The notes under the pieces are model-generated. The model saw only the letters and a program-made list of their open reading frames with translations. It did no database searches and had not been told where the DNA came from. Position numbers and translations under genes: made by a program. Shown here piece by piece: positions 1 to 64,000 of a DNA stretch of 64,000 bases (the stretch's first letter is position 1; every line of letters begins with the position of its first letter). The DNA comes from Opitutus sp. (GTDB taxonomy: Bacteria > Verrucomicrobiota > Verrucomicrobiia > Opitutales > Opitutaceae), in the NCBI GenBank assembly GCA_024998815.1, contig JACEUQ010000001.1, positions 310,001 to 374,000 on the forward strand, read 5' to 3'.

Positions 1-171
<171 letters not shown>

Positions 172-261
172 GACGTTTCGAGTTCTTGCAAAGGCGTTAA
201 CTTGGGAAATAATTCCGGGTTAGCGCCTTTGCGCTGAAGTCGAATCTCGTATCTTTCAACC

Positions 262-771
262 ATGGCCGACGTCCCCAAGCCCGCTTTCCTTGTCGATACC
301 GCATCGGACCCCGTTGCTATTCGTATCGAGGGCCGCGCATCGTTTCAGAACAGCCCCTGCTTAAACGAGTTTTTCAACGCGTTGGTGGCGCAGGGCCGGA
401 CTCGCTTCGTGATGGATTTTCAGAACTGCACCAGCATGGACAGCACCTTTTTAGGTGTGTTGGCCGGTGCCGCCCTTCAGTTGCGAAAGCAGTCCACGCC
501 TGGTAGTCTGGTGCTGTGCCGGCTCGGCGAGCGTAATTTGGAATTGATCCGCAATCTAGGCCTGCATCGCCTTCTCACCGTCGACATGGAAACCTCCGGG
601 GTGCATTCGACCACGTTCGCCGCGCTGACCAGCGTGCCAATCCAAGGTGAGCTGGATAACGCACGTATGGTTTTGGCTGCTCACGAAAATCTCGTGGTCG
701 CCGACGAGGCAAACCGCGCCAAGTTCCAAGATGTGCTCAGCTTCTTGAAGAGCCGCGTGCAGCAGGGCTAA
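262..771 (+). CDS. STAS-domain protein (anti-sigma-factor-antagonist type)
   Basis: This 169-residue protein has a STAS fold over roughly residues 17-110. The conserved loop SMDSTFLGVLAG (about 58-69) carries Ser61 at the position that is phosphorylated in SpoIIAA/RsbV proteins. A tail of about 60 residues follows the STAS core and matches nothing I recognise. STAS proteins act in partner switching by binding an RsbW/SpoIIAB-like kinase when unphosphorylated. No kinase or phosphatase is adjacent; the nearest candidate is the fused phosphatase-kinase at 43170-44750. The start is ATG at 262, and 'accatgg' is the only good context, without a clear ribosome binding site. A strong bidirectional terminator follows at about 880. 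Confidence 0.85.
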   Translation: MADVPKPAFLVDTASDPVAIRIEGRASFQNSPCLNEFFNALVAQGRTRFVMDFQNCTSMDSTFLGVLAGAALQLRKQSTPGSLVLCRLGERNLELIRNLGLHRLLTVDMETSGVHSTTFAALTSVPIQGELDNARMVLAAHENLVVADEANRAKFQDVLSFLKSRVQQG

Positions 772-808
772 CCGAACAGCCCGCGGCCAAAGTACGCCGA
801 CTGTTCAA

Positions 809-866
809 CCGACTTCCAGTCGGTCCGAAGTTAGGCTCCGTCAAGTAGCGCAGACTTCCAGTCTGC
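809..866. repeat. Two small palindromes of a dispersed repeat
   Basis: Two imperfectly related palindromes lie in tandem. ccgacttccagtcgg is at 809-823 and gcagacttccagtctgc at 850-866, the latter preceded by aagtagc. The second unit recurs near 51292-51374 as a facing pair, so this is a dispersed REP-like repeat. It sits between the STAS stop and the terminator. Confidence 0.75.
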
Positions 867-879
867 TTCCGCCGACACG

Positions 880-907
880 AAAAACCCGGGCTTGTAGCCC
901 GGGTTTT
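880..907. terminator. Bidirectional rho-independent terminator
   Basis: The stem is aaaaacccgggct/agcccgggttttt with a 3-nt loop, and it reads A-rich then T-rich, so it can work for both strands. It lies between the convergent STAS gene and ilvB. Confidence 0.9.
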
Positions 908-936
908 TCTTTTAGTGCGATACGTTGGCTCGCAGC

Positions 937-2712
937 TTACTTGAGGATCATGTCCTTCACCGTTTTGCCTGCGGGAATCATCGGCAACACGTGCTCGGTG
1001 TAGGGCACGATGATGTCGAGGACGAAGGGGCCGTCGTGATCGAGCATCTCTTGAATCGCCTCGCGCAGCTCACTCTTCTTGAGCACCCGCCGACCTTTCA
1101 CGCCGAAGCCCTCGGCGATTTTTACGAAGTCGGGATAAAGTCCGCCGGGGTTATCCGGACTGCCGATGTTGCTCTGGTGACCCAGGACGGTGTTGCCACG
1201 CACCGAACCATAAAAACGGTCTTCCCATTGTACCACCATGCCGAGGTGCTGGTTGTTCAAAATCATCGCCTTGGCGGCGATCTTCTCCACCGCGGCGGTG
1301 GCCAGCTCCTGGATGTTCATCACGAATGAACCATCGCCGTCGATGTCGATGACCTGCTTGTCGGGGCAAGCAACCTTGGCGCCGAGGGCGGCCGGGTAGC
1401 CGTAACCCATCGCGCCCAAACCCAACGAGCTGATGTAGCGGCGGGGTTCGTCGAATTGATAAAATTGCGCCGCCCACATCTGGTGCTGGCCCACGCCCGT
1501 GGTGATGATTGCATCGCCCTTGGTCAACTCGTACAGCGCCTTGATGGCTTCTTGCGGCAGGATGTGCTTGTGGTCCTCGAACCGGAACGGGTGGTCGCGT
1601 TTCCAGGCTTCGATCTGCGCGTGCCACGACGAGATGTCGGGCGCGGTAAATTGGGTCGAGTGGGTCAGCGCGTTGAGGCGCGTCATCGAGTCTTTGAGCT
1701 CACCCAAAATTGGGTGGGCAACGCGCTTGTTTTTGTTGTGCTCGGCCGCATCGAGATCGATGTGCACGATGGTGGCGGAGCTGGCGAATTTAGAGGTGTC
1801 GCCCGTGATACGATCGTCGAAGCGAGCGCCCAGGCAGATCAGCAGGTCGCATTGATCAACCGCCCAGTTGCCATAAGCGGTTCCGTGCATACCGAACCAG
1901 CGCATCGACAGCGGGTGGCTCTCGGGGAACGCGCCAATGCCCATCAGCGTCGTTGCAACCGGGATGTTAGTTTTTTCGGCGAACGCCTTCAGGTCGCTGT
2001 GTGCCTCGGCCGACACAATGCCGCCTCCGGCGTAGATCACCGGCTTCTTGGCGCTCGCGATGAGTTCAAGAACGCGTTTGAGCTGTTCGTCGGAGGCTTT
2101 CGGCTGCTTCGCGATGGACGGGTTTGCAAAGCTGATTGTCTCTGGGAAAACCGGGACGAGTTTCGCCTGCTGCACATCCTTTGGAATATCAATGACGACC
2201 GGGCCGGGGCGTCCACTGCTGGCCAAGAAAAAGGCCTCCTTGATGATGCGCGGCAGGTCGGCGGCGTTGAGCACGAGGTAACTGTGCTTCACGATCGGCA
2301 GCGTCATGCCGAAAAAATCCGTCTCCTGGAACGCCATCTTACCGATGTATTTTTGGAAAACCTGTCCCGTGATGGCGACCATCGGAGTCGAGTCCATGTA
2401 CGCGTCAGCGATGGCAGAAACCAAGTTGGTTGCACCGGGGCCGCTGGTGGCCATGCACACGCCGACTTTGCCCGTCGCACGCGCGTAGCCTTCGGCGGCG
2501 AAGGAGCCGCCCTGCTCGTGGCGAGGCAGGATCACGCGCACCTTGTCGCTGCGGGCGAAGGCCTGGTGCAGCTCCTGTGAGGCGCCGCCGGGATACGCGA
2601 AAATCACGTCAACCCCTTCGCGGGCCAGCGATTCTACGACCACGTCGGCACCATTCATTAGGCGGCCAGTTTCGGGTTGCGGCGTCGACGAGGGCGAGGT
2701 GGGCGTTTTCAT
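937..2712 (-). CDS. ilvB: Acetolactate synthase, large catalytic subunit
   Basis: This 591-residue ThDP enzyme condenses pyruvate with pyruvate or 2-oxobutyrate, the first common step of valine, leucine and isoleucine synthesis. The N-terminal ThDP domain holds the activating Glu66 ([18 protein letters not shown], about 64-81). The central domain has the FAD-site region [10 protein letters not shown], and the C-terminal ThDP domain has GDGSF...NNQHLGM. An upstream in-frame start at 2847 exists, but the residues it adds are not family-like; ATG at 2712 gives the usual length, with no clear Shine-Dalgarno sequence. The regulatory subunit gene ilvN, often directly downstream, is not here: a terminator and a convergent STAS gene follow. 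Confidence 0.95.
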
Positions 2713-2863
2713 AAGCGTTAGAGCGGAGATCGTAAGGGTGAGAGAAAACCGACCGCTCCAGTTGCTGGCAAGAGCGGAAAACACGGTGGCATCACAGTTT
2801 CGAGTGCCCTTGAGCATGAGCTGTTCAGGGATTCCAATAACAACCATCCGCGTCTCGTCCCGA

Positions 2864-2919
2864 CCTCGTGCTCACGCACGAAGCCACGTCTGCGTGTGGC
2901 CTTGAGCGTGAGCTCAAGG
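2864..2919. repeat. REP-like palindromes (GTGAGC family)
   Basis: cctcgtgctcacgcacgaag (2864-2883) and ccttgagcgtgagctcaagg (2900-2919) have self-complementary arms. Close relatives recur at 6264-6283, 9099-9118, 9182-9201, 9230-9249 and 9280-9299, always between genes. They lie between the divergent ilvB and ymdB-like genes. Confidence 0.8.
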
Positions 2920-2995
2920 ATTGCGCAAACCCCACTTCTGAAAACACGGATATTTGGGGGTTGGTTTGCCGCTCCCAGTGTGCTCCTTAATTGCC

Positions 2996-3790
2996 GTGCC
3001 AAAAATTTTGTTTATCGGGGACATCGTGGGTAAACCCGGCCGGGAAATCCTAGCCGAACGGCTGTTGCGCCTGCGCGCCGAGTTGAAACTCGATGTCGTC
3101 ATTGCTAACGGCGAAAACGTCGCCGCCGGTTCCGGCATCACCAGTTCCTTGGCCAAGGTGTTACTATGCCTCGGCATCGACGCGATCACCCTAGGCGACC
3201 ATGTGTGGGATCAACGCGGCTGGGATGACGATATCGATGATTTTCCCACCGTTTGCCGTCCCGCGAATTTACCGGCCTCTTGCCCCGGCGCCGACCATGT
3301 CATCCTTGACGTGAAGGGCTTTAAATTGGCCGTTTTCACCGTCCTAGGTCGCACCTTTATGGGTATGAAGGCGGATTGCCCGTTTCTGGTTGCCGAGGCC
3401 ATGTTCAAGAAACTGGAGGGCAAGGCGGACGCCGTGTTGGTGGAAATTCACGCCGAGGCCACCAGTGAGAAAATTGCATTGGGTTGGCATCTCGACGGGC
3501 GCGCCGTGGCCGTTTTGGGCACGCACACTCACGTGCCTACGGCCGATGCCTGCGTGCTTCCTAAAGGCACGGGCTTTATGTGCGACGTCGGCATGACCGG
3601 GCCGTATGCCTCGGTGCTGGGCCGCGAAGTTGCCCCGGTCCTCTCTCGTTTTATAGACGGTATGCCCAAACGCTTCGAAGTGGCCGAGGGCGACGTGCGC
3701 ATTTCGGGCGCCTTGGTGGACTATGACGAGGTCGCTAAACGCACTCGCAGCGTTGAGCTGATCACGGTGCGCCGCGCTGGCGGACGGTGA
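2996..3790 (+). CDS. YmdB-family metallophosphoesterase
   Basis: This 264-residue protein belongs to the YmdB (TIGR00282) branch of calcineurin-like phosphoesterases, which hydrolyse 2',3'-cyclic nucleotides; the Bacillus member affects biofilm formation and motility. Metal ligands are visible in ILFIGDIVGKPGR at the N-terminus, in VVIANGENVAAG, in LGDHVWDQ, in VEIHAEATSEK and in the GTHTHVPTAD loop. GTG at 2996 is preferred because family members begin almost directly with the ILFIGD strand; a TTG start at 2954 would add 14 unconserved residues. The gene is divergent from ilvB and ends in a strong terminator. The physiological role in this organism cannot be read from the sequence. Confidence 0.9.
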   Translation: MPKILFIGDIVGKPGREILAERLLRLRAELKLDVVIANGENVAAGSGITSSLAKVLLCLGIDAITLGDHVWDQRGWDDDIDDFPTVCRPANLPASCPGADHVILDVKGFKLAVFTVLGRTFMGMKADCPFLVAEAMFKKLEGKADAVLVEIHAEATSEKIALGWHLDGRAVAVLGTHTHVPTADACVLPKGTGFMCDVGMTGPYASVLGREVAPVLSRFIDGMPKRFEVAEGDVRISGALVDYDEVAKRTRSVELITVRRAGGR

Positions 3791-3793
3791 CGC

Positions 3794-3828
3794 AAAAAAG
3801 GCGGGCCTGAAGGGGCCCGCCTTTTTTT
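3794..3828. terminator. Bidirectional rho-independent terminator
   Basis: aaaaaaggcgggcc and ggcccgcctttttt pair around a six-base loop. It serves the convergent ymdB-like and accA genes. Confidence 0.9.
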
Positions 3829-3892
3829 GGGGTGCTGGTTGGATCGGGATGTCAGCGCCCATTTATGGGCGAAAAGCGTCCCGTTCGCTTGC

Positions 3893-4873
3893 TCAGTTAT
3901 GCACCACGCCGGCTTCCTCGTACATGCCGAGGCGGCGGTACCGCTCGTAGCGTAGGTCAAGCAGTTCGTCGGCTTTAAGCGCGCGCAGGTCGTTGAGGTG
4001 TTTTTGTAGTGCGTAGCGCAGCGTCGAGGCGGCCTTTTCGTAGTCGTTATGCGCACCGCCGAAGGGCTCGCCGATGACCTCGTCGACCACGCCCAGCTTT
4101 TCGAGCTGGTCGGCGTTGATCTTAAGTGCCTCGGCGGCCTTGGCTGCCGCAGTGGGGTCTTTCCACAGAATCGCCGCGCAGCCTTCGGGCGAGATCACCG
4201 AATAGTAGCTGTTCTCAAAAATGAGTACCCGGTCGGTCACGCCGATGCCCAGCGCGCCACCGGAGCCACCTTCGCCTACTACAATCGAGATCGACGGGAC
4301 ACGCAGCATCGCCATCTCGCGCAGGTTTACCGCGATGGCTTCGGAAACGTGGCGTTCCTCCGAACCGAGACCGGGATACGCGCCGGGAGTGTCGATAAAC
4401 GTGATCACCGGCAGGCCGAATTTTTCAGCCGTTTTCATCAGGCGCAGGGCCTTGCGGTAGCCCTCGGGCTGGGCCATGCCGAAGTTACGCGCGATTTTCT
4501 CCTTGGTGTCGCGGCCTTTTTGCTGGGCGATGATCATGACGGCGTCACCGTTAAAAAAGGCGGTTCCGCCGATCAGTGCGCGGTCATCGTTGAATTGGCG
4601 ATCACCGTGCAGCTCGGTGAAGTTTTCGCAGATCAGGTTAACGTAATCGAGCGCGTACGGGCGCTTCGGATGACGGGCGATCTGCACCTTCTGCCACGGG
4701 GTGAGGCCGGAGTAGATTTCGCGTTGGGTGGAGGAGATTTTGCGCTCAATGGCTGCAATTTCCTTGGCCACGTCGAGGTTGTTCTCAAGCGACTGCTGAC
4801 TGAGTTGCTCCAGCTGGACGCTGAGGTCACGCAAAGGCTTCTCAAACTCGAGGGTGTAGGCGGGTTTTTCCAT
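3893..4873 (-). CDS. accA: Acetyl-CoA carboxylase carboxyltransferase, alpha subunit
   Basis: This 326-residue alpha subunit works with AccD to transfer the carboxyl group from carboxybiotin to acetyl-CoA, the committed step of fatty acid synthesis. The N-terminal helical part (LEFEKPLRDLSVQLEQL) and the core with HPKRPYALDY, ELHGDRQF, TFIDTPGAYPGLGSEE and VVGEGGSGGALGIG are all typical, and the length is close to the family norm. ATG at 4873 matches the usual MxxxxLEFEKP start. accD and the biotin genes are not in the window. The gene stands alone; the IS630-type element begins about 100 bp upstream of its start and could disturb its promoter. Confidence 0.96.
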   Translation of the reverse strand: MEKPAYTLEFEKPLRDLSVQLEQLSQQSLENNLDVAKEIAAIERKISSTQREIYSGLTPWQKVQIARHPKRPYALDYVNLICENFTELHGDRQFNDDRALIGGTAFFNGDAVMIIAQQKGRDTKEKIARNFGMAQPEGYRKALRLMKTAEKFGLPVITFIDTPGAYPGLGSEERHVSEAIAVNLREMAMLRVPSISIVVGEGGSGGALGIGVTDRVLIFENSYYSVISPEGCAAILWKDPTAAAKAAEALKINADQLEKLGVVDEVIGEPFGGAHNDYEKAASTLRYALQKHLNDLRALKADELLDLRYERYRRLGMYEEAGVVHN

Positions 4874-4970
4874 GTGAAGCCGGGAAGGCTAGGGGGTTGG
4901 CGCTGCGTGTGTCAATTGGAGGTATGCGCAAGACGCCGGGGGCGCGGGGATCAGCCCGGTTTTTGCGCTA

Positions 4971-6178
4971 GTACCATGTACCACAAATAATTTCGGATTG
5001 GAATATACAATTTAAATGTGTCTGATGAGGCATGGCCAACCGATACAAAGTGACCCTAACGCAAGCAGAGCGCGATCAACTCACCGAGCTTGCCCGCAAC
5101 GGAAAATCGACGGCGGTAAAGTTTATTTACGCCCGCGCGCTGTTACTCTGCGACGCAGGGGAGTTTGGGCAGCGGTGGACGGTGGCGGACACGGCGGCAG
5201 GGATGGGTGTGAGGACACGTACCATCGAGCATCTTAAGCAGCGCTTTGTTGAAGGGGGATTGGATGCGGCGTTGGCGCGCAAGCCATTGATTAAGAGCAA
5301 AGCGGCTGTTTTTGACGGTGAGTTCGACGCCCGCTTGACTGCACTGGCCTGCTCGCAAGCGCCGAGCGGCTACCAGCGGTGGACAGTACGGCTCTTGGCC
5401 GACAAGCTCGTTGAGCTAAAGATCGCCGAGGCCGTCTCCCCGATGACCGTTCATCGTTCTCTAAAAAAAACGAACTGCGGCCTCATTTAAGCAAATACTG
5501 GAAGATCCCACCCGATGCTGACGCGGCCTTCGTTGCCGCCATGGAAGATGTACTGGAAGTATATCGTCTGCCGCTTGATCCGCGCTTCCCTGTGATTTGT
5601 ATGGATGAGTCTAGCAAGCAATTGGTTGGAGAGGTTAATGCGCCAATCCCGATTGCTCCAGGCCATGGCCAAATCATCGACTACGAATACGTGCGCAACG
5701 GAGTGGTCATGCTTTTTGTTGAGGTCGAGCCGCTGACGGGACGCCGCCACGTCGAGGTGACTGAGCGACGCACCCGCAAGGATTGGGCCTGCTTTATTAA
5801 GGGCATGCTCGATGAACGCTACCCCGACGCGGTCAAGGTCCGCCTGGTCATGGATAATCTCAATACGCACGCCATCGCCTCACTCTACGAAACCTTTGCA
5901 CCGGCTGAAGCCCGCCGCTTAGCCGAGCGGCTGGAAATCCACCATACTCCTAAGCACGGCAGCTGGCTAAACATCGCCGAGATCGAACTGAGCGCACTCA
6001 GTAGCCAGTGCCTGTGCCGACGTATTCCCACCCTCATCGACTTGCGCCATGAGGTTGCCTCTTGGCTCCACCACCACCGCAATCAGCGCGCCGCCACCAT
6101 TAACTGGCACTTCACAACTGAAAAAGCTCGGATAAAACTAGTGAGACTTTATCCGAAACTTTTAGTGGTACATGGTAC
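4971..6178 (+). mobile_element. IS630-type insertion sequence (1208 bp)
   Basis: Imperfect terminal inverted repeats of about 30 bp start with gtaccatgtaccac on both sides. The element is bounded by TA at 4969-4970 and 6179-6180, the dinucleotide target duplicated by IS630/Tc1-mariner elements. It carries one transposase in two overlapping frames. It is inserted between accA and an HD hydrolase gene. Confidence 0.9.
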
Positions 6179-6269
6179 TAGGATAGTTCAAAGCCTCTTT
6201 TTTAAGGCTAGGTACGCCGCAAGGGTTCGAACTTCTCTTTGTCAGTGTGGTGCGCAGCCGTGGCCGTGA
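5032..6269 (+). CDS. IS630-family transposase, made by -1 frameshift
   Basis: The first frame (5032-5490) encodes the N-terminal helix-turn-helix region. The second frame, entered at the run of eight A at 5463-5470, encodes KKNELRPHL and then the catalytic domain. Read with a -1 shift the two parts join without loss. The DDE residues are the Asp of CMDESSKQL, the Asp of LVMDNLNTH and the Glu of SWLNIAEIELS. This layout fits programmed -1 frameshifting known in several IS families. Oddly, the second frame has no stop inside the element: it runs through the right inverted repeat and ends at 6269 in flanking DNA, adding about 30 foreign residues. Transposition activity is therefore uncertain. 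Confidence 0.85.
5463..5470 (+). promoter_or_regulatory. Probable -1 frameshift slippery run
   Basis: Eight consecutive A residues (CTA AAA AAA ACG in the upstream frame) lie exactly where the transposase must change frame. A slip of one base back gives CTA AAA AAA AAC GAA. I did not identify a clear stimulatory pseudoknot. Confidence 0.75.
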
Positions 6270-6283
6270 GCGTGAGCTCACGG
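6264..6283. repeat. REP-like palindrome (GTGAGC family)
   Basis: ccgtgagcgtgagctcacgg is a variant of the palindrome at 2900 and 9099-9299 in which both arms changed together (tt/aa to gt/ac). The compensating change suggests that the hairpin itself is kept. Confidence 0.7.
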
Positions 6284-6321
6284 TGGTGGTAGGACGCCTC
6301 GCCGTGTGTGCGACTGAGTTA

Positions 6322-6915
6322 TTACTTCGGCAGGTGGCCGGCATGGACAGCTGCGGCGATTAACTCGGCTGCGTGCTCCCAGACCGCCGGTGCGCCCTCC
6401 GCGATGTATTGGCCGCGGGCGATAACCCGGTCGCTGGTGACGCCGTTTTGCCTCCACGCGACGCCCTCGGTGAGGCAGTTTTGCAGCATTGGCTGAAACC
6501 GATCCAGTGCGGCGGCAAATTTGGCTTCCGGTGTGGTTCGCGCCTCGAATTCGTCCCATAGGCTGCGAAACTCGGCGGTTTGGTCAGCGGGAAGCAGCCC
6601 AAAAATCCGCTCGGCGGCACGTGACTCGCGGGCGTGCTGGTCGGCTTGTTGAGCGGGAGAGTAGGCGAATGTATCGCCCGCATCGATTTCGACGATGTCG
6701 TGGATGAGGAGCATTTTGAGCACCTTTAGCACGTCGAGGTTCGGCGTGTTGGCGTGTTCGGCCAGCACCAGAACCATCAAACAGAGGTGCCAGGAGTGTT
6801 CTGCGTCGTTTTCCTGGCGGCGGCTTTGGGTGAGCAAGGTTTGGCGGAGGATCTCCTTTAACTTGTCCACTTCGACGATGAACCGGATTTGCTGAATTAA
6901 GCGCGCGTTGGCCAT
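6322..6915 (-). CDS. HD-domain hydrolase (YfbR/HDDC2-like 5'-nucleotidase type)
   Basis: This 197-residue protein has the HD fold. The metal-binding residues are in ENDAEHSWH (His40, His43) and in LLIHDIVEIDAGD (His72-Asp73), followed by a third Asp in the C-terminal half (AALDRFQP). This pattern matches the HD_3 group that includes YfbR and HDDC2, which remove 5'-phosphate from deoxynucleoside monophosphates; the substrate here is an inference. ATG at 6915 is chosen because the first conserved helix starts shortly after. An upstream GTG at 6996 would place the start inside a palindromic repeat that belongs to the neighbouring transposon. That insertion therefore sits only about 65 bp from the start and may have replaced the promoter. 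Confidence 0.85.
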   Translation of the reverse strand: MANARLIQQIRFIVEVDKLKEILRQTLLTQSRRQENDAEHSWHLCLMVLVLAEHANTPNLDVLKVLKMLLIHDIVEIDAGDTFAYSPAQQADQHARESRAAERIFGLLPADQTAEFRSLWDEFEARTTPEAKFAAALDRFQPMLQNCLTEGVAWRQNGVTSDRVIARGQYIAEGAPAVWEHAAELIAAAVHAGHLPK

Positions 6916-6978
6916 GTCGACTCGATGACTTTCGGCCCCGCGCTTGGCGAGTCCGGAGGCTGCGCCACGAGTTTTCAC

Positions 6979-7034
6979 CCAAACGCAAAGTGTCACCTAT
7001 TAGGTGACACTTTGCGTTTGGCTGGAGTTTGGCC
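6979..7034. repeat. Left inverted end of transposon, containing a 43-bp perfect palindrome
   Basis: Arms ccaaacgcaaagtgtcacct and the mirror aggtgacactttgcgtttgg flank a short at-rich centre around 7000. Bases 7022-7034 extend the copy shared with the right end. Homology with the third copy near 9330 continues through ctgactagt. Confidence 0.85.
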
Positions 7035-7124
7035 TCTGACTAGTTGGCCCGGAGAAGGCCGTAGAGATAAATGGGGCGTCGGGCCCATGGGAAAAAGCGT
7101 GGCCATGAACGATGGTGTCGGACC

Positions 7125-7382
7125 ATGAGCACCACCACCAAAGTTCAGCGCATCATCCGCAAAAACAGTGAGCAGTGGTATGTGACATTACCCGCTTCCA
7201 TCGCCCAGACGATGGGGTTCGCCAAGTCGGAGGCCGTCGAGTGGACCGTCACCGACGCGCATCATTTGGTCCTCTCACGCAGTCTGGTCGCGCCCGTTAT
7301 GCCGGTCACGCCCGAGCTGGTGGACGTAGGCGTTAAAAAAAAGTCCAGTTGGGTTTATCCGATCGGCTGGGACGACTTATGA
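7125..7382 (+). CDS. AbrB/SpoVT-like small DNA-binding protein
   Basis: This 85-residue protein resembles the swapped-hairpin AbrB/MazE fold over about residues 8-50: RRIIRKN-like start, WYVTLPASIAQTMGF and VEWTVTDAHHLVLSR. Such dimers bind palindromic DNA and serve as transition regulators or antitoxins. The C-terminal 35 residues (ending KKSSWVYPIGWDDL) are not recognised. ATG at 7125 is preferred over one at 7071 because the fold begins just after it. Its TGA overlaps the ATG of the transposase (ATGA at 7379-7382), implying translational coupling. The context suggests a regulator or accessory DNA-binding subunit of the transposase, perhaps bound to the palindromic ends; this is inference. 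Confidence 0.7.
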   Translation: MSTTTKVQRIIRKNSEQWYVTLPASIAQTMGFAKSEAVEWTVTDAHHLVLSRSLVAPVMPVTPELVDVGVKKKSSWVYPIGWDDL

Positions 7383-8791
7383 AACGGGCTTGTGCTGCGG
7401 CTTGCGCCGCCCCCGAGTGCGCCCGGAGACTGCAGGGGCATCTCATGGCGGCACTGGTTTCACCGTGCCGGGGGACTCTTACCAACCTGATTTGTCTGTG
7501 CGGGCGTGCCCAGCAGGACTGGACGGCCGACTACCGGTTGTATTCGCGTGACCGGGTGAAGCCGGCGGGGCTTTTCCGCACGGTCCTCCATGAGCTTGAG
7601 GTAAACCTGCCGGCGCTTACCCCGTTGGTGGCCGCCATCGATGACACCCTGGTACGCAAAACCGGGGTCAAGATCGACGGCGTCGGCTGGAAACGCGATC
7701 CGCTCGGCCCCGCGTTCCAAACCAACCTGGTGCGCGGCCAGCGCTATGTGCAACTCTCTGCGGCCTGGCCTGGTTCCGACGGACACGCCCGGATGATTCC
7801 GGTGGATTTCACCCACGCGCCGACGCCGCCAAAGCCGGGTAAAAAAGCCACTACCGACGAGGTTCAGCAGTACACGGAGAAGAAAAAACAGCAGCGGCTT
7901 AATGTCGTCGCGCTCGCCCGCATCCAGCAGCTTCGCCAGGCGCTGCCAGACACGCGCAAACTGGTGGTCGCCGGCGATGGCAGTTACACCAATGCGGTCG
8001 TACTCAAGGGCCTGCCCGCCAAGACCGTTTATATCGGCCGGATCCGCCGGGACGCCGTGCTCAACGCCCTGCCTGGACCACCCGCGGCCACCGGTCGCCC
8101 GCCGGTCTATGGCGCGCCGGTCCAGACCCCGGAAGAGCTGCGCACCGACGACACCGTGGCCTGGCAAAGCGTCGAGGCTTATGCGGCCGGAAAAAAGCAC
8201 ACCTTTAAAATCAAGACCCTCGGGCCGGTGCTGTGGCGTAAAGCCGGGGCGACGCTCCCGTTGCAAGTCATGGTGATCGCCCCGGTGGGCTACCGATTGC
8301 GCGCAGGCTCGAAGCTGCTCTATCGCCAGCCTGCCTTCTTGGTTTGCACCGACCCGGATATGCCCGTGGGTGACCAACTCCAGTATTACCTCTGGCGTTG
8401 GGTCATCGAGGGAAACTTCCGGGATGAGAAAACCCTGATCGGCACCGGCCAGGCACAACTGCGCACCGCCGCCTCCAACCGCAACCAACCCGCCGCCACC
8501 GTCGCCGCCTATGCGCTGTTGTTAATCGCCGCCCTGCTCTTCGGCGATCCTGCGGGGCAAACCCCTGATCCGCCGCCGCATCTTCGCCCGCCCAAATGGC
8601 GCACGCACTCTTCGGGCGCCTCGCCTGCGACCAGTTCCACGGGGGACCTCTTGCGCACCCTGCGCAGCGAATGCTGGGCCGACCAGATCGCCCCAGAGAG
8701 TTTCTCCGACTTCACGTCGACCGACCCTCCCTCCACGAACTCATCAAAAGCGCCACCCTTCTTGGCTGAAGCACTCTTCCGCGCTGCGTAA
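7379..8791 (+). CDS. DDE transposase (DDE_5/IS701-like)
   Basis: This 470-residue protein has the RNase H-type triad. Asp88 or Asp89 is in VAAIDDTLVRKTG, Asp200 in VAGDGSYTN, and Glu344 in WVIEGNFRDEK with the YxxxWxxE..F..EK spacing typical of IS4/IS701 superfamily enzymes. An N-terminal helical part (1-80) probably binds the ends. The C-terminal tail after about residue 390 is rich in Pro, Ser and Thr and could be partly out of the original frame. Translation is coupled to the AbrB-like gene. No second transposase frame is needed, so the gene seems intact. Confidence 0.8.
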   Translation: MKRACAAACAAPECARRLQGHLMAALVSPCRGTLTNLICLCGRAQQDWTADYRLYSRDRVKPAGLFRTVLHELEVNLPALTPLVAAIDDTLVRKTGVKIDGVGWKRDPLGPAFQTNLVRGQRYVQLSAAWPGSDGHARMIPVDFTHAPTPPKPGKKATTDEVQQYTEKKKQQRLNVVALARIQQLRQALPDTRKLVVAGDGSYTNAVVLKGLPAKTVYIGRIRRDAVLNALPGPPAATGRPPVYGAPVQTPEELRTDDTVAWQSVEAYAAGKKHTFKIKTLGPVLWRKAGATLPLQVMVIAPVGYRLRAGSKLLYRQPAFLVCTDPDMPVGDQLQYYLWRWVIEGNFRDEKTLIGTGQAQLRTAASNRNQPAATVAAYALLLIAALLFGDPAGQTPDPPPHLRPPKWRTHSSGASPATSSTGDLLRTLRSECWADQIAPESFSDFTSTDPPSTNSSKAPPFLAEALFRAA

Positions 8792-8828
8792 CCGGGCCTC
8801 CGGCCGCTTCGCATCCACCTGCTTTTGG

Positions 8829-8897
8829 GGCCAAACTCCAGCCAAACGCAAAGTGTCACCTATTAGGTGACACTTTGCGTTTGGCTGGAGTTTGGCC
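8829..8897. repeat. 69-bp perfect palindrome containing the transposon right end
   Basis: The sequence from 8829 to 8897 is self-complementary around the single centre base at 8863. The right inverted end of the transposon covers 8829-8884; the remaining 13 bp continue the symmetry into what would be flanking DNA. Confidence 0.85.
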
Positions 8898-9098
8898 TCA
8901 AAACGAGTTGAGATCCGTCCCCCAGCTAAGGTAGAAGCGTACCGCAGGTAGCAACGGCATGGGTTTCGATGCGTTCGTTGACGTGCGGGTGGCTGTTGCG
9001 AAGTCTGCGAAACTCTCCGGAGTGATCAGCTCAGATCGCCATACATGATGCGCCGCACCTGTGTGGTTCTTGGCACGAGTTAAACGGCCAAACTCCAG

Positions 9099-9306
9099 AC
9101 CTTGAGCTCACGCTCAAGGCCACGTTCGGGCGGGTGCGGCCTGGAGTGTGCCTTTGCCTGGGTGGCTTTGGCTCGGTGTGGCTTCGTGCGTGAGCACGAG
9201 GTGTTTTTTCTGGCTGCGGTGCGCCGAATCCTTGAGCTCACGCTCAAGGCCACAAGGAGTGTGTTCGCGAAGAGTGTGGCCTTGAGCGTGAGCTCAAGGA
9301 TTCGGC
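9099..9306. repeat. Cluster of four REP-like palindromes
   Basis: ccttgagctcacgctcaagg occurs at 9099-9118 and 9230-9249 and its reverse at 9280-9299; a gtgcgtgagcac variant is at 9182-9201. The last two form a larger facing pair of about 32 bp each (9223-9254 against 9275-9306), so the whole block can fold into a cruciform-like structure. Confidence 0.8.
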
Positions 9307-9329
9307 TGATCTGCGTTCGACTAGTCAGG

Positions 9330-9385
9330 GGCCAAACTCCAGCCAAACGCAAAGTGTCACCTATTAGGTGACACTTTGCGTTTGG
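9330..9385. repeat. Third copy of the palindromic transposon end
   Basis: This 56-bp sequence equals the right end at 8829-8884. Its left flank (gactagtcag) mirrors the interior of the left end near 7036-7045. It may mark the real right boundary of a larger element or a short non-autonomous derivative. Confidence 0.75.
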
Positions 9386-9561
9386 CTGATTGGGGGGGGG
9401 GAGGTGTTGCAGCCCCGATTGGTGGAGGATTAGTAGCGGATTAGGCGTGAATTGGGCGGCGGGTAACGAGGACGCAGACCTGGTTTTTTCAGGGTTAATT
9501 AGGGGTAACCTTTTACTTGCTTGCGAGCGCTGGGGGCTTTTCCCTTGTGGGCTATTTTCCC

Positions 9562-11148
9562 ATGAAAATCCTCGTCGCCGACAAGATCTCACCTAAGGGA
9601 GTTGCCTACCTGCGTCAGCAGCCGGGCTTTGAAGTCATTGAGGCCTATGGCTCCACTCAGGAGCAGGTCCTCGCTCTCGTCAAAGACGTGCACGCCATCG
9701 CCGTGCGCTCTGAGACCAAAATCACGCGTGCCATCCTTGAGGCCGCTCCGCTCTTGAAGGTCGTCGGCCGCGCCGGCGTCGGCGTGGACAACGTCGATGT
9801 CGATGCCGCCACCGAGCGTGGCGTCGTGGTCATGAACACTCCGGCCGGCAACACCATTGCCACCGCCGAACTCACTTTCACCCACATCCTCTGCGGCGCA
9901 CGTCCCGTCGCCCAAGCCGCCGCCTCCATGAAGGCCGGCCAGTGGGACCGCAAGAGCTTCAGCGGCATCGAGCTTTTCAAGAAGACCATCGGCGTGGTCG
10001 GTTTCGGCCGCATCGGTGGCGAAGTCGCCAAGCGCGCCCAGGCTTTCGGCATGCGCGTGCTCGCCTACGATCCGTATCTCGCCCCCGCCCGCGCCAAGGC
10101 CATGCAGGTCGAGTCGGTTACCCTTGATGAGCTGCTCACCCAATCGGACTACATCACGGTTCACATGCCGATGACCGACGACACCCACCACATGATCAAC
10201 GAGGCCGCCTTCGAGAAGTGCAAGAAGGGCCTGCGCATCTTCAATTGCGCCCGCGGTGGTATTATTAAGGAAACCGCCCTGATCGCCGCCCTCAAATCGG
10301 GCAAAGTCGCCGCCGCCGGTCTCGACGTGTTCGAGGAAGAGCCCCTCGCCAAGGACAGCGAACTGCGCTCGCTGCCCAACGTCGTGCTCACGCCCCACCT
10401 CGGCGCCTCCACCAGCGAGGCCCAGGAAGCCGTTGGCATCGAAGTCGCCGAACAAATCGCCGACCTGCTCATCAGCGGCGCCGTGCGCAACGCCGTTAAC
10501 CTTCCCTCGGTTGACGCCGCAACCGCCAAGATGCTCGCCCCGTACATCGACCTCGGCACCAAACTCGGCACCCTCGTCCAGCAGATCGCCCCCGCGCAGA
10601 TCGCCACCCTGCGCATCACCTACGCCGGCAAGATCGTCGAAATCGATGCCAACGCCATCACCCGCTCGATTGAGCGCGGGTTCCTCCGTCGCATCAGCGA
10701 GGATGTTAACACCGTCAACGCTCCCTTCGTTCTGCAGCGCCTCGGCATTCAGGCCGACGTGATCAGCAGCAACGTGGCTTGCGACTACTCCGAGCTGATC
10801 ACCGTCGAGGCCATCAACGCCGCCGGCGAGGTCTTCTCGGCTTCCGGCACCCTCATCGGCAAGGCCAACGAACCCCGCATCGTTGGTATCAACGGCCGCG
10901 AGGTCGAGGTTGCCGCTGAAGGCAAGCTGCTGGTTTTGGAAAACATCGACCAGCCCGGCATGGTCGGTGCAGTTGGCACCCTGCTCGGCAAGGACAAGGT
11001 CAACATCGCCGACATGTCCCTGAGCCGTCTCACCCCAGGCGGCACCGCCTACATGGTGGTGCGTGTTGACACCGAGCCGAGCGAGGCTGCCCGCAACGAA
11101 ATCAAGGGCAACCCGGCTATCAAACAGGCCAAGTTCATCCAGCTCTGA
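9562..11148 (+). CDS. serA: D-3-phosphoglycerate dehydrogenase
   Basis: This 528-residue enzyme oxidises 3-phosphoglycerate with NAD, the first step of serine synthesis. The order is substrate-binding domain, Rossmann domain (GVVGFGRIGGEVAKRA, about 147-162), the catalytic Arg of FNCARGGIIKE, the Glu of FEEEPLAKD and the His of TPHLGASTSEAQ. The ASB intervening domain and a C-terminal ACT domain (from about LLVLENIDQPGMVG) follow. The length matches the long type I enzyme, in which the ACT domain usually gives serine feedback. ATG at 9562 starts at the conserved MKILVADKIS; upstream in-frame starts add nothing conserved. A hairpin terminator follows at 11158. Confidence 0.96.
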   Translation: MKILVADKISPKGVAYLRQQPGFEVIEAYGSTQEQVLALVKDVHAIAVRSETKITRAILEAAPLLKVVGRAGVGVDNVDVDAATERGVVVMNTPAGNTIATAELTFTHILCGARPVAQAAASMKAGQWDRKSFSGIELFKKTIGVVGFGRIGGEVAKRAQAFGMRVLAYDPYLAPARAKAMQVESVTLDELLTQSDYITVHMPMTDDTHHMINEAAFEKCKKGLRIFNCARGGIIKETALIAALKSGKVAAAGLDVFEEEPLAKDSELRSLPNVVLTPHLGASTSEAQEAVGIEVAEQIADLLISGAVRNAVNLPSVDAATAKMLAPYIDLGTKLGTLVQQIAPAQIATLRITYAGKIVEIDANAITRSIERGFLRRISEDVNTVNAPFVLQRLGIQADVISSNVACDYSELITVEAINAAGEVFSASGTLIGKANEPRIVGINGREVEVAAEGKLLVLENIDQPGMVGAVGTLLGKDKVNIADMSLSRLTPGGTAYMVVRVDTEPSEAARNEIKGNPAIKQAKFIQL

Positions 11149-11157
11149 TTGTAACCT

Positions 11158-11228
11158 AAGGTAGGTGCCCATTTTTGGGCGATGGCTGCATGCCATCGCC
11201 CATCGGTGTGCGCCTACCTCTTTTTTTG
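11158..11228 (+). terminator. Terminator downstream of serA
   Basis: An outer stem aggtaggtg/cgcctacct encloses an inner hairpin gggcgatggc/gccatcgccc and is followed by a run of T at 11221-11227. Confidence 0.75.
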
Positions 11229-11233
11229 TTCCC

Positions 11234-11956
11234 ATGTTGATCCCCCTGACAATCGCCGCGCTTTTCGGTTACCTATTGGGCGCTATTCCTTTCGGTTACA
11301 TTGTGGCGCGTGCCTACGGGATTAACATCTTCGAACACGGCAGCAAAAGCCCGGGGGCGACCAACGTGAAGCGGGTGCTGGGCAAGCGCGCCGGCAACAC
11401 CGTGTTCGCTCTCGATGCGCTCAAGGGCGCGGCGGCCGCCGGTTGGCCGCTACTGTTCGCCCAATGGGCCGCCTACAAGAGCGCGGCTTCCTCCATCGCC
11501 GCTGTGGCCACCGCCGCCCACCAAGAGACCACCTGGACGATTTTCGTCGCCAACGTTAAAGTGCTCACGCCTGAGACCGTGATTCCTGCGGCGGTGGTCG
11601 GGCTCTTGTGCGCGGTGATCGGGCACGGATTTTCGTGCTTCACTCGCTTTAAAGGCGGCAAGGGCGTGGCCACCTCCGCCGGTGGTTTTGTGGTGCTCAT
11701 GCCGGTGGTGACGCTGATCGCCTTGGCGGTGTGGCTGGTGACCTTTTACACCTCCCGCTACGTGTCCTTGGCCTCGATTGTGGCGGCGGCGGCGATTCCG
11801 CTGGCGGCCTTTTTACTCAAGGCGCCCACGCTGGTCATTGGGTTGGCGGTGGCGATTGGTCTGTTTGTGATCGTGTTGCACCGCGCCAACATCAAACGCC
11901 TGCTCGCCGGCACCGAAAACCGCTTCGTTAAAAAGTCGCCCGCCGACGCTTCCTGA
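11234..11956 (+). CDS. plsY: Glycerol-3-phosphate acyltransferase PlsY
   Basis: This 240-residue integral membrane enzyme acylates glycerol-3-phosphate from acyl-phosphate, the first step of phospholipid synthesis. Motif 1 is SKSPGATNVKRVLGKRAG and motif 2 GHGFSCFTRFKGGKGVAT; both line the active site. Hydrophobic segments are seen near residues 2-25, 65-80, 115-135, 150-175 and 185-215. A stretch of about 40 residues between the motifs is longer than in many homologues. ATG at 11234 is chosen because the first membrane helix starts immediately; it directly follows the serA terminator. No plsX is nearby. Confidence 0.93.
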   Translation: MLIPLTIAALFGYLLGAIPFGYIVARAYGINIFEHGSKSPGATNVKRVLGKRAGNTVFALDALKGAAAAGWPLLFAQWAAYKSAASSIAAVATAAHQETTWTIFVANVKVLTPETVIPAAVVGLLCAVIGHGFSCFTRFKGGKGVATSAGGFVVLMPVVTLIALAVWLVTFYTSRYVSLASIVAAAAIPLAAFLLKAPTLVIGLAVAIGLFVIVLHRANIKRLLAGTENRFVKKSPADAS

Positions 11957-11967
11957 GTTTCGGCGAG

Positions 11968-11991
11968 TGCCGCGTTCAGCCGAACGCGGCA
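11968..11991 (+). terminator. Hairpin downstream of plsY
   Basis: Perfect 10-bp arms tgccgcgttc/gaacgcggca with a 4-nt loop lie 12 bp after the stop. There is no T-run, so it may stabilise mRNA rather than terminate. Confidence 0.5.
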
Positions 11992-12129
11992 ACGGCGATT
12001 CGTTCGCGGTTCGCTCAAGCGTTCTCGCCCGTGACTGGTTTGCGCGCATCGCTCTTTTTAGACCCAAGCCTGAAACCGGCTTGAAGGGGATTTACCTCTG
12101 GCGTCCACTTGAGACCATTTAAGACCAAA

Positions 12130-13557
<1,428 letters not shown>

Positions 13558-13566
13558 TCGGCGACG

Positions 13567-13584
13567 CGCCCTGTTCGCAGGGCG
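13567..13584. terminator. Hairpin between convergent mpl and HDOD genes
   Basis: cgccctg/cagggcg arms close a TTCG loop, giving a compact stable hairpin without a T-run. It lies between the two stop codons. Confidence 0.5.
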
Positions 13585-13593
13585 GGCGGTCGC

Positions 13594-14724
13594 TCAGGCG
13601 TGGAAGCTTTGCAGCGTCCGACGTGTTTCCTCGATCCAGCGCGCCTCGCGGGAGGCGAAGATATGGATGTCGGGCGTGGAATGGAGGGTTTTTGCCCATT
13701 CCGCCCACGCGGAGGTTTCCCAGATGTCCACATCGATGATCGTGCCATCCCCGCTGAAGCCTAAGCCGTAGATTTTGGCCCACTGGTTCGCCACCGCCAC
13801 CAGAGCAACCGTGCCCTGATGTTCGGGCGCGGCCCGCCACGGGCTGTCGTGGTACGCAATGGTGTCCAATACCACCGGCGGAAGCCCCGCTTCGGAGCCG
13901 AAAATCCACCCCGCTTCACGATGGTCCATGCCAATGCGCGCCTGTTCAAGCGGGGGCAACGACGCGCGGTCCTGCCAGGCGGCGAGCAGTACATTTTGAT
14001 AAACTTCGGGGACGACCACCGAGAGGGCGATTTTGCCCAAATCGTGCAGAATGGCGCAGGCGGGAAGTGAGTTGCCCGCTTGCCGTCCCATCCACGCGTC
14101 GAGCCGGTCGGCCAACATGGCGGTGGCGAGCGCGTGCATCCACAGGTGTTTCCAATCAAACCCGCTGGTGATGCCCTCGCTGTCGCGCTGCAGCAGCATC
14201 GAGGCGGACAGCATCCTTACGCGGTCCACGCCGAGCATGTGCACGGCGGTGTCGAGGTCGCTGACGGGTTGCTCCGAGGCGATGTGGACCGAGTTGGCCA
14301 TTTGGAGCAGGCGCAGGCACAAGGCCGGGTCATGGCTGATCGAGCCGACCACTTCGGGGATGGAGATAATCTCGCGCCCCATGGAGTGGCTAAAACGACG
14401 GGCGAGGGATTTGAGCGCGGGGATTTGTTTTAAGTTCTGTAAGCGGGCCTGCACCTGTTGCCAATCGGCGGGGTGCTGCGCCGAGGCTTCAGCGCGTGCG
14501 GCAACTTCGGCGGCGCTGCAGCGGAAGGTGGCGGCGAGGCGTTGGGCGTGTTGTTCGGCGCCCTGGTGGGAGGGGCGCGGCGCCGCAGCTTCAAGGGCGT
14601 TTACAGTCGGCGGTGTGGCAGCAGCGGGAGGTGCCGGTGGCGCGGGGGCGATGAATCGCTGCGCAGGCCGGGGAGGCGGGGATCCGGAGAGCCGGGCAAA
14701 AAAAGTGAGCAGCCACGAAAACAC
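13594..14724 (-). CDS. HDOD-domain protein
   Basis: This 376-residue protein has a Pro/Ala-rich N-terminal 65 residues, a short helical linker and an HDOD domain over about residues 90-300 (LKQIPALKSLARRF, VVGSISHDPALCLRLLQMANS, ILHDLGKIALS). HDOD proteins are HD relatives used as output or adaptor modules in signal transduction, often near chemosensory or cyclic-di-GMP genes. The first residues (MFSWLLTFFARL) are hydrophobic and could be a membrane contact. The gene stands alone between mpl and the fabV group, and its partner is unknown. Confidence 0.85.
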   Translation of the reverse strand: MFSWLLTFFARLSGSPPPRPAQRFIAPAPPAPPAAATPPTVNALEAAAPRPSHQGAEQHAQRLAATFRCSAAEVAARAEASAQHPADWQQVQARLQNLKQIPALKSLARRFSHSMGREIISIPEVVGSISHDPALCLRLLQMANSVHIASEQPVSDLDTAVHMLGVDRVRMLSASMLLQRDSEGITSGFDWKHLWMHALATAMLADRLDAWMGRQAGNSLPACAILHDLGKIALSVVVPEVYQNVLLAAWQDRASLPPLEQARIGMDHREAGWIFGSEAGLPPVVLDTIAYHDSPWRAAPEHQGTVALVAVANQWAKIYGLGFSGDGTIIDVDIWETSAWAEWAKTLHSTPDIHIFASREARWIEETRRTLQSFHA

Positions 14725-14863
14725 GTTCTTTCGTTAATCGGCGCAAATTCATCCTTCTGAAGCGCTTTCTTCTCAGTTTATCTGCGATTTTTACTGCGCC
14801 GCCTCTGTGTCCACCCGCGCATCACCGTGATTGTTATCGCCTCGGAGGGGAGGCGACGGAGCC

Positions 14864-14899
14864 AAAAAAAGCCCGACCGGTGAAGGTCGGGCTTTTTTT
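14864..14899. terminator. Bidirectional rho-independent terminator
   Basis: aaaaaaagcccgacc and ggtcgggcttttttt pair around ggtgaa. It ends the fabV transcription unit on the minus strand and can also act on the plus strand. Confidence 0.9.
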
Positions 14900-14936
14900 G
14901 GGGGCTGAGTGCGGAGCGGGATTATCCGCAGGTGCC

Positions 14937-16127
14937 TCAGGCGGGGATTTCGACGTGAGGGTTGATGTCCGCTTCGTAATCGATGCCGGGCAGGCCGAAA
15001 CCGAAGAGTTTCAAAAACTCGGTGCGGTAGCCTGCGATGTCGGTGAGCTGCGGGAGGGTTTCGGTGTTCACATCAGGCCAGATCTTGGTGACCTCAGCCT
15101 GGACGTCGGACTTCATCTCCCAGTCGTCGATGCGCACGCGGCCGGCGTCATCGAATTCCAATCCCATGCCGCCGTACATTTGGGTGCGGAACAGGCGCTC
15201 GATCTGTTCCATGCAGCCCTCGTGTGAGCCCTTGGCCTTCATGATCTTGTAGAGGATGGAAATGTAGAGCGGAACCACCGGGATAGCCGAGCTGGCCTGG
15301 GTGACGAGCGCCTTGTTGACGGAAATGAAGGCGCGGCCATAGCCGTTGCACTTGAGGGTGGCGTTGATCGATTTGGCGGCGCGCTCGAGGTCGTTTTTGG
15401 CCAGACCGATGGTGCCGTTTTTGTAGATCGGCCAGGTGACTTCAGGCCCGATGTAGGAGTAGGCAACCGAGGTGGCGCCGGGGGCGAGCAACTTGGCCTC
15501 GTCGAGGGCGTTGATCCACATTTCCCAGTCCTCGCCACCCATGACGGCGGTGGTGTCGGCGATCTCGGCTTCGTTCGCCGGTTCAATGGTGATGTCGGAG
15601 ACGATGCCCTTGTCGGTATCGACGGTTTTATTGGTGTAGGACTGGCCGACCGGCTTGAGGCAGGACTTGTGGGTGACGCCAGTCTTGGGGTGGGTGCGGC
15701 GCGGGGAGGCCAGCGAGTAAACCACCAGGTCGACCTGACCGAGGTCCTTTTTGATGGTCGCGAGGACGTCGGCTTTGACTTGGTCGGAGAAGGCGTCGCC
15801 GTTGAAATTCTTGGCGTAGAGGCCCTCCTTGTGGGCGGCGGCGGTGAACGCGGCGCTGTTGTACCAACCGGGAGTGGCGGTCTTGTCGATTTCGGAGGGG
15901 CGCTCAAAAAAGACGCCGATCGTGGCGGCGCCGGAGCCAAAGGCTGCCGAGATGCGCGAGGCCAGGCCGTAGCCGGTGGACGAGCCGATCACGAGGACCT
16001 TCTTGGGGCCCTTTTTAACGGCGCCCTTTGCCTTCACATAGTCGATCCATTCTTGGACATGCGCGGCGCAGCCGGCAGGATGGGCGGTAACACAGACAAA
16101 TCCACGGACTTTGGGTTTGATGACCAT
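14937..16127 (-). CDS. fabV: Trans-2-enoyl-ACP/CoA reductase FabV
   Basis: This 396-residue NADH-dependent reductase catalyses the last reduction of fatty acid elongation. The start MVIKPKVRGFVCVTAHP is the family N-terminus. The cofactor loop is VIGSSTGYGLASRI, and the catalytic pair follows the FabV spacing Tyr-(8 residues)-Lys in YKNGTIGLAK (about 236-245). The length is normal. FabV is known for resistance to triclosan compared with FabI. The gene closes a minus-strand run with nadA and a DUF1826-like gene and is followed by a strong terminator. The reason for this grouping is not evident. Confidence 0.95.
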   Translation of the reverse strand: MVIKPKVRGFVCVTAHPAGCAAHVQEWIDYVKAKGAVKKGPKKVLVIGSSTGYGLASRISAAFGSGAATIGVFFERPSEIDKTATPGWYNSAAFTAAAHKEGLYAKNFNGDAFSDQVKADVLATIKKDLGQVDLVVYSLASPRRTHPKTGVTHKSCLKPVGQSYTNKTVDTDKGIVSDITIEPANEAEIADTTAVMGGEDWEMWINALDEAKLLAPGATSVAYSYIGPEVTWPIYKNGTIGLAKNDLERAAKSINATLKCNGYGRAFISVNKALVTQASSAIPVVPLYISILYKIMKAKGSHEGCMEQIERLFRTQMYGGMGLEFDDAGRVRIDDWEMKSDVQAEVTKIWPDVNTETLPQLTDIAGYRTEFLKLFGFGLPGIDYEADINPHVEIPA

Positions 16128-16177
16128 AAAAAGGGGAGAGTCTTCGGGGTGAAACGGCGGTGGGCAAGACTAGAGTC

Positions 16178-16888
16178 TTAACTAATCAGTAGTAAGCGCG
16201 GCGGTTGGCCGGGCAGGGTTTCGGGTGCGCGGTGGATGCAGGGAGGCACGGGGTTGCCGGGATAATCCACGGCGATTCGCCAGAGGTTGCCCAATCCGAA
16301 TGAAAATGGTTTCGCCTGCGGGGCGGGAGCGTAGTGCAGGTCATAGCAGTTTTCATTCAGGAAAACGCGGAACTCTTCGTCGTCCGCCCCGCCATAAAGT
16401 TTAAGCAACTCAGCCCGGGTTTCAGGGACATCCACGCGGCGTTGGGCCTCCTCGTTGCGCAGGCCCTCACTGGAAGGCCCAAAGTAGGTGCACAGGTAGG
16501 TGTCGGCCTGAACCGTGGCGCTGTCGGCGTGGAAGGAATACACGTCGATGGGCACAACCGTGGGGTCCTCATCGCGCGGGTAGGCGACAATGCAGTCGAG
16601 GTTGGGCAGCAGGCCGTGCTCGCGCAGCAGGCGCTGATCGTCGAGCAGGATGGCAATGGCCACACGCCCCTCGTCACTCACGGGCAGGGTATTGAGGCGC
16701 TCGGCGTCAAGGCAGGTGATATCCTCATCGACGACCAGGTGTTCGACGATCTCGGCGAAATTACCCGGCAGTGTGCGCTGCCAGCACAGGGCGTTGACGC
16801 CGTTTTCGAGCGGCGTGGTGACCAGTTCTTGGAAACTGTGCACCCACTTGATGCGCCAGTAATCGATGGGTGGGGTGACGGGATCCAC
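16178..16888 (-). CDS. DUF1826-like protein of unknown function
   Basis: This 236-residue protein shows a cupin-like arrangement near its C-terminus: FHADSATVQADTYLCTYFGP and later CIHRAPETLPGQPPRLLL. This resembles DUF1826 proteins, where a His-x-Asp strand, a TYxGPGTE-type loop and a C-terminal H(R/S)xP...RLLL strand are conserved. Residues His and Asp of FHAD and His of IHRAP could bind a metal. I cannot assign a reaction. It begins 12 bp after the nadA stop and lies 50 bp before fabV, so it is probably cotranscribed with both. Confidence 0.5.
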   Translation of the reverse strand: MDPVTPPIDYWRIKWVHSFQELVTTPLENGVNALCWQRTLPGNFAEIVEHLVVDEDITCLDAERLNTLPVSDEGRVAIAILLDDQRLLREHGLLPNLDCIVAYPRDEDPTVVPIDVYSFHADSATVQADTYLCTYFGPSSEGLRNEEAQRRVDVPETRAELLKLYGGADDEEFRVFLNENCYDLHYAPAPQAKPFSFGLGNLWRIAVDYPGNPVPPCIHRAPETLPGQPPRLLLIS

Positions 16889-16900
16889 GGGAGGGCCAGC

Positions 16901-17881
16901 TTAGCGCTTGCTCCAATCCAGCATGCGCTGAATCGGCGCGAGGGCGGCGACGCGGATGGGTTCGGGGACGTCGATGACCGGGGCCAGGTTTTTTAGTGCG
17001 TCACGGACCTTCTCGATGGTGTTCATTTTCATGAACCGGCAGTCGTTGCAGGCGCAGGAATCGGTGGGGCCGGCGATGAAGGTCTTGTGCGGAACTTCTT
17101 TGCGCAACCGGTGGATCATGCCGCTCTCGGTCACCACGATGATTTCGGTGGCCGGGGTTTCTTTGGCGAATTTCACCATGAGCTCGGTGGAGCAGACCTC
17201 GTCGGCGAGATCGCGTACCGCCTGCACGCACTCCGGGTGTGCCACAACCGGGGCACCGGGAAACTTGGCGCGGACTTTCTCGATCGCCTGGGTCGTGAAC
17301 AACACGTGGGCGTAACAACTTCCCGGCCAGAGGCGCATCTGGCGTCCGGTCTGCTGCGAGACCCATTGGCCCAGGTTCTGGTCGGGCACAAAGAGGATGT
17401 CCTTGTCGGCGGGGATTTGGTTAACGATTTTAACCGCGTTGCCGCTGGTGCAAATGACGTCGCTCAGTGCCTTCACGCCGGCGGAACAGTTGATGTAGGC
17501 GACGACGTAGACGTTGGGATTGGCGGCTTTGTAGGCGGCGAGACGCTCGGCAGGGCAGGAGTCGGAGAGCGAGCAACCGGCTTCCAGCTCGGGCAGCAGC
17601 ACGGTGCGACCCGGATTTACGATCTTGGCGGTCTCGGCCATGAAGTGGACGCCGCAAAACAGGATGACGTCGGCTTGGGCGGCTTGCGCCTGGTAGGACA
17701 AACCGAGGGAATCTCCCACGTAGTCGGCGACCTGCTGAATCGCCTCGATCTGGTAGTTGTGCGCGAGGATGACGGCGTTGCGCGCCTTTTTAAGGGCGAG
17801 GATTTCCTCTTGGATCGGCGTCAGTTTAGGCGCGCTGGTGCGAGGTGTAAAAACGATGGGTTCGTAGTCGAGTGCGGGCAT
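16901..17881 (-). CDS. nadA: Quinolinate synthase A
   Basis: This 326-residue enzyme condenses iminoaspartate with dihydroxyacetone phosphate to form quinolinate in NAD synthesis. Three conserved cysteines that hold the 4Fe-4S cluster fall in FCGVHFMAETAKI, in one of the Cys of YINCSAGVKALSDVICTSGN, and in CACNDCRFMKMNT. The motif ILAHNYQ near residue 38 is also typical. nadB and nadC are not adjacent. The gene is followed closely by the DUF1826-like gene and preceded by a TPR gene about 80 bp upstream. Confidence 0.95.
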   Translation of the reverse strand: MPALDYEPIVFTPRTSAPKLTPIQEEILALKKARNAVILAHNYQIEAIQQVADYVGDSLGLSYQAQAAQADVILFCGVHFMAETAKIVNPGRTVLLPELEAGCSLSDSCPAERLAAYKAANPNVYVVAYINCSAGVKALSDVICTSGNAVKIVNQIPADKDILFVPDQNLGQWVSQQTGRQMRLWPGSCYAHVLFTTQAIEKVRAKFPGAPVVAHPECVQAVRDLADEVCSTELMVKFAKETPATEIIVVTESGMIHRLRKEVPHKTFIAGPTDSCACNDCRFMKMNTIEKVRDALKNLAPVIDVPEPIRVAALAPIQRMLDWSKR

Positions 17882-17960
17882 GGCGAGGGCGCAAATGACG
17901 AACGACTGGTGCCGCGATGTCGATTGCCAAACCGCAGCTTACCGAGCGAGAACCACGGGC

Positions 17961-18329
17961 TCAGTTCTGCGACTTGAGTTTGGCGAGGATAGCCTTGAAT
18001 CCGGCCGAGGTTTGCAGGCTCTGCAGGTCGGAATCTTGCGACATCCAGTCGTAGTCCGTGTAGCCACGATTGATCGCCTCTTGGAGCGCGCGAAGGGCAT
18101 CGGCCTTGCGCTTGGACAGGGCGAGGCTGCAGGCGAGATTGTAGTGGGCGGTGGAGTTTTCGGGCTGCAGCTTGACCAGCTTGCGGTCCATTTTAAGGCC
18201 GTCGGCGATCCGCCCCGTTTTCGTGTAGAGTCCGCCGAGCAGTTCTATCACGTCGGTGTACGCAGGTTCGCGGCGCAGCACCGATTCATAGAACGTGATG
18301 TCGAACGCCGGGTCTTCTTTGCGCGCCAT
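17961..18329 (-). CDS. Small tetratricopeptide-repeat protein
   Basis: This 122-residue protein contains one clear TPR pair (about residues 20-90: YTDVIELLGGLYTKTGRIAD, then HYNLACSLALSKRKADAL) and a C-terminal segment SDLQSLQTSAGFKAILAKL typical of short TPR proteins. ATG at 18329 is preferred over an earlier in-frame start at 18380 because it leaves no overlap with the upstream Fur-type gene, whose stop is 5 bp away. It probably mediates protein contacts; the partner is unknown. Confidence 0.8.
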   Translation of the reverse strand: MARKEDPAFDITFYESVLRREPAYTDVIELLGGLYTKTGRIADGLKMDRKLVKLQPENSTAHYNLACSLALSKRKADALRALQEAINRGYTDYDWMSQDSDLQSLQTSAGFKAILAKLKSQN

Positions 18330-18334
18330 GGTGA

Positions 18335-18802
18335 TCAGGCGTGGTTTTTGCAGACGCCGGTCTGCTGAAGCACGTTGCAATGGGCGCTGACCTGGAGGCG
18401 CTGCGAGACGGGCGTGAGCCCCAGTTTACTGGAAACCGTGCTGCCGTACCACTCCATGAACGGGGCGCTGATTTCGAAGATTTTATTACAATCCACGCAA
18501 ATCACCTGGGCCACCTGGGCGTTGTCGGTGGTGTTGGGCAGGTAATATTTGATGTTGGTCCCAATATCGACCTCTCGCAGCAACGCGCTCTCGGTCATGA
18601 TGGGCAGCGTGCGATAGACGGTGGCGCGCGAGACGGAATCATCGATGGCGCGGGCGTGATCGAGCAATTCTTCAGCGGTAAAATGCTCCTTGCGTCCGAA
18701 CGCGGCCTCGAAAATTGCCAGACGCTGATCGGTCACACGAAGACCTTTGGCGGCAAGGTGGGTTTTGAATTTTTCGCGGGCGGCGGCGTTACTCACCCGC
18801 AA
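18335..18802 (-). CDS. Fur-family metal-responsive repressor
   Basis: This 155-residue protein has the winged-helix DNA-binding domain ([17 protein letters not shown], then [15 protein letters not shown] at about 54-68) and a dimerisation domain with metal ligands. CVDC is the first structural zinc pair. The second pair is unusual: the only C-terminal cysteines are spaced eight apart in [10 protein letters not shown] instead of the usual CxxC. The start is uncertain: TTG at 18802 or GTG at 18796. It is divergent from priA and probably leads a unit with the TPR gene. Fur, Zur and PerR cannot be separated from this sequence alone. Confidence 0.85.
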
Positions 18803-18905
18803 AATCTCAGTTTCGTGGGGCGCACTGTCAACTGGTTCGTCGGCGCCCGAAATTAGCGGTCACCGCGCTTGCACGGCAAAGACGGGGCGTGCATCAACCA
18901 GCTTC

Positions 18906-21143
18906 ATGACGGTCGGCGTTCATCCCCTCGCGGGTTTCGACAAGCTTCTGCATTACCAAGTGCCGGAGTCGCTGGGCGCGCAGATCGCGGTCGGGTCGCT
19001 GGTGCGCATCCCCATTTTTAACCGCCTGCATTTGGGCATCGTGGCCGAGATCGACACGCCCATCGATTTCCCGATCAACCGACTCAAGCGGCTTGCCGAA
19101 GTGGTGTATCCGTTTCCTGCACTGCCGCCCGACCTGCAGGCGCTGGCGCGGTGGATGTCGGTTTACTACGCGGCCAAGCATGACTCGATCGTCGAGGCGA
19201 TGCTGCCTGCGGCGGTGCGCAACGCCGTCAGCCTCAAGCAGGAAAAACTCCTCTCGGTGGCCAGCCAATTGCCGGCGGACGAGCTCGCGCAACTGGTTAA
19301 ACGCGCACCCGCTCAAGCCAAACTTTACCTGTTCCTCGCCCAGCAGTTTAAACCGCAGAGCAAGTCACTGGTTCTTAATCGGCTCGGCGTGACCGCCGCA
19401 GTGGTCGCAGCCCTGGTGAAACGAGGTTTGGTCAACGAAGAAATCAGGCGGGTCGAACGCATCGCTTACGCCGACAGCTGGTCGACCGGTGAGGTGGTCG
19501 CCTCCCAACCGCACGCGCTCAATCCCGGTCAACAGTCTGCGGTGGACGCAATTGCCGCGACGTTGGCCGAGGACAAATTTGTCGTCACCTTGCTCCACGG
19601 CGTGACCGGTTCGGGCAAAACCGAAGTCTACCTGCGGGCGATTCAAGATGCCCTGAATGCGGGTGGAGGGGTGGTTTTTTTGGTGCCAGAAGTCGCCCTG
19701 ACGCCGCAGACGGTGGCGCGCTTGCGCGGGCGGCTTGAGGCGATTGCGCCCGGGCAAAAGTGCGTGGTTTGGCACAGCCATTTGAGTGAAGGCGAACGGC
19801 TCGACGGCTGGATGTCGCTCGCCACGGGCGAGGCCCGCGTCGTGGTCGGAGCGCGCTCGGCGATCTTTGCGCCGGTGCACAACCTGAAGTTGATCGTGGT
19901 CGATGAGGAGCACGAGCCCGCCTACAAGCAGGATGAAACGCCCCGTTACCACGGCCGCGACGTGGCCGTGATGCGGGCGAAGTTGAATAACGCCCTCTGT
20001 CTGCTCGGCTCGGCGACGCCCTCGCTGGAAAGTTTCGCCAACGCCCAAGCCGGGAAATACCGCCTGCTTAGGTTGCCCGAACGCGTCGATGCTCGAAAAC
20101 TGCCGTATATCAACATCGTGGATATGCGCATCGAGGTCGTGCGCCAGCGCGGGTTTACTTCGCTCTCCGGCAAACTGGTGGATGCCATGCACGCCCGCTT
20201 CGAGAAGCGTGAACAGACGATCTTGTTTCTCAACCGCCGCGGTTATTCGCCATCCATGCAGTGCACCAAATGCGGCCACGTAGAAGAGTGTCCGCATTGC
20301 AGTATCACGATGACCTATCACCGCACCGACGAGCGGTTGCGTTGCCACCTCTGCGGCAAGGAATCGACTGCACCCGCGCGCTGCCCGGCGTGCGGAGCCC
20401 CTGAAATCCGCTGGAAAGGCATGGGCACGCAACGGGTCGAAGAAGCCGTGCGTCGCGTGCTGCCCAAGGCGCGTTTGGAGCGCATGGATACCGACACCAT
20501 GTCGAAGAAAAACCGGTTTCGGGAAATTTTAACCGATTTCCGCGCGGGTAAAATCGATATCCTGATCGGCACGCAGATGATCGCCAAGGGGCTGGATTTT
20601 CCCAACGTGACGCTGGTCGGGCTCATCGATGCCGACATCTCGATGCACATCCCCGATTTCAGGGCGAATGAGCGCACGTTCCAACTTCTGGTTCAGGTTG
20701 CGGGGCGGGCGGGGCGGGGCGATCGGGCGGGCGAAGTGGTGGTGCAAACGTTCACCCCGCAGGCCGAGACGATCCAGTTTTCGCGCCACGCGGATTTTGA
20801 AGGGTTTGCGGCCAGTGAACTCAAGATGCGCAAAGATTTTAGGTATCCGCCGTACCGGCACCTGATCCATCACCTGTTCCGCGGACCGAGCGAAGAAAAG
20901 CTTAAGTTTTTCACCGAGCAGTGGGCGCGGCACGTCGAAAAGGAATTGGCCGGACGCGTCGAGTTACGCGGACCCTCGCCCTCGCCGATCGAAAAAATCA
21001 AAGACGAGTACCGTTACCAGGTCTGGTATTTCACCAACGGGGTGACGCGGGTGATTGCCGATTTGAACGCTTTGCGCACGGCCTTCAAGTGGCCCGACGA
21101 CATCACGCAGGTGCTCGACGTTGATCCTGTTAACCTGACGTGA
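18906..21143 (+). CDS. priA: Primosomal replication restart helicase PriA
   Basis: This 745-residue helicase reloads the replisome at stalled forks. The N-terminal 3'-DNA-binding domain begins VGVHPLAGFDKLLHYQVPE. The helicase has Walker A GVTGSGKTEVYL (about 238-249) and DEEH in VVDEEHEPAYKQDE. The zinc-binding insert has the cysteines of CTKCGHVEECPHC, CHLCGKE and CPACG. RecA-like domain 2 follows with IGTQMIAKGLDFPNVTLV and QVAGRAGRGDRAGEVV. ATG at 18906 is chosen since the residues before it are not conserved. The gene is divergent from the Fur-family gene, with about 100 bp shared for promoters. Confidence 0.96.
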   Translation: MTVGVHPLAGFDKLLHYQVPESLGAQIAVGSLVRIPIFNRLHLGIVAEIDTPIDFPINRLKRLAEVVYPFPALPPDLQALARWMSVYYAAKHDSIVEAMLPAAVRNAVSLKQEKLLSVASQLPADELAQLVKRAPAQAKLYLFLAQQFKPQSKSLVLNRLGVTAAVVAALVKRGLVNEEIRRVERIAYADSWSTGEVVASQPHALNPGQQSAVDAIAATLAEDKFVVTLLHGVTGSGKTEVYLRAIQDALNAGGGVVFLVPEVALTPQTVARLRGRLEAIAPGQKCVVWHSHLSEGERLDGWMSLATGEARVVVGARSAIFAPVHNLKLIVVDEEHEPAYKQDETPRYHGRDVAVMRAKLNNALCLLGSATPSLESFANAQAGKYRLLRLPERVDARKLPYINIVDMRIEVVRQRGFTSLSGKLVDAMHARFEKREQTILFLNRRGYSPSMQCTKCGHVEECPHCSITMTYHRTDERLRCHLCGKESTAPARCPACGAPEIRWKGMGTQRVEEAVRRVLPKARLERMDTDTMSKKNRFREILTDFRAGKIDILIGTQMIAKGLDFPNVTLVGLIDADISMHIPDFRANERTFQLLVQVAGRAGRGDRAGEVVVQTFTPQAETIQFSRHADFEGFAASELKMRKDFRYPPYRHLIHHLFRGPSEEKLKFFTEQWARHVEKELAGRVELRGPSPSPIEKIKDEYRYQVWYFTNGVTRVIADLNALRTAFKWPDDITQVLDVDPVNLT

Positions 21144-21208
21144 CGCGGGGCGCAGTGGGGGAGTACGAGAAGTGCAACGGAGCGCGTCGTGACGACTGTG
21201 GTTGATGG

Positions 21209-22753
21209 CTAATAAAACAAGTTGCGATCTAGGCTGCGGTATTGGATCGCCTCGAGCAGGTGGGGCGACTCGATGCGTTCGGCTGCGGCGAGATCGGCGA
21301 TGGTGCGGGCGACTTTAAGAATGCGGTCGTAGGCGCGGGCGGAAAGGGAGAGTTGCTCCATCGCCTGCTGAAGCAGGTCGCCAAGCGCAGTGTCGATCAC
21401 GCAATGCGCGCGAATTTGCGCGTGGGTCATGCGCGCGTTGGATGTGGTGCGAGTGCCTGCGAAGCGGGTCAATTGTCGCTGGCGAGCGGCTTGCACCCGG
21501 GCGCGGATGGCCTCGGATGATTCGCCGGGTTTGTCCTGGCGCAGCTCGTTGATCGAAAGTGCGGGGGCCTCGATGTGCAGGTCGATGCGATCAAGGAGCG
21601 GACCGCTGATACGGGCGCGGTAACGCTGGATTTGCGACGGAGAACAACGGCATTCGTGGCGCGGGTCGCCGAGGTAGCCACAGGGGCACGGGTTCATTGC
21701 CGCGACCAACATGAAGCTGCACGGCAGCGTGACCTTGCCGGCGCTGCGCGAGATGGTCACGTAGCCATCTTCGAGCGGTTGGCGGAGGACCTCGAGGGCG
21801 CTGCGTTTGAATTCAGGGAGCTCGTCGAGGAACAGCACACCGTGGTGTGCGAGGGAGATTTCGCCCGGCCCTGGAATAGTCCCGCCGCCCAGCAGGCCGA
21901 CGTCGGAAATGGTGTGGTGGGGCGAGCGCACGGGGCGGCGGCCGAATACGTGGGCGTCATTACCGGCGAGTGTTTGGCCGGCGGCGGAGTGGATGCTGAG
22001 AATTTCCAGCGACTCGTCGAGGGTCGGGGAGGGCAGGATGGTGGGGATGCGTTTTGCGACCATCGATTTGCCGCTGCCGGGAGGGCCAATCATGCACAGA
22101 TTGTGGCCGCCGGCGGCAGAAACCTCGATGGCGCGGCGCAGCGCGTGTTGACCCTTGATTTCCGAAAAATCGCCTGCGCTCAGATCAGGGCCAACATTGA
22201 GCCCGATTGCGGCTGAGTGGGCGACGGCGGTGACCGCGACTTTACCGCTGAGAAAGCGAACCGCCTGGTCGAGGGACGCGATGGGATAAGCGGCTACTCC
22301 CTCGACCAGGGATGCCTCTGCTGCGGAGGCCGGCGGCAGCATGATGCCGTGTTTGCCGAGTTTTTTGGCCAGGCGGGCGAGTGCGAGCGCACCACGCACG
22401 GGTCGGGTTGCACCGGACAAGCTCAGTTCACCTGCGATGAGGTAATCATCGATGCCGGGGGCGACGAGTTGTTCGGTGGCAATCAGGATTCCGAGGGCGA
22501 TGGGCAGGTCGTAAAACGGGCCTTCCTTGCGCAGGTTTCCGGGCGCGAGGTTTATCGTTGTACGCGTGCGGGGTGGCTTGAATCCGCTGTTACTCAATGC
22601 AGAAACGACGCGGTCATCGGACTCTTTAACGGCGGCATCGGGAAGGCCCACTAGAATAAGTCGAGGGTCGCCGCTTTCGCCTGAGTTCACCTCCACGTGA
22701 ACCAACTCCGCATCGATGCCTTGAAGGGCTGCTGATGCGATTGTGGCGAGCAT
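21209..22753 (-). CDS. comM: ComM/YifB-family Mg-chelatase-like AAA ATPase
   Basis: This 514-residue protein has the N-terminal ChlI-like domain ([52 protein letters not shown]) and an AAA core with Walker [16 protein letters not shown] and Walker [10 protein letters not shown] cysteine cluster [15 protein letters not shown] and a C-terminal domain complete it. ComM is a hexameric branch-migration helicase that helps integrate DNA during natural transformation. Convergent with priA; the stop of the upstream HD gene lies only 7 bp before its start, so the two are probably one unit. With pilus motors nearby, competence is possible but not shown. Confidence 0.93.
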
Positions 22754-22759
22754 CGCGGA

Positions 22760-23623
22760 TCAGCTGCCAGAGGCGGCGTGGCGCTGGGCGATCACGTCGA
22801 GGTTGTATTCAATTTTATCGATGTACCGGTTGCGGCCATCGGGCTGGTTGAGGAAGCGGTAAACCCCAAGGAAATCGTGGTCGAATTTGGGCTTCACGAC
22901 TTTTTCCCAAAACGTCGTGGATCCGCCGGCGAGGTGCGAGGCGGACTTGAAAAGGCGTTGGGGGGCGGGCAGGCAGCGGAAAGCATCCGACTCGGCGAAC
23001 TCTTGAAATAACAGCCCGAGTTCGTCGGGGTAGTCGTCCGCGGCCATTTGACCGATGTAATCCGCCGTGGCGACCATGCTGGCGAGCACGTGGTCGTCTT
23101 TACGATTAAATCGCAGGTTCATTCCGGTGGTTGATGGTCCGGTGCACCGAATCGCCCCGAGCACGATGTCGACTTCTTCGAATTTTAACCCGCGTGTGGG
23201 GAGGTGGGAGGCCGCCAATGCGCAACTCCGCAGGACGTGGCAGAACGTGTATTTGGCACCAGTCCCCTCGCGGTCGGAGCGCAATTTAAGGTAGCCGCTG
23301 TCGTGATACAGGGCGGCGGTCAGCCCGAGCTCAAATTGCCGATGCGAAAACGGCGGGGATTCATTTGAATTTTGGCGCGCTACGAAAAGATCCATGAAGG
23401 CAGCCGATACCTGCAGGGTATGGTGGAAATCATGGTAGGGGAGATCGTTGGCCTGATAATCGGGGTGGTTTCCCGAAAAGAGGTTTTTGCAGTCGGCAAA
23501 TATGGATCGGATGAATGATTGGTCCGCGCCGGGTGAAATCCCTTCTGCTACCTTCAGTGCGGCCTCGGTGACAGTCGCAGCGCAGGAGGTATCAATCGTG
23601 AAGGGAGAGGTAATCTGCGTCAT
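22760..23623 (-). CDS. HD-domain phosphohydrolase
   Basis: This 287-residue protein has an HD domain with LPYHDFHHTLQV (His64, His67, His68) and LYHDSGYLKL (His107-Asp108), and a third helix with Asp in ATADYIGQMAADDYPDEL. The YHxFxH plus HD arrangement recalls cyclic-nucleotide phosphodiesterases and related soluble HD proteins. No receiver, GAF or membrane segment is seen. The substrate cannot be named. It is divergent from coaE with 112 bp between starts and is closely followed by comM. Confidence 0.8.
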   Translation of the reverse strand: MTQITSPFTIDTSCAATVTEAALKVAEGISPGADQSFIRSIFADCKNLFSGNHPDYQANDLPYHDFHHTLQVSAAFMDLFVARQNSNESPPFSHRQFELGLTAALYHDSGYLKLRSDREGTGAKYTFCHVLRSCALAASHLPTRGLKFEEVDIVLGAIRCTGPSTTGMNLRFNRKDDHVLASMVATADYIGQMAADDYPDELGLLFQEFAESDAFRCLPAPQRLFKSASHLAGGSTTFWEKVVKPKFDHDFLGVYRFLNQPDGRNRYIDKIEYNLDVIAQRHAASGS

Positions 23624-23735
23624 TTAGGGGCAAGATGTTGTGGAGGCGCAAAAGCTTGGCGAAGCAAGTTTCGAGTAATGAATTGCCGAAACCTCGGGCA
23701 AGCTCAATTTCTTGGGGTTTTAAACCCATAACCAA

Positions 23736-24335
23736 ATGATTTTAGGACTTACAGGCAGCATGGGCGGAGGAAAATCCACGGCCGCACGTTTTTTTGTGGA
23801 TGAGGGATTCCGGCTGCTGGATACGGACCGGATTGTTCGCGAGGAATTGCTGACTTCGCCCCCTGTTATCACCCAGATCGCGGCGCGGTTCCCTTCCGCG
23901 GTGAACGCGCAAAATGAAGTGCAGCGCCCGATCTTGGCCGGGTTTGTTTTCGCAAATAAGGCTGATCTTCATTGGCTGGAGGGTCTGCTGCATCCGCTCA
24001 TTTATGAGAAATGGCGCGAGGCTTTCGCGAGTGCACCCCAAGCCGATTGGGTGGTGGAGGCACCGCTTCTTTTTGAGCAAAACCTGGAAAATTGGTTTGA
24101 TTTCACGGTGTGCGTCGCGACATCGTCCGCCAATCAACTTGCTCGGTTGATAGAGCGCGGAATTACCCAATCGCTCGCCGAGCAGCGTATTTCCACGCAA
24201 TTGCCTTTGGTTCAGAAAATAGAAAAAGCCGATTTTATCCTGTCGAATGACGGCACTCCGGAAGCCTTGCGCCTGCAAGTTAAGCATCTGGCTGAGCGGC
24301 TTCGTCGCACGGGATTACAGCCCATTTCAAAGTAG
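23736..24335 (+). CDS. coaE: Dephospho-CoA kinase
   Basis: This 199-residue kinase phosphorylates the ribose 3'-OH of dephospho-CoA, the last step of CoA synthesis. The P-loop is LTGSMGGGKSTAARFF (about 5-20), followed by LLDTDRIVREEL, the lid region with VVEAPLLFEQNLENWFD and the substrate-contact segment RISTQLPLVQKIEKADFIL. Length and start are normal. It lies 18 bp before rho and is probably cotranscribed with it. Confidence 0.95.
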   Translation: MILGLTGSMGGGKSTAARFFVDEGFRLLDTDRIVREELLTSPPVITQIAARFPSAVNAQNEVQRPILAGFVFANKADLHWLEGLLHPLIYEKWREAFASAPQADWVVEAPLLFEQNLENWFDFTVCVATSSANQLARLIERGITQSLAEQRISTQLPLVQKIEKADFILSNDGTPEALRLQVKHLAERLRRTGLQPISK

Positions 24336-24353
24336 CTTCAGTTAATTTCACTC

Positions 24354-26384
24354 ATGGACGAATCCGATATCACTAGCTCCGCCGCAGCAGGCTCAGGCAA
24401 ACCTAAGAAGGCGGTCAAGCGAACCACCCGAGCTGTCTCCAGCACCGCCGCGGTGAAAAAGCCAAAGGTCGTAAAACCTCGCGCCCCCAAAGCCTCCAAA
24501 TCGGGTTCAAGCTCCAACGCAGAGCCCTCCTTGTTTGAGATCTCCGCACCGCCTCCTGCACCCCAACCCGTGTACCGCGCGCCGGAACCCGCTCCAGCGC
24601 CTGCGCCCGCTCCGGTGGCTCACGTTGAACCCCGCGAGGAGCGGGCTGCCCCGGTCATATCGTATGAGCCTCCTCAGGCCCCTGTTGAGCGGCCGGTTTT
24701 TGTCCCCTCTTCAGATCATGCTCACGTCGCTCCACCCAGTGTTGAGCCGGCTTTTTTCCCCGTCGAGGCTGCGCCTGAGTCCGGTGCGGTAGCGGCCGCA
24801 CCTCAGTTCACCGCGCCTGCGGCACCTGCTGAGCACGGTGGTGGTGGTGGTGCACCGCAAGCTGGCGCCCACGACGATGATCGCGGACCGTGGTGGAAGC
24901 GCAAAAAGGACAAAAAGGGGAAGTGGAAAGATAAGCAGCAAAATGGAGGTGGACATCAGGGAGGTCATCAGGGCGGCCGCCCCGGTGGCCCTCAGCATCC
25001 GCCCCAACCGCCTCCACCTGTTTTACAGGTTAAACATTACGGAGATTTGCCTAACCCCGCCCGCTTTACCGACCTCGATGCCCTCGATACGTTGGCGGCC
25101 ACATTGAAGGTGGGTAACGGCGCAGAGCCGATCCAGGTGGATAAAATCTACTCGTTTCACCTCTTCGATCTCACGGTATTTGCCCGCAAGCTCGGCTTGG
25201 TTTTCGACGTAACGCCCAATCGGCTGCAGGCGCTGGAGGCCATCTTCTTTCATGCCGCCGAACAAAACATTCCCCTAGTTGAGCGCGGCTTTGTCGAACT
25301 GACGGACAATGGCTATGGCTTTATCGTGCATGAACAGGCCAACTATCGCCTATATCCAGAAAGCACATACCTGCCTGAAACCCTGATTAAGCGCTTTGCG
25401 TTGAAGCGGGGTCATAGCATCGAGGTGATCGTGCAGCCACCGCAACCAGGCGATCGTTGCTTGGCCGCGGTCAGCATCACGTCGGTGATGGGGAAACTTC
25501 CCGGTGAAGTTTCCAAGCTCACGCCGTTCGAGGAGTTGGTTCCTTATTACCCGCTGCAGCGCATTTTGCTCGAAGCACCTGAGATTCATAAGGACGTTTC
25601 GATGCGTGCGGTGGATCTGCTCACGCCGATTGGGTTTGGCCAGCGCGGACTTCTGGTTGCGCCGCCGCGCACCGGTAAAACCGTGCTGTTGCAAAACATC
25701 GCCAACTCGATTTCGCACAACTTCCCCGAGAAAAAGCTCATCCTTTTGCTCATTGATGAACGTCCGGAGGAGGTGACCGATTTCAAGCGCCACACGAAGG
25801 GCGAAGTGGTGAGTTCCACCTTTGATGAGGCGCCCGAAAGTCATGTGCATGCCGCTGAGATGGTGATCGAAAAGGCGCGTCGAATGGTCGAGCAAGGTGA
25901 GCATGTGGTCATCCTGCTGGATTCGATTACCCGGCTTGCGCGTGCGTACAATGCGTTGGCCGCCAACTCGGGTAAAATCATGTCGGGAGGCGTCGAGGCG
26001 ACCGCACTGCAAAAGCCCAAGCGGTTTTTCGGGTCTGCGCGAAACATCGAGGGCGGCGGTAGCATCACCATTATTGGTACCGCTTTGGTCGATACGGGCA
26101 GTCGTATGGACGAGGTGATTTTCGAGGAATTCAAGGGCACCGGCAACATGGAGTTGCATCTCGACCGTGGGCTTTCCGACAAACGTATTTTCCCTGCGAT
26201 CAACATTGACCGCTCGGGTACGCGCAAAGAGGAGCTCATTTACCATCCAGAAGAGATGCTTCGCGTCTATGGTTTGCGCCGGGCCATGCAGGGCATACCG
26301 GCAGTGGAGGCGATGGACATGTTCATTCAGCGCTTGAAGAAAACCAAAACCAATGCGGAATTCTTAATGAGTTTGAATCGCTAG
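24354..26384 (+). CDS. rho: Transcription termination factor Rho with long disordered N-terminal extension
   Basis: This 676-residue Rho has a normal core from about residue 230. The RNA-binding cold-shock-like domain ([13 protein letters not shown]) is followed by the ATPase with APPRTGKT (about 436-443), [26 protein letters not shown], the Q-loop region and [10 protein letters not shown]. The first 220 residues are low complexity: Lys/Ala/Pro-rich, then a basic, Gly/His/Gln-rich patch ([17 protein letters not shown] and HQGG repeats). Such inserts occur in Bacteroidota, Actinobacteria and related groups, and in Bacteroides one drives condensate formation. Here the extension replaces the compact N-terminal helical domain. 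It follows coaE by 18 bp. Confidence 0.95.
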
Positions 26385-26442
26385 TCCCCCATTTGCTTTC
26401 AGTTCGTAACTTATCCCCGTTTTAGCCCTCTATTACCCCACC

Positions 26443-28173
26443 GTGACATCCTCCGACGATTTCGTTCTGCAGCTTGCCGTTGATAAAGGCGTGCTCACTA
26501 AGTCACAGATCAATGCAGCGAGTGTCCAACTCGCCTCGCACAGCAACCCAAACATTGCACCTCCCTCGCTGGTTGAGGCCCTGATCGCCAGCCGAGTGGT
26601 GGAAGCACGCCAACTGAGCAAGTTGCTGGCTGACGAGTTCGGCATGCCCTTGGTTGACTTGCCTGCGTTGCGGGTGCCCAACGTTGAGGCGATGGCTTTG
26701 GTCTCTCGGGCTTTTGCTACACGTTACAACGTGTTTCCAATTTCGCGGGAAGGTGGCGTCCTTAAACTCGCGATCGCTGATCCGCTCGATGTGGACGCGA
26801 TTGATAGTCTAAGTCATGTCATCAAGTTAACCATCGAGCCATCGGTTGCTCCTGCCGGTGATATCAAGCACGCCATAACGCGTTTCTACGGCAAAGATGC
26901 CGATGGGCTGAATGCGATGTTGGATGACTTTTCTATTGGGGGCGCGGAGGCGGTTGCCGTTTCCACCGTTCCCGTGGCTGGCATGGCCAACGTTGAAGAC
27001 GGTGATGCGCCCATCATCAAGCTGGTTCACCAAATCATTCTGGAGGCGATTCAGCGCCGGGCCTCGGACATTCACCTTGAGCCGTTGGAAAAGCGCTTCC
27101 GCGTCCGGTACCGAATCGACGGCGTGCTGGTGGAAGTCGAGAGTCCGCCTAAACGGCTTCAGCTCTCCATGATTTCACGCCTGAAAATCATGGCGAACAT
27201 CTCGATCGCGGAAAAACGCATTCCGCAGGACGGTCGCATTCAGATCAACACGAGTGCTAAGCAGATCGACCTGCGTGTTTCCTCTTTGCCGACCGCGCAC
27301 GGTGAAAGCATCGTGATGCGTATTTTGGATAAAGATGGACTCCAGTTGGGGTTACCTGAGCTTGGGTTTTTCAGTGATGACCAGGCCATTGTTGAGCGGC
27401 TGATCGCGTTACCCGATGGTATCATGTTGGTGACCGGACCGACTGGCTCGGGTAAGACCACCACGCTGTATTCCTGTCTCCATTTCATTAACAAATCCGA
27501 TCGTAAGATCATCACGGTTGAGGATCCGGTCGAGTATCAGCTGGCTGGTATCAATCAAGTTCCGGTCCGCCATGATGTGGGCATGACATTCGCTTCGGCG
27601 CTGCGTGCGATGTTACGTCAAGCGCCCAACATCGTGATGGTGGGTGAAATTCGCGATTTGGAGACCGCTGAAATCGCAATCAACGCCTCGCTCACCGGTC
27701 ACATGGTGTTTTCCACGTTGCACACCAACGATGCGCCAGGAGCCATTACCCGCCTAATCGATATTGGTGTTAAGCCGTTCCTGGTGTCGACCTCCCTGCG
27801 CGCCGCCGTTGCACAGCGACTGGTGCGCAAGATTTGTAAGCAATGTAAAAAGGCATTCACTCCCGATGCTAACGAGTTACGTTCGCTCAACATCACCCCG
27901 CAGCAAGCCGCTTCGGCGACATTCATGCGGGGTGAAGGCTGTCAGAATTGCAATGGCACCGGTTACCGGGGGCGTAATGGCATCTTTGAGATGTTCGTGG
28001 TGAATGAGGAGATTCAGCGCATGATCTACGAGAATGTCGGTACGGCCAAACTCCGCGATAAGGCCCGCTCCCTCGGCATGCGTACGATGCGTGAAGACGG
28101 CGTCCGCAAGGTGCTAGCCGGTCAATCAACGATTGATGAAGTCGTCTCCATCACCGTGGGTGACGCGAGCTAG
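26443..28173 (+). CDS. Type IV pilus/type II secretion ATPase, PilB/GspE family (copy 1)
   Basis: This 576-residue protein has an N-terminal MshEN-like domain ([20 protein letters not shown] and [17 protein letters not shown]) and a secretion ATPase. The ATPase shows Walker [14 protein letters not shown], the Asp box EDPVEYQ, Walker [14 protein letters not shown], a His box [16 protein letters not shown], and a zinc site with CKQC and CQNC. MshEN domains of this type can bind cyclic-di-GMP. The start is GTG at 26443. It is transcribed 59 bp after rho and 27 bp before pilT, so the pilus motor genes form one unit. Confidence 0.92.
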
Positions 28174-28199
28174 GTTAATACTAACCATACTCGATTCAA

Positions 28200-29282
28200 A
28201 TGAGTTATGAAATGAACGATTTGCTGGAGCTGATGGTGGAGCAAGGTGCTTCAGACCTTCATCTCCAGGTCGGTCAACCGCCTACGCTTCGTCTTAGCGG
28301 CGGCATGGTTCCGATTGATGGACCGGCCCTAACTCCGGCCGATACCGAAAAGCTGATGCTGGCGATCACCCCAGATAATCACCAGCAAGGGGTTAAGTTG
28401 AATGGTGGAGCTGACTATGGTTTTGCCTATCAGGAAAAGGCACGGTTGCGCGTGAGCATTCTGCGAGCCAAGGGGAATTACGGTTTGGTGCTTCGACAGA
28501 TCCCTAATAAAATGTTTAGCCTTCGCGAGATCGGCTTGCCCGATAAAGTACGCGAACTGCTCTATCGTCCCCGTGGTTTGATTTTGGTAACAGGTCCGAC
28601 CGGATCAGGCAAGTCGACCACTTTGGCTTCGATGGTGAATTATATTAACGAGACTCGCGATGGGCACATTATCACCATCGAGGATCCGATTGAATATTAC
28701 CACCCCCACAAACACTGTATTGTCACGCAACGTGAAGTGGGCGTAGATGTTCCCAGTTTCTCCGAGGCTATTCGACGCGCGTTGCGGCAAGACCCTGATA
28801 TTATATTGGTCGGTGAAATGCGCGACTTGGAGACGATTGAAGCCGCCATTAGTGCTGCTGAAACGGGACACCTTGTATTTGGGACCCTTCACACCAATGG
28901 CGCGGCAAAAACGATCGACCGTATCGTCGATGCATTTCCTGCCAACATGAAGGACATGATTCGCACGCAGCTCGCTTCATCGATCGTAGCGGTCATTTCG
29001 CAGGTGCTGTGCCGGAAAATCGGCGGCGGCCGAATTGCCGGTTATGAGATCATGGTTAACACCAACTCAATCGCTGCGCTTATCCGCGAGAATAAGACGT
29101 TCCGGATTTCCTCGGATATTCAAACGGGGGCCAATCTCGGCATGATCACCATGGACTCGCACCTGATGAGTTTGGTTAACAACGAGTTGGTTACAGCTGA
29201 TGAGGCACTCGATAAGGCTCAGGATGTTTTGGTCATGCGCGAGAAACTCCTCGCGATGGGCGCCGAACTCCGCAAACTCTAA
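28200..29282 (+). CDS. pilT: Type IV pilus retraction ATPase PilT
   Basis: This 360-residue ATPase powers pilus retraction, hence twitching motility and DNA uptake. It has the PilT start [19 protein letters not shown], Walker [15 protein letters not shown] (about 137-150), the Asp box IEDPIEYYH, Walker [14 protein letters not shown] and a His box [15 protein letters not shown]. It lacks the zinc-binding cysteines of PilB, as expected. The start may be at 28200 or at the Met four codons later. It is placed between two PilB-type ATPase genes. Confidence 0.95.
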
Positions 29283-29330
29283 CAATAAATCGTATCTGCG
29301 CTTAACCTCGGTTTTTCCGGTTCTACCCCT

Positions 29331-31031
29331 ATGTTTGAAAGCCACAGTTATACTATTCTCGAGCTTTGCCGTGATCAGCATCTGGTCGCTCCCGCTACGC
29401 TTAATGACCTCAATGAGGAGCATAAAGCCACAGGCAAACCGATTGCCACGCTCCTCATTGAGATGGGGTTGTTGGATAAGGAGATGCTCCTCCGTAAGAT
29501 CGCCGAGCACTTAGGGTTGGAATACCTGGAGGGTAATATAGGCGATATTACGAATGAAGTTGCCAGTTCGATTCAAGCCAACTTGGCCCGTATGTATGGC
29601 GTGGTCCCGGTGCGATCAGATGGCTTGAGCATCGATCTAATGGCCATCGATCCCTTTAATAACCAAGTTATCGACGATCTCACCTTTGCGCTCGGCAAGG
29701 ACGTGCGCATGGTGGTGGTGGATCCAGGCCGTGTTGAGGGGCTGCTTAAGCTTCATTATGGCGAAGACGATGCCACCATTGATGATCTTCTTAAGGAGAT
29801 ATCGGGTGACGATCACGACGCCGGAGCCAAAGGGGGCAAAGATCTTTCGGCCCATGATTTGGAGTCGATGGCCGGACAAACCCCAATCATTCGCTTCGTC
29901 AATTTAGTGATTGGTCAGGCGATTCGGGACAAGGCATCCGACATCCATTTCGAGCCCTTTGAGCACGAATTTAAGATTCGTTATCGTATTGACGGAGCGC
30001 TCTATGAGATGGCTCCGCCGCCTCCGCACCTCGCGTTGCCAATCGGCTCCCGCATTAAGGTTCTTGCTGGCCTTAATATAGCCGAGCGGCGTATCCCCCA
30101 GGACGGCCGTATTAAACTCACTATTGGTGGCCGTCAGGTCGATCTTCGTGTCTCGACTCTACCGACACAGTTCGGCGAATCGATTGTATTGCGCGTACTC
30201 GACCAATCGGCCGTGCAATTAGATATTTCCGCGCTCGGTATGCCGACGGATGTTTATGACGGAATTAATGAAATAATTAAGCGGCCCAATGGTATTTTTA
30301 TCGTTACCGGGCCGACCGGATCGGGCAAAACGACCACGCTTTATTCTGCCCTTCGAGTGATTAATACTCCGGACCTTAAGCTTCTTACAGCCGAGGATCC
30401 CGTTGAGTATGAAATCGAAGGAATCATGCAGGTCCCTGTGAATCACAATGTCGGCTTAAGTTTTGCCGCCGCGCTGCGTTCATTCCTGCGCCAAGATCCC
30501 GACGTGATCATGTTAGGAGAAATCCGCGACTTGGAGACGGCGCAGATCGCAATCCAAGCTGCGTTAACCGGACATTTGGTGCTTTCAACCCTTCACACCA
30601 ACGACGCCTCGGGTGCCGTTACTCGTCTTGTCGACATGGGCGTTGAACCGTTCCTCATCGCTTCATCACTTGAGGCCGTGTTGGCGCAACGTCTCGTTCG
30701 CCGCATCTGCAAGTCCTGTCGAACGGCTTATGAACCCCCCGCAGTGCTCTTGCAACAACTTGGAATCGACCCGGTGGATATCGGCAATCGCGAGTTCTTC
30801 TATGGCAAGGGTTGTGATATTTGCAGTAACAGCGGTTATAAGGGACGTATGGGCGTTTACGAGTGGTTGCGCATGAGCGAGGGTGTGCGCGACTTGGTCG
30901 TGGCTCGCGCCTCGACCCTGGTTATAAAACAAAAGGCCCTTGAGCAGGGAATGCGCACCCTTCGGGATGATGGCTTACGTGCAATATTCGACGGCGCGAC
31001 GTCCATCGAGGAAATCGTGAAGTACACCTAA
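29331..31031 (+). CDS. pilB: Type IV pilus assembly ATPase PilB (copy 2)
   Basis: This 566-residue ATPase again has an N-terminal MshEN-like domain ([36 protein letters not shown]), then a secretion ATPase with [53 protein letters not shown] and zinc cysteines in CKSC and CDIC. Together with pilT and pilC this is the assembly motor for a type IV pilus. It is 49 bp after pilT and 60 bp before pilC. Codon use here looks somewhat richer in A/T than in the surrounding housekeeping genes. Confidence 0.93.
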
Positions 31032-31091
31032 TGAGTTTATTTTCAGTACTATAATACAAGCAATTACCACATTTGATACATTACCCCAAAC

Positions 31092-32390
31092 ATGACTAAA
31101 TTCACCTACAGTGCTATCGAGTCCGCATCCGGAAAAGAAAAGAAAGGCATCGTTGAAAGCGTATCAGCCGAGCAAGCCTCCGCTGAATTAAAGGCCATGG
31201 GCCTAATCCCGACGTCCATCGCCGTTGAGGCATCCAGCGCCAAGCCGGTAGCCGTTGCAAAAAAAGAAGTTAAAAAGGCCGCGACTTCGCCTGGTAAGGT
31301 TGAGGCTGGCACGGTTAAAAAGAAAAAGCCGGGCATTACCTTTGGACGTATTCTTAATAATCAAGCGCTGACGGTTTTCACCCGCCAGTTGGCCACGCTT
31401 GTGAATGCAGGCATGCCGATCATGCGGAGCTTGGAGACGCTTTCGCGCCAAGAGAAAAACCTTCTTTTTAAAGACGTGATTGATTCACTGGTGGACAACA
31501 TCCGTTCGGGCGGAAACTTCTCCGATGGACTTCTCCAGCACCCCAAGGTTTTCGATCGTCTTTATATTAACATGGTAAAGGCCGGTGAAGCCGGTGGCGT
31601 TCTCGGTACGACACTGGATCGCTTGTCTCGATTCATGGAGAAATCCGAAAAGATCAAGGGCAAGGTGAAGGCCGCCATGACCTACCCCGTGATCATCGTA
31701 TTCGTGGCTGTCGCCATTGTCGGCGCACTTATGGTTTTTGTGATTCCGCAGTTTGAGAAAATCTTCTCAGGCATGTTAAAGGGACAGTCGATGCCGGCTC
31801 TAACACTTGCAGTTTTGGCGTTTAGTAATTTCATTAAAAACAACATTATTCTTACTGTAGGCATTGGTGCAGTGGGTTACTTCGCCTTTAAGGCTTGGCA
31901 CAAAACGGCTAAGGGCACGCGTGCAGTTGACTGGTTCCTCCTGAACGCGCCGGGTGTCGGGCCGCTTTTCCTGAAGTCGTCGATTAGCCGTTTCACCCGC
32001 ACGCTTGGCACCTTGCTGGCATCCGGCGTGCCGATCCTCCAGGCGCTGCTCATCACGCGCGATACTTCGGGTAACGTTCATGTATCTGACGCACTCAACC
32101 TGGTTCATGATCGAGTTAAGGAAGGCGACAATGTTGCCCGCCCGCTTGATTCGACTGGCGTGTTCCCGTCCATGGTTACCTCGATGATTGAGGTCGGCGA
32201 GGAAACTGGCGCGCTGCCCGAGATGCTTAACCGCGTCGCTGATACTTATGATGATGAGGTGGATAACTCGGTTGCCGGTCTCACCTCGATTATTGAACCG
32301 GTCATGATCGTTTTCATGGCGGTAGTTGTGGGCACCATCGTGATCGCCCTGTTCTTGCCGATCGTTAAGATTATCCAGACGCTATCGTAA
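31092..32390 (+). CDS. pilC: Type IV pilus inner-membrane platform protein PilC
   Basis: This 432-residue protein has an N-terminal FTYSAIESASGKEKKG segment, a Lys/Ala-rich linker and two tandem T2SSF domains (about 95-215 and 300-420) with hydrophobic segments near 200-225, 245-280 and 400-425. It forms the membrane platform on which PilB and PilT act. Typical motifs are FTRQLATLVNAGMPI and RFTRTLGTLLASGVPILQAL. No pilin, prepilin peptidase or secretin genes are in the window. Confidence 0.95.
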   Translation: MTKFTYSAIESASGKEKKGIVESVSAEQASAELKAMGLIPTSIAVEASSAKPVAVAKKEVKKAATSPGKVEAGTVKKKKPGITFGRILNNQALTVFTRQLATLVNAGMPIMRSLETLSRQEKNLLFKDVIDSLVDNIRSGGNFSDGLLQHPKVFDRLYINMVKAGEAGGVLGTTLDRLSRFMEKSEKIKGKVKAAMTYPVIIVFVAVAIVGALMVFVIPQFEKIFSGMLKGQSMPALTLAVLAFSNFIKNNIILTVGIGAVGYFAFKAWHKTAKGTRAVDWFLLNAPGVGPLFLKSSISRFTRTLGTLLASGVPILQALLITRDTSGNVHVSDALNLVHDRVKEGDNVARPLDSTGVFPSMVTSMIEVGEETGALPEMLNRVADTYDDEVDNSVAGLTSIIEPVMIVFMAVVVGTIVIALFLPIVKIIQTLS

Positions 32391-32405
32391 GCACGGCCCA
32401 TGTAG

Positions 32406-32444
32406 GGCGGAAGGGGCGGCCTTTAATCAGGCGCCACTTCCGCC
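32406..32444. terminator. Hairpin between convergent pilC and DTW genes
   Basis: ggcggaaggggcggcct and aggcgccacttccgcc pair imperfectly around a short loop. It covers the stop codon of the DTW gene and lies 15 bp after the pilC stop; it lacks a long T-run. Confidence 0.5.
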
Positions 32445-33185
32445 TGGCCTAGGCGGCGGATTTTGTGGTGTGGCAGTTAGATTGAATAAGCGGGTACGGC
32501 GGGCCCCGGTGCTGTCTTGAGGCCTGATCCGGTCGGCTGGGGCGCTATAGGCCCTCCGGCGATAGCCTTCGCGCGACGGATCCCGAGCGCATGTGAGTTG
32601 ATAATCCTGCATTCGGGCGAATAACCCGAGCAATTGTTCCGGCAGCGGGTAGTCGTCGAGACCGGAACGTTGTAATGCGAGGAGGAGTTCGTGAGTCGCT
32701 TCCAGTGTCGAAAGGCAGCCTTCCACGGGTTGTTGTTTGATCACGTAGCGACTCGGTGCCGAGGGCGTGAACATGAGGCGCGGCAGCCTTTGCAGCGAGG
32801 GACTGAGTCGAAGCATTTTTTTCGCCAGCGACCACGTTGCATCGAGCAAAAACACGACCAGTTGCCGATCGCCAATGTCGGCGGCTTGGAGGTCGCCTTT
32901 CGATAGGTTGCGGGCCCCCGCACTCGGATACACGAGCATGGGAAAGTTGCGTGGATCGTGTATTAACTCCTGAACGGATTCGTGGTCATCGAAGCCGACG
33001 CCCATATGGATTTCGCTCTGGGCCAAGCAAAGGTGTGTGAGCCTTCCGGTTGCGGCTTTCTCGTGCTTGAATTCCTTCGGGTGCATGAGGAAAACGAAAC
33101 GTGTTTTCGATGGCATCGCCGTGATCGATGGACACCAGCAAAGCGACTTGGGCCAAAAACACCGGTAACACGTTTCGCGACTCAT
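32427..33185 (-). CDS. DTW-domain protein (tRNA aminocarboxypropyltransferase family)
   Basis: This 252-residue protein begins with a zinc-ribbon-like CYRCFWPKSLCWC and has the name-giving DTW-type motif in LLDATWSLAKKML (DATW at 115-118). The SPOUT-related family (TapT/YfiP, Tsr3) transfers an aminocarboxypropyl group from SAM to uridine in tRNA or to rRNA. Nearby residues SRYVIKQQP and GCLSTLEATHELLLAL are also typical. The last 40 residues are Arg/Pro-rich and not conserved. It lies just downstream of the HIT gene on the same strand. Confidence 0.85.
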   Translation of the reverse strand: MSRETCYRCFWPKSLCWCPSITAMPSKTRFVFLMHPKEFKHEKAATGRLTHLCLAQSEIHMGVGFDDHESVQELIHDPRNFPMLVYPSAGARNLSKGDLQAADIGDRQLVVFLLDATWSLAKKMLRLSPSLQRLPRLMFTPSAPSRYVIKQQPVEGCLSTLEATHELLLALQRSGLDDYPLPEQLLGLFARMQDYQLTCARDPSREGYRRRAYSAPADRIRPQDSTGARRTRLFNLTATPQNPPPRPGGSGA

Positions 33186-33206
33186 GAATGGAAAATGGAA
33201 TTCGAA

Positions 33207-33652
33207 CTACGCCGTCAATTCACACGCACTCAAGGCATTCCTGAGTTCGGCGATGGATTCAGCGTAGGCCGTTTCGCTGAGCAGGTGCTTGGGATCGGGC
33301 ATCATGGTGAAAGTGGTTCCCCACGAAGGACCGTCCACGTATTTGGGAACGAGGTGCATGTGCAGGTGCGGAAGTTTGTCCGAGTACGCACCGTAATTGA
33401 TTTTGGCTGGATTAAAGGCGGACTTCATTGCGCGGGCAGCACTTGCGACATCTTGAGTGAACAGGATGAGCTCCGACTCGGGTAATTCATACAGTTCGTT
33501 GATGTGTCCATTGTAAGCAACAATGCAGCGTCCACGATAGGTTTGCTCCTTAAAAAGATAAAGAGTCGAGACTTGAAGCGGGCGACTTCGATCATCAGGT
33601 CGGTTAACCGCTGATCTTTGCGGCAGTAGAGGCAGTCGGGGAGGTGAGGCAT
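33207..33652 (-). pseudogene. HIT-family protein gene with apparent frameshift
   Basis: The N-terminal part MPHLPDCLYCRKDQRLTDLM (33652 downwards, with the zinc cysteines CLYC) is in one frame. The remainder, STLYLFKEQTYRGRC onwards, is in the next frame, including the HIT motif LPHLHMHLVP. The frames would join near 33570-33575 if one base were added, giving a protein of about 147 residues that follows HIT homologues throughout. HIT proteins are nucleotide hydrolases or transferases. Either a recent one-base deletion or a sequencing error explains this. The alternative start at 33752 in the second frame codes for non-HIT-like residues and is not credible. Confidence 0.65.
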
Positions 33653-34019
33653 GGAGGTTTTCGTTGGTTTTTTTCAAACAAGCGGGAGTCGCTTGGTTGG
33701 TGCAAAACAACTCAGGATTCTCACCCTCGCGCCTTATAACGAGGGTGATCACGTGAAACCATTATCACACTCCCAATGCCCAGTGCTCTGCGTATGTGGA
33801 TTCCGGTTCGCCGAATCCCGATTCAACTCCATCCGTAGCAACACACGACATAATCATAATAACGGGGTTTTCTGATCGGAAATCCGTAGTGGAACGCCGA
33901 GGGCGTTTTGAGTTCGGCACGAAAGGGCTCAGCACATCAGTTACGTCGATCGCTCCTCCACTCGGTTAATTTCCTGCTTTGTCCCTGCTCCGTTGCGGCG
34001 TGTCGCCCGCGATGCGCGC
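33653..34019. other. Gene-free interval upstream of the HIT gene
   Basis: I see no gene or intact RNA here. A short palindrome (cgaatccc region near 33810) and an AT-rich patch at 33843-33870 (possible promoter area) are the only features. The interval ends at the target duplication of the next IS. Confidence 0.5.
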
Positions 34020-34026
34020 TACTCTA

Positions 34027-35833
34027 GAGCCTGTCCCAAATTTCCGGATTTTTAAAAAGTGCGCAGAGGTCCATTGGGATTGCGGGCGAACGAGGTGGCA
34101 CGAATCACCCCAGCGACGTTAAACGGCGGCCCGAATCGATTTTTCCCGCCCCCAAGCGCGGTAGTAAGGTACGGCAAAGCCGGGGCGAGCCCCAGGGTTA
34201 TTCACATTTTTGCCGGAAAATTGAATTAAGCGGCCAGCGGAAGTGTTATTTCCTCGGCAAGGATTCGTGACACCAGCCAGAGGTTGTGACCGAGTACACT
34301 CCAACCCACCGAACGGTAGCGGTTGGCAAACCCTTTACAGCGCAAGCGTCCGCCGAGGCGTTGTTTGAGGATCGCAATGCGCGCTTCGGTCGCCGAACGG
34401 CGCCGCTGCAATTGGGCGAAGCGTTTTTCGCTCAAACGCTCCTTGAGCGCGTGCGGATCACGCGGGCATACCGCATCGTAAACGTCTTGTTGCTTGAGCA
34501 TTGCGGAAGTTTTTTTGGTGGCGAAGCCGCGGTCGGTGCCGACCGCGCTAATCGGCGCACTCAGGTCAAAGCGGTTCTGCCGCGCCAGGCTTTCCTCGAG
34601 TTGGCACCATTCTGCCGGAGCCGCGCCCTGGTAGAGTTGCCAGTCGGTGATTAAACCGGAGAGCGCCTCGCTCAACAGCAACGAGTTGCCAAACTCGACT
34701 TGGCTCCCTGCTTTGCCGCGAACCAGTACGTTCACATCAAGTTCATGCACGCTGAGGATCTTTTGGTCGTTGGGCACCGGGCGTCCGCCGATGATGCGCT
34801 CGTGGGCCTGCTTGATGACGGCGGGCAGTTGGCCGAGCATAGCGTCGATGCGGGTGGTTATCCGCTTGGTTTGGCGTTGGCTGTAATGGGTTTGGCTATA
34901 CTTCTGCGCCAACAGGTCGCGGTGGCGGCGGGCATGTTCTCCGATCGTGCGTAACAGCGTCTTCATCTTGCGCAGGATCTGTTTACGCGCGCGCTTGGCG
35001 TCGTTGCGGCGGCCTGCGTGGGTCATTGACATGCACAACTTGTTCATCTGCTTGGCAAAGCACTCCGGCTCTTCAGGCATACGGTGGAGCAGTCCAGCGC
35101 GGCGGATTAAAATCATGGCCTTGAGCAAAGTCTTGGACACATCACGCAACAGCACCCAGTCCACCGGGAAGTGGATGTTGGTCTCCAAGCACGTGCCGTC
35201 GATGAGGCAAACATCCATGTCCAGCGGCGCGCTCAACCCGAGTTCAGTGGCGCGATCCTTCTCGCCGCACATCTCCACCAACACTTGCCCCATCCAGCGC
35301 ACCTGTTCGGCGGTGAAAAACTTCGAGGCCCGCTCCAGCACACTTTTGGACGCCCCCTTGATTCCCTCAAGCGTGCGAACACCGCAAAAATCCGCCAGTA
35401 AATCACTTGAGGCAATGCTACGGGAAAGCTCGCGAAAGGATATGTTGCCCAAATGCACCCGCAACACTTCAAAGCGTAACGCTTTGAGCGCAAACTCCAT
35501 ACGCTGGCGTAGTTGTGCGACACTGGCTTGGCCTGCCCCCGCCTTGGCAAAGTCCATCGCCATCGTCTCCAAGTGGCTGCCACGCAACAACGCGTCGAGT
35601 CCTTCCAATTGCTGGCGAAACTCGGCGTAATCTTTATTGGCACCGACTGGCGTTAGCGCCGGACGCAACCAGCGTTGCAGGGCAATGGCCGAGGTGGCGG
35701 ATACGGGTTTTGACTTCATGGCCGATTATAGCGGCTTTTTTTTGACCAAAACCAGGGAATTACCCCTCTTTAGGCATCATTAAACTTATGCTAATAGTTC
35801 ACTGCTAGGTTTTTATGCTTTCGGGACAGGCTC
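34027..35833 (-). mobile_element. Insertion sequence with 7-bp target duplication (1807 bp)
   Basis: Ends gagcctgtccc are in inverted orientation at 34027 and 35833. The flanks tactcta at 34020-34026 and 35834-35840 are a 7-bp target-site duplication. One long transposase gene fills it. It appears complete. Confidence 0.85.
34226..35719 (-). CDS. DDE transposase (IS1182/ISNCY-like)
   Basis: This 497-residue protein has an N-terminal helical region, a first catalytic Asp likely in DVCLIDGTCLETN (Asp174) and a second probable Asp in SAVGTDRGFATKKT. The C-terminal end includes RRRSATEARIAILKQRLGG, with a probable catalytic Glu (ATEAR), and FANRYRSVGWSVLGHNLWL. The order and the C-terminal ARIA..K motif recall IS5/IS1182-related and ISNCY transposases; exact family is not certain. 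The gene fits neatly between the inverted ends. Confidence 0.8.
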   Translation of the reverse strand: MKSKPVSATSAIALQRWLRPALTPVGANKDYAEFRQQLEGLDALLRGSHLETMAMDFAKAGAGQASVAQLRQRMEFALKALRFEVLRVHLGNISFRELSRSIASSDLLADFCGVRTLEGIKGASKSVLERASKFFTAEQVRWMGQVLVEMCGEKDRATELGLSAPLDMDVCLIDGTCLETNIHFPVDWVLLRDVSKTLLKAMILIRRAGLLHRMPEEPECFAKQMNKLCMSMTHAGRRNDAKRARKQILRKMKTLLRTIGEHARRHRDLLAQKYSQTHYSQRQTKRITTRIDAMLGQLPAVIKQAHERIIGGRPVPNDQKILSVHELDVNVLVRGKAGSQVEFGNSLLLSEALSGLITDWQLYQGAAPAEWCQLEESLARQNRFDLSAPISAVGTDRGFATKKTSAMLKQQDVYDAVCPRDPHALKERLSEKRFAQLQRRRSATEARIAILKQRLGGRLRCKGFANRYRSVGWSVLGHNLWLVSRILAEEITLPLAA

Positions 35834-36148
35834 TACTCTATAGCAAGAGTGGGGCAGGGGTTTATTCCCCGGGCATGACTTCCACTGTTTTGGTAGCGGA
35901 TTCCTTTCCTTGCATTACCCCTCATTTCGCCCGGATCGTTTGGCTTAACGGTAACGTGTGAGCGGCGAGCGGGAAAGCGTCTATTTCTGGCGGTTAGGAA
36001 TGCACTTCTTCTTCGGTGGATCTTCTTCCCCTTAAAAAGAGTAATACTCTTCTTCCGTGGGTGGGTTTTCTTCCCTGTCCGGCTGGGGATATGAGGGGTG
36101 CGAATGGGTGGAGATTGAACCGGCGGGACGCTTGGCGGATGCACAGCG

Positions 36149-36706
36149 ATGCATCCAACCGGTTCACGCAAGTGTTTGCACTGTGCCGATTTCTTTCTGC
36201 CCGACGCGCATAACCGCGAGCGTCAGCGCTACTGCGGGAAGCCGGGATGCCGACGGGCGAGCCGGGCGGCCAGTCAGGCCAAATGGTTGGCGAAGCCGGA
36301 GAACCTCGACCACTGGAAAGGCCCAGAAAATGTCCAACGGGTGCAGGAGTGGCGGAAGGCCAATCCGGGGTACTCAAGGCGGAGGGGGCCGCGACGGCGG
36401 GTGGCGTTACAAGACATCCCAACTACGCAATCCGTTGTGCACCAGCCTAAAGCCGAGCCGGTCGCCGAGGTGGCGTTACCGAATCCCTGCGTGCCGTTAC
36501 AAGACAGATGGGAGTCGCAAAACCCTGTGCTCGTGGGGCTTATCGCGCAGTTCGCCGGAGTGACGTTACAAGAGGACCTCGAACCCATGCTGCGACACCT
36601 GCAATCCCGGGGGCGGGTGATCCTGGGCATCGACGTCCAGCCGCCCGATTATGCAAAAACAACCGATCGATCGCGAACAACTCCGGCGCACGCCGGCCCA
36701 GTTTAG
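36149..36706 (+). CDS. Zinc-finger-like accessory protein of the IS21-type element
   Basis: This 185-residue protein of unknown function begins with a likely zinc site: Cys9, Cys12, Cys29 and Cys34 in CLHCADFF and YCGKPGCRRASRA, followed by QAKWLAKPENLDHW and a helical stretch. The middle is Pro/Ala-rich, and the C-terminal half contains two VALQD/VTLQE-like repeats of the form V-(P/T)-LQ(D/E). The stop lies 56 bp inside the next gene, so both are translationally linked. Position within the element suggests a DNA-binding helper for transposition or target choice; no function is known to me. Confidence 0.6.
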   Translation: MHPTGSRKCLHCADFFLPDAHNRERQRYCGKPGCRRASRAASQAKWLAKPENLDHWKGPENVQRVQEWRKANPGYSRRRGPRRRVALQDIPTTQSVVHQPKAEPVAEVALPNPCVPLQDRWESQNPVLVGLIAQFAGVTLQEDLEPMLRHLQSRGRVILGIDVQPPDYAKTTDRSRTTPAHAGPV

Positions 36707-37010
36707 CTGGCTGGACCACCGGCTGGTGCGGGGCAATTACCTGGGGCGGGCCAGTGCCCCCGCCTGGGGACTTTATCTGGTCCTGGTAACCGTGGGTGAC
36801 GCCGACGGGCTGAGTTACTACGCCACGCGCACCCTGGCCCGGCTGCTCACGCTCAGCGAGGACGGCCTGGTCGAGGCGCGTCGGCAGTTAATCGAGGCCG
36901 GGGTGATCGCCTACGCCGCGCCACTTTACCAGGTGCTTTCCTTGGACCGGGGCAGGCCATCGCACACGCTGGCGGTAACGCCGTCGCCGAGCCGGGAGGT
37001 GGGGGCGTGA
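36651..37010 (+). CDS. Small winged-helix-like accessory protein of the IS21-type element
   Basis: This 119-residue protein has a compact helix-turn-helix-like region, TRTLARLLTLSEDGLVEARR followed by QLIEAGVIAYAAPLYQVL. This looks like a replication-initiator or MarR-like winged helix in which two beta strands follow the recognition helix. It overlaps the preceding gene by 56 bp and istA by 4 bp (GTGA at 37007-37010). Function is not known; a DNA-binding role is inferred. Confidence 0.6.
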   Translation: MQKQPIDREQLRRTPAQFSWLDHRLVRGNYLGRASAPAWGLYLVLVTVGDADGLSYYATRTLARLLTLSEDGLVEARRQLIEAGVIAYAAPLYQVLSLDRGRPSHTLAVTPSPSREVGA

Positions 37011-38473
37011 TCAATTACGAACTGTATTGCCGGATAAAACAGGCGGAGGCTGCCGGTCACAGTGCGCCGCAAATCACCCGCTCGCTCCAGTTGCACGTGC
37101 AGACGGTGAGGCGCTGGCAGGCGCAGGAAAAGTACGCGCGCAGCCAGGCCGCGCAGGTGCCTAGGCCAAGCAAGCTCGACGTGCACAAGCCGGCGATCGC
37201 GCGGTGGCTGGAGGCCCATCCGTTCACCGCCATGCAGCTCTGGCAAAAGGTGCGCGAGCGGGGGTACACGGGCGGGTATTCAATTTTGAAAGACTACGTG
37301 CGGCGGGTGCGGCCGAGGAACCTGGAGGCGTTTCTTACCCTCAAGTTTGCCCCCGGCCAGACCGCGCAGGTGGACTGGGGCAGCTTTGGCTCGGTGGAGG
37401 TGGACGGCACCCGGCGGGCTTTAAGTTTTTTCGTCATGGTTTTGGGCTACAGCCGGTTCCTGCATGTGGAATTTACCCTCGGGCAGGGCCAGGAGTGGTG
37501 GCTGGGCTGTCACCGGCGCGCCTTTGAAAAACTCGGCGGGGTGCCGCGCGAGGTGATGGTCGATAACTGCAAGACGGCCGTCCTCTCGCATGTGCCCGGG
37601 ACCGACCCGGTGTACAACGCCCAGTACCTGGACTTTGCCCGGCACTACGGGTTTACGATAAAAGCGTGCGGGCCGGGGCATCCGCAGTCCAAGGGCATGG
37701 TGGAAAACGCGGTGGGTTACGTGAAAAAAAGCTTCCTTGGCGGGAGGCAGATGAATGGGTTTACCGAGCTGGGGCCGGCCGCCAGCTTGTGGCTGGAAAC
37801 GGTGGCCAACGTGCGCGTGCACGCTGAAACCCAGGGCCGGCCGGTGGACCGGCTGCCCGAGGAGCGCGCTGCGCTCCTGCCGCTTAACCCGGTGGCCAGT
37901 CCGGCGGTGCGCACCTTAAGCGTGCGGGCGTCGCGGCGGTGCCGGGTGAGTATCGAAACGAACCGCTACTCGGTGCCCACGAAGTTTGCCGGGGCGCTAC
38001 TCACCGCGCAGATCGAGGGGGCGCAGGTGAGGTTTTATGCGGACCGCACCCTGGTGGCCGAGCATGCCCGCAGTTTTGCCCGCCGCGCCGATGTGGAAAA
38101 CCCCGAGCATGTGCGCGAACTCGAGGAGCGCAAACGGCAGGGGGCGCGGCAGCGCCTGCGGCTACGGTTTTTGGAACTGAGCCCGGCGGCACCCGCCTAC
38201 CAACGGGGGCTGGAGGAGCGCCGGCTCAACGCGGGACACCACCTGGCGACTATCGTGGGTTTGGTGGCCCTGTATGGAACGGAGGCAGTCGGCCGGGCGA
38301 TCGAAAGCGCCCATGAACTCGGCGCCTACTCCAGCGATTACATCCTCAACTTGCTCGAACAACGCGCGCGGGCCTTGCCGCAAGCCGGGCCGATCCACCT
38401 CACCCGCGCCGACGCGTTGGCCGCACTGGAACTCGAACTGCGTCCCCCGGATTTAAGCCCCTATACCCAATGA
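37007..38473 (+). CDS. istA: IS21-family transposase IstA
   Basis: This 488-residue transposase has an N-terminal helix-turn-helix (ITRSLQLHVQTVRRW), an rve-type catalytic core with Asp123 (QVDWGSFG), Asp186 (MVDNCKTAV) and Glu233 (GMVENAVGYVK), and a C-terminal Mu-transposase-like beta-barrel (SIETNRYSVPTKFAG). The start is GTG at 37007, overlapping the small accessory gene; it overlaps istB by 4 bp. It appears intact. Confidence 0.93.
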   Translation: MINYELYCRIKQAEAAGHSAPQITRSLQLHVQTVRRWQAQEKYARSQAAQVPRPSKLDVHKPAIARWLEAHPFTAMQLWQKVRERGYTGGYSILKDYVRRVRPRNLEAFLTLKFAPGQTAQVDWGSFGSVEVDGTRRALSFFVMVLGYSRFLHVEFTLGQGQEWWLGCHRRAFEKLGGVPREVMVDNCKTAVLSHVPGTDPVYNAQYLDFARHYGFTIKACGPGHPQSKGMVENAVGYVKKSFLGGRQMNGFTELGPAASLWLETVANVRVHAETQGRPVDRLPEERAALLPLNPVASPAVRTLSVRASRRCRVSIETNRYSVPTKFAGALLTAQIEGAQVRFYADRTLVAEHARSFARRADVENPEHVRELEERKRQGARQRLRLRFLELSPAAPAYQRGLEERRLNAGHHLATIVGLVALYGTEAVGRAIESAHELGAYSSDYILNLLEQRARALPQAGPIHLTRADALAALELELRPPDLSPYTQ

Positions 38474-39237
38474 AAACAGAACCCGAAAAACCCGATTTAT
38501 TAAAAGACCAGCTCAAGTATCTGAAACTCGGTTACCTGTTGCGTCACCACGGCGAACTGACGGCCGAGGCGGCCAAGGCGCGCTGTTCGCACGCCGAATT
38601 TTTACGCCGACTGGTGCAGGCCGAGACCCAGGACCGCCAGATCCGGGCGCTGGAGCGGCGTATCCAGGCGGCGCGCTTCCCGGTCAAGAAAACCGTCGAC
38701 CAGTTCCAGTGGGACTGGCCCAAGGAGTTGAACGAAGCGCAGGTGCGGCACCTCTTCGAACTGGGCTTTGTCAAGGAGCGCACCAACGCGGTGTTTTGCG
38801 GTGGTGTGGGGCTTGGGAAGACACATCTCGCGAGCGCGTTGGGCTACGCGGCCTGCCAGGCGGGTTACACGGTGCTGTTTACGACGGCGGTGGACGCGAT
38901 CAACGCCCTGGTCACCGCCCAGTCCCTGCACCGGTTGCAAGCCGAGTTGAAGCGTTACATGACCCCTGCGGTGCTCGTGCTCGATGAGGTCGGCTACCTG
39001 CCGCTCGACAAGTCGGGGGCCGACCTGCTCTTCCAGATCGTCAGCCAACGCTACGAACGCGGCTCGCTGATCGTCACCACCAACAAGGCCTACAAACACT
39101 GGGCAGGGATCTTTAACAACGACGCTGGCATCACCGCGGCGATCCTGGACCGCCTACTGCACCGGGCCCAGACCGTCGTCATCGAGGGCAAATCCTACCG
39201 CATGAAAGACCGCCTAGCCGACGAACCTGCAAGCTGA
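38470..39237 (+). CDS. istB: IS21-family ATPase helper IstB
   Basis: This 255-residue AAA+ ATPase has Walker A GGVGLGKTHLASALG (about 111-125), Walker B VLVLDEVGYLPLD and a sensor-1 region LIVTTNKAYKHW. IstB assembles on target DNA and activates IstA. It starts within the last codon of istA (ATGA) and is intact. Confidence 0.95.
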   Translation: MKTEPEKPDLLKDQLKYLKLGYLLRHHGELTAEAAKARCSHAEFLRRLVQAETQDRQIRALERRIQAARFPVKKTVDQFQWDWPKELNEAQVRHLFELGFVKERTNAVFCGGVGLGKTHLASALGYAACQAGYTVLFTTAVDAINALVTAQSLHRLQAELKRYMTPAVLVLDEVGYLPLDKSGADLLFQIVSQRYERGSLIVTTNKAYKHWAGIFNNDAGITAAILDRLLHRAQTVVIEGKSYRMKDRLADEPAS

Positions 39238-39338
39238 CCGGGCCTGATGATCGGCCCCTGGCGGGGCCGGTCATCGGCTTTTACGACAGGTGATTTTGTA
39301 ACCGCCAGAAATAGACGGTGTTCGCGCCGCCGCTCACA

Positions 39339-39693
39339 GCAATCACTGAAGAGCAAACGAAGCTATCCGCACGTGGAGCCCAGCGTGAAAAGCCAGGCCA
39401 AGTTACGCGACAAAGTGCGGGAAGTGCTAGAGGTGCGCAGCCGCAATCAACCCGCAGTGGCGATGGTCCGAAAGGTCAACCAGATCACTCGGGGATGGGC
39501 GACGGCGTTTCATTACGGCAACAGCACGCACGTGTTTAGTAAGCAGCAGGTCTTTGTTCGTAACCGGCTACGCCGATGGCTGTGGCGAAAGTATAGCCGC
39601 ACCCACGGACTCTTCGAGTTCTTCACCGACGACCGTTTGCATGGTCAATACAAACTATGGCACTGGCCGCTTACGGCGGCTTGGAAGCAATGA
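39339..39693 (+). pseudogene. Group II intron maturase, C-terminal fragment
   Basis: The frame beginning at the IS21 right end encodes SVKSQAKLRDKVREVLEV, VNQITRGWATAFHYGNS and RLRRWLWRKYSRTHG, the X (maturase) and GIIM-type C-terminal region of intron reverse transcriptases. The reverse transcriptase palm (YADD) and all upstream parts are missing. The open frame continues upstream into the IS end by chance. The stop is at 39691-39693. Confidence 0.85.
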
Positions 39694-39731
39694 ACTCCGC
39701 TGAAACCAAACCGAAAGAATGGGGACTCGGT

Positions 39732-39823
39732 AAGCCGTGTGCGGGAAAACCGCTTGCACGGTTTGACGAGGGGGAGGGTCGCGCTGACGGGTTACCGACG
39801 CGCGGCTCTCTCTACTCTACTTA
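39732..39823 (+). ncRNA. Group II intron domains V and VI (remnant)
   Basis: The stem aagccgtgtgcgg with gaaa loop and accgcttgcacggttt (39732-39764) matches domain V, including the AGC catalytic triad and GNRA loop. A second stem-loop at about 39776-39812 fits domain VI. The 3' splice site should lie near 39815-39823. Domains I-IV are absent, so the intron cannot splice. Confidence 0.75.
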
Positions 39824-39850
39824 ACATAACGGCGAGGCGCCCAGGGGCTA

Positions 39851-40717
39851 TCAATGCGCTTTAATGGCCATGCGAATATCCAAGCAGGTACGCTTGGCGT
39901 TTTCGATTTCTTCGGCCATGGCGCGGGGGTGAAAATCGGGGTTCTGCGTGTAGGGGTGATCCGCCGGCAATACCCACGGTTCCTCGTCGAGACGGTATTG
40001 ATTAAGCTCAGAACTAACGCGGGCGTAGTCGAGCAGTTGCAGCAACTGGTCTTTTGCCTGGGCTTGGGGGAGGTATTGGTCGGCAACGCGCTGGTGGATG
40101 CTGGGGCTAAACTTCCAGTTCTTGAGCAGGGTCGCGCCGGCTTGATCGCTGCGAAACCCAATGTTGAGCTCCTCCCATTTTTCGCACGGGGTGGTTTTGT
40201 CCCACACCAGTTCGGAGCGACCTTTGATCAGCAGTTCGTTGATGACAATGCGTCCGATTCCGTGGAGCAAACCGAGCAGGTAGGCCTCGTCAGGGAAAAT
40301 CCCCACGCGACTGGCTTGAGCTTCCAAAAACACGCCGCAGAAGTAGCTGTAGGCCCAATAATCGTCTGCGGTCATGCTGTACGCGGGCAGGTCTTTCATG
40401 AAGACCTGCTTGGAGAGCGCGGTACCGATCAGGGAGATCACCTGGTTGTAGCCGACCTTGATCAGCGCGGCCTCCACATTGGAGATTTTCGGGCCGATTC
40501 CGTAGCGCACGCTGTTGCTCGCACGGATGGCGTTGGCACTGAGCGCACCGTCAGATTGGAGCAGCTTGGCGACATCATCGATGCCGTTGTTGGGGTCGTG
40601 CAACATGCTGCCGAGTCGTGAGAGGACGGCCATGTTGCCATTGAGGCTCTCCATCTTGCCGAGGATGCGCAAGTATTCTTCTTTTTCCGAGGTCGAGGCG
40701 GTTGAGGGTAAAGCCAT
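39851..40717 (-). CDS. HDOD-domain protein of the chemosensory cluster
   Basis: This 288-residue protein has an HDOD domain over about residues 15-225 (LNGNMAVLSRLGSMLHDPNN, ALSANAIRASNSVRYG, LLGLLHGIGRIVINELL), where the HD dyad is replaced by HGIGR, so hydrolysis is unlikely. It is last in the minus-strand chemosensory run, 45 bp after cheY. In other bacteria HDOD proteins act downstream of response regulators in motility control; a similar output role is inferred. Confidence 0.85.
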   Translation of the reverse strand: MALPSTASTSEKEEYLRILGKMESLNGNMAVLSRLGSMLHDPNNGIDDVAKLLQSDGALSANAIRASNSVRYGIGPKISNVEAALIKVGYNQVISLIGTALSKQVFMKDLPAYSMTADDYWAYSYFCGVFLEAQASRVGIFPDEAYLLGLLHGIGRIVINELLIKGRSELVWDKTTPCEKWEELNIGFRSDQAGATLLKNWKFSPSIHQRVADQYLPQAQAKDQLLQLLDYARVSSELNQYRLDEEPWVLPADHPYTQNPDFHPRAMAEEIENAKRTCLDIRMAIKAH

Positions 40718-40762
40718 GGGAGTAAAACGTAAGGGGTTGGGGTCGTTGAATTTTTCTACTGC

Positions 40763-41134
40763 TCAGCCGAGGCCAAGACAATCCATCATTTTGGATTGTA
40801 GATCTTGCTGGTTGAACGGCTTGGTGAGGTATCCGGTGGCTCCGGTTTTGAGCGCTTCGATGATGGAATCACGACTACCCTCGGTCGTAATCATGAGCAC
40901 GGGAATATCGATCCAGCGAGGGTCCGCACGGAGTGCTTTTAGGAATTCCAATCCGCTCATAACTGGCATGTTCCAGTCTAGGCAGATTAAATTAAAGCCC
41001 GCCGGATCTTCTTGGAGCTTTACGAATGCTTGTTCGCCATTGGCGGCTTCGACGCATTCGGCGCCAAGCAGCGCGGCGGCTGAGCCGACTATGCGGCGCA
41101 TCACCAACGAATCATCAACGATGAGTAGTTTCAT
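40763..41134 (-). CDS. cheY: Stand-alone response regulator CheY
   Basis: This 123-residue receiver domain has the acidic pair Asp7-Asp8 (VDDS), phospho-acceptor Asp53 (ICLDWNMPVMSG), Thr83 or Thr84 (MITTEG) and Lys105 (LTKPF). It probably receives phosphate from the CheA at 54512-57595. Start ATG at 41134; 13 bp separate it from the cheR stop. Confidence 0.92.
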   Translation of the reverse strand: MKLLIVDDSLVMRRIVGSAAALLGAECVEAANGEQAFVKLQEDPAGFNLICLDWNMPVMSGLEFLKALRADPRWIDIPVLMITTEGSRDSIIEALKTGATGYLTKPFNQQDLQSKMMDCLGLG

Positions 41135-41147
41135 GACAGAGTAAAAG

Positions 41148-41999
41148 TTAGGGTTTACGGCGGTAGAATACCGACTCTCCGATCACTTCGGTGGCGAACA
41201 AGTCCTGGTGACTGAGCAGTGATTCCGAGCCGCCGAGCAGCAGGCGGCCGCCTGGATTGAGCGCGGCGGCAAGGCGCTGAAAAAGCCGGTTCTTAAAATC
41301 GGCTTCAAAATAAATGGCGACGTTGCGGCAAAAAAGGAGGTCGAATTGACCGAAGGGGTTGAGGTCATCTTGGAGATTGTGGCGCTTGAAGGTGACGCGC
41401 TTGCGGATGGGTTCGGCGATCGTCCAGATCGGGCCGTTGGCCGTGAAATACCGCTGGCGCCAGACCTCGCCCATTCCGCGCACGATCTCGATCTGATTGT
41501 ATCGGCCGTTGGTGGCGAGCATCAGGGTGCCGGCCGACACATCGGTGCCGATAATTTCAAATTGCTCGGGGCGTACTCCGGGTAATTTGCCTTCCAAGCA
41601 GAGCGTATCGATGAGCATGGCGAGCGAGTAGGGCTCTTGGCCCGTCGAGCACGCCGCACACAGGATGCGCACACGCGCCCGGGTACCGCCACGCAGCAGC
41701 TCGGCGAGTGCGGGCAGGATTTGATTGCGCATTGAGGCCCAGGGCCGCTCGTCGCGAAACCAATACGTTTCGTGCGTCGTCATCGCATCGATGATGCGGT
41801 CACGCAGGCGGTTGGTCGGGTCAGTCTTCGCTAGGCGAATGAAGTCGGGGATGTCGACTGCGCCCGATTGGGCGATGATCGAGCCCAGCCGCGCCTCGAA
41901 TAAGTAGCCCTTTTCTTCGCCGAGGTGGATGCAGCAGGCCTCCGCCACGAAGCGGCTGAGCTGCGCGAGGTCACCGGGTTTTTGTTCGAGTACGGGCAT
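41148..41999 (-). CDS. cheR: Chemoreceptor methyltransferase CheR
   Basis: This 283-residue SAM-dependent enzyme methylates glutamates of chemoreceptors. The N-terminal helical domain (FVAEACCIHLGEEKGYLFEARL) is followed by TTHETYWFRD, the SAM site RILCAACSTGQEPYSLAM, IIGTDVSAGTLMLA, FDLLFCRNVAIYF and GGRLLLGGSESL. It overlaps functionally with cheB, whose stop is only 3 bp from the start. No TPR extension. Confidence 0.94.
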   Translation of the reverse strand: MPVLEQKPGDLAQLSRFVAEACCIHLGEEKGYLFEARLGSIIAQSGAVDIPDFIRLAKTDPTNRLRDRIIDAMTTHETYWFRDERPWASMRNQILPALAELLRGGTRARVRILCAACSTGQEPYSLAMLIDTLCLEGKLPGVRPEQFEIIGTDVSAGTLMLATNGRYNQIEIVRGMGEVWRQRYFTANGPIWTIAEPIRKRVTFKRHNLQDDLNPFGQFDLLFCRNVAIYFEADFKNRLFQRLAAALNPGGRLLLGGSESLLSHQDLFATEVIGESVFYRRKP

Positions 42000-42002
42000 G
42001 GG

Positions 42003-43142
42003 TTATTGGCGGCTGCGGGCCAGTTCAGTTAACCGAGGAGCGATGGCGGGCAGGGCGAGAATTTCGTCTTCCAGTTGGCGGCGCACCACCGCCTGCGGCA
42101 TGCCGTAGATGACCGACGTTGCCTCGTCCTGGGCGATCGACCAGGTGGGCAAGGCCGCTTTGAGCGTGGCCACGCCAGCGGCGCCGTCTTCACCCATGCC
42201 GGTGAGAATCAGGCTGAGCGCCCCGCGCAGAGCGCAGCGCGAGGCCGAGTTGAACAACACGTCCACCGCCGGCCGACAGGAGTTAACCGGCGCAGCGTCA
42301 GTGAGGCGCGTGATAAGACTGCCCTCGGCATCGCGGATAATTTCCAGGTGGCGTCCGCCGGGTGCGATGAGGATGCGTCCCGCGACGACACGTTCGCCGT
42401 CGACCGCTTCGGAGACGCGCAGGTTGCACACCTTGTCGAGCTGTTCGGCCAACGTGCGGGTGAACAGCGGCGGCATGTGTTGCACGATGACCACGGGAAG
42501 GCGGAAATCCGCCGGCAGGCCTGGCAGCAAATCCTGGAGGGTGCGCGGTCCGCCGGTGGACACACCGATGAGCAAAATATCGAGGGTAGCCGGTGGCAGT
42601 ACGCGGCGGCGGGTTGGCTGGGCCGGGGTGGCAGGCGCGGGCGCAGTCGCAACACGATTGCCGAAGAGTCCGCTGGCCGTTGCTGCAGCGCCAAGGGCTG
42701 TGGGCGCGGGTGCGGTGCGGGGCGCGGCGGGAGCGGTATTAATTCGCCGCAGGTTGACCATGTTCACCACATGCTGCAGCTGGCCGCGCAGGCGCGTCAT
42801 GCCTTCCGCAAACGAGGTGGTTTGGGGCTTCGGGATGAAATCGAGGGCGCCGTTAGCCAGCGTGTTGATGGTGATGGAGGCATCGGCACCGGTCGCCCCG
42901 CTGATCATTACGACGGCGACTTTGGGGAAGTCGCGGCGGATGATCGCGAGCACCTCGGGGCCGTTCATCTCGGGCATAAAGACATCGAGCAGCACCAGGT
43001 CGATGGGTTCGGCGGCGAGTCGGGCGAGCGCGAGCGGGCCCGAAGACACCGCCCCGGCCACTTCTACCCCAGCGAGTGGGGTGGCAGCGTCGGTGAGGAG
43101 CTTCCGGTAGAGCGCAGTGTCGTCGACGATGAGCAGTCGCAT
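42003..43142 (-). CDS. cheB: Chemotaxis methylesterase/deamidase CheB
   Basis: This 379-residue protein has a receiver domain (Asp53 in LVLLDVFMPEMNG, Lys105 in FIPKPQ), a Pro/Ala-rich linker (about 130-180) and the esterase domain with Ser195 (GVSTGGPRTL), His222 (VQHMPP) and Asp319 (LTGMGEDGAAG). Phosphorylation by CheA activates removal of methyl groups. The cheR gene follows after 3 bp. Confidence 0.95.
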   Translation of the reverse strand: MRLLIVDDTALYRKLLTDAATPLAGVEVAGAVSSGPLALARLAAEPIDLVLLDVFMPEMNGPEVLAIIRRDFPKVAVVMISGATGADASITINTLANGALDFIPKPQTTSFAEGMTRLRGQLQHVVNMVNLRRINTAPAAPRTAPAPTALGAAATASGLFGNRVATAPAPATPAQPTRRRVLPPATLDILLIGVSTGGPRTLQDLLPGLPADFRLPVVIVQHMPPLFTRTLAEQLDKVCNLRVSEAVDGERVVAGRILIAPGGRHLEIIRDAEGSLITRLTDAAPVNSCRPAVDVLFNSASRCALRGALSLILTGMGEDGAAGVATLKAALPTWSIAQDEATSVIYGMPQAVVRRQLEDEILALPAIAPRLTELARSRQ

Positions 43143-43169
43143 GATTGAAAAAAGCGGAGCGTTAAACGG

Positions 43170-44750
43170 TTAACGTGTGGACGTTGCCGGCAGGCAGAAG
43201 GTCATTTCCAAGGTGCGGCCGTCGTCGGAGTGGCGCAGCGCGTGGGTGAGCGAGCGCATGACTTGAATGCCGAGTGAAATGTGTTCGGGGTCGACCGGGG
43301 GGCGCGGGGCATTGGGGTCGAAGCCCCTCCCGTCGTCGGTGATGCGGGCGTGCAAGAAAGCGGCCGTGCTGTTCACCAACAGCTCAACACGCGTGGTTTT
43401 GGCGGCGTCGTTGTTACAGCCGTGATCGAGGGCGTTGAGGGTGGCTTCGCGGATGCACAGCAGCACGTCGTGGCGGGTGTCTTCGCCGAGTTGCGGCAGG
43501 GTGATGGTTAACGTGCGCGCCCATAAGTCCTGAATAGCGTCGATGCGCGGGGCCGAGTCGCCCGGGCACGTCTCGTTGAAAATCGGCATCCAGATCTCGC
43601 CCAGCGGGGTCGCTTCATTGGGCGGATTCCAGTCGAGGCGGCACACCACGATGTCGTCGTCGGCTCCCTTGAGCAGCGTGTTGGCCAGCGTGTTAGCGGG
43701 GGATTGCAGGATACGGTAGGCCAGTGCGATCGGCGGCACTTGCAGGCGTTCGGCGTGGGCTTCGAGGCCGTCGCTGAACAAAACGAGTAACCCGGCTACA
43801 TCGAGAGTAGCAGTGAGTTTCTGCGGCTCGATCTCTGGAAACCAGCCCAGCGGCGCTCCTCCCGGGGCGAGTTGCTCGATGTTACCGCGGCGGTCCGACA
43901 GGATCACCGCAGGGCCTCCGCAATTGAGCACCGATACGCGCCGCCCGCCAAAGTCCACTTCAAGGAAGGTCGCGCTGAGCGAGGTGGATACGGCGAACGG
44001 GTCGGTGTCGTTCCACTGGTTGAGCAGAAAGCGGTTAAAGGATTCGGCGATCCCTTGGCAAGTGGCCGCCTGGTTGGCCATGCCCTCGATGATGCCTTGG
44101 AAATAGGCGGACAGAAACCCCTCCTTGAGCCCGTGGCCGGAGACGTCACCGAGCACCAGCAGGATGCGGTCGTAATCGAGTGCCGTGGTTTTCACCAAGT
44201 CGCCGCCCGCCTCGTTGAGCGGGTAAAACCGGGTGACGAGGTTGATTTTAGCCGAGGTGCAGACAGCGGCATCCAGCGCGGTGCGGGTCAGGCGCTGGTT
44301 GATGTCGGCGATGTCGAGCAACCGGTGGGTGGCGGCCAGTTGCTGCGTGCGGTTGCGGTGAATTTCGCGCGCCTGGCGGAGCGCACGCAGGATGGCGCGC
44401 AGATCGAAGGGCTTGTCCAAAAACTCCACCGCGCCACCGCGCAGCGAGGCCGAAACCAGCTCACGCTCCTGGTTGGCGGTCATGATAACGGTCGCCGTGG
44501 TCGGGGCGTTCACGTTGATCCACTCCAGCAGCTCCAGTCCGCCCATTCTCGGCATCTGCACATCGGTGAAAATGGCCTCAAAGGGAGTCGCGCCGCGTTC
44601 TTTGATCCGCTCAATTGCGTCGAGCCCATCGCAGGCGGAGACCACGCGGATGTCGGCCGATTGGAACATGAACACCAGCATGTCGCGCGACATAGGATCA
44701 TCGTCGACGACAAGGATGTCAGGGGTGGTGGAAGGGGCGGTGTGGCTCAT
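43170..44750 (-). CDS. Response regulator-SpoIIE phosphatase-RsbW-like kinase fusion
   Basis: This 526-residue protein has three modules. Residues 10-130 are a receiver (Asp63 in FTDVQMPRMGG, Lys113 in LDKPF). Residues about 165-375 are a PP2C/SpoIIE phosphatase with EAGGDLVKT, LGDVSGHGLKEGFLSAYF and LFSDGLEAH. Residues about 395-526 are a GHKL ATPase of the RsbW/SpoIIAB type with CIREATLNALDHG and ITDDGRGFDP. The fusion would put RsbU-type and RsbW-type activity in one chain under receiver control, acting on STAS proteins such as those at 57783, 60740 and 63148. That assignment is inferred. It lies 27 bp upstream of cheB in the same direction. Confidence 0.88.
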   Translation of the reverse strand: MSHTAPSTTPDILVVDDDPMSRDMLVFMFQSADIRVVSACDGLDAIERIKERGATPFEAIFTDVQMPRMGGLELLEWINVNAPTTATVIMTANQERELVSASLRGGAVEFLDKPFDLRAILRALRQAREIHRNRTQQLAATHRLLDIADINQRLTRTALDAAVCTSAKINLVTRFYPLNEAGGDLVKTTALDYDRILLVLGDVSGHGLKEGFLSAYFQGIIEGMANQAATCQGIAESFNRFLLNQWNDTDPFAVSTSLSATFLEVDFGGRRVSVLNCGGPAVILSDRRGNIEQLAPGGAPLGWFPEIEPQKLTATLDVAGLLVLFSDGLEAHAERLQVPPIALAYRILQSPANTLANTLLKGADDDIVVCRLDWNPPNEATPLGEIWMPIFNETCPGDSAPRIDAIQDLWARTLTITLPQLGEDTRHDVLLCIREATLNALDHGCNNDAAKTTRVELLVNSTAAFLHARITDDGRGFDPNAPRPPVDPEHISLGIQVMRSLTHALRHSDDGRTLEMTFCLPATSTR

Positions 44751-45088
44751 TTAGCGAAAAAAGGGGGTCGGAGGAGGCTTGGACTGATCGACTCGTTCTC
44801 GTTCTCTTAATCGTTCTCTTTCGTCAGGAGGATTGGGGCTCGATGATCGTGACGGGAGGGGGCGGAATCGGCAGGGAGAAATATTAAGATAAAGAGTAAC
44901 GAGAAAGAGGCGGCGGGGGGCGGAGTTTTCGGAGAACGTTCAACATCCAACATTCAACATTGAACGTTCAACATTCGGAGCGGGGGGCTGGAGATCTGTT
45001 GGACGTTGAACAGCAGCCGGGAGGCATTGGTCATTGGGCATTGGTCATTGGGCATTGGGCCTTGGTCATTTCGAAATCCTTCCATCGC
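44751..45088. repeat. Repeat-rich spacer between hybrid kinase and fusion regulator
   Basis: No gene. It holds a degenerate copy of the gagaacgattaagataaag dispersed repeat (about 44786-44915), a cluster of ttcaacat/ttgaacgt units forming inverted repeats (44936-44976 and ggacgttgaac at 45001-45011), and tandem words cattgg/tcattggg (45023-45070). Confidence 0.75.
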
Positions 45089-49204
<4,116 letters not shown>

Positions 49205-49549
49205 GAAGCGGAAATGAGCTGGGAGCTGGGAGCTAGGAGCTGGGAGCTGGGAGCTGGGAGCTGGGAGCTAGGAGCTAGGAGCTGGGAGCTGGGTGTGGGT
49301 TGGTTTGATGAATTTGATGGCTCTAAGCTCCTAGCTCTAAGCTCATAGCTCATAGCTCCTAGCTCTAAGCTCATAGCTCATAGCTCATAGCTCCTAGCTC
49401 TAAGCTCATAGCTCATAGCTCCTAGCTCTAAGCTCATAGCTCATAGCTCCTAGCTCTAAGCTCCTAGCTCTAAGCTCCTAGCTCTAAGCTCTAAGCTCCT
49501 AGCTCTAAGCTCATAGCTCCTAGCTCTAAGCTCATAGCTCCCAGCTCGC
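49205..49549. repeat. Heptanucleotide AGCTnnn satellite (about 330 bp)
   Basis: About 49215-49292 is built of agctggg/agctagg units, and about 49321-49549 of agctcct, agctcta and agctcat units, ordered in a 28-bp higher repeat. The two blocks run in opposite sense and can pair with each other. Similar blocks occur at 53213-53297 and 54413-54511. It fills the space between the start of the hybrid kinase and the stop of the binding-protein gene. Confidence 0.9.
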
Positions 49550-50326
49550 TCACCGTTTCCAGTCGTCTAGGTCGTAAAGCGCTAGCAGTTGGGTCAGCGC
49601 GCCCGATTCGCGCATTTTACGCACGGTGGCCGTTAACTGCTCGGCGCGGGCGGTGGAGACCGGCTTTTTGGCGGTAAACGCGACGTGGAGCGGCGAACCC
49701 TCTTTGGCGAGCGCACCGGCTGAATGGATTTCGCCGGTCGGAACGCGCAGTTGTTTCAGCGTCCACAGCATGACGCTGGCGTCTTCGACCGCCGCATCAA
49801 CCGCCCCGTTACGCAGGTTGCCTATAGTGGATTCGAGCGGGGCGTCGCCGGTACCAAATTGCACGGCGGGCGCAGTGCCCTGTTTGAGGTAGGTGTCGAG
49901 CGGACCGTCATTGTCGTAGGCATACCCGGAAGCGGCGGCTAGGCGGATCGATTTGAGCGATTCGATGCCCTTGAAGCGCCACGCGGTGCCCTTCTTAACG
50001 TAGAAAATATTCCGCATGGCACCGATGGTGAGTTCGGGCAAAATTGCTCCAGGAGAATCGCTCGGGCCGGCACCGAGGATGGCGTCGATTTTGCCCTCGG
50101 CGAGTTCGGCGCAGGCCTGCGCCCAGGGGCAAGTCTTGTAGTTAATGGTGTCGTTGGGGAAAGCGGCGCGGAGCAGTTCGACGACGTAGCCGGGGCGTTC
50201 AGCGGCAGGATCGCCGTTGTAAGGCATCCAGTTGTCGGCGCGCACTTCGATGATGTCGGCGCGTAGCGGACTGGAAAGCCCAAGGAGGAGGGCCGGGAGG
50301 AGGAGGAGGCGGGTAGGGAGGTTCAT
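49550..50326 (-). CDS. Periplasmic substrate-binding protein, SBP_bac_3-like (copy A)
   Basis: This 258-residue protein has a signal peptide (LLLLPALLLGLSSPLRA, cleavage near residue 23) and a two-lobed extracellular solute-binding fold (WMPYNGDPAAERPGYVVELL, CAELAEGKIDAILGAG, LRNGAVDAAVEDASVM). Two cysteines in CPWAQAC may form a disulfide. There is no ABC permease or ATPase nearby, which suggests sensing rather than transport. It is a tandem duplicate of the next gene, with close similarity over the whole length. Confidence 0.85.
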   Translation of the reverse strand: MNLPTRLLLLPALLLGLSSPLRADIIEVRADNWMPYNGDPAAERPGYVVELLRAAFPNDTINYKTCPWAQACAELAEGKIDAILGAGPSDSPGAILPELTIGAMRNIFYVKKGTAWRFKGIESLKSIRLAAASGYAYDNDGPLDTYLKQGTAPAVQFGTGDAPLESTIGNLRNGAVDAAVEDASVMLWTLKQLRVPTGEIHSAGALAKEGSPLHVAFTAKKPVSTARAEQLTATVRKMRESGALTQLLALYDLDDWKR

Positions 50327-50397
50327 GGGAAAGGGGGTATCAGGCGTGGGGCTACTTAGTAATCGGCACAGGTTGGGGTTAACTGGAGTGAGATCGG

Positions 50398-51174
50398 TTA
50401 TTTAGCCCAATCGTTCATTCCGTAGCGTTCGAGTAACCGGGCGAGTTCGCCCGATTCGCGCATTTTTTTCACGGTGGCCGTCAGCTGTTCGGCGCGGGTA
50501 ACGGACGCTTCCTTTTGGCCCGTAAACGCAACATGGAGCGGATAACCCTCCTTGGTCAGTGAACCTGCGGAGTGAATTTCTCCAGGTGTGGCCTGTTTCT
50601 GGATGAGGTTCCAGTGCATGACATTGGGGTTCTCGACGATCACCTCCACGTCGCCTTTACGGAGTTGAGCGATGTTGTCATCGAGCGGGTTGTCCCCGGT
50701 TCCGAAGCGCACTGCAGGCGCTTTGGCTCGTTTGAGGTAACTGTCGAGTGGTCCGCCGAGGTCGTAAACATAACCGGCGATCGCGGCTAGGCGGATCGAT
50801 TTAAGCGAGTTGATCCCCGTGTAGCGCCAAGGATCGCCTTTTTTAATATAGAAACAGTTCCGGTAGTCACCGATGGGTAATTCGGGGATGACGGCGCCCG
50901 GGGCATCGCTAGTGGTTGCGCCGATGATGGCATCGATCTTGCCCTCGGTGAGATCGGTGCAGGCCTGGGCCCACGAGCAAACGGAATAGTTGAGGGTATC
51001 GTTGGGGAAAGCGGCGCGGAGCAGTTCGACCACGTAGCCGGGTTGCGCGGCGGCCGGATCGCCGTTGTAGGGCATCCAGCTATCGGCGCGAACCTCGATG
51101 GTTTCGGCGCATAGCGGACTGGAAAGCCCGAGCATCAGGGCGGGGAGGATGAGGAAGCGGGAGGGAAGATGCAT
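50398..51174 (-). CDS. Periplasmic substrate-binding protein, SBP_bac_3-like (copy B)
   Basis: This 258-residue paralogue has the same length as copy A, a signal peptide (LILPALMLGLSSPLCAE) and the same motifs (WMPYNGDPAAAQPGYVVELL, CTDLTEGKIDAIIGA). Cysteines are at the same place (CSWAQAC). It is 71 bp upstream of copy A and downstream of the chemoreceptor gene in transcription order, so a role in ligand presentation to the receptor or kinase is plausible but unproven. Confidence 0.85.
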   Translation of the reverse strand: MHLPSRFLILPALMLGLSSPLCAETIEVRADSWMPYNGDPAAAQPGYVVELLRAAFPNDTLNYSVCSWAQACTDLTEGKIDAIIGATTSDAPGAVIPELPIGDYRNCFYIKKGDPWRYTGINSLKSIRLAAIAGYVYDLGGPLDSYLKRAKAPAVRFGTGDNPLDDNIAQLRKGDVEVIVENPNVMHWNLIQKQATPGEIHSAGSLTKEGYPLHVAFTGQKEASVTRAEQLTATVKKMRESGELARLLERYGMNDWAK

Positions 51175-51415
51175 GGAAAAGGGGCTAGGAACTGACGGAG
51201 TCGGATGGGAGAACGATTAAGATAAAGAGGAACGAGAAAGATTAGGGGGGAGGGAGGGGACCACCTCCGTGTGGTCTGTTCCGATGCTGAAAAAGTAGCG
51301 CAGACTTCCCAGTCTGCCTCGGCTGCTTGCCGGAGCTGAGACGAAGCAGACTGGAAGTCTGCGCTACTTTCTGAATCGGACGACACCGAGGTCGCCCGCT
51401 CCCAGCTCATTGGGG
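51175..51415. repeat. Dispersed repeats between receptor and binding-protein genes
   Basis: The gagaacgattaagataaag repeat is at about 51209-51240 with its hairpin gaccacctccgtgtggtc (about 51259-51276). A facing pair of the aagtagcgcagacttc element (about 51292-51374) follows; the same element occurs at 843-866. Confidence 0.8.
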
Positions 51416-53173
51416 TTAGATCTTAAACTTGGCGACGAGTTGGTTAAGGGTGGACGACAGCGCGTTGAGCTCGCCGACGCTGGCGCTAATTCTGGCCGCG
51501 CCCTTGGCTCCGTCGGCTGCGGCGGTGGACACCCCGGCGATATTACGGGCTACTTCGCTCGACCCGTCGGCGGTCTGTCGCACGTTTTGCGAAAGGGTAG
51601 TGGTAGCACTGGATACCCCATGGATTGTACCGACGATTTCCGAGGTGGTGGCGGACTGCTCTTCGACGGCCGCCGCGATCGAGGAGGAGATTTGAGAAAC
51701 CTGTTCGATGATCTTCCCGACCTCCTCGAGCGATTTGATCGACGCGCCGGTGTTGCTCTGGATGAGCCCCACCTGTTTGCGGATATCCTCAGTGGCGGCA
51801 GCCGACTGGCGGGCCAATTCTTTGACCTCGTTGGCCACCACCGCGAAACCGCGTCCAGCCTCGCCGGCACTGGCCGCCTCGATGGTCGCGTTGAGCGCCA
51901 GCAAGTTGGTCTGTTCGGCGATGCGGTTAATTAACTCCACCACCTTGCCGATCTGGCGGGCCGAGTCGTCGAGTTTACCCATCAGTTCGCGGGTTTGGCG
52001 CGCCTGGGCATCGGCCTTGCGGGCGATCTCGGATTCATTGGCACAGTTGCGTGCAACTTCCTGAATGGAGGAGGACATCTCCTCCATGGCCGCAGCCACT
52101 GTGGTGGTGGAATCGGTGATCTGTGAGGCCGACTGCGACATGGCTTTGGAGTTACTTGATAACTGTTCGCCGGCGGCGGCCACCGTGCTGGCTTGAACCG
52201 TGGTTTCTTCAGCGGCGGCGGCCTGGGTGTGGGCGGTGTCGGCGAGGACCGAGGCGGAGCGGTTCAGGGCCTGGGCATTGGTCGCAAGTTCGCCAACGAT
52301 GGCGCGCAGTTGGCTGCTGGTGGTGTTGAGTGCCGCGCCGAGTTCGCCGATCTCATCGTCACCCAAGTTGTTCATCGTGCGGGTGAGGTCACCTTGGGCG
52401 ATGGCTTGGGTCGCCTCCACGGCCTTACGCAACGGTTGGGTCACCTGCCGGCGCACCACCCAGATGGCCATACCGCAGAGCAGCAAACTGGCGGGCACCA
52501 AAATGTAGAGGGATGTCTGGATGGTTTGCACCGTGGTGGTATCGGCTCGGGCGATCGGCTGGGTCAGAATGAAGGCACCGTGGACTTCGCCCGACTTCCA
52601 GTTTTCCATTTTGAAACCGAGCATGTCTTTGCCGTCCCCAGTCGGGCTGGTGGCGGGGTCGCCGTGACAGCTCAGGCAGTCTTTGGACAGCGTGATGGGC
52701 GCGGCGTAGACGAGCAGACCGCGGGCCTTGTCCTCCGCAAAGTATTCATGGACTCCGGGCTGGCTGACCGCTTTGAGAATCGGTGCCTCGTCAACGGTGG
52801 GGGCATGTTCTTGGTTGCGGGGGTTGTCTCGCACCGTGCGAAAACCAATTCCGAGATCTTTGGCCACTGCCTCAGCACTTTGCCAAGCCGCGACAATTGG
52901 TACGGAGCGGTAAATCGTGGTGTCGCGGTAACGGTCGAGCCCCACTTTTTTTAACTCCGCCTGAAGTGAGGCCATGTCAAAGGCGCCTTCCTTATGCAGC
53001 CGGGCCATGGCCTCCCGGGTGTTTTCCGCATTTTGAACGATGCTGTGCATCGCATGTTTGGTTTCGTTCACGCTGTTGCGGTGGCCGATGACCCAGGCGG
53101 TCGCCAGGGCGATGGTGGTGGTAGTTACAATTGTCGCGGCAGTGAGCAGCGGGAGCTTGAGGCTGAGTTTCAT
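51416..53173 (-). CDS. Methyl-accepting chemotaxis protein with Tll0287-like CxxCH sensor domain
   Basis: This 585-residue receptor has membrane helices near 10-30 and 220-241. The periplasmic domain carries [11 protein letters not shown] (about 166-176), a c-type haem-binding motif found in Tll0287-like (DUF3365) domains. HAMP follows to about 300, then a cytoplasmic MCP signalling domain with the hairpin tip [20 protein letters not shown] and the usual coiled coils. It should form arrays with CheA and CheW. The haem motif points to redox or gas sensing; this is inference. A satellite lies directly upstream of its start. Confidence 0.93.
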
Positions 53174-53205
53174 GATACGTGAGGGCGTTGGGGTGGTTAA
53201 AAAAA

Positions 53206-53297
53206 GGGGGGGATGAGCTAGGAGCTGGGAGCTGGGAGCTGGGAGCTGGGAGCTAGGAGCTGGGAGCTGGGAGCTGGGAGCTAGGAGCTAGGAGCTA
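53206..53297. repeat. AGCTnnn satellite block
   Basis: About eleven heptamers (agctggg, agctagg) form one block that ends at the target TA of the IS630-type copy. The block resumes after the element at 54413, which shows that the insertion split one satellite. Confidence 0.9.
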
Positions 53298-54412
53298 GTG
53301 CTTACTTGCAATAATAAGTGATATTGTATCCGCTTTGTAGATGGGACGAAAAGCCGTGCGAATCACTTGTAGCGAGGGGGATCAGCAATCCCTAGAAAAA
53401 CGGGCAACCAGCCGGATTGAGTCGAGGCAGCGAGTTGAGCGCGCCCGGATGATCCTTGGGTGCGTGAGTGGCGAGCAGGTGCAAGAGGTGGCGCGCCGCT
53501 GCAACACCAGGCCGAACACCGTAATAAAGTGGAGGGATCGCTTTGTGCTGCTTGGCATGAAGGGGCTGGATGATGCGGCACGGCCGGGCGCGAAGCGCAC
53601 CTACGGTGAGGACTTTCGAGATCGGGTGCTGGCTTTATTGGAAGGGCCACCCCCTCCGGGGCAGGCGCGCTGGGATGGTCCAGCGGTGGCCCGTGTGCTC
53701 GGCGGCTCGGTGCACGCGGTCTGGCGAGTGCTGCGCAAGGAGGGCATTTGCCTGCAGCGCCAGCGCTCGTGGTGCGTGAGCACTGACAAGCAGTTCGCAG
53801 CCAAGGCAGCCGATATCGTCGGGCTCTACCTGAGCCCACCGGAAAAGGCATTGGTGATAAGTGTGGATGAAAAGCCTGGCATCCAAGCCCTAGAGCGCGC
53901 CACCGGTTACGTGGAGACCGACAATGGTAAAATCGTCCAGGGACTCAAAAGCACCTACAAGCGCCACGGTACACTCAACTTGTTCGCTGCCCTTGATGTG
54001 GCCACGGGCTTGATCAAGACGCAGAAAACCACCCTTAAGCGCCGGGAGGAGTTCCTGCTGTTCATGGACCAAGTGGTGGCGGATCACCCGCCCGAGAGAG
54101 AACTCCACGTGATTTTGGATAATTATTGCACCCACAAAAAGTGCGACGCTTGGCTCGCTCGGCACCCCAATGTCCACTTCCACTTTACCCCAACCTCGGC
54201 GAGTTGGCTCAATCAAGTTGAAATCTGGTTCGGCATACTAACAAGGAAGGCGCTACGGGGCGCGAACTTCAGAAGCGTCGCCGAACTTAGTCAGGCCATT
54301 GACGCTTTCGTCGCCGCCTACCTGCCCAATGCCAAGCCGTTCAAGTGGCGCAAGCGCGAGGTCAAGGGAAGCCAACTCAGAAATACTATCATTAATCTAC
54401 GCAATTAAGCAC
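53298..54412 (+). mobile_element. IS630-type element, copy 1 (1115 bp)
   Basis: The element runs from gtgcttacttgc to gcaattaagcac between TA dinucleotides at 53296-53297 and 54413-54414. It is identical in protein sequence and length to the inverted copy at 59336-60450. It has one intact transposase. Confidence 0.92.
53341..54408 (+). CDS. IS630-family transposase (copy 1)
   Basis: This 355-residue transposase has an N-terminal helix-turn-helix pair (EVARRCNTRPNTVIKWRDRF; HAVWRVLRKEGICLQ) and a DDE core with Asp176 (VISVDEKPGIQAL), Asp260 (HVILDNYCTHK) and Glu294 (SWLNQVEIWFG). Unlike the 4971 element it needs no frameshift. The stop is 4 bp inside the right end. Confidence 0.93.
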   Translation: MGRKAVRITCSEGDQQSLEKRATSRIESRQRVERARMILGCVSGEQVQEVARRCNTRPNTVIKWRDRFVLLGMKGLDDAARPGAKRTYGEDFRDRVLALLEGPPPPGQARWDGPAVARVLGGSVHAVWRVLRKEGICLQRQRSWCVSTDKQFAAKAADIVGLYLSPPEKALVISVDEKPGIQALERATGYVETDNGKIVQGLKSTYKRHGTLNLFAALDVATGLIKTQKTTLKRREEFLLFMDQVVADHPPERELHVILDNYCTHKKCDAWLARHPNVHFHFTPTSASWLNQVEIWFGILTRKALRGANFRSVAELSQAIDAFVAAYLPNAKPFKWRKREVKGSQLRNTIINLRN

Positions 54413-54511
54413 TAGGAGCTAAGAGCTAGGAGCCAAGGAGATAGGCGCTTAGGGTTTGGAGCTCCTAGCTCTAAGCTCTAAGCTCTAAGCTCTAAGCTCC
54501 TAGCTCTAAGC
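54413..54511. repeat. AGCTnnn satellite block next to cheA
   Basis: Units agctaag, agctagg, then agctcct, agctcta follow up to the stop codon of cheA at 54512. The middle has a degenerate part (near 54440-54460). Confidence 0.85.
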
Positions 54512-57500
54512 TCATTGCGGATGGAGTACGTCGGTGATCGCCAGGCAGAGGCGCTCGCGGTCGAGTTTAGTTTCGTAGCGGTTGATGCCCGCCACCTTTG
54601 CCCGTTCGTGGAAATCTTCGGTGTCGCGGGACGATACCGAAATCACCGGGAGGTTTTTGAGGCGGGCATCAGCGCGGATGCGGGTGGTCAGTTCGAAGCC
54701 GTTCAAACGGGGCATTTCGAGGTCGGTGATGAGGATGTCGTAGCTGCCTTTTTGCAGGCGTTGCCAGGCCTCTTCGCCGTCTTTGGCAAAATCGAGGGTT
54801 TTAAACACGTCGTGGAGTCCGCGTTTAATCGCCTCGCGGAAAAACAGGGTATCCTCGGCCACCAGCACCCGTAAACCGGATAACCCCTCCTGCAACGCGG
54901 CGCCCTGATCCATGCCAGCGGCGCGCATGATGCCGTAAAGATCGAGGAGGATCGTGAGGCGGTCGTTGATCGTGGCCGTGCCCAAAACACCCGGCGCACG
55001 CAGCGAAACGGCGTCGAGCGAGCCGGTGACCAGGTCGGCCGCATCCATAATGTGTTCGGTGATCAAGGCGACGGGGTGGTACACCAGACGCGGCACGATG
55101 ATGTGCACCTCGGCGGGAAGCGGCGCGCCCGGGGTGACCGGCAGGTGATCCTGGATACGCAACAGGCGCAGGGTGGGGCCGTCTTTTTGGCGCAAGTAAT
55201 CGTGGCCACCGAGGCGCTCGATGCGGCTGGTGTCGATTTTTTCGATACGCCCGATGTTGGCGATGTGGAGCGCAAAAATCTCCGGCGTGCCGTCTTTGAA
55301 CACCAAAATACGCTCCGATTCCACAGCGGCGGCCGCCTGCGTGAGTTGGCGCACCGCAGTGTCGGTGGGCAGGCGTCCGGTGGCGATGCCGGCGAGGTCG
55401 AGGATGAGGGCGATTTCGCCTTGGCCGAGCAGCGTGGCCCCGGAGTAAAGCGAGGTGCCTTGCAGGTGGCGGCCGAGCGGTTTGACGACGATTTCTTCGG
55501 TGTCGGCGATGGTCTCGACTTGCAGGCCAAAGCGGCGGTTATCGAGTTTCAAAACGAGTACGTAGCCGGGTTTGTCCGCCGTGTAACGGTCGGGCAGGCC
55601 GAGCAGCGCAGAGAGGTTGAGAACCGGCAGGAGTTCTTCGCGCAGGCGGATGATGTGCGAAGCGCCAAACGCCTCCAGCGGGCGATCGGGGCCGGGGCGC
55701 ACGATCTCGACCAAGTTGAGCTGCGGCACGGCAAAGTGGCGGGTGTCGCAGCCGACGATTAAGGCGGGGATAATCGCGAGCGTTAAAGGCAGGCGAATGA
55801 TGATCGCGGTGCCCTGGCCGAGCACCGAGTGGATTTCCACGCGGCCACCGAGTTTTTCGATGTTGGTTTTAACGACGTCCATGCCGACGCCGCGGCCGGA
55901 CACGTCGCTCACCACGGCGGCCGTCGAAAAGCCCGGAGCAAAGATCAGTTGCCACGCTTCGGACTCGGTCATTTTGGCGGCCTGTTCGGTCGTGATGACA
56001 CCTTTCTCGATCGCCTTGGCTTTGAGTTTTTCGGGGTTGAGACCGTGGCCGTCGTCACGGACTTCGATCTGCACGCGGCCCGCCAAATGCGCAGCGGAAA
56101 TGCGCACGTGGCCGGCGGCGGTTTTGCCAGCTGCAACGCGTGCGGCGGGCAACTCGATGCCGTGGTCGGCGGAGTTGCGAATGAGGTGGGTGAGCGGGTC
56201 GGAAAGCCCCTCGATAAGGGCGCGGTCGAGCTCGACGTCATCGCCGACGGTTTCGAGCTGGATTTCTTTGCCCAGCTTCTGGCCGAGGTCGCGGATGATA
56301 CGGTTAAATTTACCAAATAGGCCGCCGACGGGTTGGAGGCGGGCGCGCATGATGGTGCGCTGGAGGTCGGTCGTGACGCCGCTGATACCTTGAACAACGC
56401 TGGCGAGGCCATCGATCGAGGGGGCGCTGGTGGCTGAGGCGTTTTCCCGCGACGGGGCGGCGATGCGCAGGAGTTGGTTGCGGCCGAGGACCATCTCGCC
56501 GGCGAGGTTCATAAGGCCGTCGAGCAGCGCGACGGAAATGCGCACCGTGTCCTCAGTCTTGGGTTTTGCGCCGTGTGCGGGAGCGGCAGGCACGGCGGGC
56601 GAGAGAGGCGTGGGAGTGATGCTGGTGGACGTCGGCGCGGGGGGCGGAGTCGTGGCGACGGTGGAGGACGGAGAGACGGTGGCTGGAAGGGCGGTGGGCG
56701 GAGGCGCGGAATCGAGACCATGGGCGGGACGCCCATGCCACGCCGGATCAGGAGCGGCTTTGGCCACGGGGACGGGGGCGGATTTGGAGGGGGCGAGCGT
56801 GGGTTGGGTGTTTAACCACTCCTTTAACAGTTCGCTGGGGACGGCGGTGAGTTGGTTCTCGGGGAGATTAAAGGCGCAGAGCAGTAGATCGGGCTCCATC
56901 GCGGTGGAAAAGAGCAGCGAGCAGATCACGTCGGCGGCGAGCTCTTCGCCGAGGCCGCCACCACCATCGAGACCACCGTCGAAGCCACTCATTTCAGTGG
57001 CGGTGTCGATGAGTGTACCTAGGGCTTCGATGTCGCGGAAGTAGTCGAGCAGTGTTTGGCCTTTGGCCTCGATGTCGGCGTTCAGGTTGAGTTGCACGAC
57101 GTAGACGTTTTGACCGTGATGGAGGCCGTTGCGCACCAGTTCGGGGTCGATGCGGAAGCCGCTCAAGTAGAGGGGCAGAATCGGCTTGTCGGGTGCTGCG
57201 GCTTTTTTCGGCGGCTCGGTGTGCAGCAGCGCGTGCAGTGCGGTGCGCTCGGCCGAGGTGTCGGTGCTCGCGGCCTGATCGGGCGCGGCGACCATGGCTT
57301 TGAGTTTGTCGGTGCCGGAGAGGAACAAGTTAATCAGGTCGCGGTTGGCGATCATGCGGCCGTCGCGCAGGAGGGCCATGACGCTCTCCATCACGTGGGC
57401 GAGGTCGGTGATCGGGGTGAGGCCGAAAAAACCGGCGGTGCCTTTAACACTGTGAATGGCGCGGAACAGGCGGTTGAGAAGTTCGGCGTTTTGCGGCGAA

Positions 57501-57595
57501 GCTTCGAGGGCGACCAGGTCGTTTTCGAGGGTTTCCAGGTGCTCGTTCGCCTCTTGGACGAACAGCCCGAGCATCTCGTTTTCTTCGTTACTCAC
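54512..57595 (-). CDS. cheA: Hybrid chemotaxis histidine kinase CheA with C-terminal receiver
   Basis: This 1027-residue protein begins with an Hpt domain (His48 in FRAIHSVKGTAGFFG), then a second folded segment (about 125-265) and a long Pro/Ala/Thr-rich linker (about 270-350). The dimerisation and ATPase parts follow, with LMNLAGEMVLGRNQLL, LIRNSADHGIELP, VRDDGHGLNPEKL and GRGVGMDVV. Two CheW-like coupling domains come next (about 615-740 and 755-880). A C-terminal receiver holds its Asp in ILITDLEMPRLNGFEL. CheA couples receptors to CheY/CheB. The double CheW module and the fused receiver are unlike the classical enzyme. The linker contains a small palindromic insertion at 56719-56737. Confidence 0.93.
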   Translation of the reverse strand: MSNEENEMLGLFVQEANEHLETLENDLVALEASPQNAELLNRLFRAIHSVKGTAGFFGLTPITDLAHVMESVMALLRDGRMIANRDLINLFLSGTDKLKAMVAAPDQAASTDTSAERTALHALLHTEPPKKAAAPDKPILPLYLSGFRIDPELVRNGLHHGQNVYVVQLNLNADIEAKGQTLLDYFRDIEALGTLIDTATEMSGFDGGLDGGGGLGEELAADVICSLLFSTAMEPDLLLCAFNLPENQLTAVPSELLKEWLNTQPTLAPSKSAPVPVAKAAPDPAWHGRPAHGLDSAPPPTALPATVSPSSTVATTPPPAPTSTSITPTPLSPAVPAAPAHGAKPKTEDTVRISVALLDGLMNLAGEMVLGRNQLLRIAAPSRENASATSAPSIDGLASVVQGISGVTTDLQRTIMRARLQPVGGLFGKFNRIIRDLGQKLGKEIQLETVGDDVELDRALIEGLSDPLTHLIRNSADHGIELPAARVAAGKTAAGHVRISAAHLAGRVQIEVRDDGHGLNPEKLKAKAIEKGVITTEQAAKMTESEAWQLIFAPGFSTAAVVSDVSGRGVGMDVVKTNIEKLGGRVEIHSVLGQGTAIIIRLPLTLAIIPALIVGCDTRHFAVPQLNLVEIVRPGPDRPLEAFGASHIIRLREELLPVLNLSALLGLPDRYTADKPGYVLVLKLDNRRFGLQVETIADTEEIVVKPLGRHLQGTSLYSGATLLGQGEIALILDLAGIATGRLPTDTAVRQLTQAAAAVESERILVFKDGTPEIFALHIANIGRIEKIDTSRIERLGGHDYLRQKDGPTLRLLRIQDHLPVTPGAPLPAEVHIIVPRLVYHPVALITEHIMDAADLVTGSLDAVSLRAPGVLGTATINDRLTILLDLYGIMRAAGMDQGAALQEGLSGLRVLVAEDTLFFREAIKRGLHDVFKTLDFAKDGEEAWQRLQKGSYDILITDLEMPRLNGFELTTRIRADARLKNLPVISVSSRDTEDFHERAKVAGINRYETKLDRERLCLAITDVLHPQ
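56719..56737. repeat. Palindrome within the cheA linker
   Basis: catgggc/gcccatg arms with gggac loop form a perfect hairpin inside the coding region, translated as part of AWHGRPAHG. It looks like a mobile palindromic repeat that has settled in frame in a tolerant linker. Confidence 0.6.
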
Positions 57596-57782
57596 GGTGG
57601 TATTTGGGGTGGGGGGGGGAGGCGGGCTATACCCTACACGTTTCGATTTTAGGCTTTAACGCAAAGGCGCAAGGACGCGAAGAAGCGCAATGAAATCACT
57701 CATTTTTAATGCTTTGCGAACTTTGCGTCTCGGCGACTTTGCGTTAAAAAATAGCCCCATTTGTTTAAGCTATTGGTATAAC
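57596..57782. repeat. Spacer with ACGCAAAG inverted repeats
   Basis: taacgcaaaggcgcaagg at 57657-57674 faces ctttgcgtctcggcg and actttgcgttaaaa at about 57719-57748. These form a long imperfect hairpin. A G-run lies at 57605-57620. No gene seen. Confidence 0.7.
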
Positions 57783-58088
57783 TTAGGCGGTGAGGCCGAA
57801 GCGTTCGTTGAGTTTGAGCAGACCGAGCAGGCGGCGGACGTCGGGCGTGGGGTTTTCGGCGCGGAAGCCGATTTTGCGGTTCTGGGTTTCGCGGTAGAGG
57901 GCGATGAGCAAGTTGACGCCCTTGGAGTCGACCAGGCGCGAATGGCTGAGGTCGGCGACGATGGTTTGGGCGGACACGTGCTGGGCCATGGCCGCGAGGA
58001 TCTCGGTGCGCAGGGCGTCGATGTTGGTTGAAAGTAAATCGCCGTCGAAAGTGACGCGCAGGGTGGTGTCGGTGAGGGTGGCTTTCAT
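57783..58088 (-). CDS. STAS-domain protein (RsbV/SpoIIAA-like)
   Basis: This 101-residue single STAS domain carries the phosphorylatable Ser55 in RLVDSKGVNLLIALY. It is encoded between cheW and cheA, in the same direction. A free STAS protein in the middle of a chemosensory operon suggests that it is a partner of the phosphatase-kinase fusion at 43170-44750. Compare the paralogues at 60740 and 63148. Confidence 0.88.
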   Translation of the reverse strand: MKATLTDTTLRVTFDGDLLSTNIDALRTEILAAMAQHVSAQTIVADLSHSRLVDSKGVNLLIALYRETQNRKIGFRAENPTPDVRRLLGLLKLNERFGLTA

Positions 58089-58137
58089 GGGGGTAAAATT
58101 TTAGGGGTTCGCGAGGGGCTGCGGGTTGGGGGAGGGG

Positions 58138-58829
58138 GGACGGTAACGGGCGGGAGTAGGAGTAAGAGTAGGAGAACGAGAACGATTACGGAGGGGGGCG
58201 GATACGGCAGGGAGAACGATTATGATAAAGAGGAACGAGAAAGATTTCGGGGAGGGAGGGACCACCTCCGTGTGGTCCGTTTCGGGGGATTGGGCGGTTC
58301 GACTCGTTCTCGTTCTCTTACTCTTACTCTTACTCGTTCGTCAGGGAGGTTCGTTGATCGGATTCGGCGGGAGAGAACGATTAGGCGTAGGAGAACGAGA
58401 ACGATTACGGAGGGGGGCGGATACGGCAGGGAGAACGATTATGATAAAGAGGAACGAGAAAGATTTCGGGGAGGGAGGGACCACCTCCGTGTGGTCCGTT
58501 TCGGGGGATTAAGCGGTTCGACTCGTTCTCGTTCTCTTACTCTTACTCGTTCGTCAGGGAGGTTCGCTGATCGGATTTGGCGGGAAAGAACGATTAGGCG
58601 TAGGAGAACGAGAACGATTACGGAGGGGGGTGGATACGGCAGGGAGAACGATTAAGATAAAGAGGAACGAGAAAGATTTCGGGGAGGGAGGGACCACCTC
58701 CGTGTGGTCCGTTTCGGGGGATTAAGCGGTTCGACTCGTTCTCGTTCTCTTACTCTTACTCGTTCGTCAGGAGGTTCGCTGATCGGATTTGGCGGGAGAG
58801 AACGAGTAGGAGTAGGAGAACGAGAACGA
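58138..58829. repeat. Tandem repeat array, three units of about 211-219 bp
   Basis: The word ggagaacgagaacgatta starts at about 58171, 58390, 58603 and 58814, so spacings are 219, 213 and 211 bp. Each unit contains gagaacgattangataaag, a hairpin ggaccacctccgtgtggtcc and a facing ctcgttctcgttctcttac arm. The last unit merges with the 3' end of cheW (stop at 58830). Long open frames crossing it are an effect of the periodicity. No spacer-repeat order as in CRISPR. Confidence 0.9.
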
Positions 58830-59324
58830 TTAGGCGTTCGCGGTGGCGGGCAGTGAGAGGAGGGCGCCGATGTTGAGCAGGGTGAGCAGGCCGAGGGGTC
58901 TCGGAATCACGCCGCTCACGCAGGCATGGTCCATGCCCGACATGAGTTCGGGCGGCGGGGGCAGCACATTGTCAGGGCGCGTGAGAATGTCGCCGACCTC
59001 GTCGACGATGATGCCCAGCAAATCGGTGCCGGCCATTTCGGACTCGGCTGGCGGCAGGGCCAGGCGCGCCAGTTCCACGGTGGATTTAAACACCACGCAG
59101 CGGCTCGACGGCTGTGTGGCCTGAGGCTGCAACCCTAGGCGCTGGTCCAAGTCGAGGGCGGTGAGGATTTGGCCGCGCAGGTGAATGAGCCCGCGCACGG
59201 TGGGCGGGGCGCGGTCAACCGGCGTAATCGCGGGCTGGCGGAGGATTTCGCGCACCCACAGCAGGTCGCACGCGTACCACCGGCCTTGGGTTTTGAAGGT
59301 GAGTAATTGAGTAGGGGCGGACAT
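58830..59324 (-). CDS. cheW: Chemotaxis coupling protein CheW
   Basis: This 164-residue protein is a single CheW domain (TFKTQGRWYACDLLWVREIL, RGLIHLRGQILTALDLDQRL, ILGIIVDEV-type strand). It links receptors to CheA. The start ATG at 59324 is only about 12 bp from the end of the IS630-type copy 2, so its native promoter was displaced or lies beyond the element. Confidence 0.9.
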   Translation of the reverse strand: MSAPTQLLTFKTQGRWYACDLLWVREILRQPAITPVDRAPPTVRGLIHLRGQILTALDLDQRLGLQPQATQPSSRCVVFKSTVELARLALPPAESEMAGTDLLGIIVDEVGDILTRPDNVLPPPPELMSGMDHACVSGVIPRPLGLLTLLNIGALLSLPATANA

Positions 59325-59335
59325 GGGGCGATCTA

Positions 59336-60450
59336 GTGCTTAATTGCGTAGATTAATGATAGTATTTCTGAGTTGGCTTCCCTTGACCTCGCGCTTGCGC
59401 CACTTGAACGGCTTGGCATTGGGCAGGTAGGCGGCGACGAAAGCGTCAATGGCCTGACTAAGTTCGGCGACGCTTCTGAAGTTCGCGCCCCGTAGCGCCT
59501 TCCTTGTTAGTATGCCGAACCAGATTTCAACTTGATTGAGCCAACTCGCCGAGGTTGGGGTAAAGTGGAAGTGGACATTGGGGTGCCGAGCGAGCCAAGC
59601 GTCGCACTTTTTGTGGGTGCAATAATTATCCAAAATCACGTGGAGTTCTCTCTCGGGCGGGTGATCCGCCACCACTTGGTCCATGAACAGCAGGAACTCC
59701 TCCCGGCGCTTAAGGGTGGTTTTCTGCGTCTTGATCAAGCCCGTGGCCACATCAAGGGCAGCGAACAAGTTGAGTGTACCGTGGCGCTTGTAGGTGCTTT
59801 TGAGTCCCTGGACGATTTTACCATTGTCGGTCTCCACGTAACCGGTGGCGCGCTCTAGGGCTTGGATGCCAGGCTTTTCATCCACACTTATCACCAATGC
59901 CTTTTCCGGTGGGCTCAGGTAGAGCCCGACGATATCGGCTGCCTTGGCTGCGAACTGCTTGTCAGTGCTCACGCACCACGAGCGCTGGCGCTGCAGGCAA
60001 ATGCCCTCCTTGCGCAGCACTCGCCAGACCGCGTGCACCGAGCCGCCGAGCACACGGGCCACCGCTGGACCATCCCAGCGCGCCTGCCCCGGAGGGGGTG
60101 GCCCTTCCAATAAAGCCAGCACCCGATCTCGAAAGTCCTCACCGTAGGTGCGCTTCGCGCCCGGCCGTGCCGCATCATCCAGCCCCTTCATGCCAAGCAG
60201 CACAAAGCGATCCCTCCACTTTATTACGGTGTTCGGCCTGGTGTTGCAGCGGCGCGCCACCTCTTGCACCTGCTCGCCACTCACGCACCCAAGGATCATC
60301 CGGGCGCGCTCAACTCGCTGCCTCGACTCAATCCGGCTGGTTGCCCGTTTTTCTAGGGATTGCTGATCCCCCTCGCTACAAGTGATTCGCACGGCTTTTC
60401 GTCCCATCTACAAAGCGGATACAATATCACTTATTATTGCAAGTAAGCAC
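59336..60450 (-). mobile_element. IS630-type element, copy 2 (1115 bp), inverted relative to copy 1
   Basis: Bounded by TA at 59334-59335 and 60451-60452, with the same ends as the element at 53298-54412 but opposite orientation. The two copies enclose cheA, STAS and cheW (54413-59335). Confidence 0.92.
59340..60407 (-). CDS. IS630-family transposase (copy 2)
   Basis: Identical in predicted protein sequence to the transposase at 53341-54408 (355 residues, same DDE residues Asp176, Asp260, Glu294). Identity implies recent transposition or gene conversion. Confidence 0.93.
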   Translation of the reverse strand: MGRKAVRITCSEGDQQSLEKRATSRIESRQRVERARMILGCVSGEQVQEVARRCNTRPNTVIKWRDRFVLLGMKGLDDAARPGAKRTYGEDFRDRVLALLEGPPPPGQARWDGPAVARVLGGSVHAVWRVLRKEGICLQRQRSWCVSTDKQFAAKAADIVGLYLSPPEKALVISVDEKPGIQALERATGYVETDNGKIVQGLKSTYKRHGTLNLFAALDVATGLIKTQKTTLKRREEFLLFMDQVVADHPPERELHVILDNYCTHKKCDAWLARHPNVHFHFTPTSASWLNQVEIWFGILTRKALRGANFRSVAELSQAIDAFVAAYLPNAKPFKWRKREVKGSQLRNTIINLRN

Positions 60451-60739
60451 TAGGTGTGGCGGGCGAAGTGGGGCGGAAATCCGGAGGGCGGAGACAGCGG
60501 CTGAATGAATCGGGGGGCGGAGTGTGGCTGGTGGGGGAGCAGGAGTTACATCAAGGGCCTAGGTGTGGGCGTGAGTTCCTATGTATTCGGCTCATTTGGC
60601 GGTTAATTGAGCGAGCAAGTCAGGTTTACTGCGTATTTTTTGTGCCTATTTCGGGTTCAGGAATATGTATTCTTAGGCGTTTAATGATTTATTTTCTGAC
60701 GGCATTTAGGAACTGGGTCAGCGTGCCGATATTCTAGTC
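60451..60739. other. Gene-free interval before a STAS gene
   Basis: A 93-codon frame here has no recognisable content. The second half is AT-rich (about 60600-60700) and could hold the promoter of the STAS gene at 60740. Nothing else was seen. Confidence 0.4.
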
Positions 60740-61099
60740 GTGCACCTCGATTTGCTAAAAACCGCGACCGTTAAGCCTAGCTACACAGAAGAGACCACCT
60801 GCCTTAAGCTGACTTTGGAAGGGGATCTTAAGACTACGACGATCGCCGAACTACGCCGCGATCTGGCGACTATCCTTAAGCATGAGTATGTTTTTCTGCT
60901 GAAAATTGCTTTAGTGGAGGTGGATATCAGTTCGGCCTGTATTGTTGATACAGTGGGTCTGAACCTTGTGTTATCCGTGCTAAAATGGGCCGGAACCAGT
61001 AATGCCGAAGCCCGTATTATCGTTGGGGCCAGGGGCGTGTATGAAACGCTGCTGGCGATCGGTTTAGATAAGCATGCGCAGGTCATCTACCGTGAGTAA
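60740..61099 (+). CDS. STAS-domain protein, paralogue 1
   Basis: This 119-residue STAS protein starts with GTG at 60740. The conserved loop is IVDTVGLNLVLSV, where Thr71 stands in the position of the phosphorylatable serine. It aligns without gaps to the STAS protein at 63148 over nearly the whole length (KTATVKPSYTEETTCLKLTL against HTETVKPLYITQTSCLQLTV), so the two arose by duplication. An IS inserted 107 bp downstream separates them. Confidence 0.85.
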   Translation: MHLDLLKTATVKPSYTEETTCLKLTLEGDLKTTTIAELRRDLATILKHEYVFLLKIALVEVDISSACIVDTVGLNLVLSVLKWAGTSNAEARIIVGARGVYETLLAIGLDKHAQVIYRE

Positions 61100-61445
61100 T
61101 GCGTTGCGGGGATAAATTCCCCATTTCGGGCGTTCCATTTCGACCAGCGCCGCACTCGCTTTTTTTTAATATTTAACCTCAACCGGCCGACTTTCCCCTT
61201 TAGCTGGAGCCTCCTCGAAAAGCCTTTCGCAACGGGCGTATTCCCGCCCCGGCCGGCCACTGGGGACGCAAACAGCCCTGAACGGACTCGATTTACGTGT
61301 TCACGAAGGGGCGGCGGCCTAAAAACAGCCCCGGCCCCATCACTAAGGTCGCTTTTCCAACGGCGAAGTCCACGGCGGTTCGCTCCGGGGCTTTTACACC
61401 GAACTAATTGAGCCGATTTGGGTTAGCCGCGACGACCGAAACTAC
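61100..61445. other. Spacer and non-coding left part of the IS
   Basis: The STAS stop, 100 bp of spacer with a T-run (tttttttaat at about 61161-61170, possible terminator without a good stem) and then the IS left end. No gene is seen. Confidence 0.5.
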
Positions 61446-63115
61446 TCAGGCCGCCAAGGGCAGCGGCTTTTCCTGAGACTTCCTCGCGCGCACCAAAATC
61501 ATCCGGTCAAAGTTGTGCGCGAGGATCTTCAGGGTCAGTTCGCTGCGCACCGCCGCCAACCCGCGACGACCCGGCCGGCCGAACCCGTGGTTGAACTTGA
61601 GCGTAAACATCAGCGACTCGATCGCGCTGCGCTCGGCGCGAAGCGTGATATAATCCTGGTGGTTCCACAGTTCCTCGCCGAGCAAGGCGCGCCCCTTGGC
61701 GCCGGAGATGCTCACCTTGGCCACCTTCAGCTCGTATGCCTGCGCCAGCCCTTCGGCGCTGGAGTAGCCGTCGTCGACGTTCGCGCTCGCCGGCACCAGG
61801 CCCGTGTTGGCGATATTCTGAATCAGCATGGGCACCAGTTGCTTGCAATCAGCCACGTTGCCCGCGTCGAGAATCAGCGCGGTGACAAAACCGGCGCGGC
61901 TACGGGCCAATTGCGGCTTGTAGCCAATCACCGGTTCCCGCCCGCCTTTTTCAATAAAAGCAGCACTGCGATCAGCCAGGCTGAGGACCCTTTCCCTCGA
62001 CTTGGTCTTCACCCCATCGTGCACCCGCTCAAGGCTTTGCTGGATCGTCGTAACCACCGCGACCACGTCCCCGTGGATGCAGTCCAGTAGGTCTTCCGCG
62101 ATCCGGCGCTTGGAGGGCCGCAGCTTGGCCAGTTTAACATTTGCTTCGGCCTCTGCGACTTCTACTTCGGTGAGCAACCTGCCGCCCAACTTGCAGGCTA
62201 TTTGGTAAAACTGGTCGTAGAGCAGCCGGAGTTTTTGGGCTCGGCGGGGACCACTGCCCAGCAGGGCGATGGCGCGGGCGCTCTTTCGCAACTCCTCCAG
62301 CCAGTGGTCTTTGCAGCCAGCCTGCAGCGAGGTAAGCCCGACCTGGTCGAGCTTGCCGCCCAAGCGGTAGGCTCGCTCAAAGAGGCGATAAATGATACCG
62401 GAGTCTGTTGGCCAGCAACTGGATGCCTTGATCGCCGTGCTGTCCAGGGTGATATCGGTAAACGAATCGAGCCCTTCGGCCAAAATATCGGCCAATTGGG
62501 CCCGGTGGATCAGGGCGAGAGTACTCTCACTCAGGCGATTTATCAGGGGGCCAACGGTATTAGGTGCAGGCAGCGTGTACCCCAAATCATCGAGCAAGGT
62601 GCGCAACGATGCCGATTCAAGCAGCACCATCCGGGGGCAGGCACTGTATTGCGACCCCAAGTAACCGGTGGCCATGGCCGTGATAAAAACCACAACAGCG
62701 GGGGTGCGCGGACGCCCTGCGGCGAGGAACTCGGCTTGCGTTTTTTCCGCCGTGCCTGACGCCGGCACGGCGAACAACGCCTCGGTCTGCGCCAGTTCGA
62801 ACTCCCGGTCCTTCCGCCGTTCGCGCTTTTCCGCCATGGCGTGGGCGTCGAGATCGGCGGTCATGGCCACTTCGATTTCGGGGTGGGACCGCCAAAAGCG
62901 CTGTAATTGCAGTAAGAAATCACCAAAATCACTGCGCGCCGGGGTTGAAAAGAAGTCGCCGGAGGGATAAACGATCGATTCGTTACTTGATAATTTAACG
63001 CCGCTACTTATTTTGTTTCCTGTTTTCATGCAGTATAATACGGCACTTTTACAGTAAACTTAAATCACATAAGTTGTTTTTACTAGAAAAACCAAAAACC
63101 TTTTCGAGGAGGCTC
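61207..63115 (-). mobile_element. Insertion sequence with 6-bp target duplication (1909 bp)
   Basis: Inverted ends gagcctcctcgaaaag at 61207 and 63115. Flanks tagctg at 61201-61206 and 63116-63121 form a likely 6-bp target duplication. One transposase is encoded. It splits a pair of STAS paralogues. Confidence 0.85.
61446..63029 (-). CDS. DDE transposase (IS1182/ISNCY-like, second type)
   Basis: This 527-residue protein has a probable first Asp in FTDITLDSTAIKASSCWPT, a second in SANVDDGYSSAEG and a Glu in RAERSAIESLMFTLKFNHG, giving a DDE pattern. It differs clearly from the transposase at 34226-35719, though both elements begin with gagcct and both proteins end in LPLAA. The gene is intact. 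About 240 bp of non-coding DNA lies between its stop and the left end. Confidence 0.82.
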   Translation of the reverse strand: MKTGNKISSGVKLSSNESIVYPSGDFFSTPARSDFGDFLLQLQRFWRSHPEIEVAMTADLDAHAMAEKRERRKDREFELAQTEALFAVPASGTAEKTQAEFLAAGRPRTPAVVVFITAMATGYLGSQYSACPRMVLLESASLRTLLDDLGYTLPAPNTVGPLINRLSESTLALIHRAQLADILAEGLDSFTDITLDSTAIKASSCWPTDSGIIYRLFERAYRLGGKLDQVGLTSLQAGCKDHWLEELRKSARAIALLGSGPRRAQKLRLLYDQFYQIACKLGGRLLTEVEVAEAEANVKLAKLRPSKRRIAEDLLDCIHGDVVAVVTTIQQSLERVHDGVKTKSRERVLSLADRSAAFIEKGGREPVIGYKPQLARSRAGFVTALILDAGNVADCKQLVPMLIQNIANTGLVPASANVDDGYSSAEGLAQAYELKVAKVSISGAKGRALLGEELWNHQDYITLRAERSAIESLMFTLKFNHGFGRPGRRGLAAVRSELTLKILAHNFDRMILVRARKSQEKPLPLAA

Positions 63116-63147
63116 TAGCTGCGGCTAAAAGTGCCGATAGCAGGGAA

Positions 63148-63516
63148 GTGAACATCGACATTCCTCATACCGAGACGGTTAAACCGCTCTACATCACCCA
63201 AACGTCCTGCTTGCAGCTGACTGTTGCGGGCGACCTTAAAAGTACCACCACGGCGGCGTTACATCGGGATGTTTTTGCAATCCTCGCACATGACTACGCC
63301 CGATCCCTTTCGATCACGGTGGTGGAGTTGGACATAAGCGCCGCAACCATGGTGGATTCGATGGGGCTTAACCTCGTTATCGCCGTGCTCAAATGGAGTA
63401 AGCACCGAGAGGCAATACTTCGTATTCTAGTCGGTAAACGCGGTGTTTACTCAACGATGCTAGCAGTCGGCCTGGATCGCCAAGCCGAGCTGATCAATAC
63501 CGATCCCAACCGTTGA
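63148..63516 (+). CDS. STAS-domain protein, paralogue 2
   Basis: This 122-residue STAS protein starts with GTG at 63148 (preceded by a weak purine-rich cagggaa). The phosphorylation loop is MVDSMGLNLVIAV with Ser71 at the same residue number as Thr71 of its neighbour. It sits 27 bp after the target duplication of the IS, so its original promoter or operon link to the gene at 60740 is interrupted. It may use a promoter reading out of the IS. Confidence 0.86.
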   Translation: MNIDIPHTETVKPLYITQTSCLQLTVAGDLKSTTTAALHRDVFAILAHDYARSLSITVVELDISAATMVDSMGLNLVIAVLKWSKHREAILRILVGKRGVYSTMLAVGLDRQAELINTDPNR

Positions 63517-63569
63517 TACGCGGTTGGGATCAATGCCGAAGCGGGGGGCGGCTGAACCGCCCTACCGAC

Positions 63570-64000
63570 TCAGCCCACCCAAGTGCGGGCGTTTTCGAAT
63601 AAGCGCATCCACGGGCTGTTCTCACCCCAGCTCTTGGGCGCCCAGCTGTGCTGCACGCTGCGGAATGCCCGCTCGGGGTGCGGCATCATAATCGTTACGC
63701 GGCCCGTGGTGGTGGTGAGCGCGGTCATGCCATGGGGCGAGCCGTTGGGATTTAACGGGTAGTGCTGCGTGACTTGATGGTGGTTGTCCACGTAGCGCGC
63801 CGCCACGCGTCCACCGACGCTGAATGCATCTGCGGCGGTGGTGCTGGTGAACTCGGCGAAACCTTCGCCATGGGCAATAGCGATGGGCAATACACTGCCT
63901 TCCATGCCGGCGAACAGGATGCTCGGGCTTTTCTCGATGCGCACGGACGCCACGCGCGCCTCGAAGCGCTCGGACTGGTTTTGCACGAAGCGTGGCCAGC
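63570..64000 (-). CDS. purL: Phosphoribosylformylglycinamidine synthase, C-terminal part (partial)
   Basis: The 3' end of a large PurL lies at the right edge of the window. Residues [48 protein letters not shown] and [14 protein letters not shown] match the glutamine amidotransferase domain of the single-chain E. coli-type enzyme; the His-Glu of the catalytic triad fall in MPHPERAF. It makes FGAM in purine synthesis. The stop is at 63570; the remainder lies outside. Confidence 0.93.

Follow-up and report, generated by a model that had tools for sequence, protein, structure and literature searches.

A receiver-phosphatase-kinase protein in a chemosensory gene cluster of Opitutus sp., a likely HsbR/CrsR-like switch

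In the Opitutus window analyzed here (the whole stretch of DNA, 64,000 nucleotides long), a chemosensory gene cluster encodes a protein of 526 amino acids, hereafter TRI, in which a receiver (REC), a PP2C phosphatase and an HATPase_c_2 kinase domain follow one another in a single chain (43170..44750, minus strand, ATG start). This anatomy is real and, judging from its sequence, the protein is probably functional. By analogy with characterized systems, we consider it likely that TRI is an HsbR/CrsR-like switch protein, which would act on Ser55 of a small STAS protein encoded at 57783 after a His-Asp relay to D63 of its receiver. One protein could then both add phosphate to, and remove it from, a small switch protein belonging to the same sensory cluster.

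The order of domains is the one that an earlier note on this DNA had read from the sequence, and all three match their Pfam families above the gathering cut-off: a receiver at residues 12-124 with phosphoacceptor D63 (44379..44717, minus strand; Response_reg, 85.9 bits), a SpoIIE/PP2C phosphatase at residues 194-374 (43629..44171, minus strand; SpoIIE, 77.3 bits) and an RsbW/SpoIIAB-like kinase at residues 420-518 (43197..43493, minus strand; HATPase_c_2, 49.8 bits). The motifs quoted at the time are found in the translation. Residues D16, D17, D63, T91 and K113 are present in the receiver, D184, D202, G205, H206, D327, G328, D365 and D366 in the phosphatase, and E435, N439, D472, G474 and G476 in the kinase; we take their catalytic roles to be those of the corresponding residues in CheY, SpoIIE and SpoIIAB. 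In an alignment of 13 rows, window copy included, the listed residues of all three domains are invariant. A second alignment of 24 rows, which again includes the window copy and leaves out L044, L046, L056-L058, L061, L064, L067, L069, L071 and L072, shows the same except at D16 and T91: T91 is at least 90% conserved, and D16 is in neither conservation list. D63 is invariant in both. The domains and their expected catalytic residues are thereby established, and a TRI in which one catalytic domain lacks essential residues is ruled out, as all are present and conserved in the alignments.

The AlphaFold2 model of TRI has a mean pLDDT of 83.9; a long helix (residues 117-161) joins REC to PP2C, and residues 482-489 form a low-confidence stretch. 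Among chains matched over more than one domain, Foldseek placed Pseudomonas aeruginosa RssB at the top, and the RsbU-RsbW part of Rv1364c appeared from rank 7 on. Query TM was only 0.25-0.32 and the rmsd 16-20 Å, so that single domains match and the domain arrangement does not. The PP2C domain matches the fold of the RssB, RsbX, SpoIIE and SiaA phosphatases. Receiver-domain matches dominated a second structural search. At the sequence level, the kinase part matches anti-sigma F factor (SpoIIAB) chains weakly (phmmer E 0.029), and the phosphatase part is similar to a Sphaerobacter phosphatase (E 0.00059) and to Rv1364c (E 0.0044). Rv1364c, from Mycobacterium tuberculosis, resembles TRI structurally and in combining a PP2C (RsbU) with an RsbW domain in one polypeptide, but has a PAS input and a fused STAS in place of the receiver. 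RssB, which gave the top structural matches, shares with TRI a REC and a PP2C-fold domain but is not known to have a kinase domain; the presence of HATPase_c_2 rules out that TRI is an RssB. The same genome encodes a second kinase-phosphatase fusion (C2:1090911-1092578), in which HATPase_c_2 precedes SpoIIE in one frame of 596 amino acids.

The cluster around TRI lies on the minus strand. From low to high coordinate, domain searches identified an HDOD protein (39851..40717), a CheY-like single receiver (40763..41134), CheR (41148..41999), CheB (42003..43142, 27 bp from TRI), TRI, a hybrid histidine kinase (45089..49204), two tandem, similar SBP_bac_3-like proteins (49550-51174, both below the Pfam cut-off), a chemoreceptor (51416..53173), CheA (54512..57595), the STAS protein (57783..58088, 101 amino acids; PF01740, 41.7 bits) and CheW (58830..59324). 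The gaps from the HDOD gene, at the end of the tight run, to TRI are of 45, 13, 3 and 27 bp and would fit a single transcript. The hybrid kinase, a candidate phosphodonor, contains HAMP, PAS, HisKA, HATPase_c, REC and Hpt domains behind a CHASE3/HBM-like N-terminus that scores below the cut-off, and CheA is composed of Hpt, dimerization and ATPase domains, two CheW stretches and a C-terminal REC. Two copies of a DDE-type insertion sequence surround CheA-STAS-CheW (53295-54415, plus strand, and 59333-60453, minus strand); each is 1121 bp long, and they are 100% identical and in opposite orientation. An IS21-type transposase and IstB pair, then a fragment with a group II intron maturase domain, lie at 37007-39693 (plus strand), and ORFs that agree with these in length and start adjoin another CheA of the genome (L084).

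The chemoreceptor carries a Tll0287-like domain with the motif CLSCH at residue 166. Tll0287-like domains fused to signaling modules are reported to behave like NO sensors (PMC12889525). Locus L046 likewise has the domain, with the motif CLVCH; the receptor of the closest relative, L041, has neither the domain nor CLSCH, and heme input is therefore not general in the close clade.

At E ≤ 1e-50, TRI was matched in 14 of 56 genomes, its own included, among them 4 of the 13 of the genus. In a sample of the phylum the count was at least 7 of 288 genomes, own included, a lower bound since five candidates per genome were scored. A peptide-pattern scan yielded 34 TRI loci, assigned by title to Verrucomicrobiota (30), 'bacterium' (2), Acidobacteriia (1) and Phycisphaerae (1); the single pattern was taken from verrucomicrobial rows, so this near-restriction to Verrucomicrobiota says nothing on other phyla. 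A search at E 1e-20 found no plasmid-borne relative.

Gene linkage is established. STAS lies within 600 bp of TRI in 20 of the 34 loci, by a 15-bit cut that misses weak ones (for example, a 98-aa ORF after TRI in L066), while CheA is found in 13 and CheA or CheB in 18. Among the 21 loci that extend at least 6 kb to either side of TRI, 11 have CheA and 15 have STAS. These tallies include L042 and L044, in which TRI is absent from the gene-order table, and the locus sets overlap: some loci stand in two sets under different labels (for example, as L028 and L042, whose contigs are equally long), and L049 and L050 are near-copies. The 4.24-Mb genome has three CheA matches, and the chance expectation of CheA within 10 kb of a random gene, for this genome only, is about 1.5%. 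On a tree of 30 TRI rows, a 'che' label that was assigned by hand, and that depends partly on contig ends, needs seven changes. Because 74 of 500 shuffles need no more than that, neither clustering nor a single origin of che linkage can be read from the tree. Two long branches, L036 and L038, meet in this tree. A family of 585-780 amino acids, X0, neighbors TRI-STAS at 16 of the 40 loci (for example, L034:11025-12941). The three X0 proteins scanned have no MCPsignal match, and the weak likeness of X0 to an MCP tip (85.6% hhalign probability over 100 columns) is one that coiled coils could also give.

By analogy we infer the phosphodonor, the substrate, which way the switch works and what it acts on downstream, as follows. 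A His-Asp relay would phosphorylate D63, most likely from the Hpt of the hybrid kinase and possibly from CheA too. The state of the receiver would be passed through the long helix and would favor either the RsbW-like kinase, which would phosphorylate Ser55 of the STAS protein, or the PP2C, which would take the phosphate off. The state of STAS would then decide its binding partner, and what lies downstream may be either a sigma factor, to which the kinase domain would bind, or some part of the chemosensory array. HsbR and CrsR differ in which STAS form is bound (PMC6482189), so that they do not tell the direction of the switch in TRI.

Among possible donors we rank first the hybrid kinase, which carries its own Hpt, because HsbR receives its phosphate input from an Hpt protein (PMC6482189). 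Within the close clade, CheB lies at most 29 bp and a hybrid kinase at most 420 bp from TRI in seven of seven loci; Hpt is found in the window kinase and in the six close-clade kinases scanned, L044 being the seventh. It is this constancy that makes it rather unlikely that CheA and not the hybrid kinase is the physiological donor of D63. Che-linked lineages in which no hybrid-kinase match of at least 300 bits lies near TRI (for example, L063, L068 and L070) argue for CheA. Genome G007, however, retains TRI, although its CheA-like ORF (L027:7261-8823, 520 amino acids), which overlaps the start of the hybrid kinase ORF, matches Hpt only; this ORF is either a truncation or an assembly error, and the argument holds unless the fault is in the assembly. 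The same locus of this close relative holds two additional STAS genes that diverge from CheW (L027:9858-10675).

The candidate substrate is the STAS protein at 57783. Its D54-S55 pair is invariant in the 13 STAS proteins aligned and is presumably the phosphoacceptor position, by comparison with SpoIIAA. Between its gene and TRI, which are 13 kb apart, lie the hybrid kinase, the two SBP-like genes, the receptor, an insertion sequence and CheA. Seven STAS_2 matches above the cut-off, in six reading frames, were found in the genome, so a STAS partner of TRI is not unique; moreover, STAS is placed between CheW and CheA, away from TRI, in L027, L036 and L038 as in the window, and occurs in only one of the seven close-clade loci (CheA in two), mostly because contigs end, although in L045 the region upstream of the hybrid kinase is seen to hold other genes. 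These observations would suit a TRI whose kinase and phosphatase act on a STAS protein from another locus of the genome, with the one at 57783 belonging to CheA and CheW. We find this quite unlikely: in other lineages STAS directly follows TRI (the 20 loci above), and the window protein aligns with these, though at only 22-28% identity in the TRI-adjacent rows that have proper ORF ends. Another STAS-domain protein, of 169 amino acids and with a DST motif, is encoded at the start of the window (262-771, plus strand).

The output of the switch may be transcriptional, through a sigma factor, or may be the chemosensory array or motor, the state of STAS altering the activity of CheA, CheW or the receptor. 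The position of the STAS gene between CheW and CheA points to the array, as does the target proposed in Campylobacterota, a receptor (PMC9239204); no sigma factor or diguanylate cyclase gene was found among the 20 window ORFs scanned. Characterized switches with the architecture of TRI, however, control RpoS or FlgM/FliA (PMC6482189), the genome has FliA and a group-2 sigma factor, and TRI-STAS stands without Che genes nearby at several loci (for example, L047, L060 and L062), all of which makes an array or motor output unlikely. Nine Sigma70_r2 matches were found in the genome, and the three scanned further are RpoD, FliA (above its cut-off) and an RpoS-like group-2 factor that falls below the RpoS cut-off (303 versus 378.7 bits). 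FliMN_C matches indicate that flagellar genes are present; FlgM, a short family, was not detected in the genome at E ≤ 1. A more elaborate scheme would have two inputs, the chemoreceptor (predicted to bind c-heme and possibly to sense NO) through CheA and the hybrid kinase through its own Hpt, converge on TRI, which in Verrucomicrobiota would control a non-RpoS sigma factor (FliA or group-2) or an array feedback. This scheme is speculative, and we hold it to be the least probable of the readings considered; if true, the convergence would link chemosensing to transcription through a switch that does not work by way of RpoS.

The earlier note had proposed opposed phosphatase and kinase activities under one phosphorylation switch, in a STAS and chemosensory setting that it believed not to be known. 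The first proposal stands insofar as both domains, with the residues expected, lie behind a receiver and a STAS candidate is in the same cluster; that they would act in opposite ways on STAS under control of the receiver is taken from HsbR and CrsR. The novelty argument fails, because the setting has precedents in three reports. In Shewanella oneidensis the genes for CrsR and CrsA belong to the che1 locus (PMC9855816), stage-1 F7 clusters carry STAS (anti-sigma antagonist) genes and a serine phosphatase (PMC7184735), and in Campylobacterota a bifunctional REC-PP2C-kinase protein has been proposed, which may affect a chemoreceptor through a STAS target (PMC9239204). Unprecedented surroundings for TRI are thus ruled out, and our locus surveys show that its association with STAS and chemosensory genes also recurs within Verrucomicrobiota. 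No literature linking Verrucomicrobiota to such switch proteins was found, most subscription papers being outside the search.

The closest comparison is with HsbR of P. aeruginosa and CrsR of S. oneidensis, both of TRI-like architecture and acting on an anti-sigma antagonist (PMC6482189). TRI has the REC-SpoIIE-HATPase_c_2 order and catalytic residues of this type and, in the same locus, a STAS protein with a candidate serine. With HsbR-HsbA it shares the REC-PP2C-kinase/anti-sigma order, a STAS substrate and Hpt input from hybrid kinases (PMC6482189), both of them candidates in the case of TRI. It differs in that HptB is a separate protein, whereas in the window Hpt is fused to the neighboring kinase, and in that the partners described are FlgM, RpoS and HsbD, of which FlgM was not detected in the Opitutus genome. 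CrsR-CrsA is alike in architecture and STAS partner (PMC6482189) and in lying inside a chemosensory locus (PMC9855816), but CrsR controls RpoS, and the RpoS-like factor of Opitutus scores below the family cut-off; moreover, che1 has CheD, which is absent from the 20 window ORFs scanned, and the window CheA carries a REC. SypE of Vibrio fischeri also combines REC, a serine kinase and PP2C and controls a STAS protein, SypA, but its order, kinase-REC-PP2C, rules out that TRI is a SypE (PMC3610818).

The F7 stage 1/2 set comprises STAS, a serine phosphatase, CheY, CheA, CheW, an Aer2-like receptor, CheR, CheD, CheB and an McpA-like receptor (PMC7184735). The window has STAS, the phosphatase, CheA, CheW, CheY, CheR and CheB; it does not hold this gene set, as CheD is missing from the ORFs scanned, its sole receptor is of Tll0287 type and its CheA has a REC. 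For proteobacterial F7 clusters with these genes, evidence of a stress response is reported, and the function of stages 1 and 2 is still called unclear (PMC7184735). The wiring itself is known from Shewanella and Pseudomonas: TRI carries it into another phylum, and is not a new kind of system. A chemosensory-linked partner switch, known in Proteobacteria and proposed in Campylobacterota, is thereby extended to Verrucomicrobiota, where it recurs in several branches, and in which one can ask what these switches govern where RpoS is not obviously applicable.
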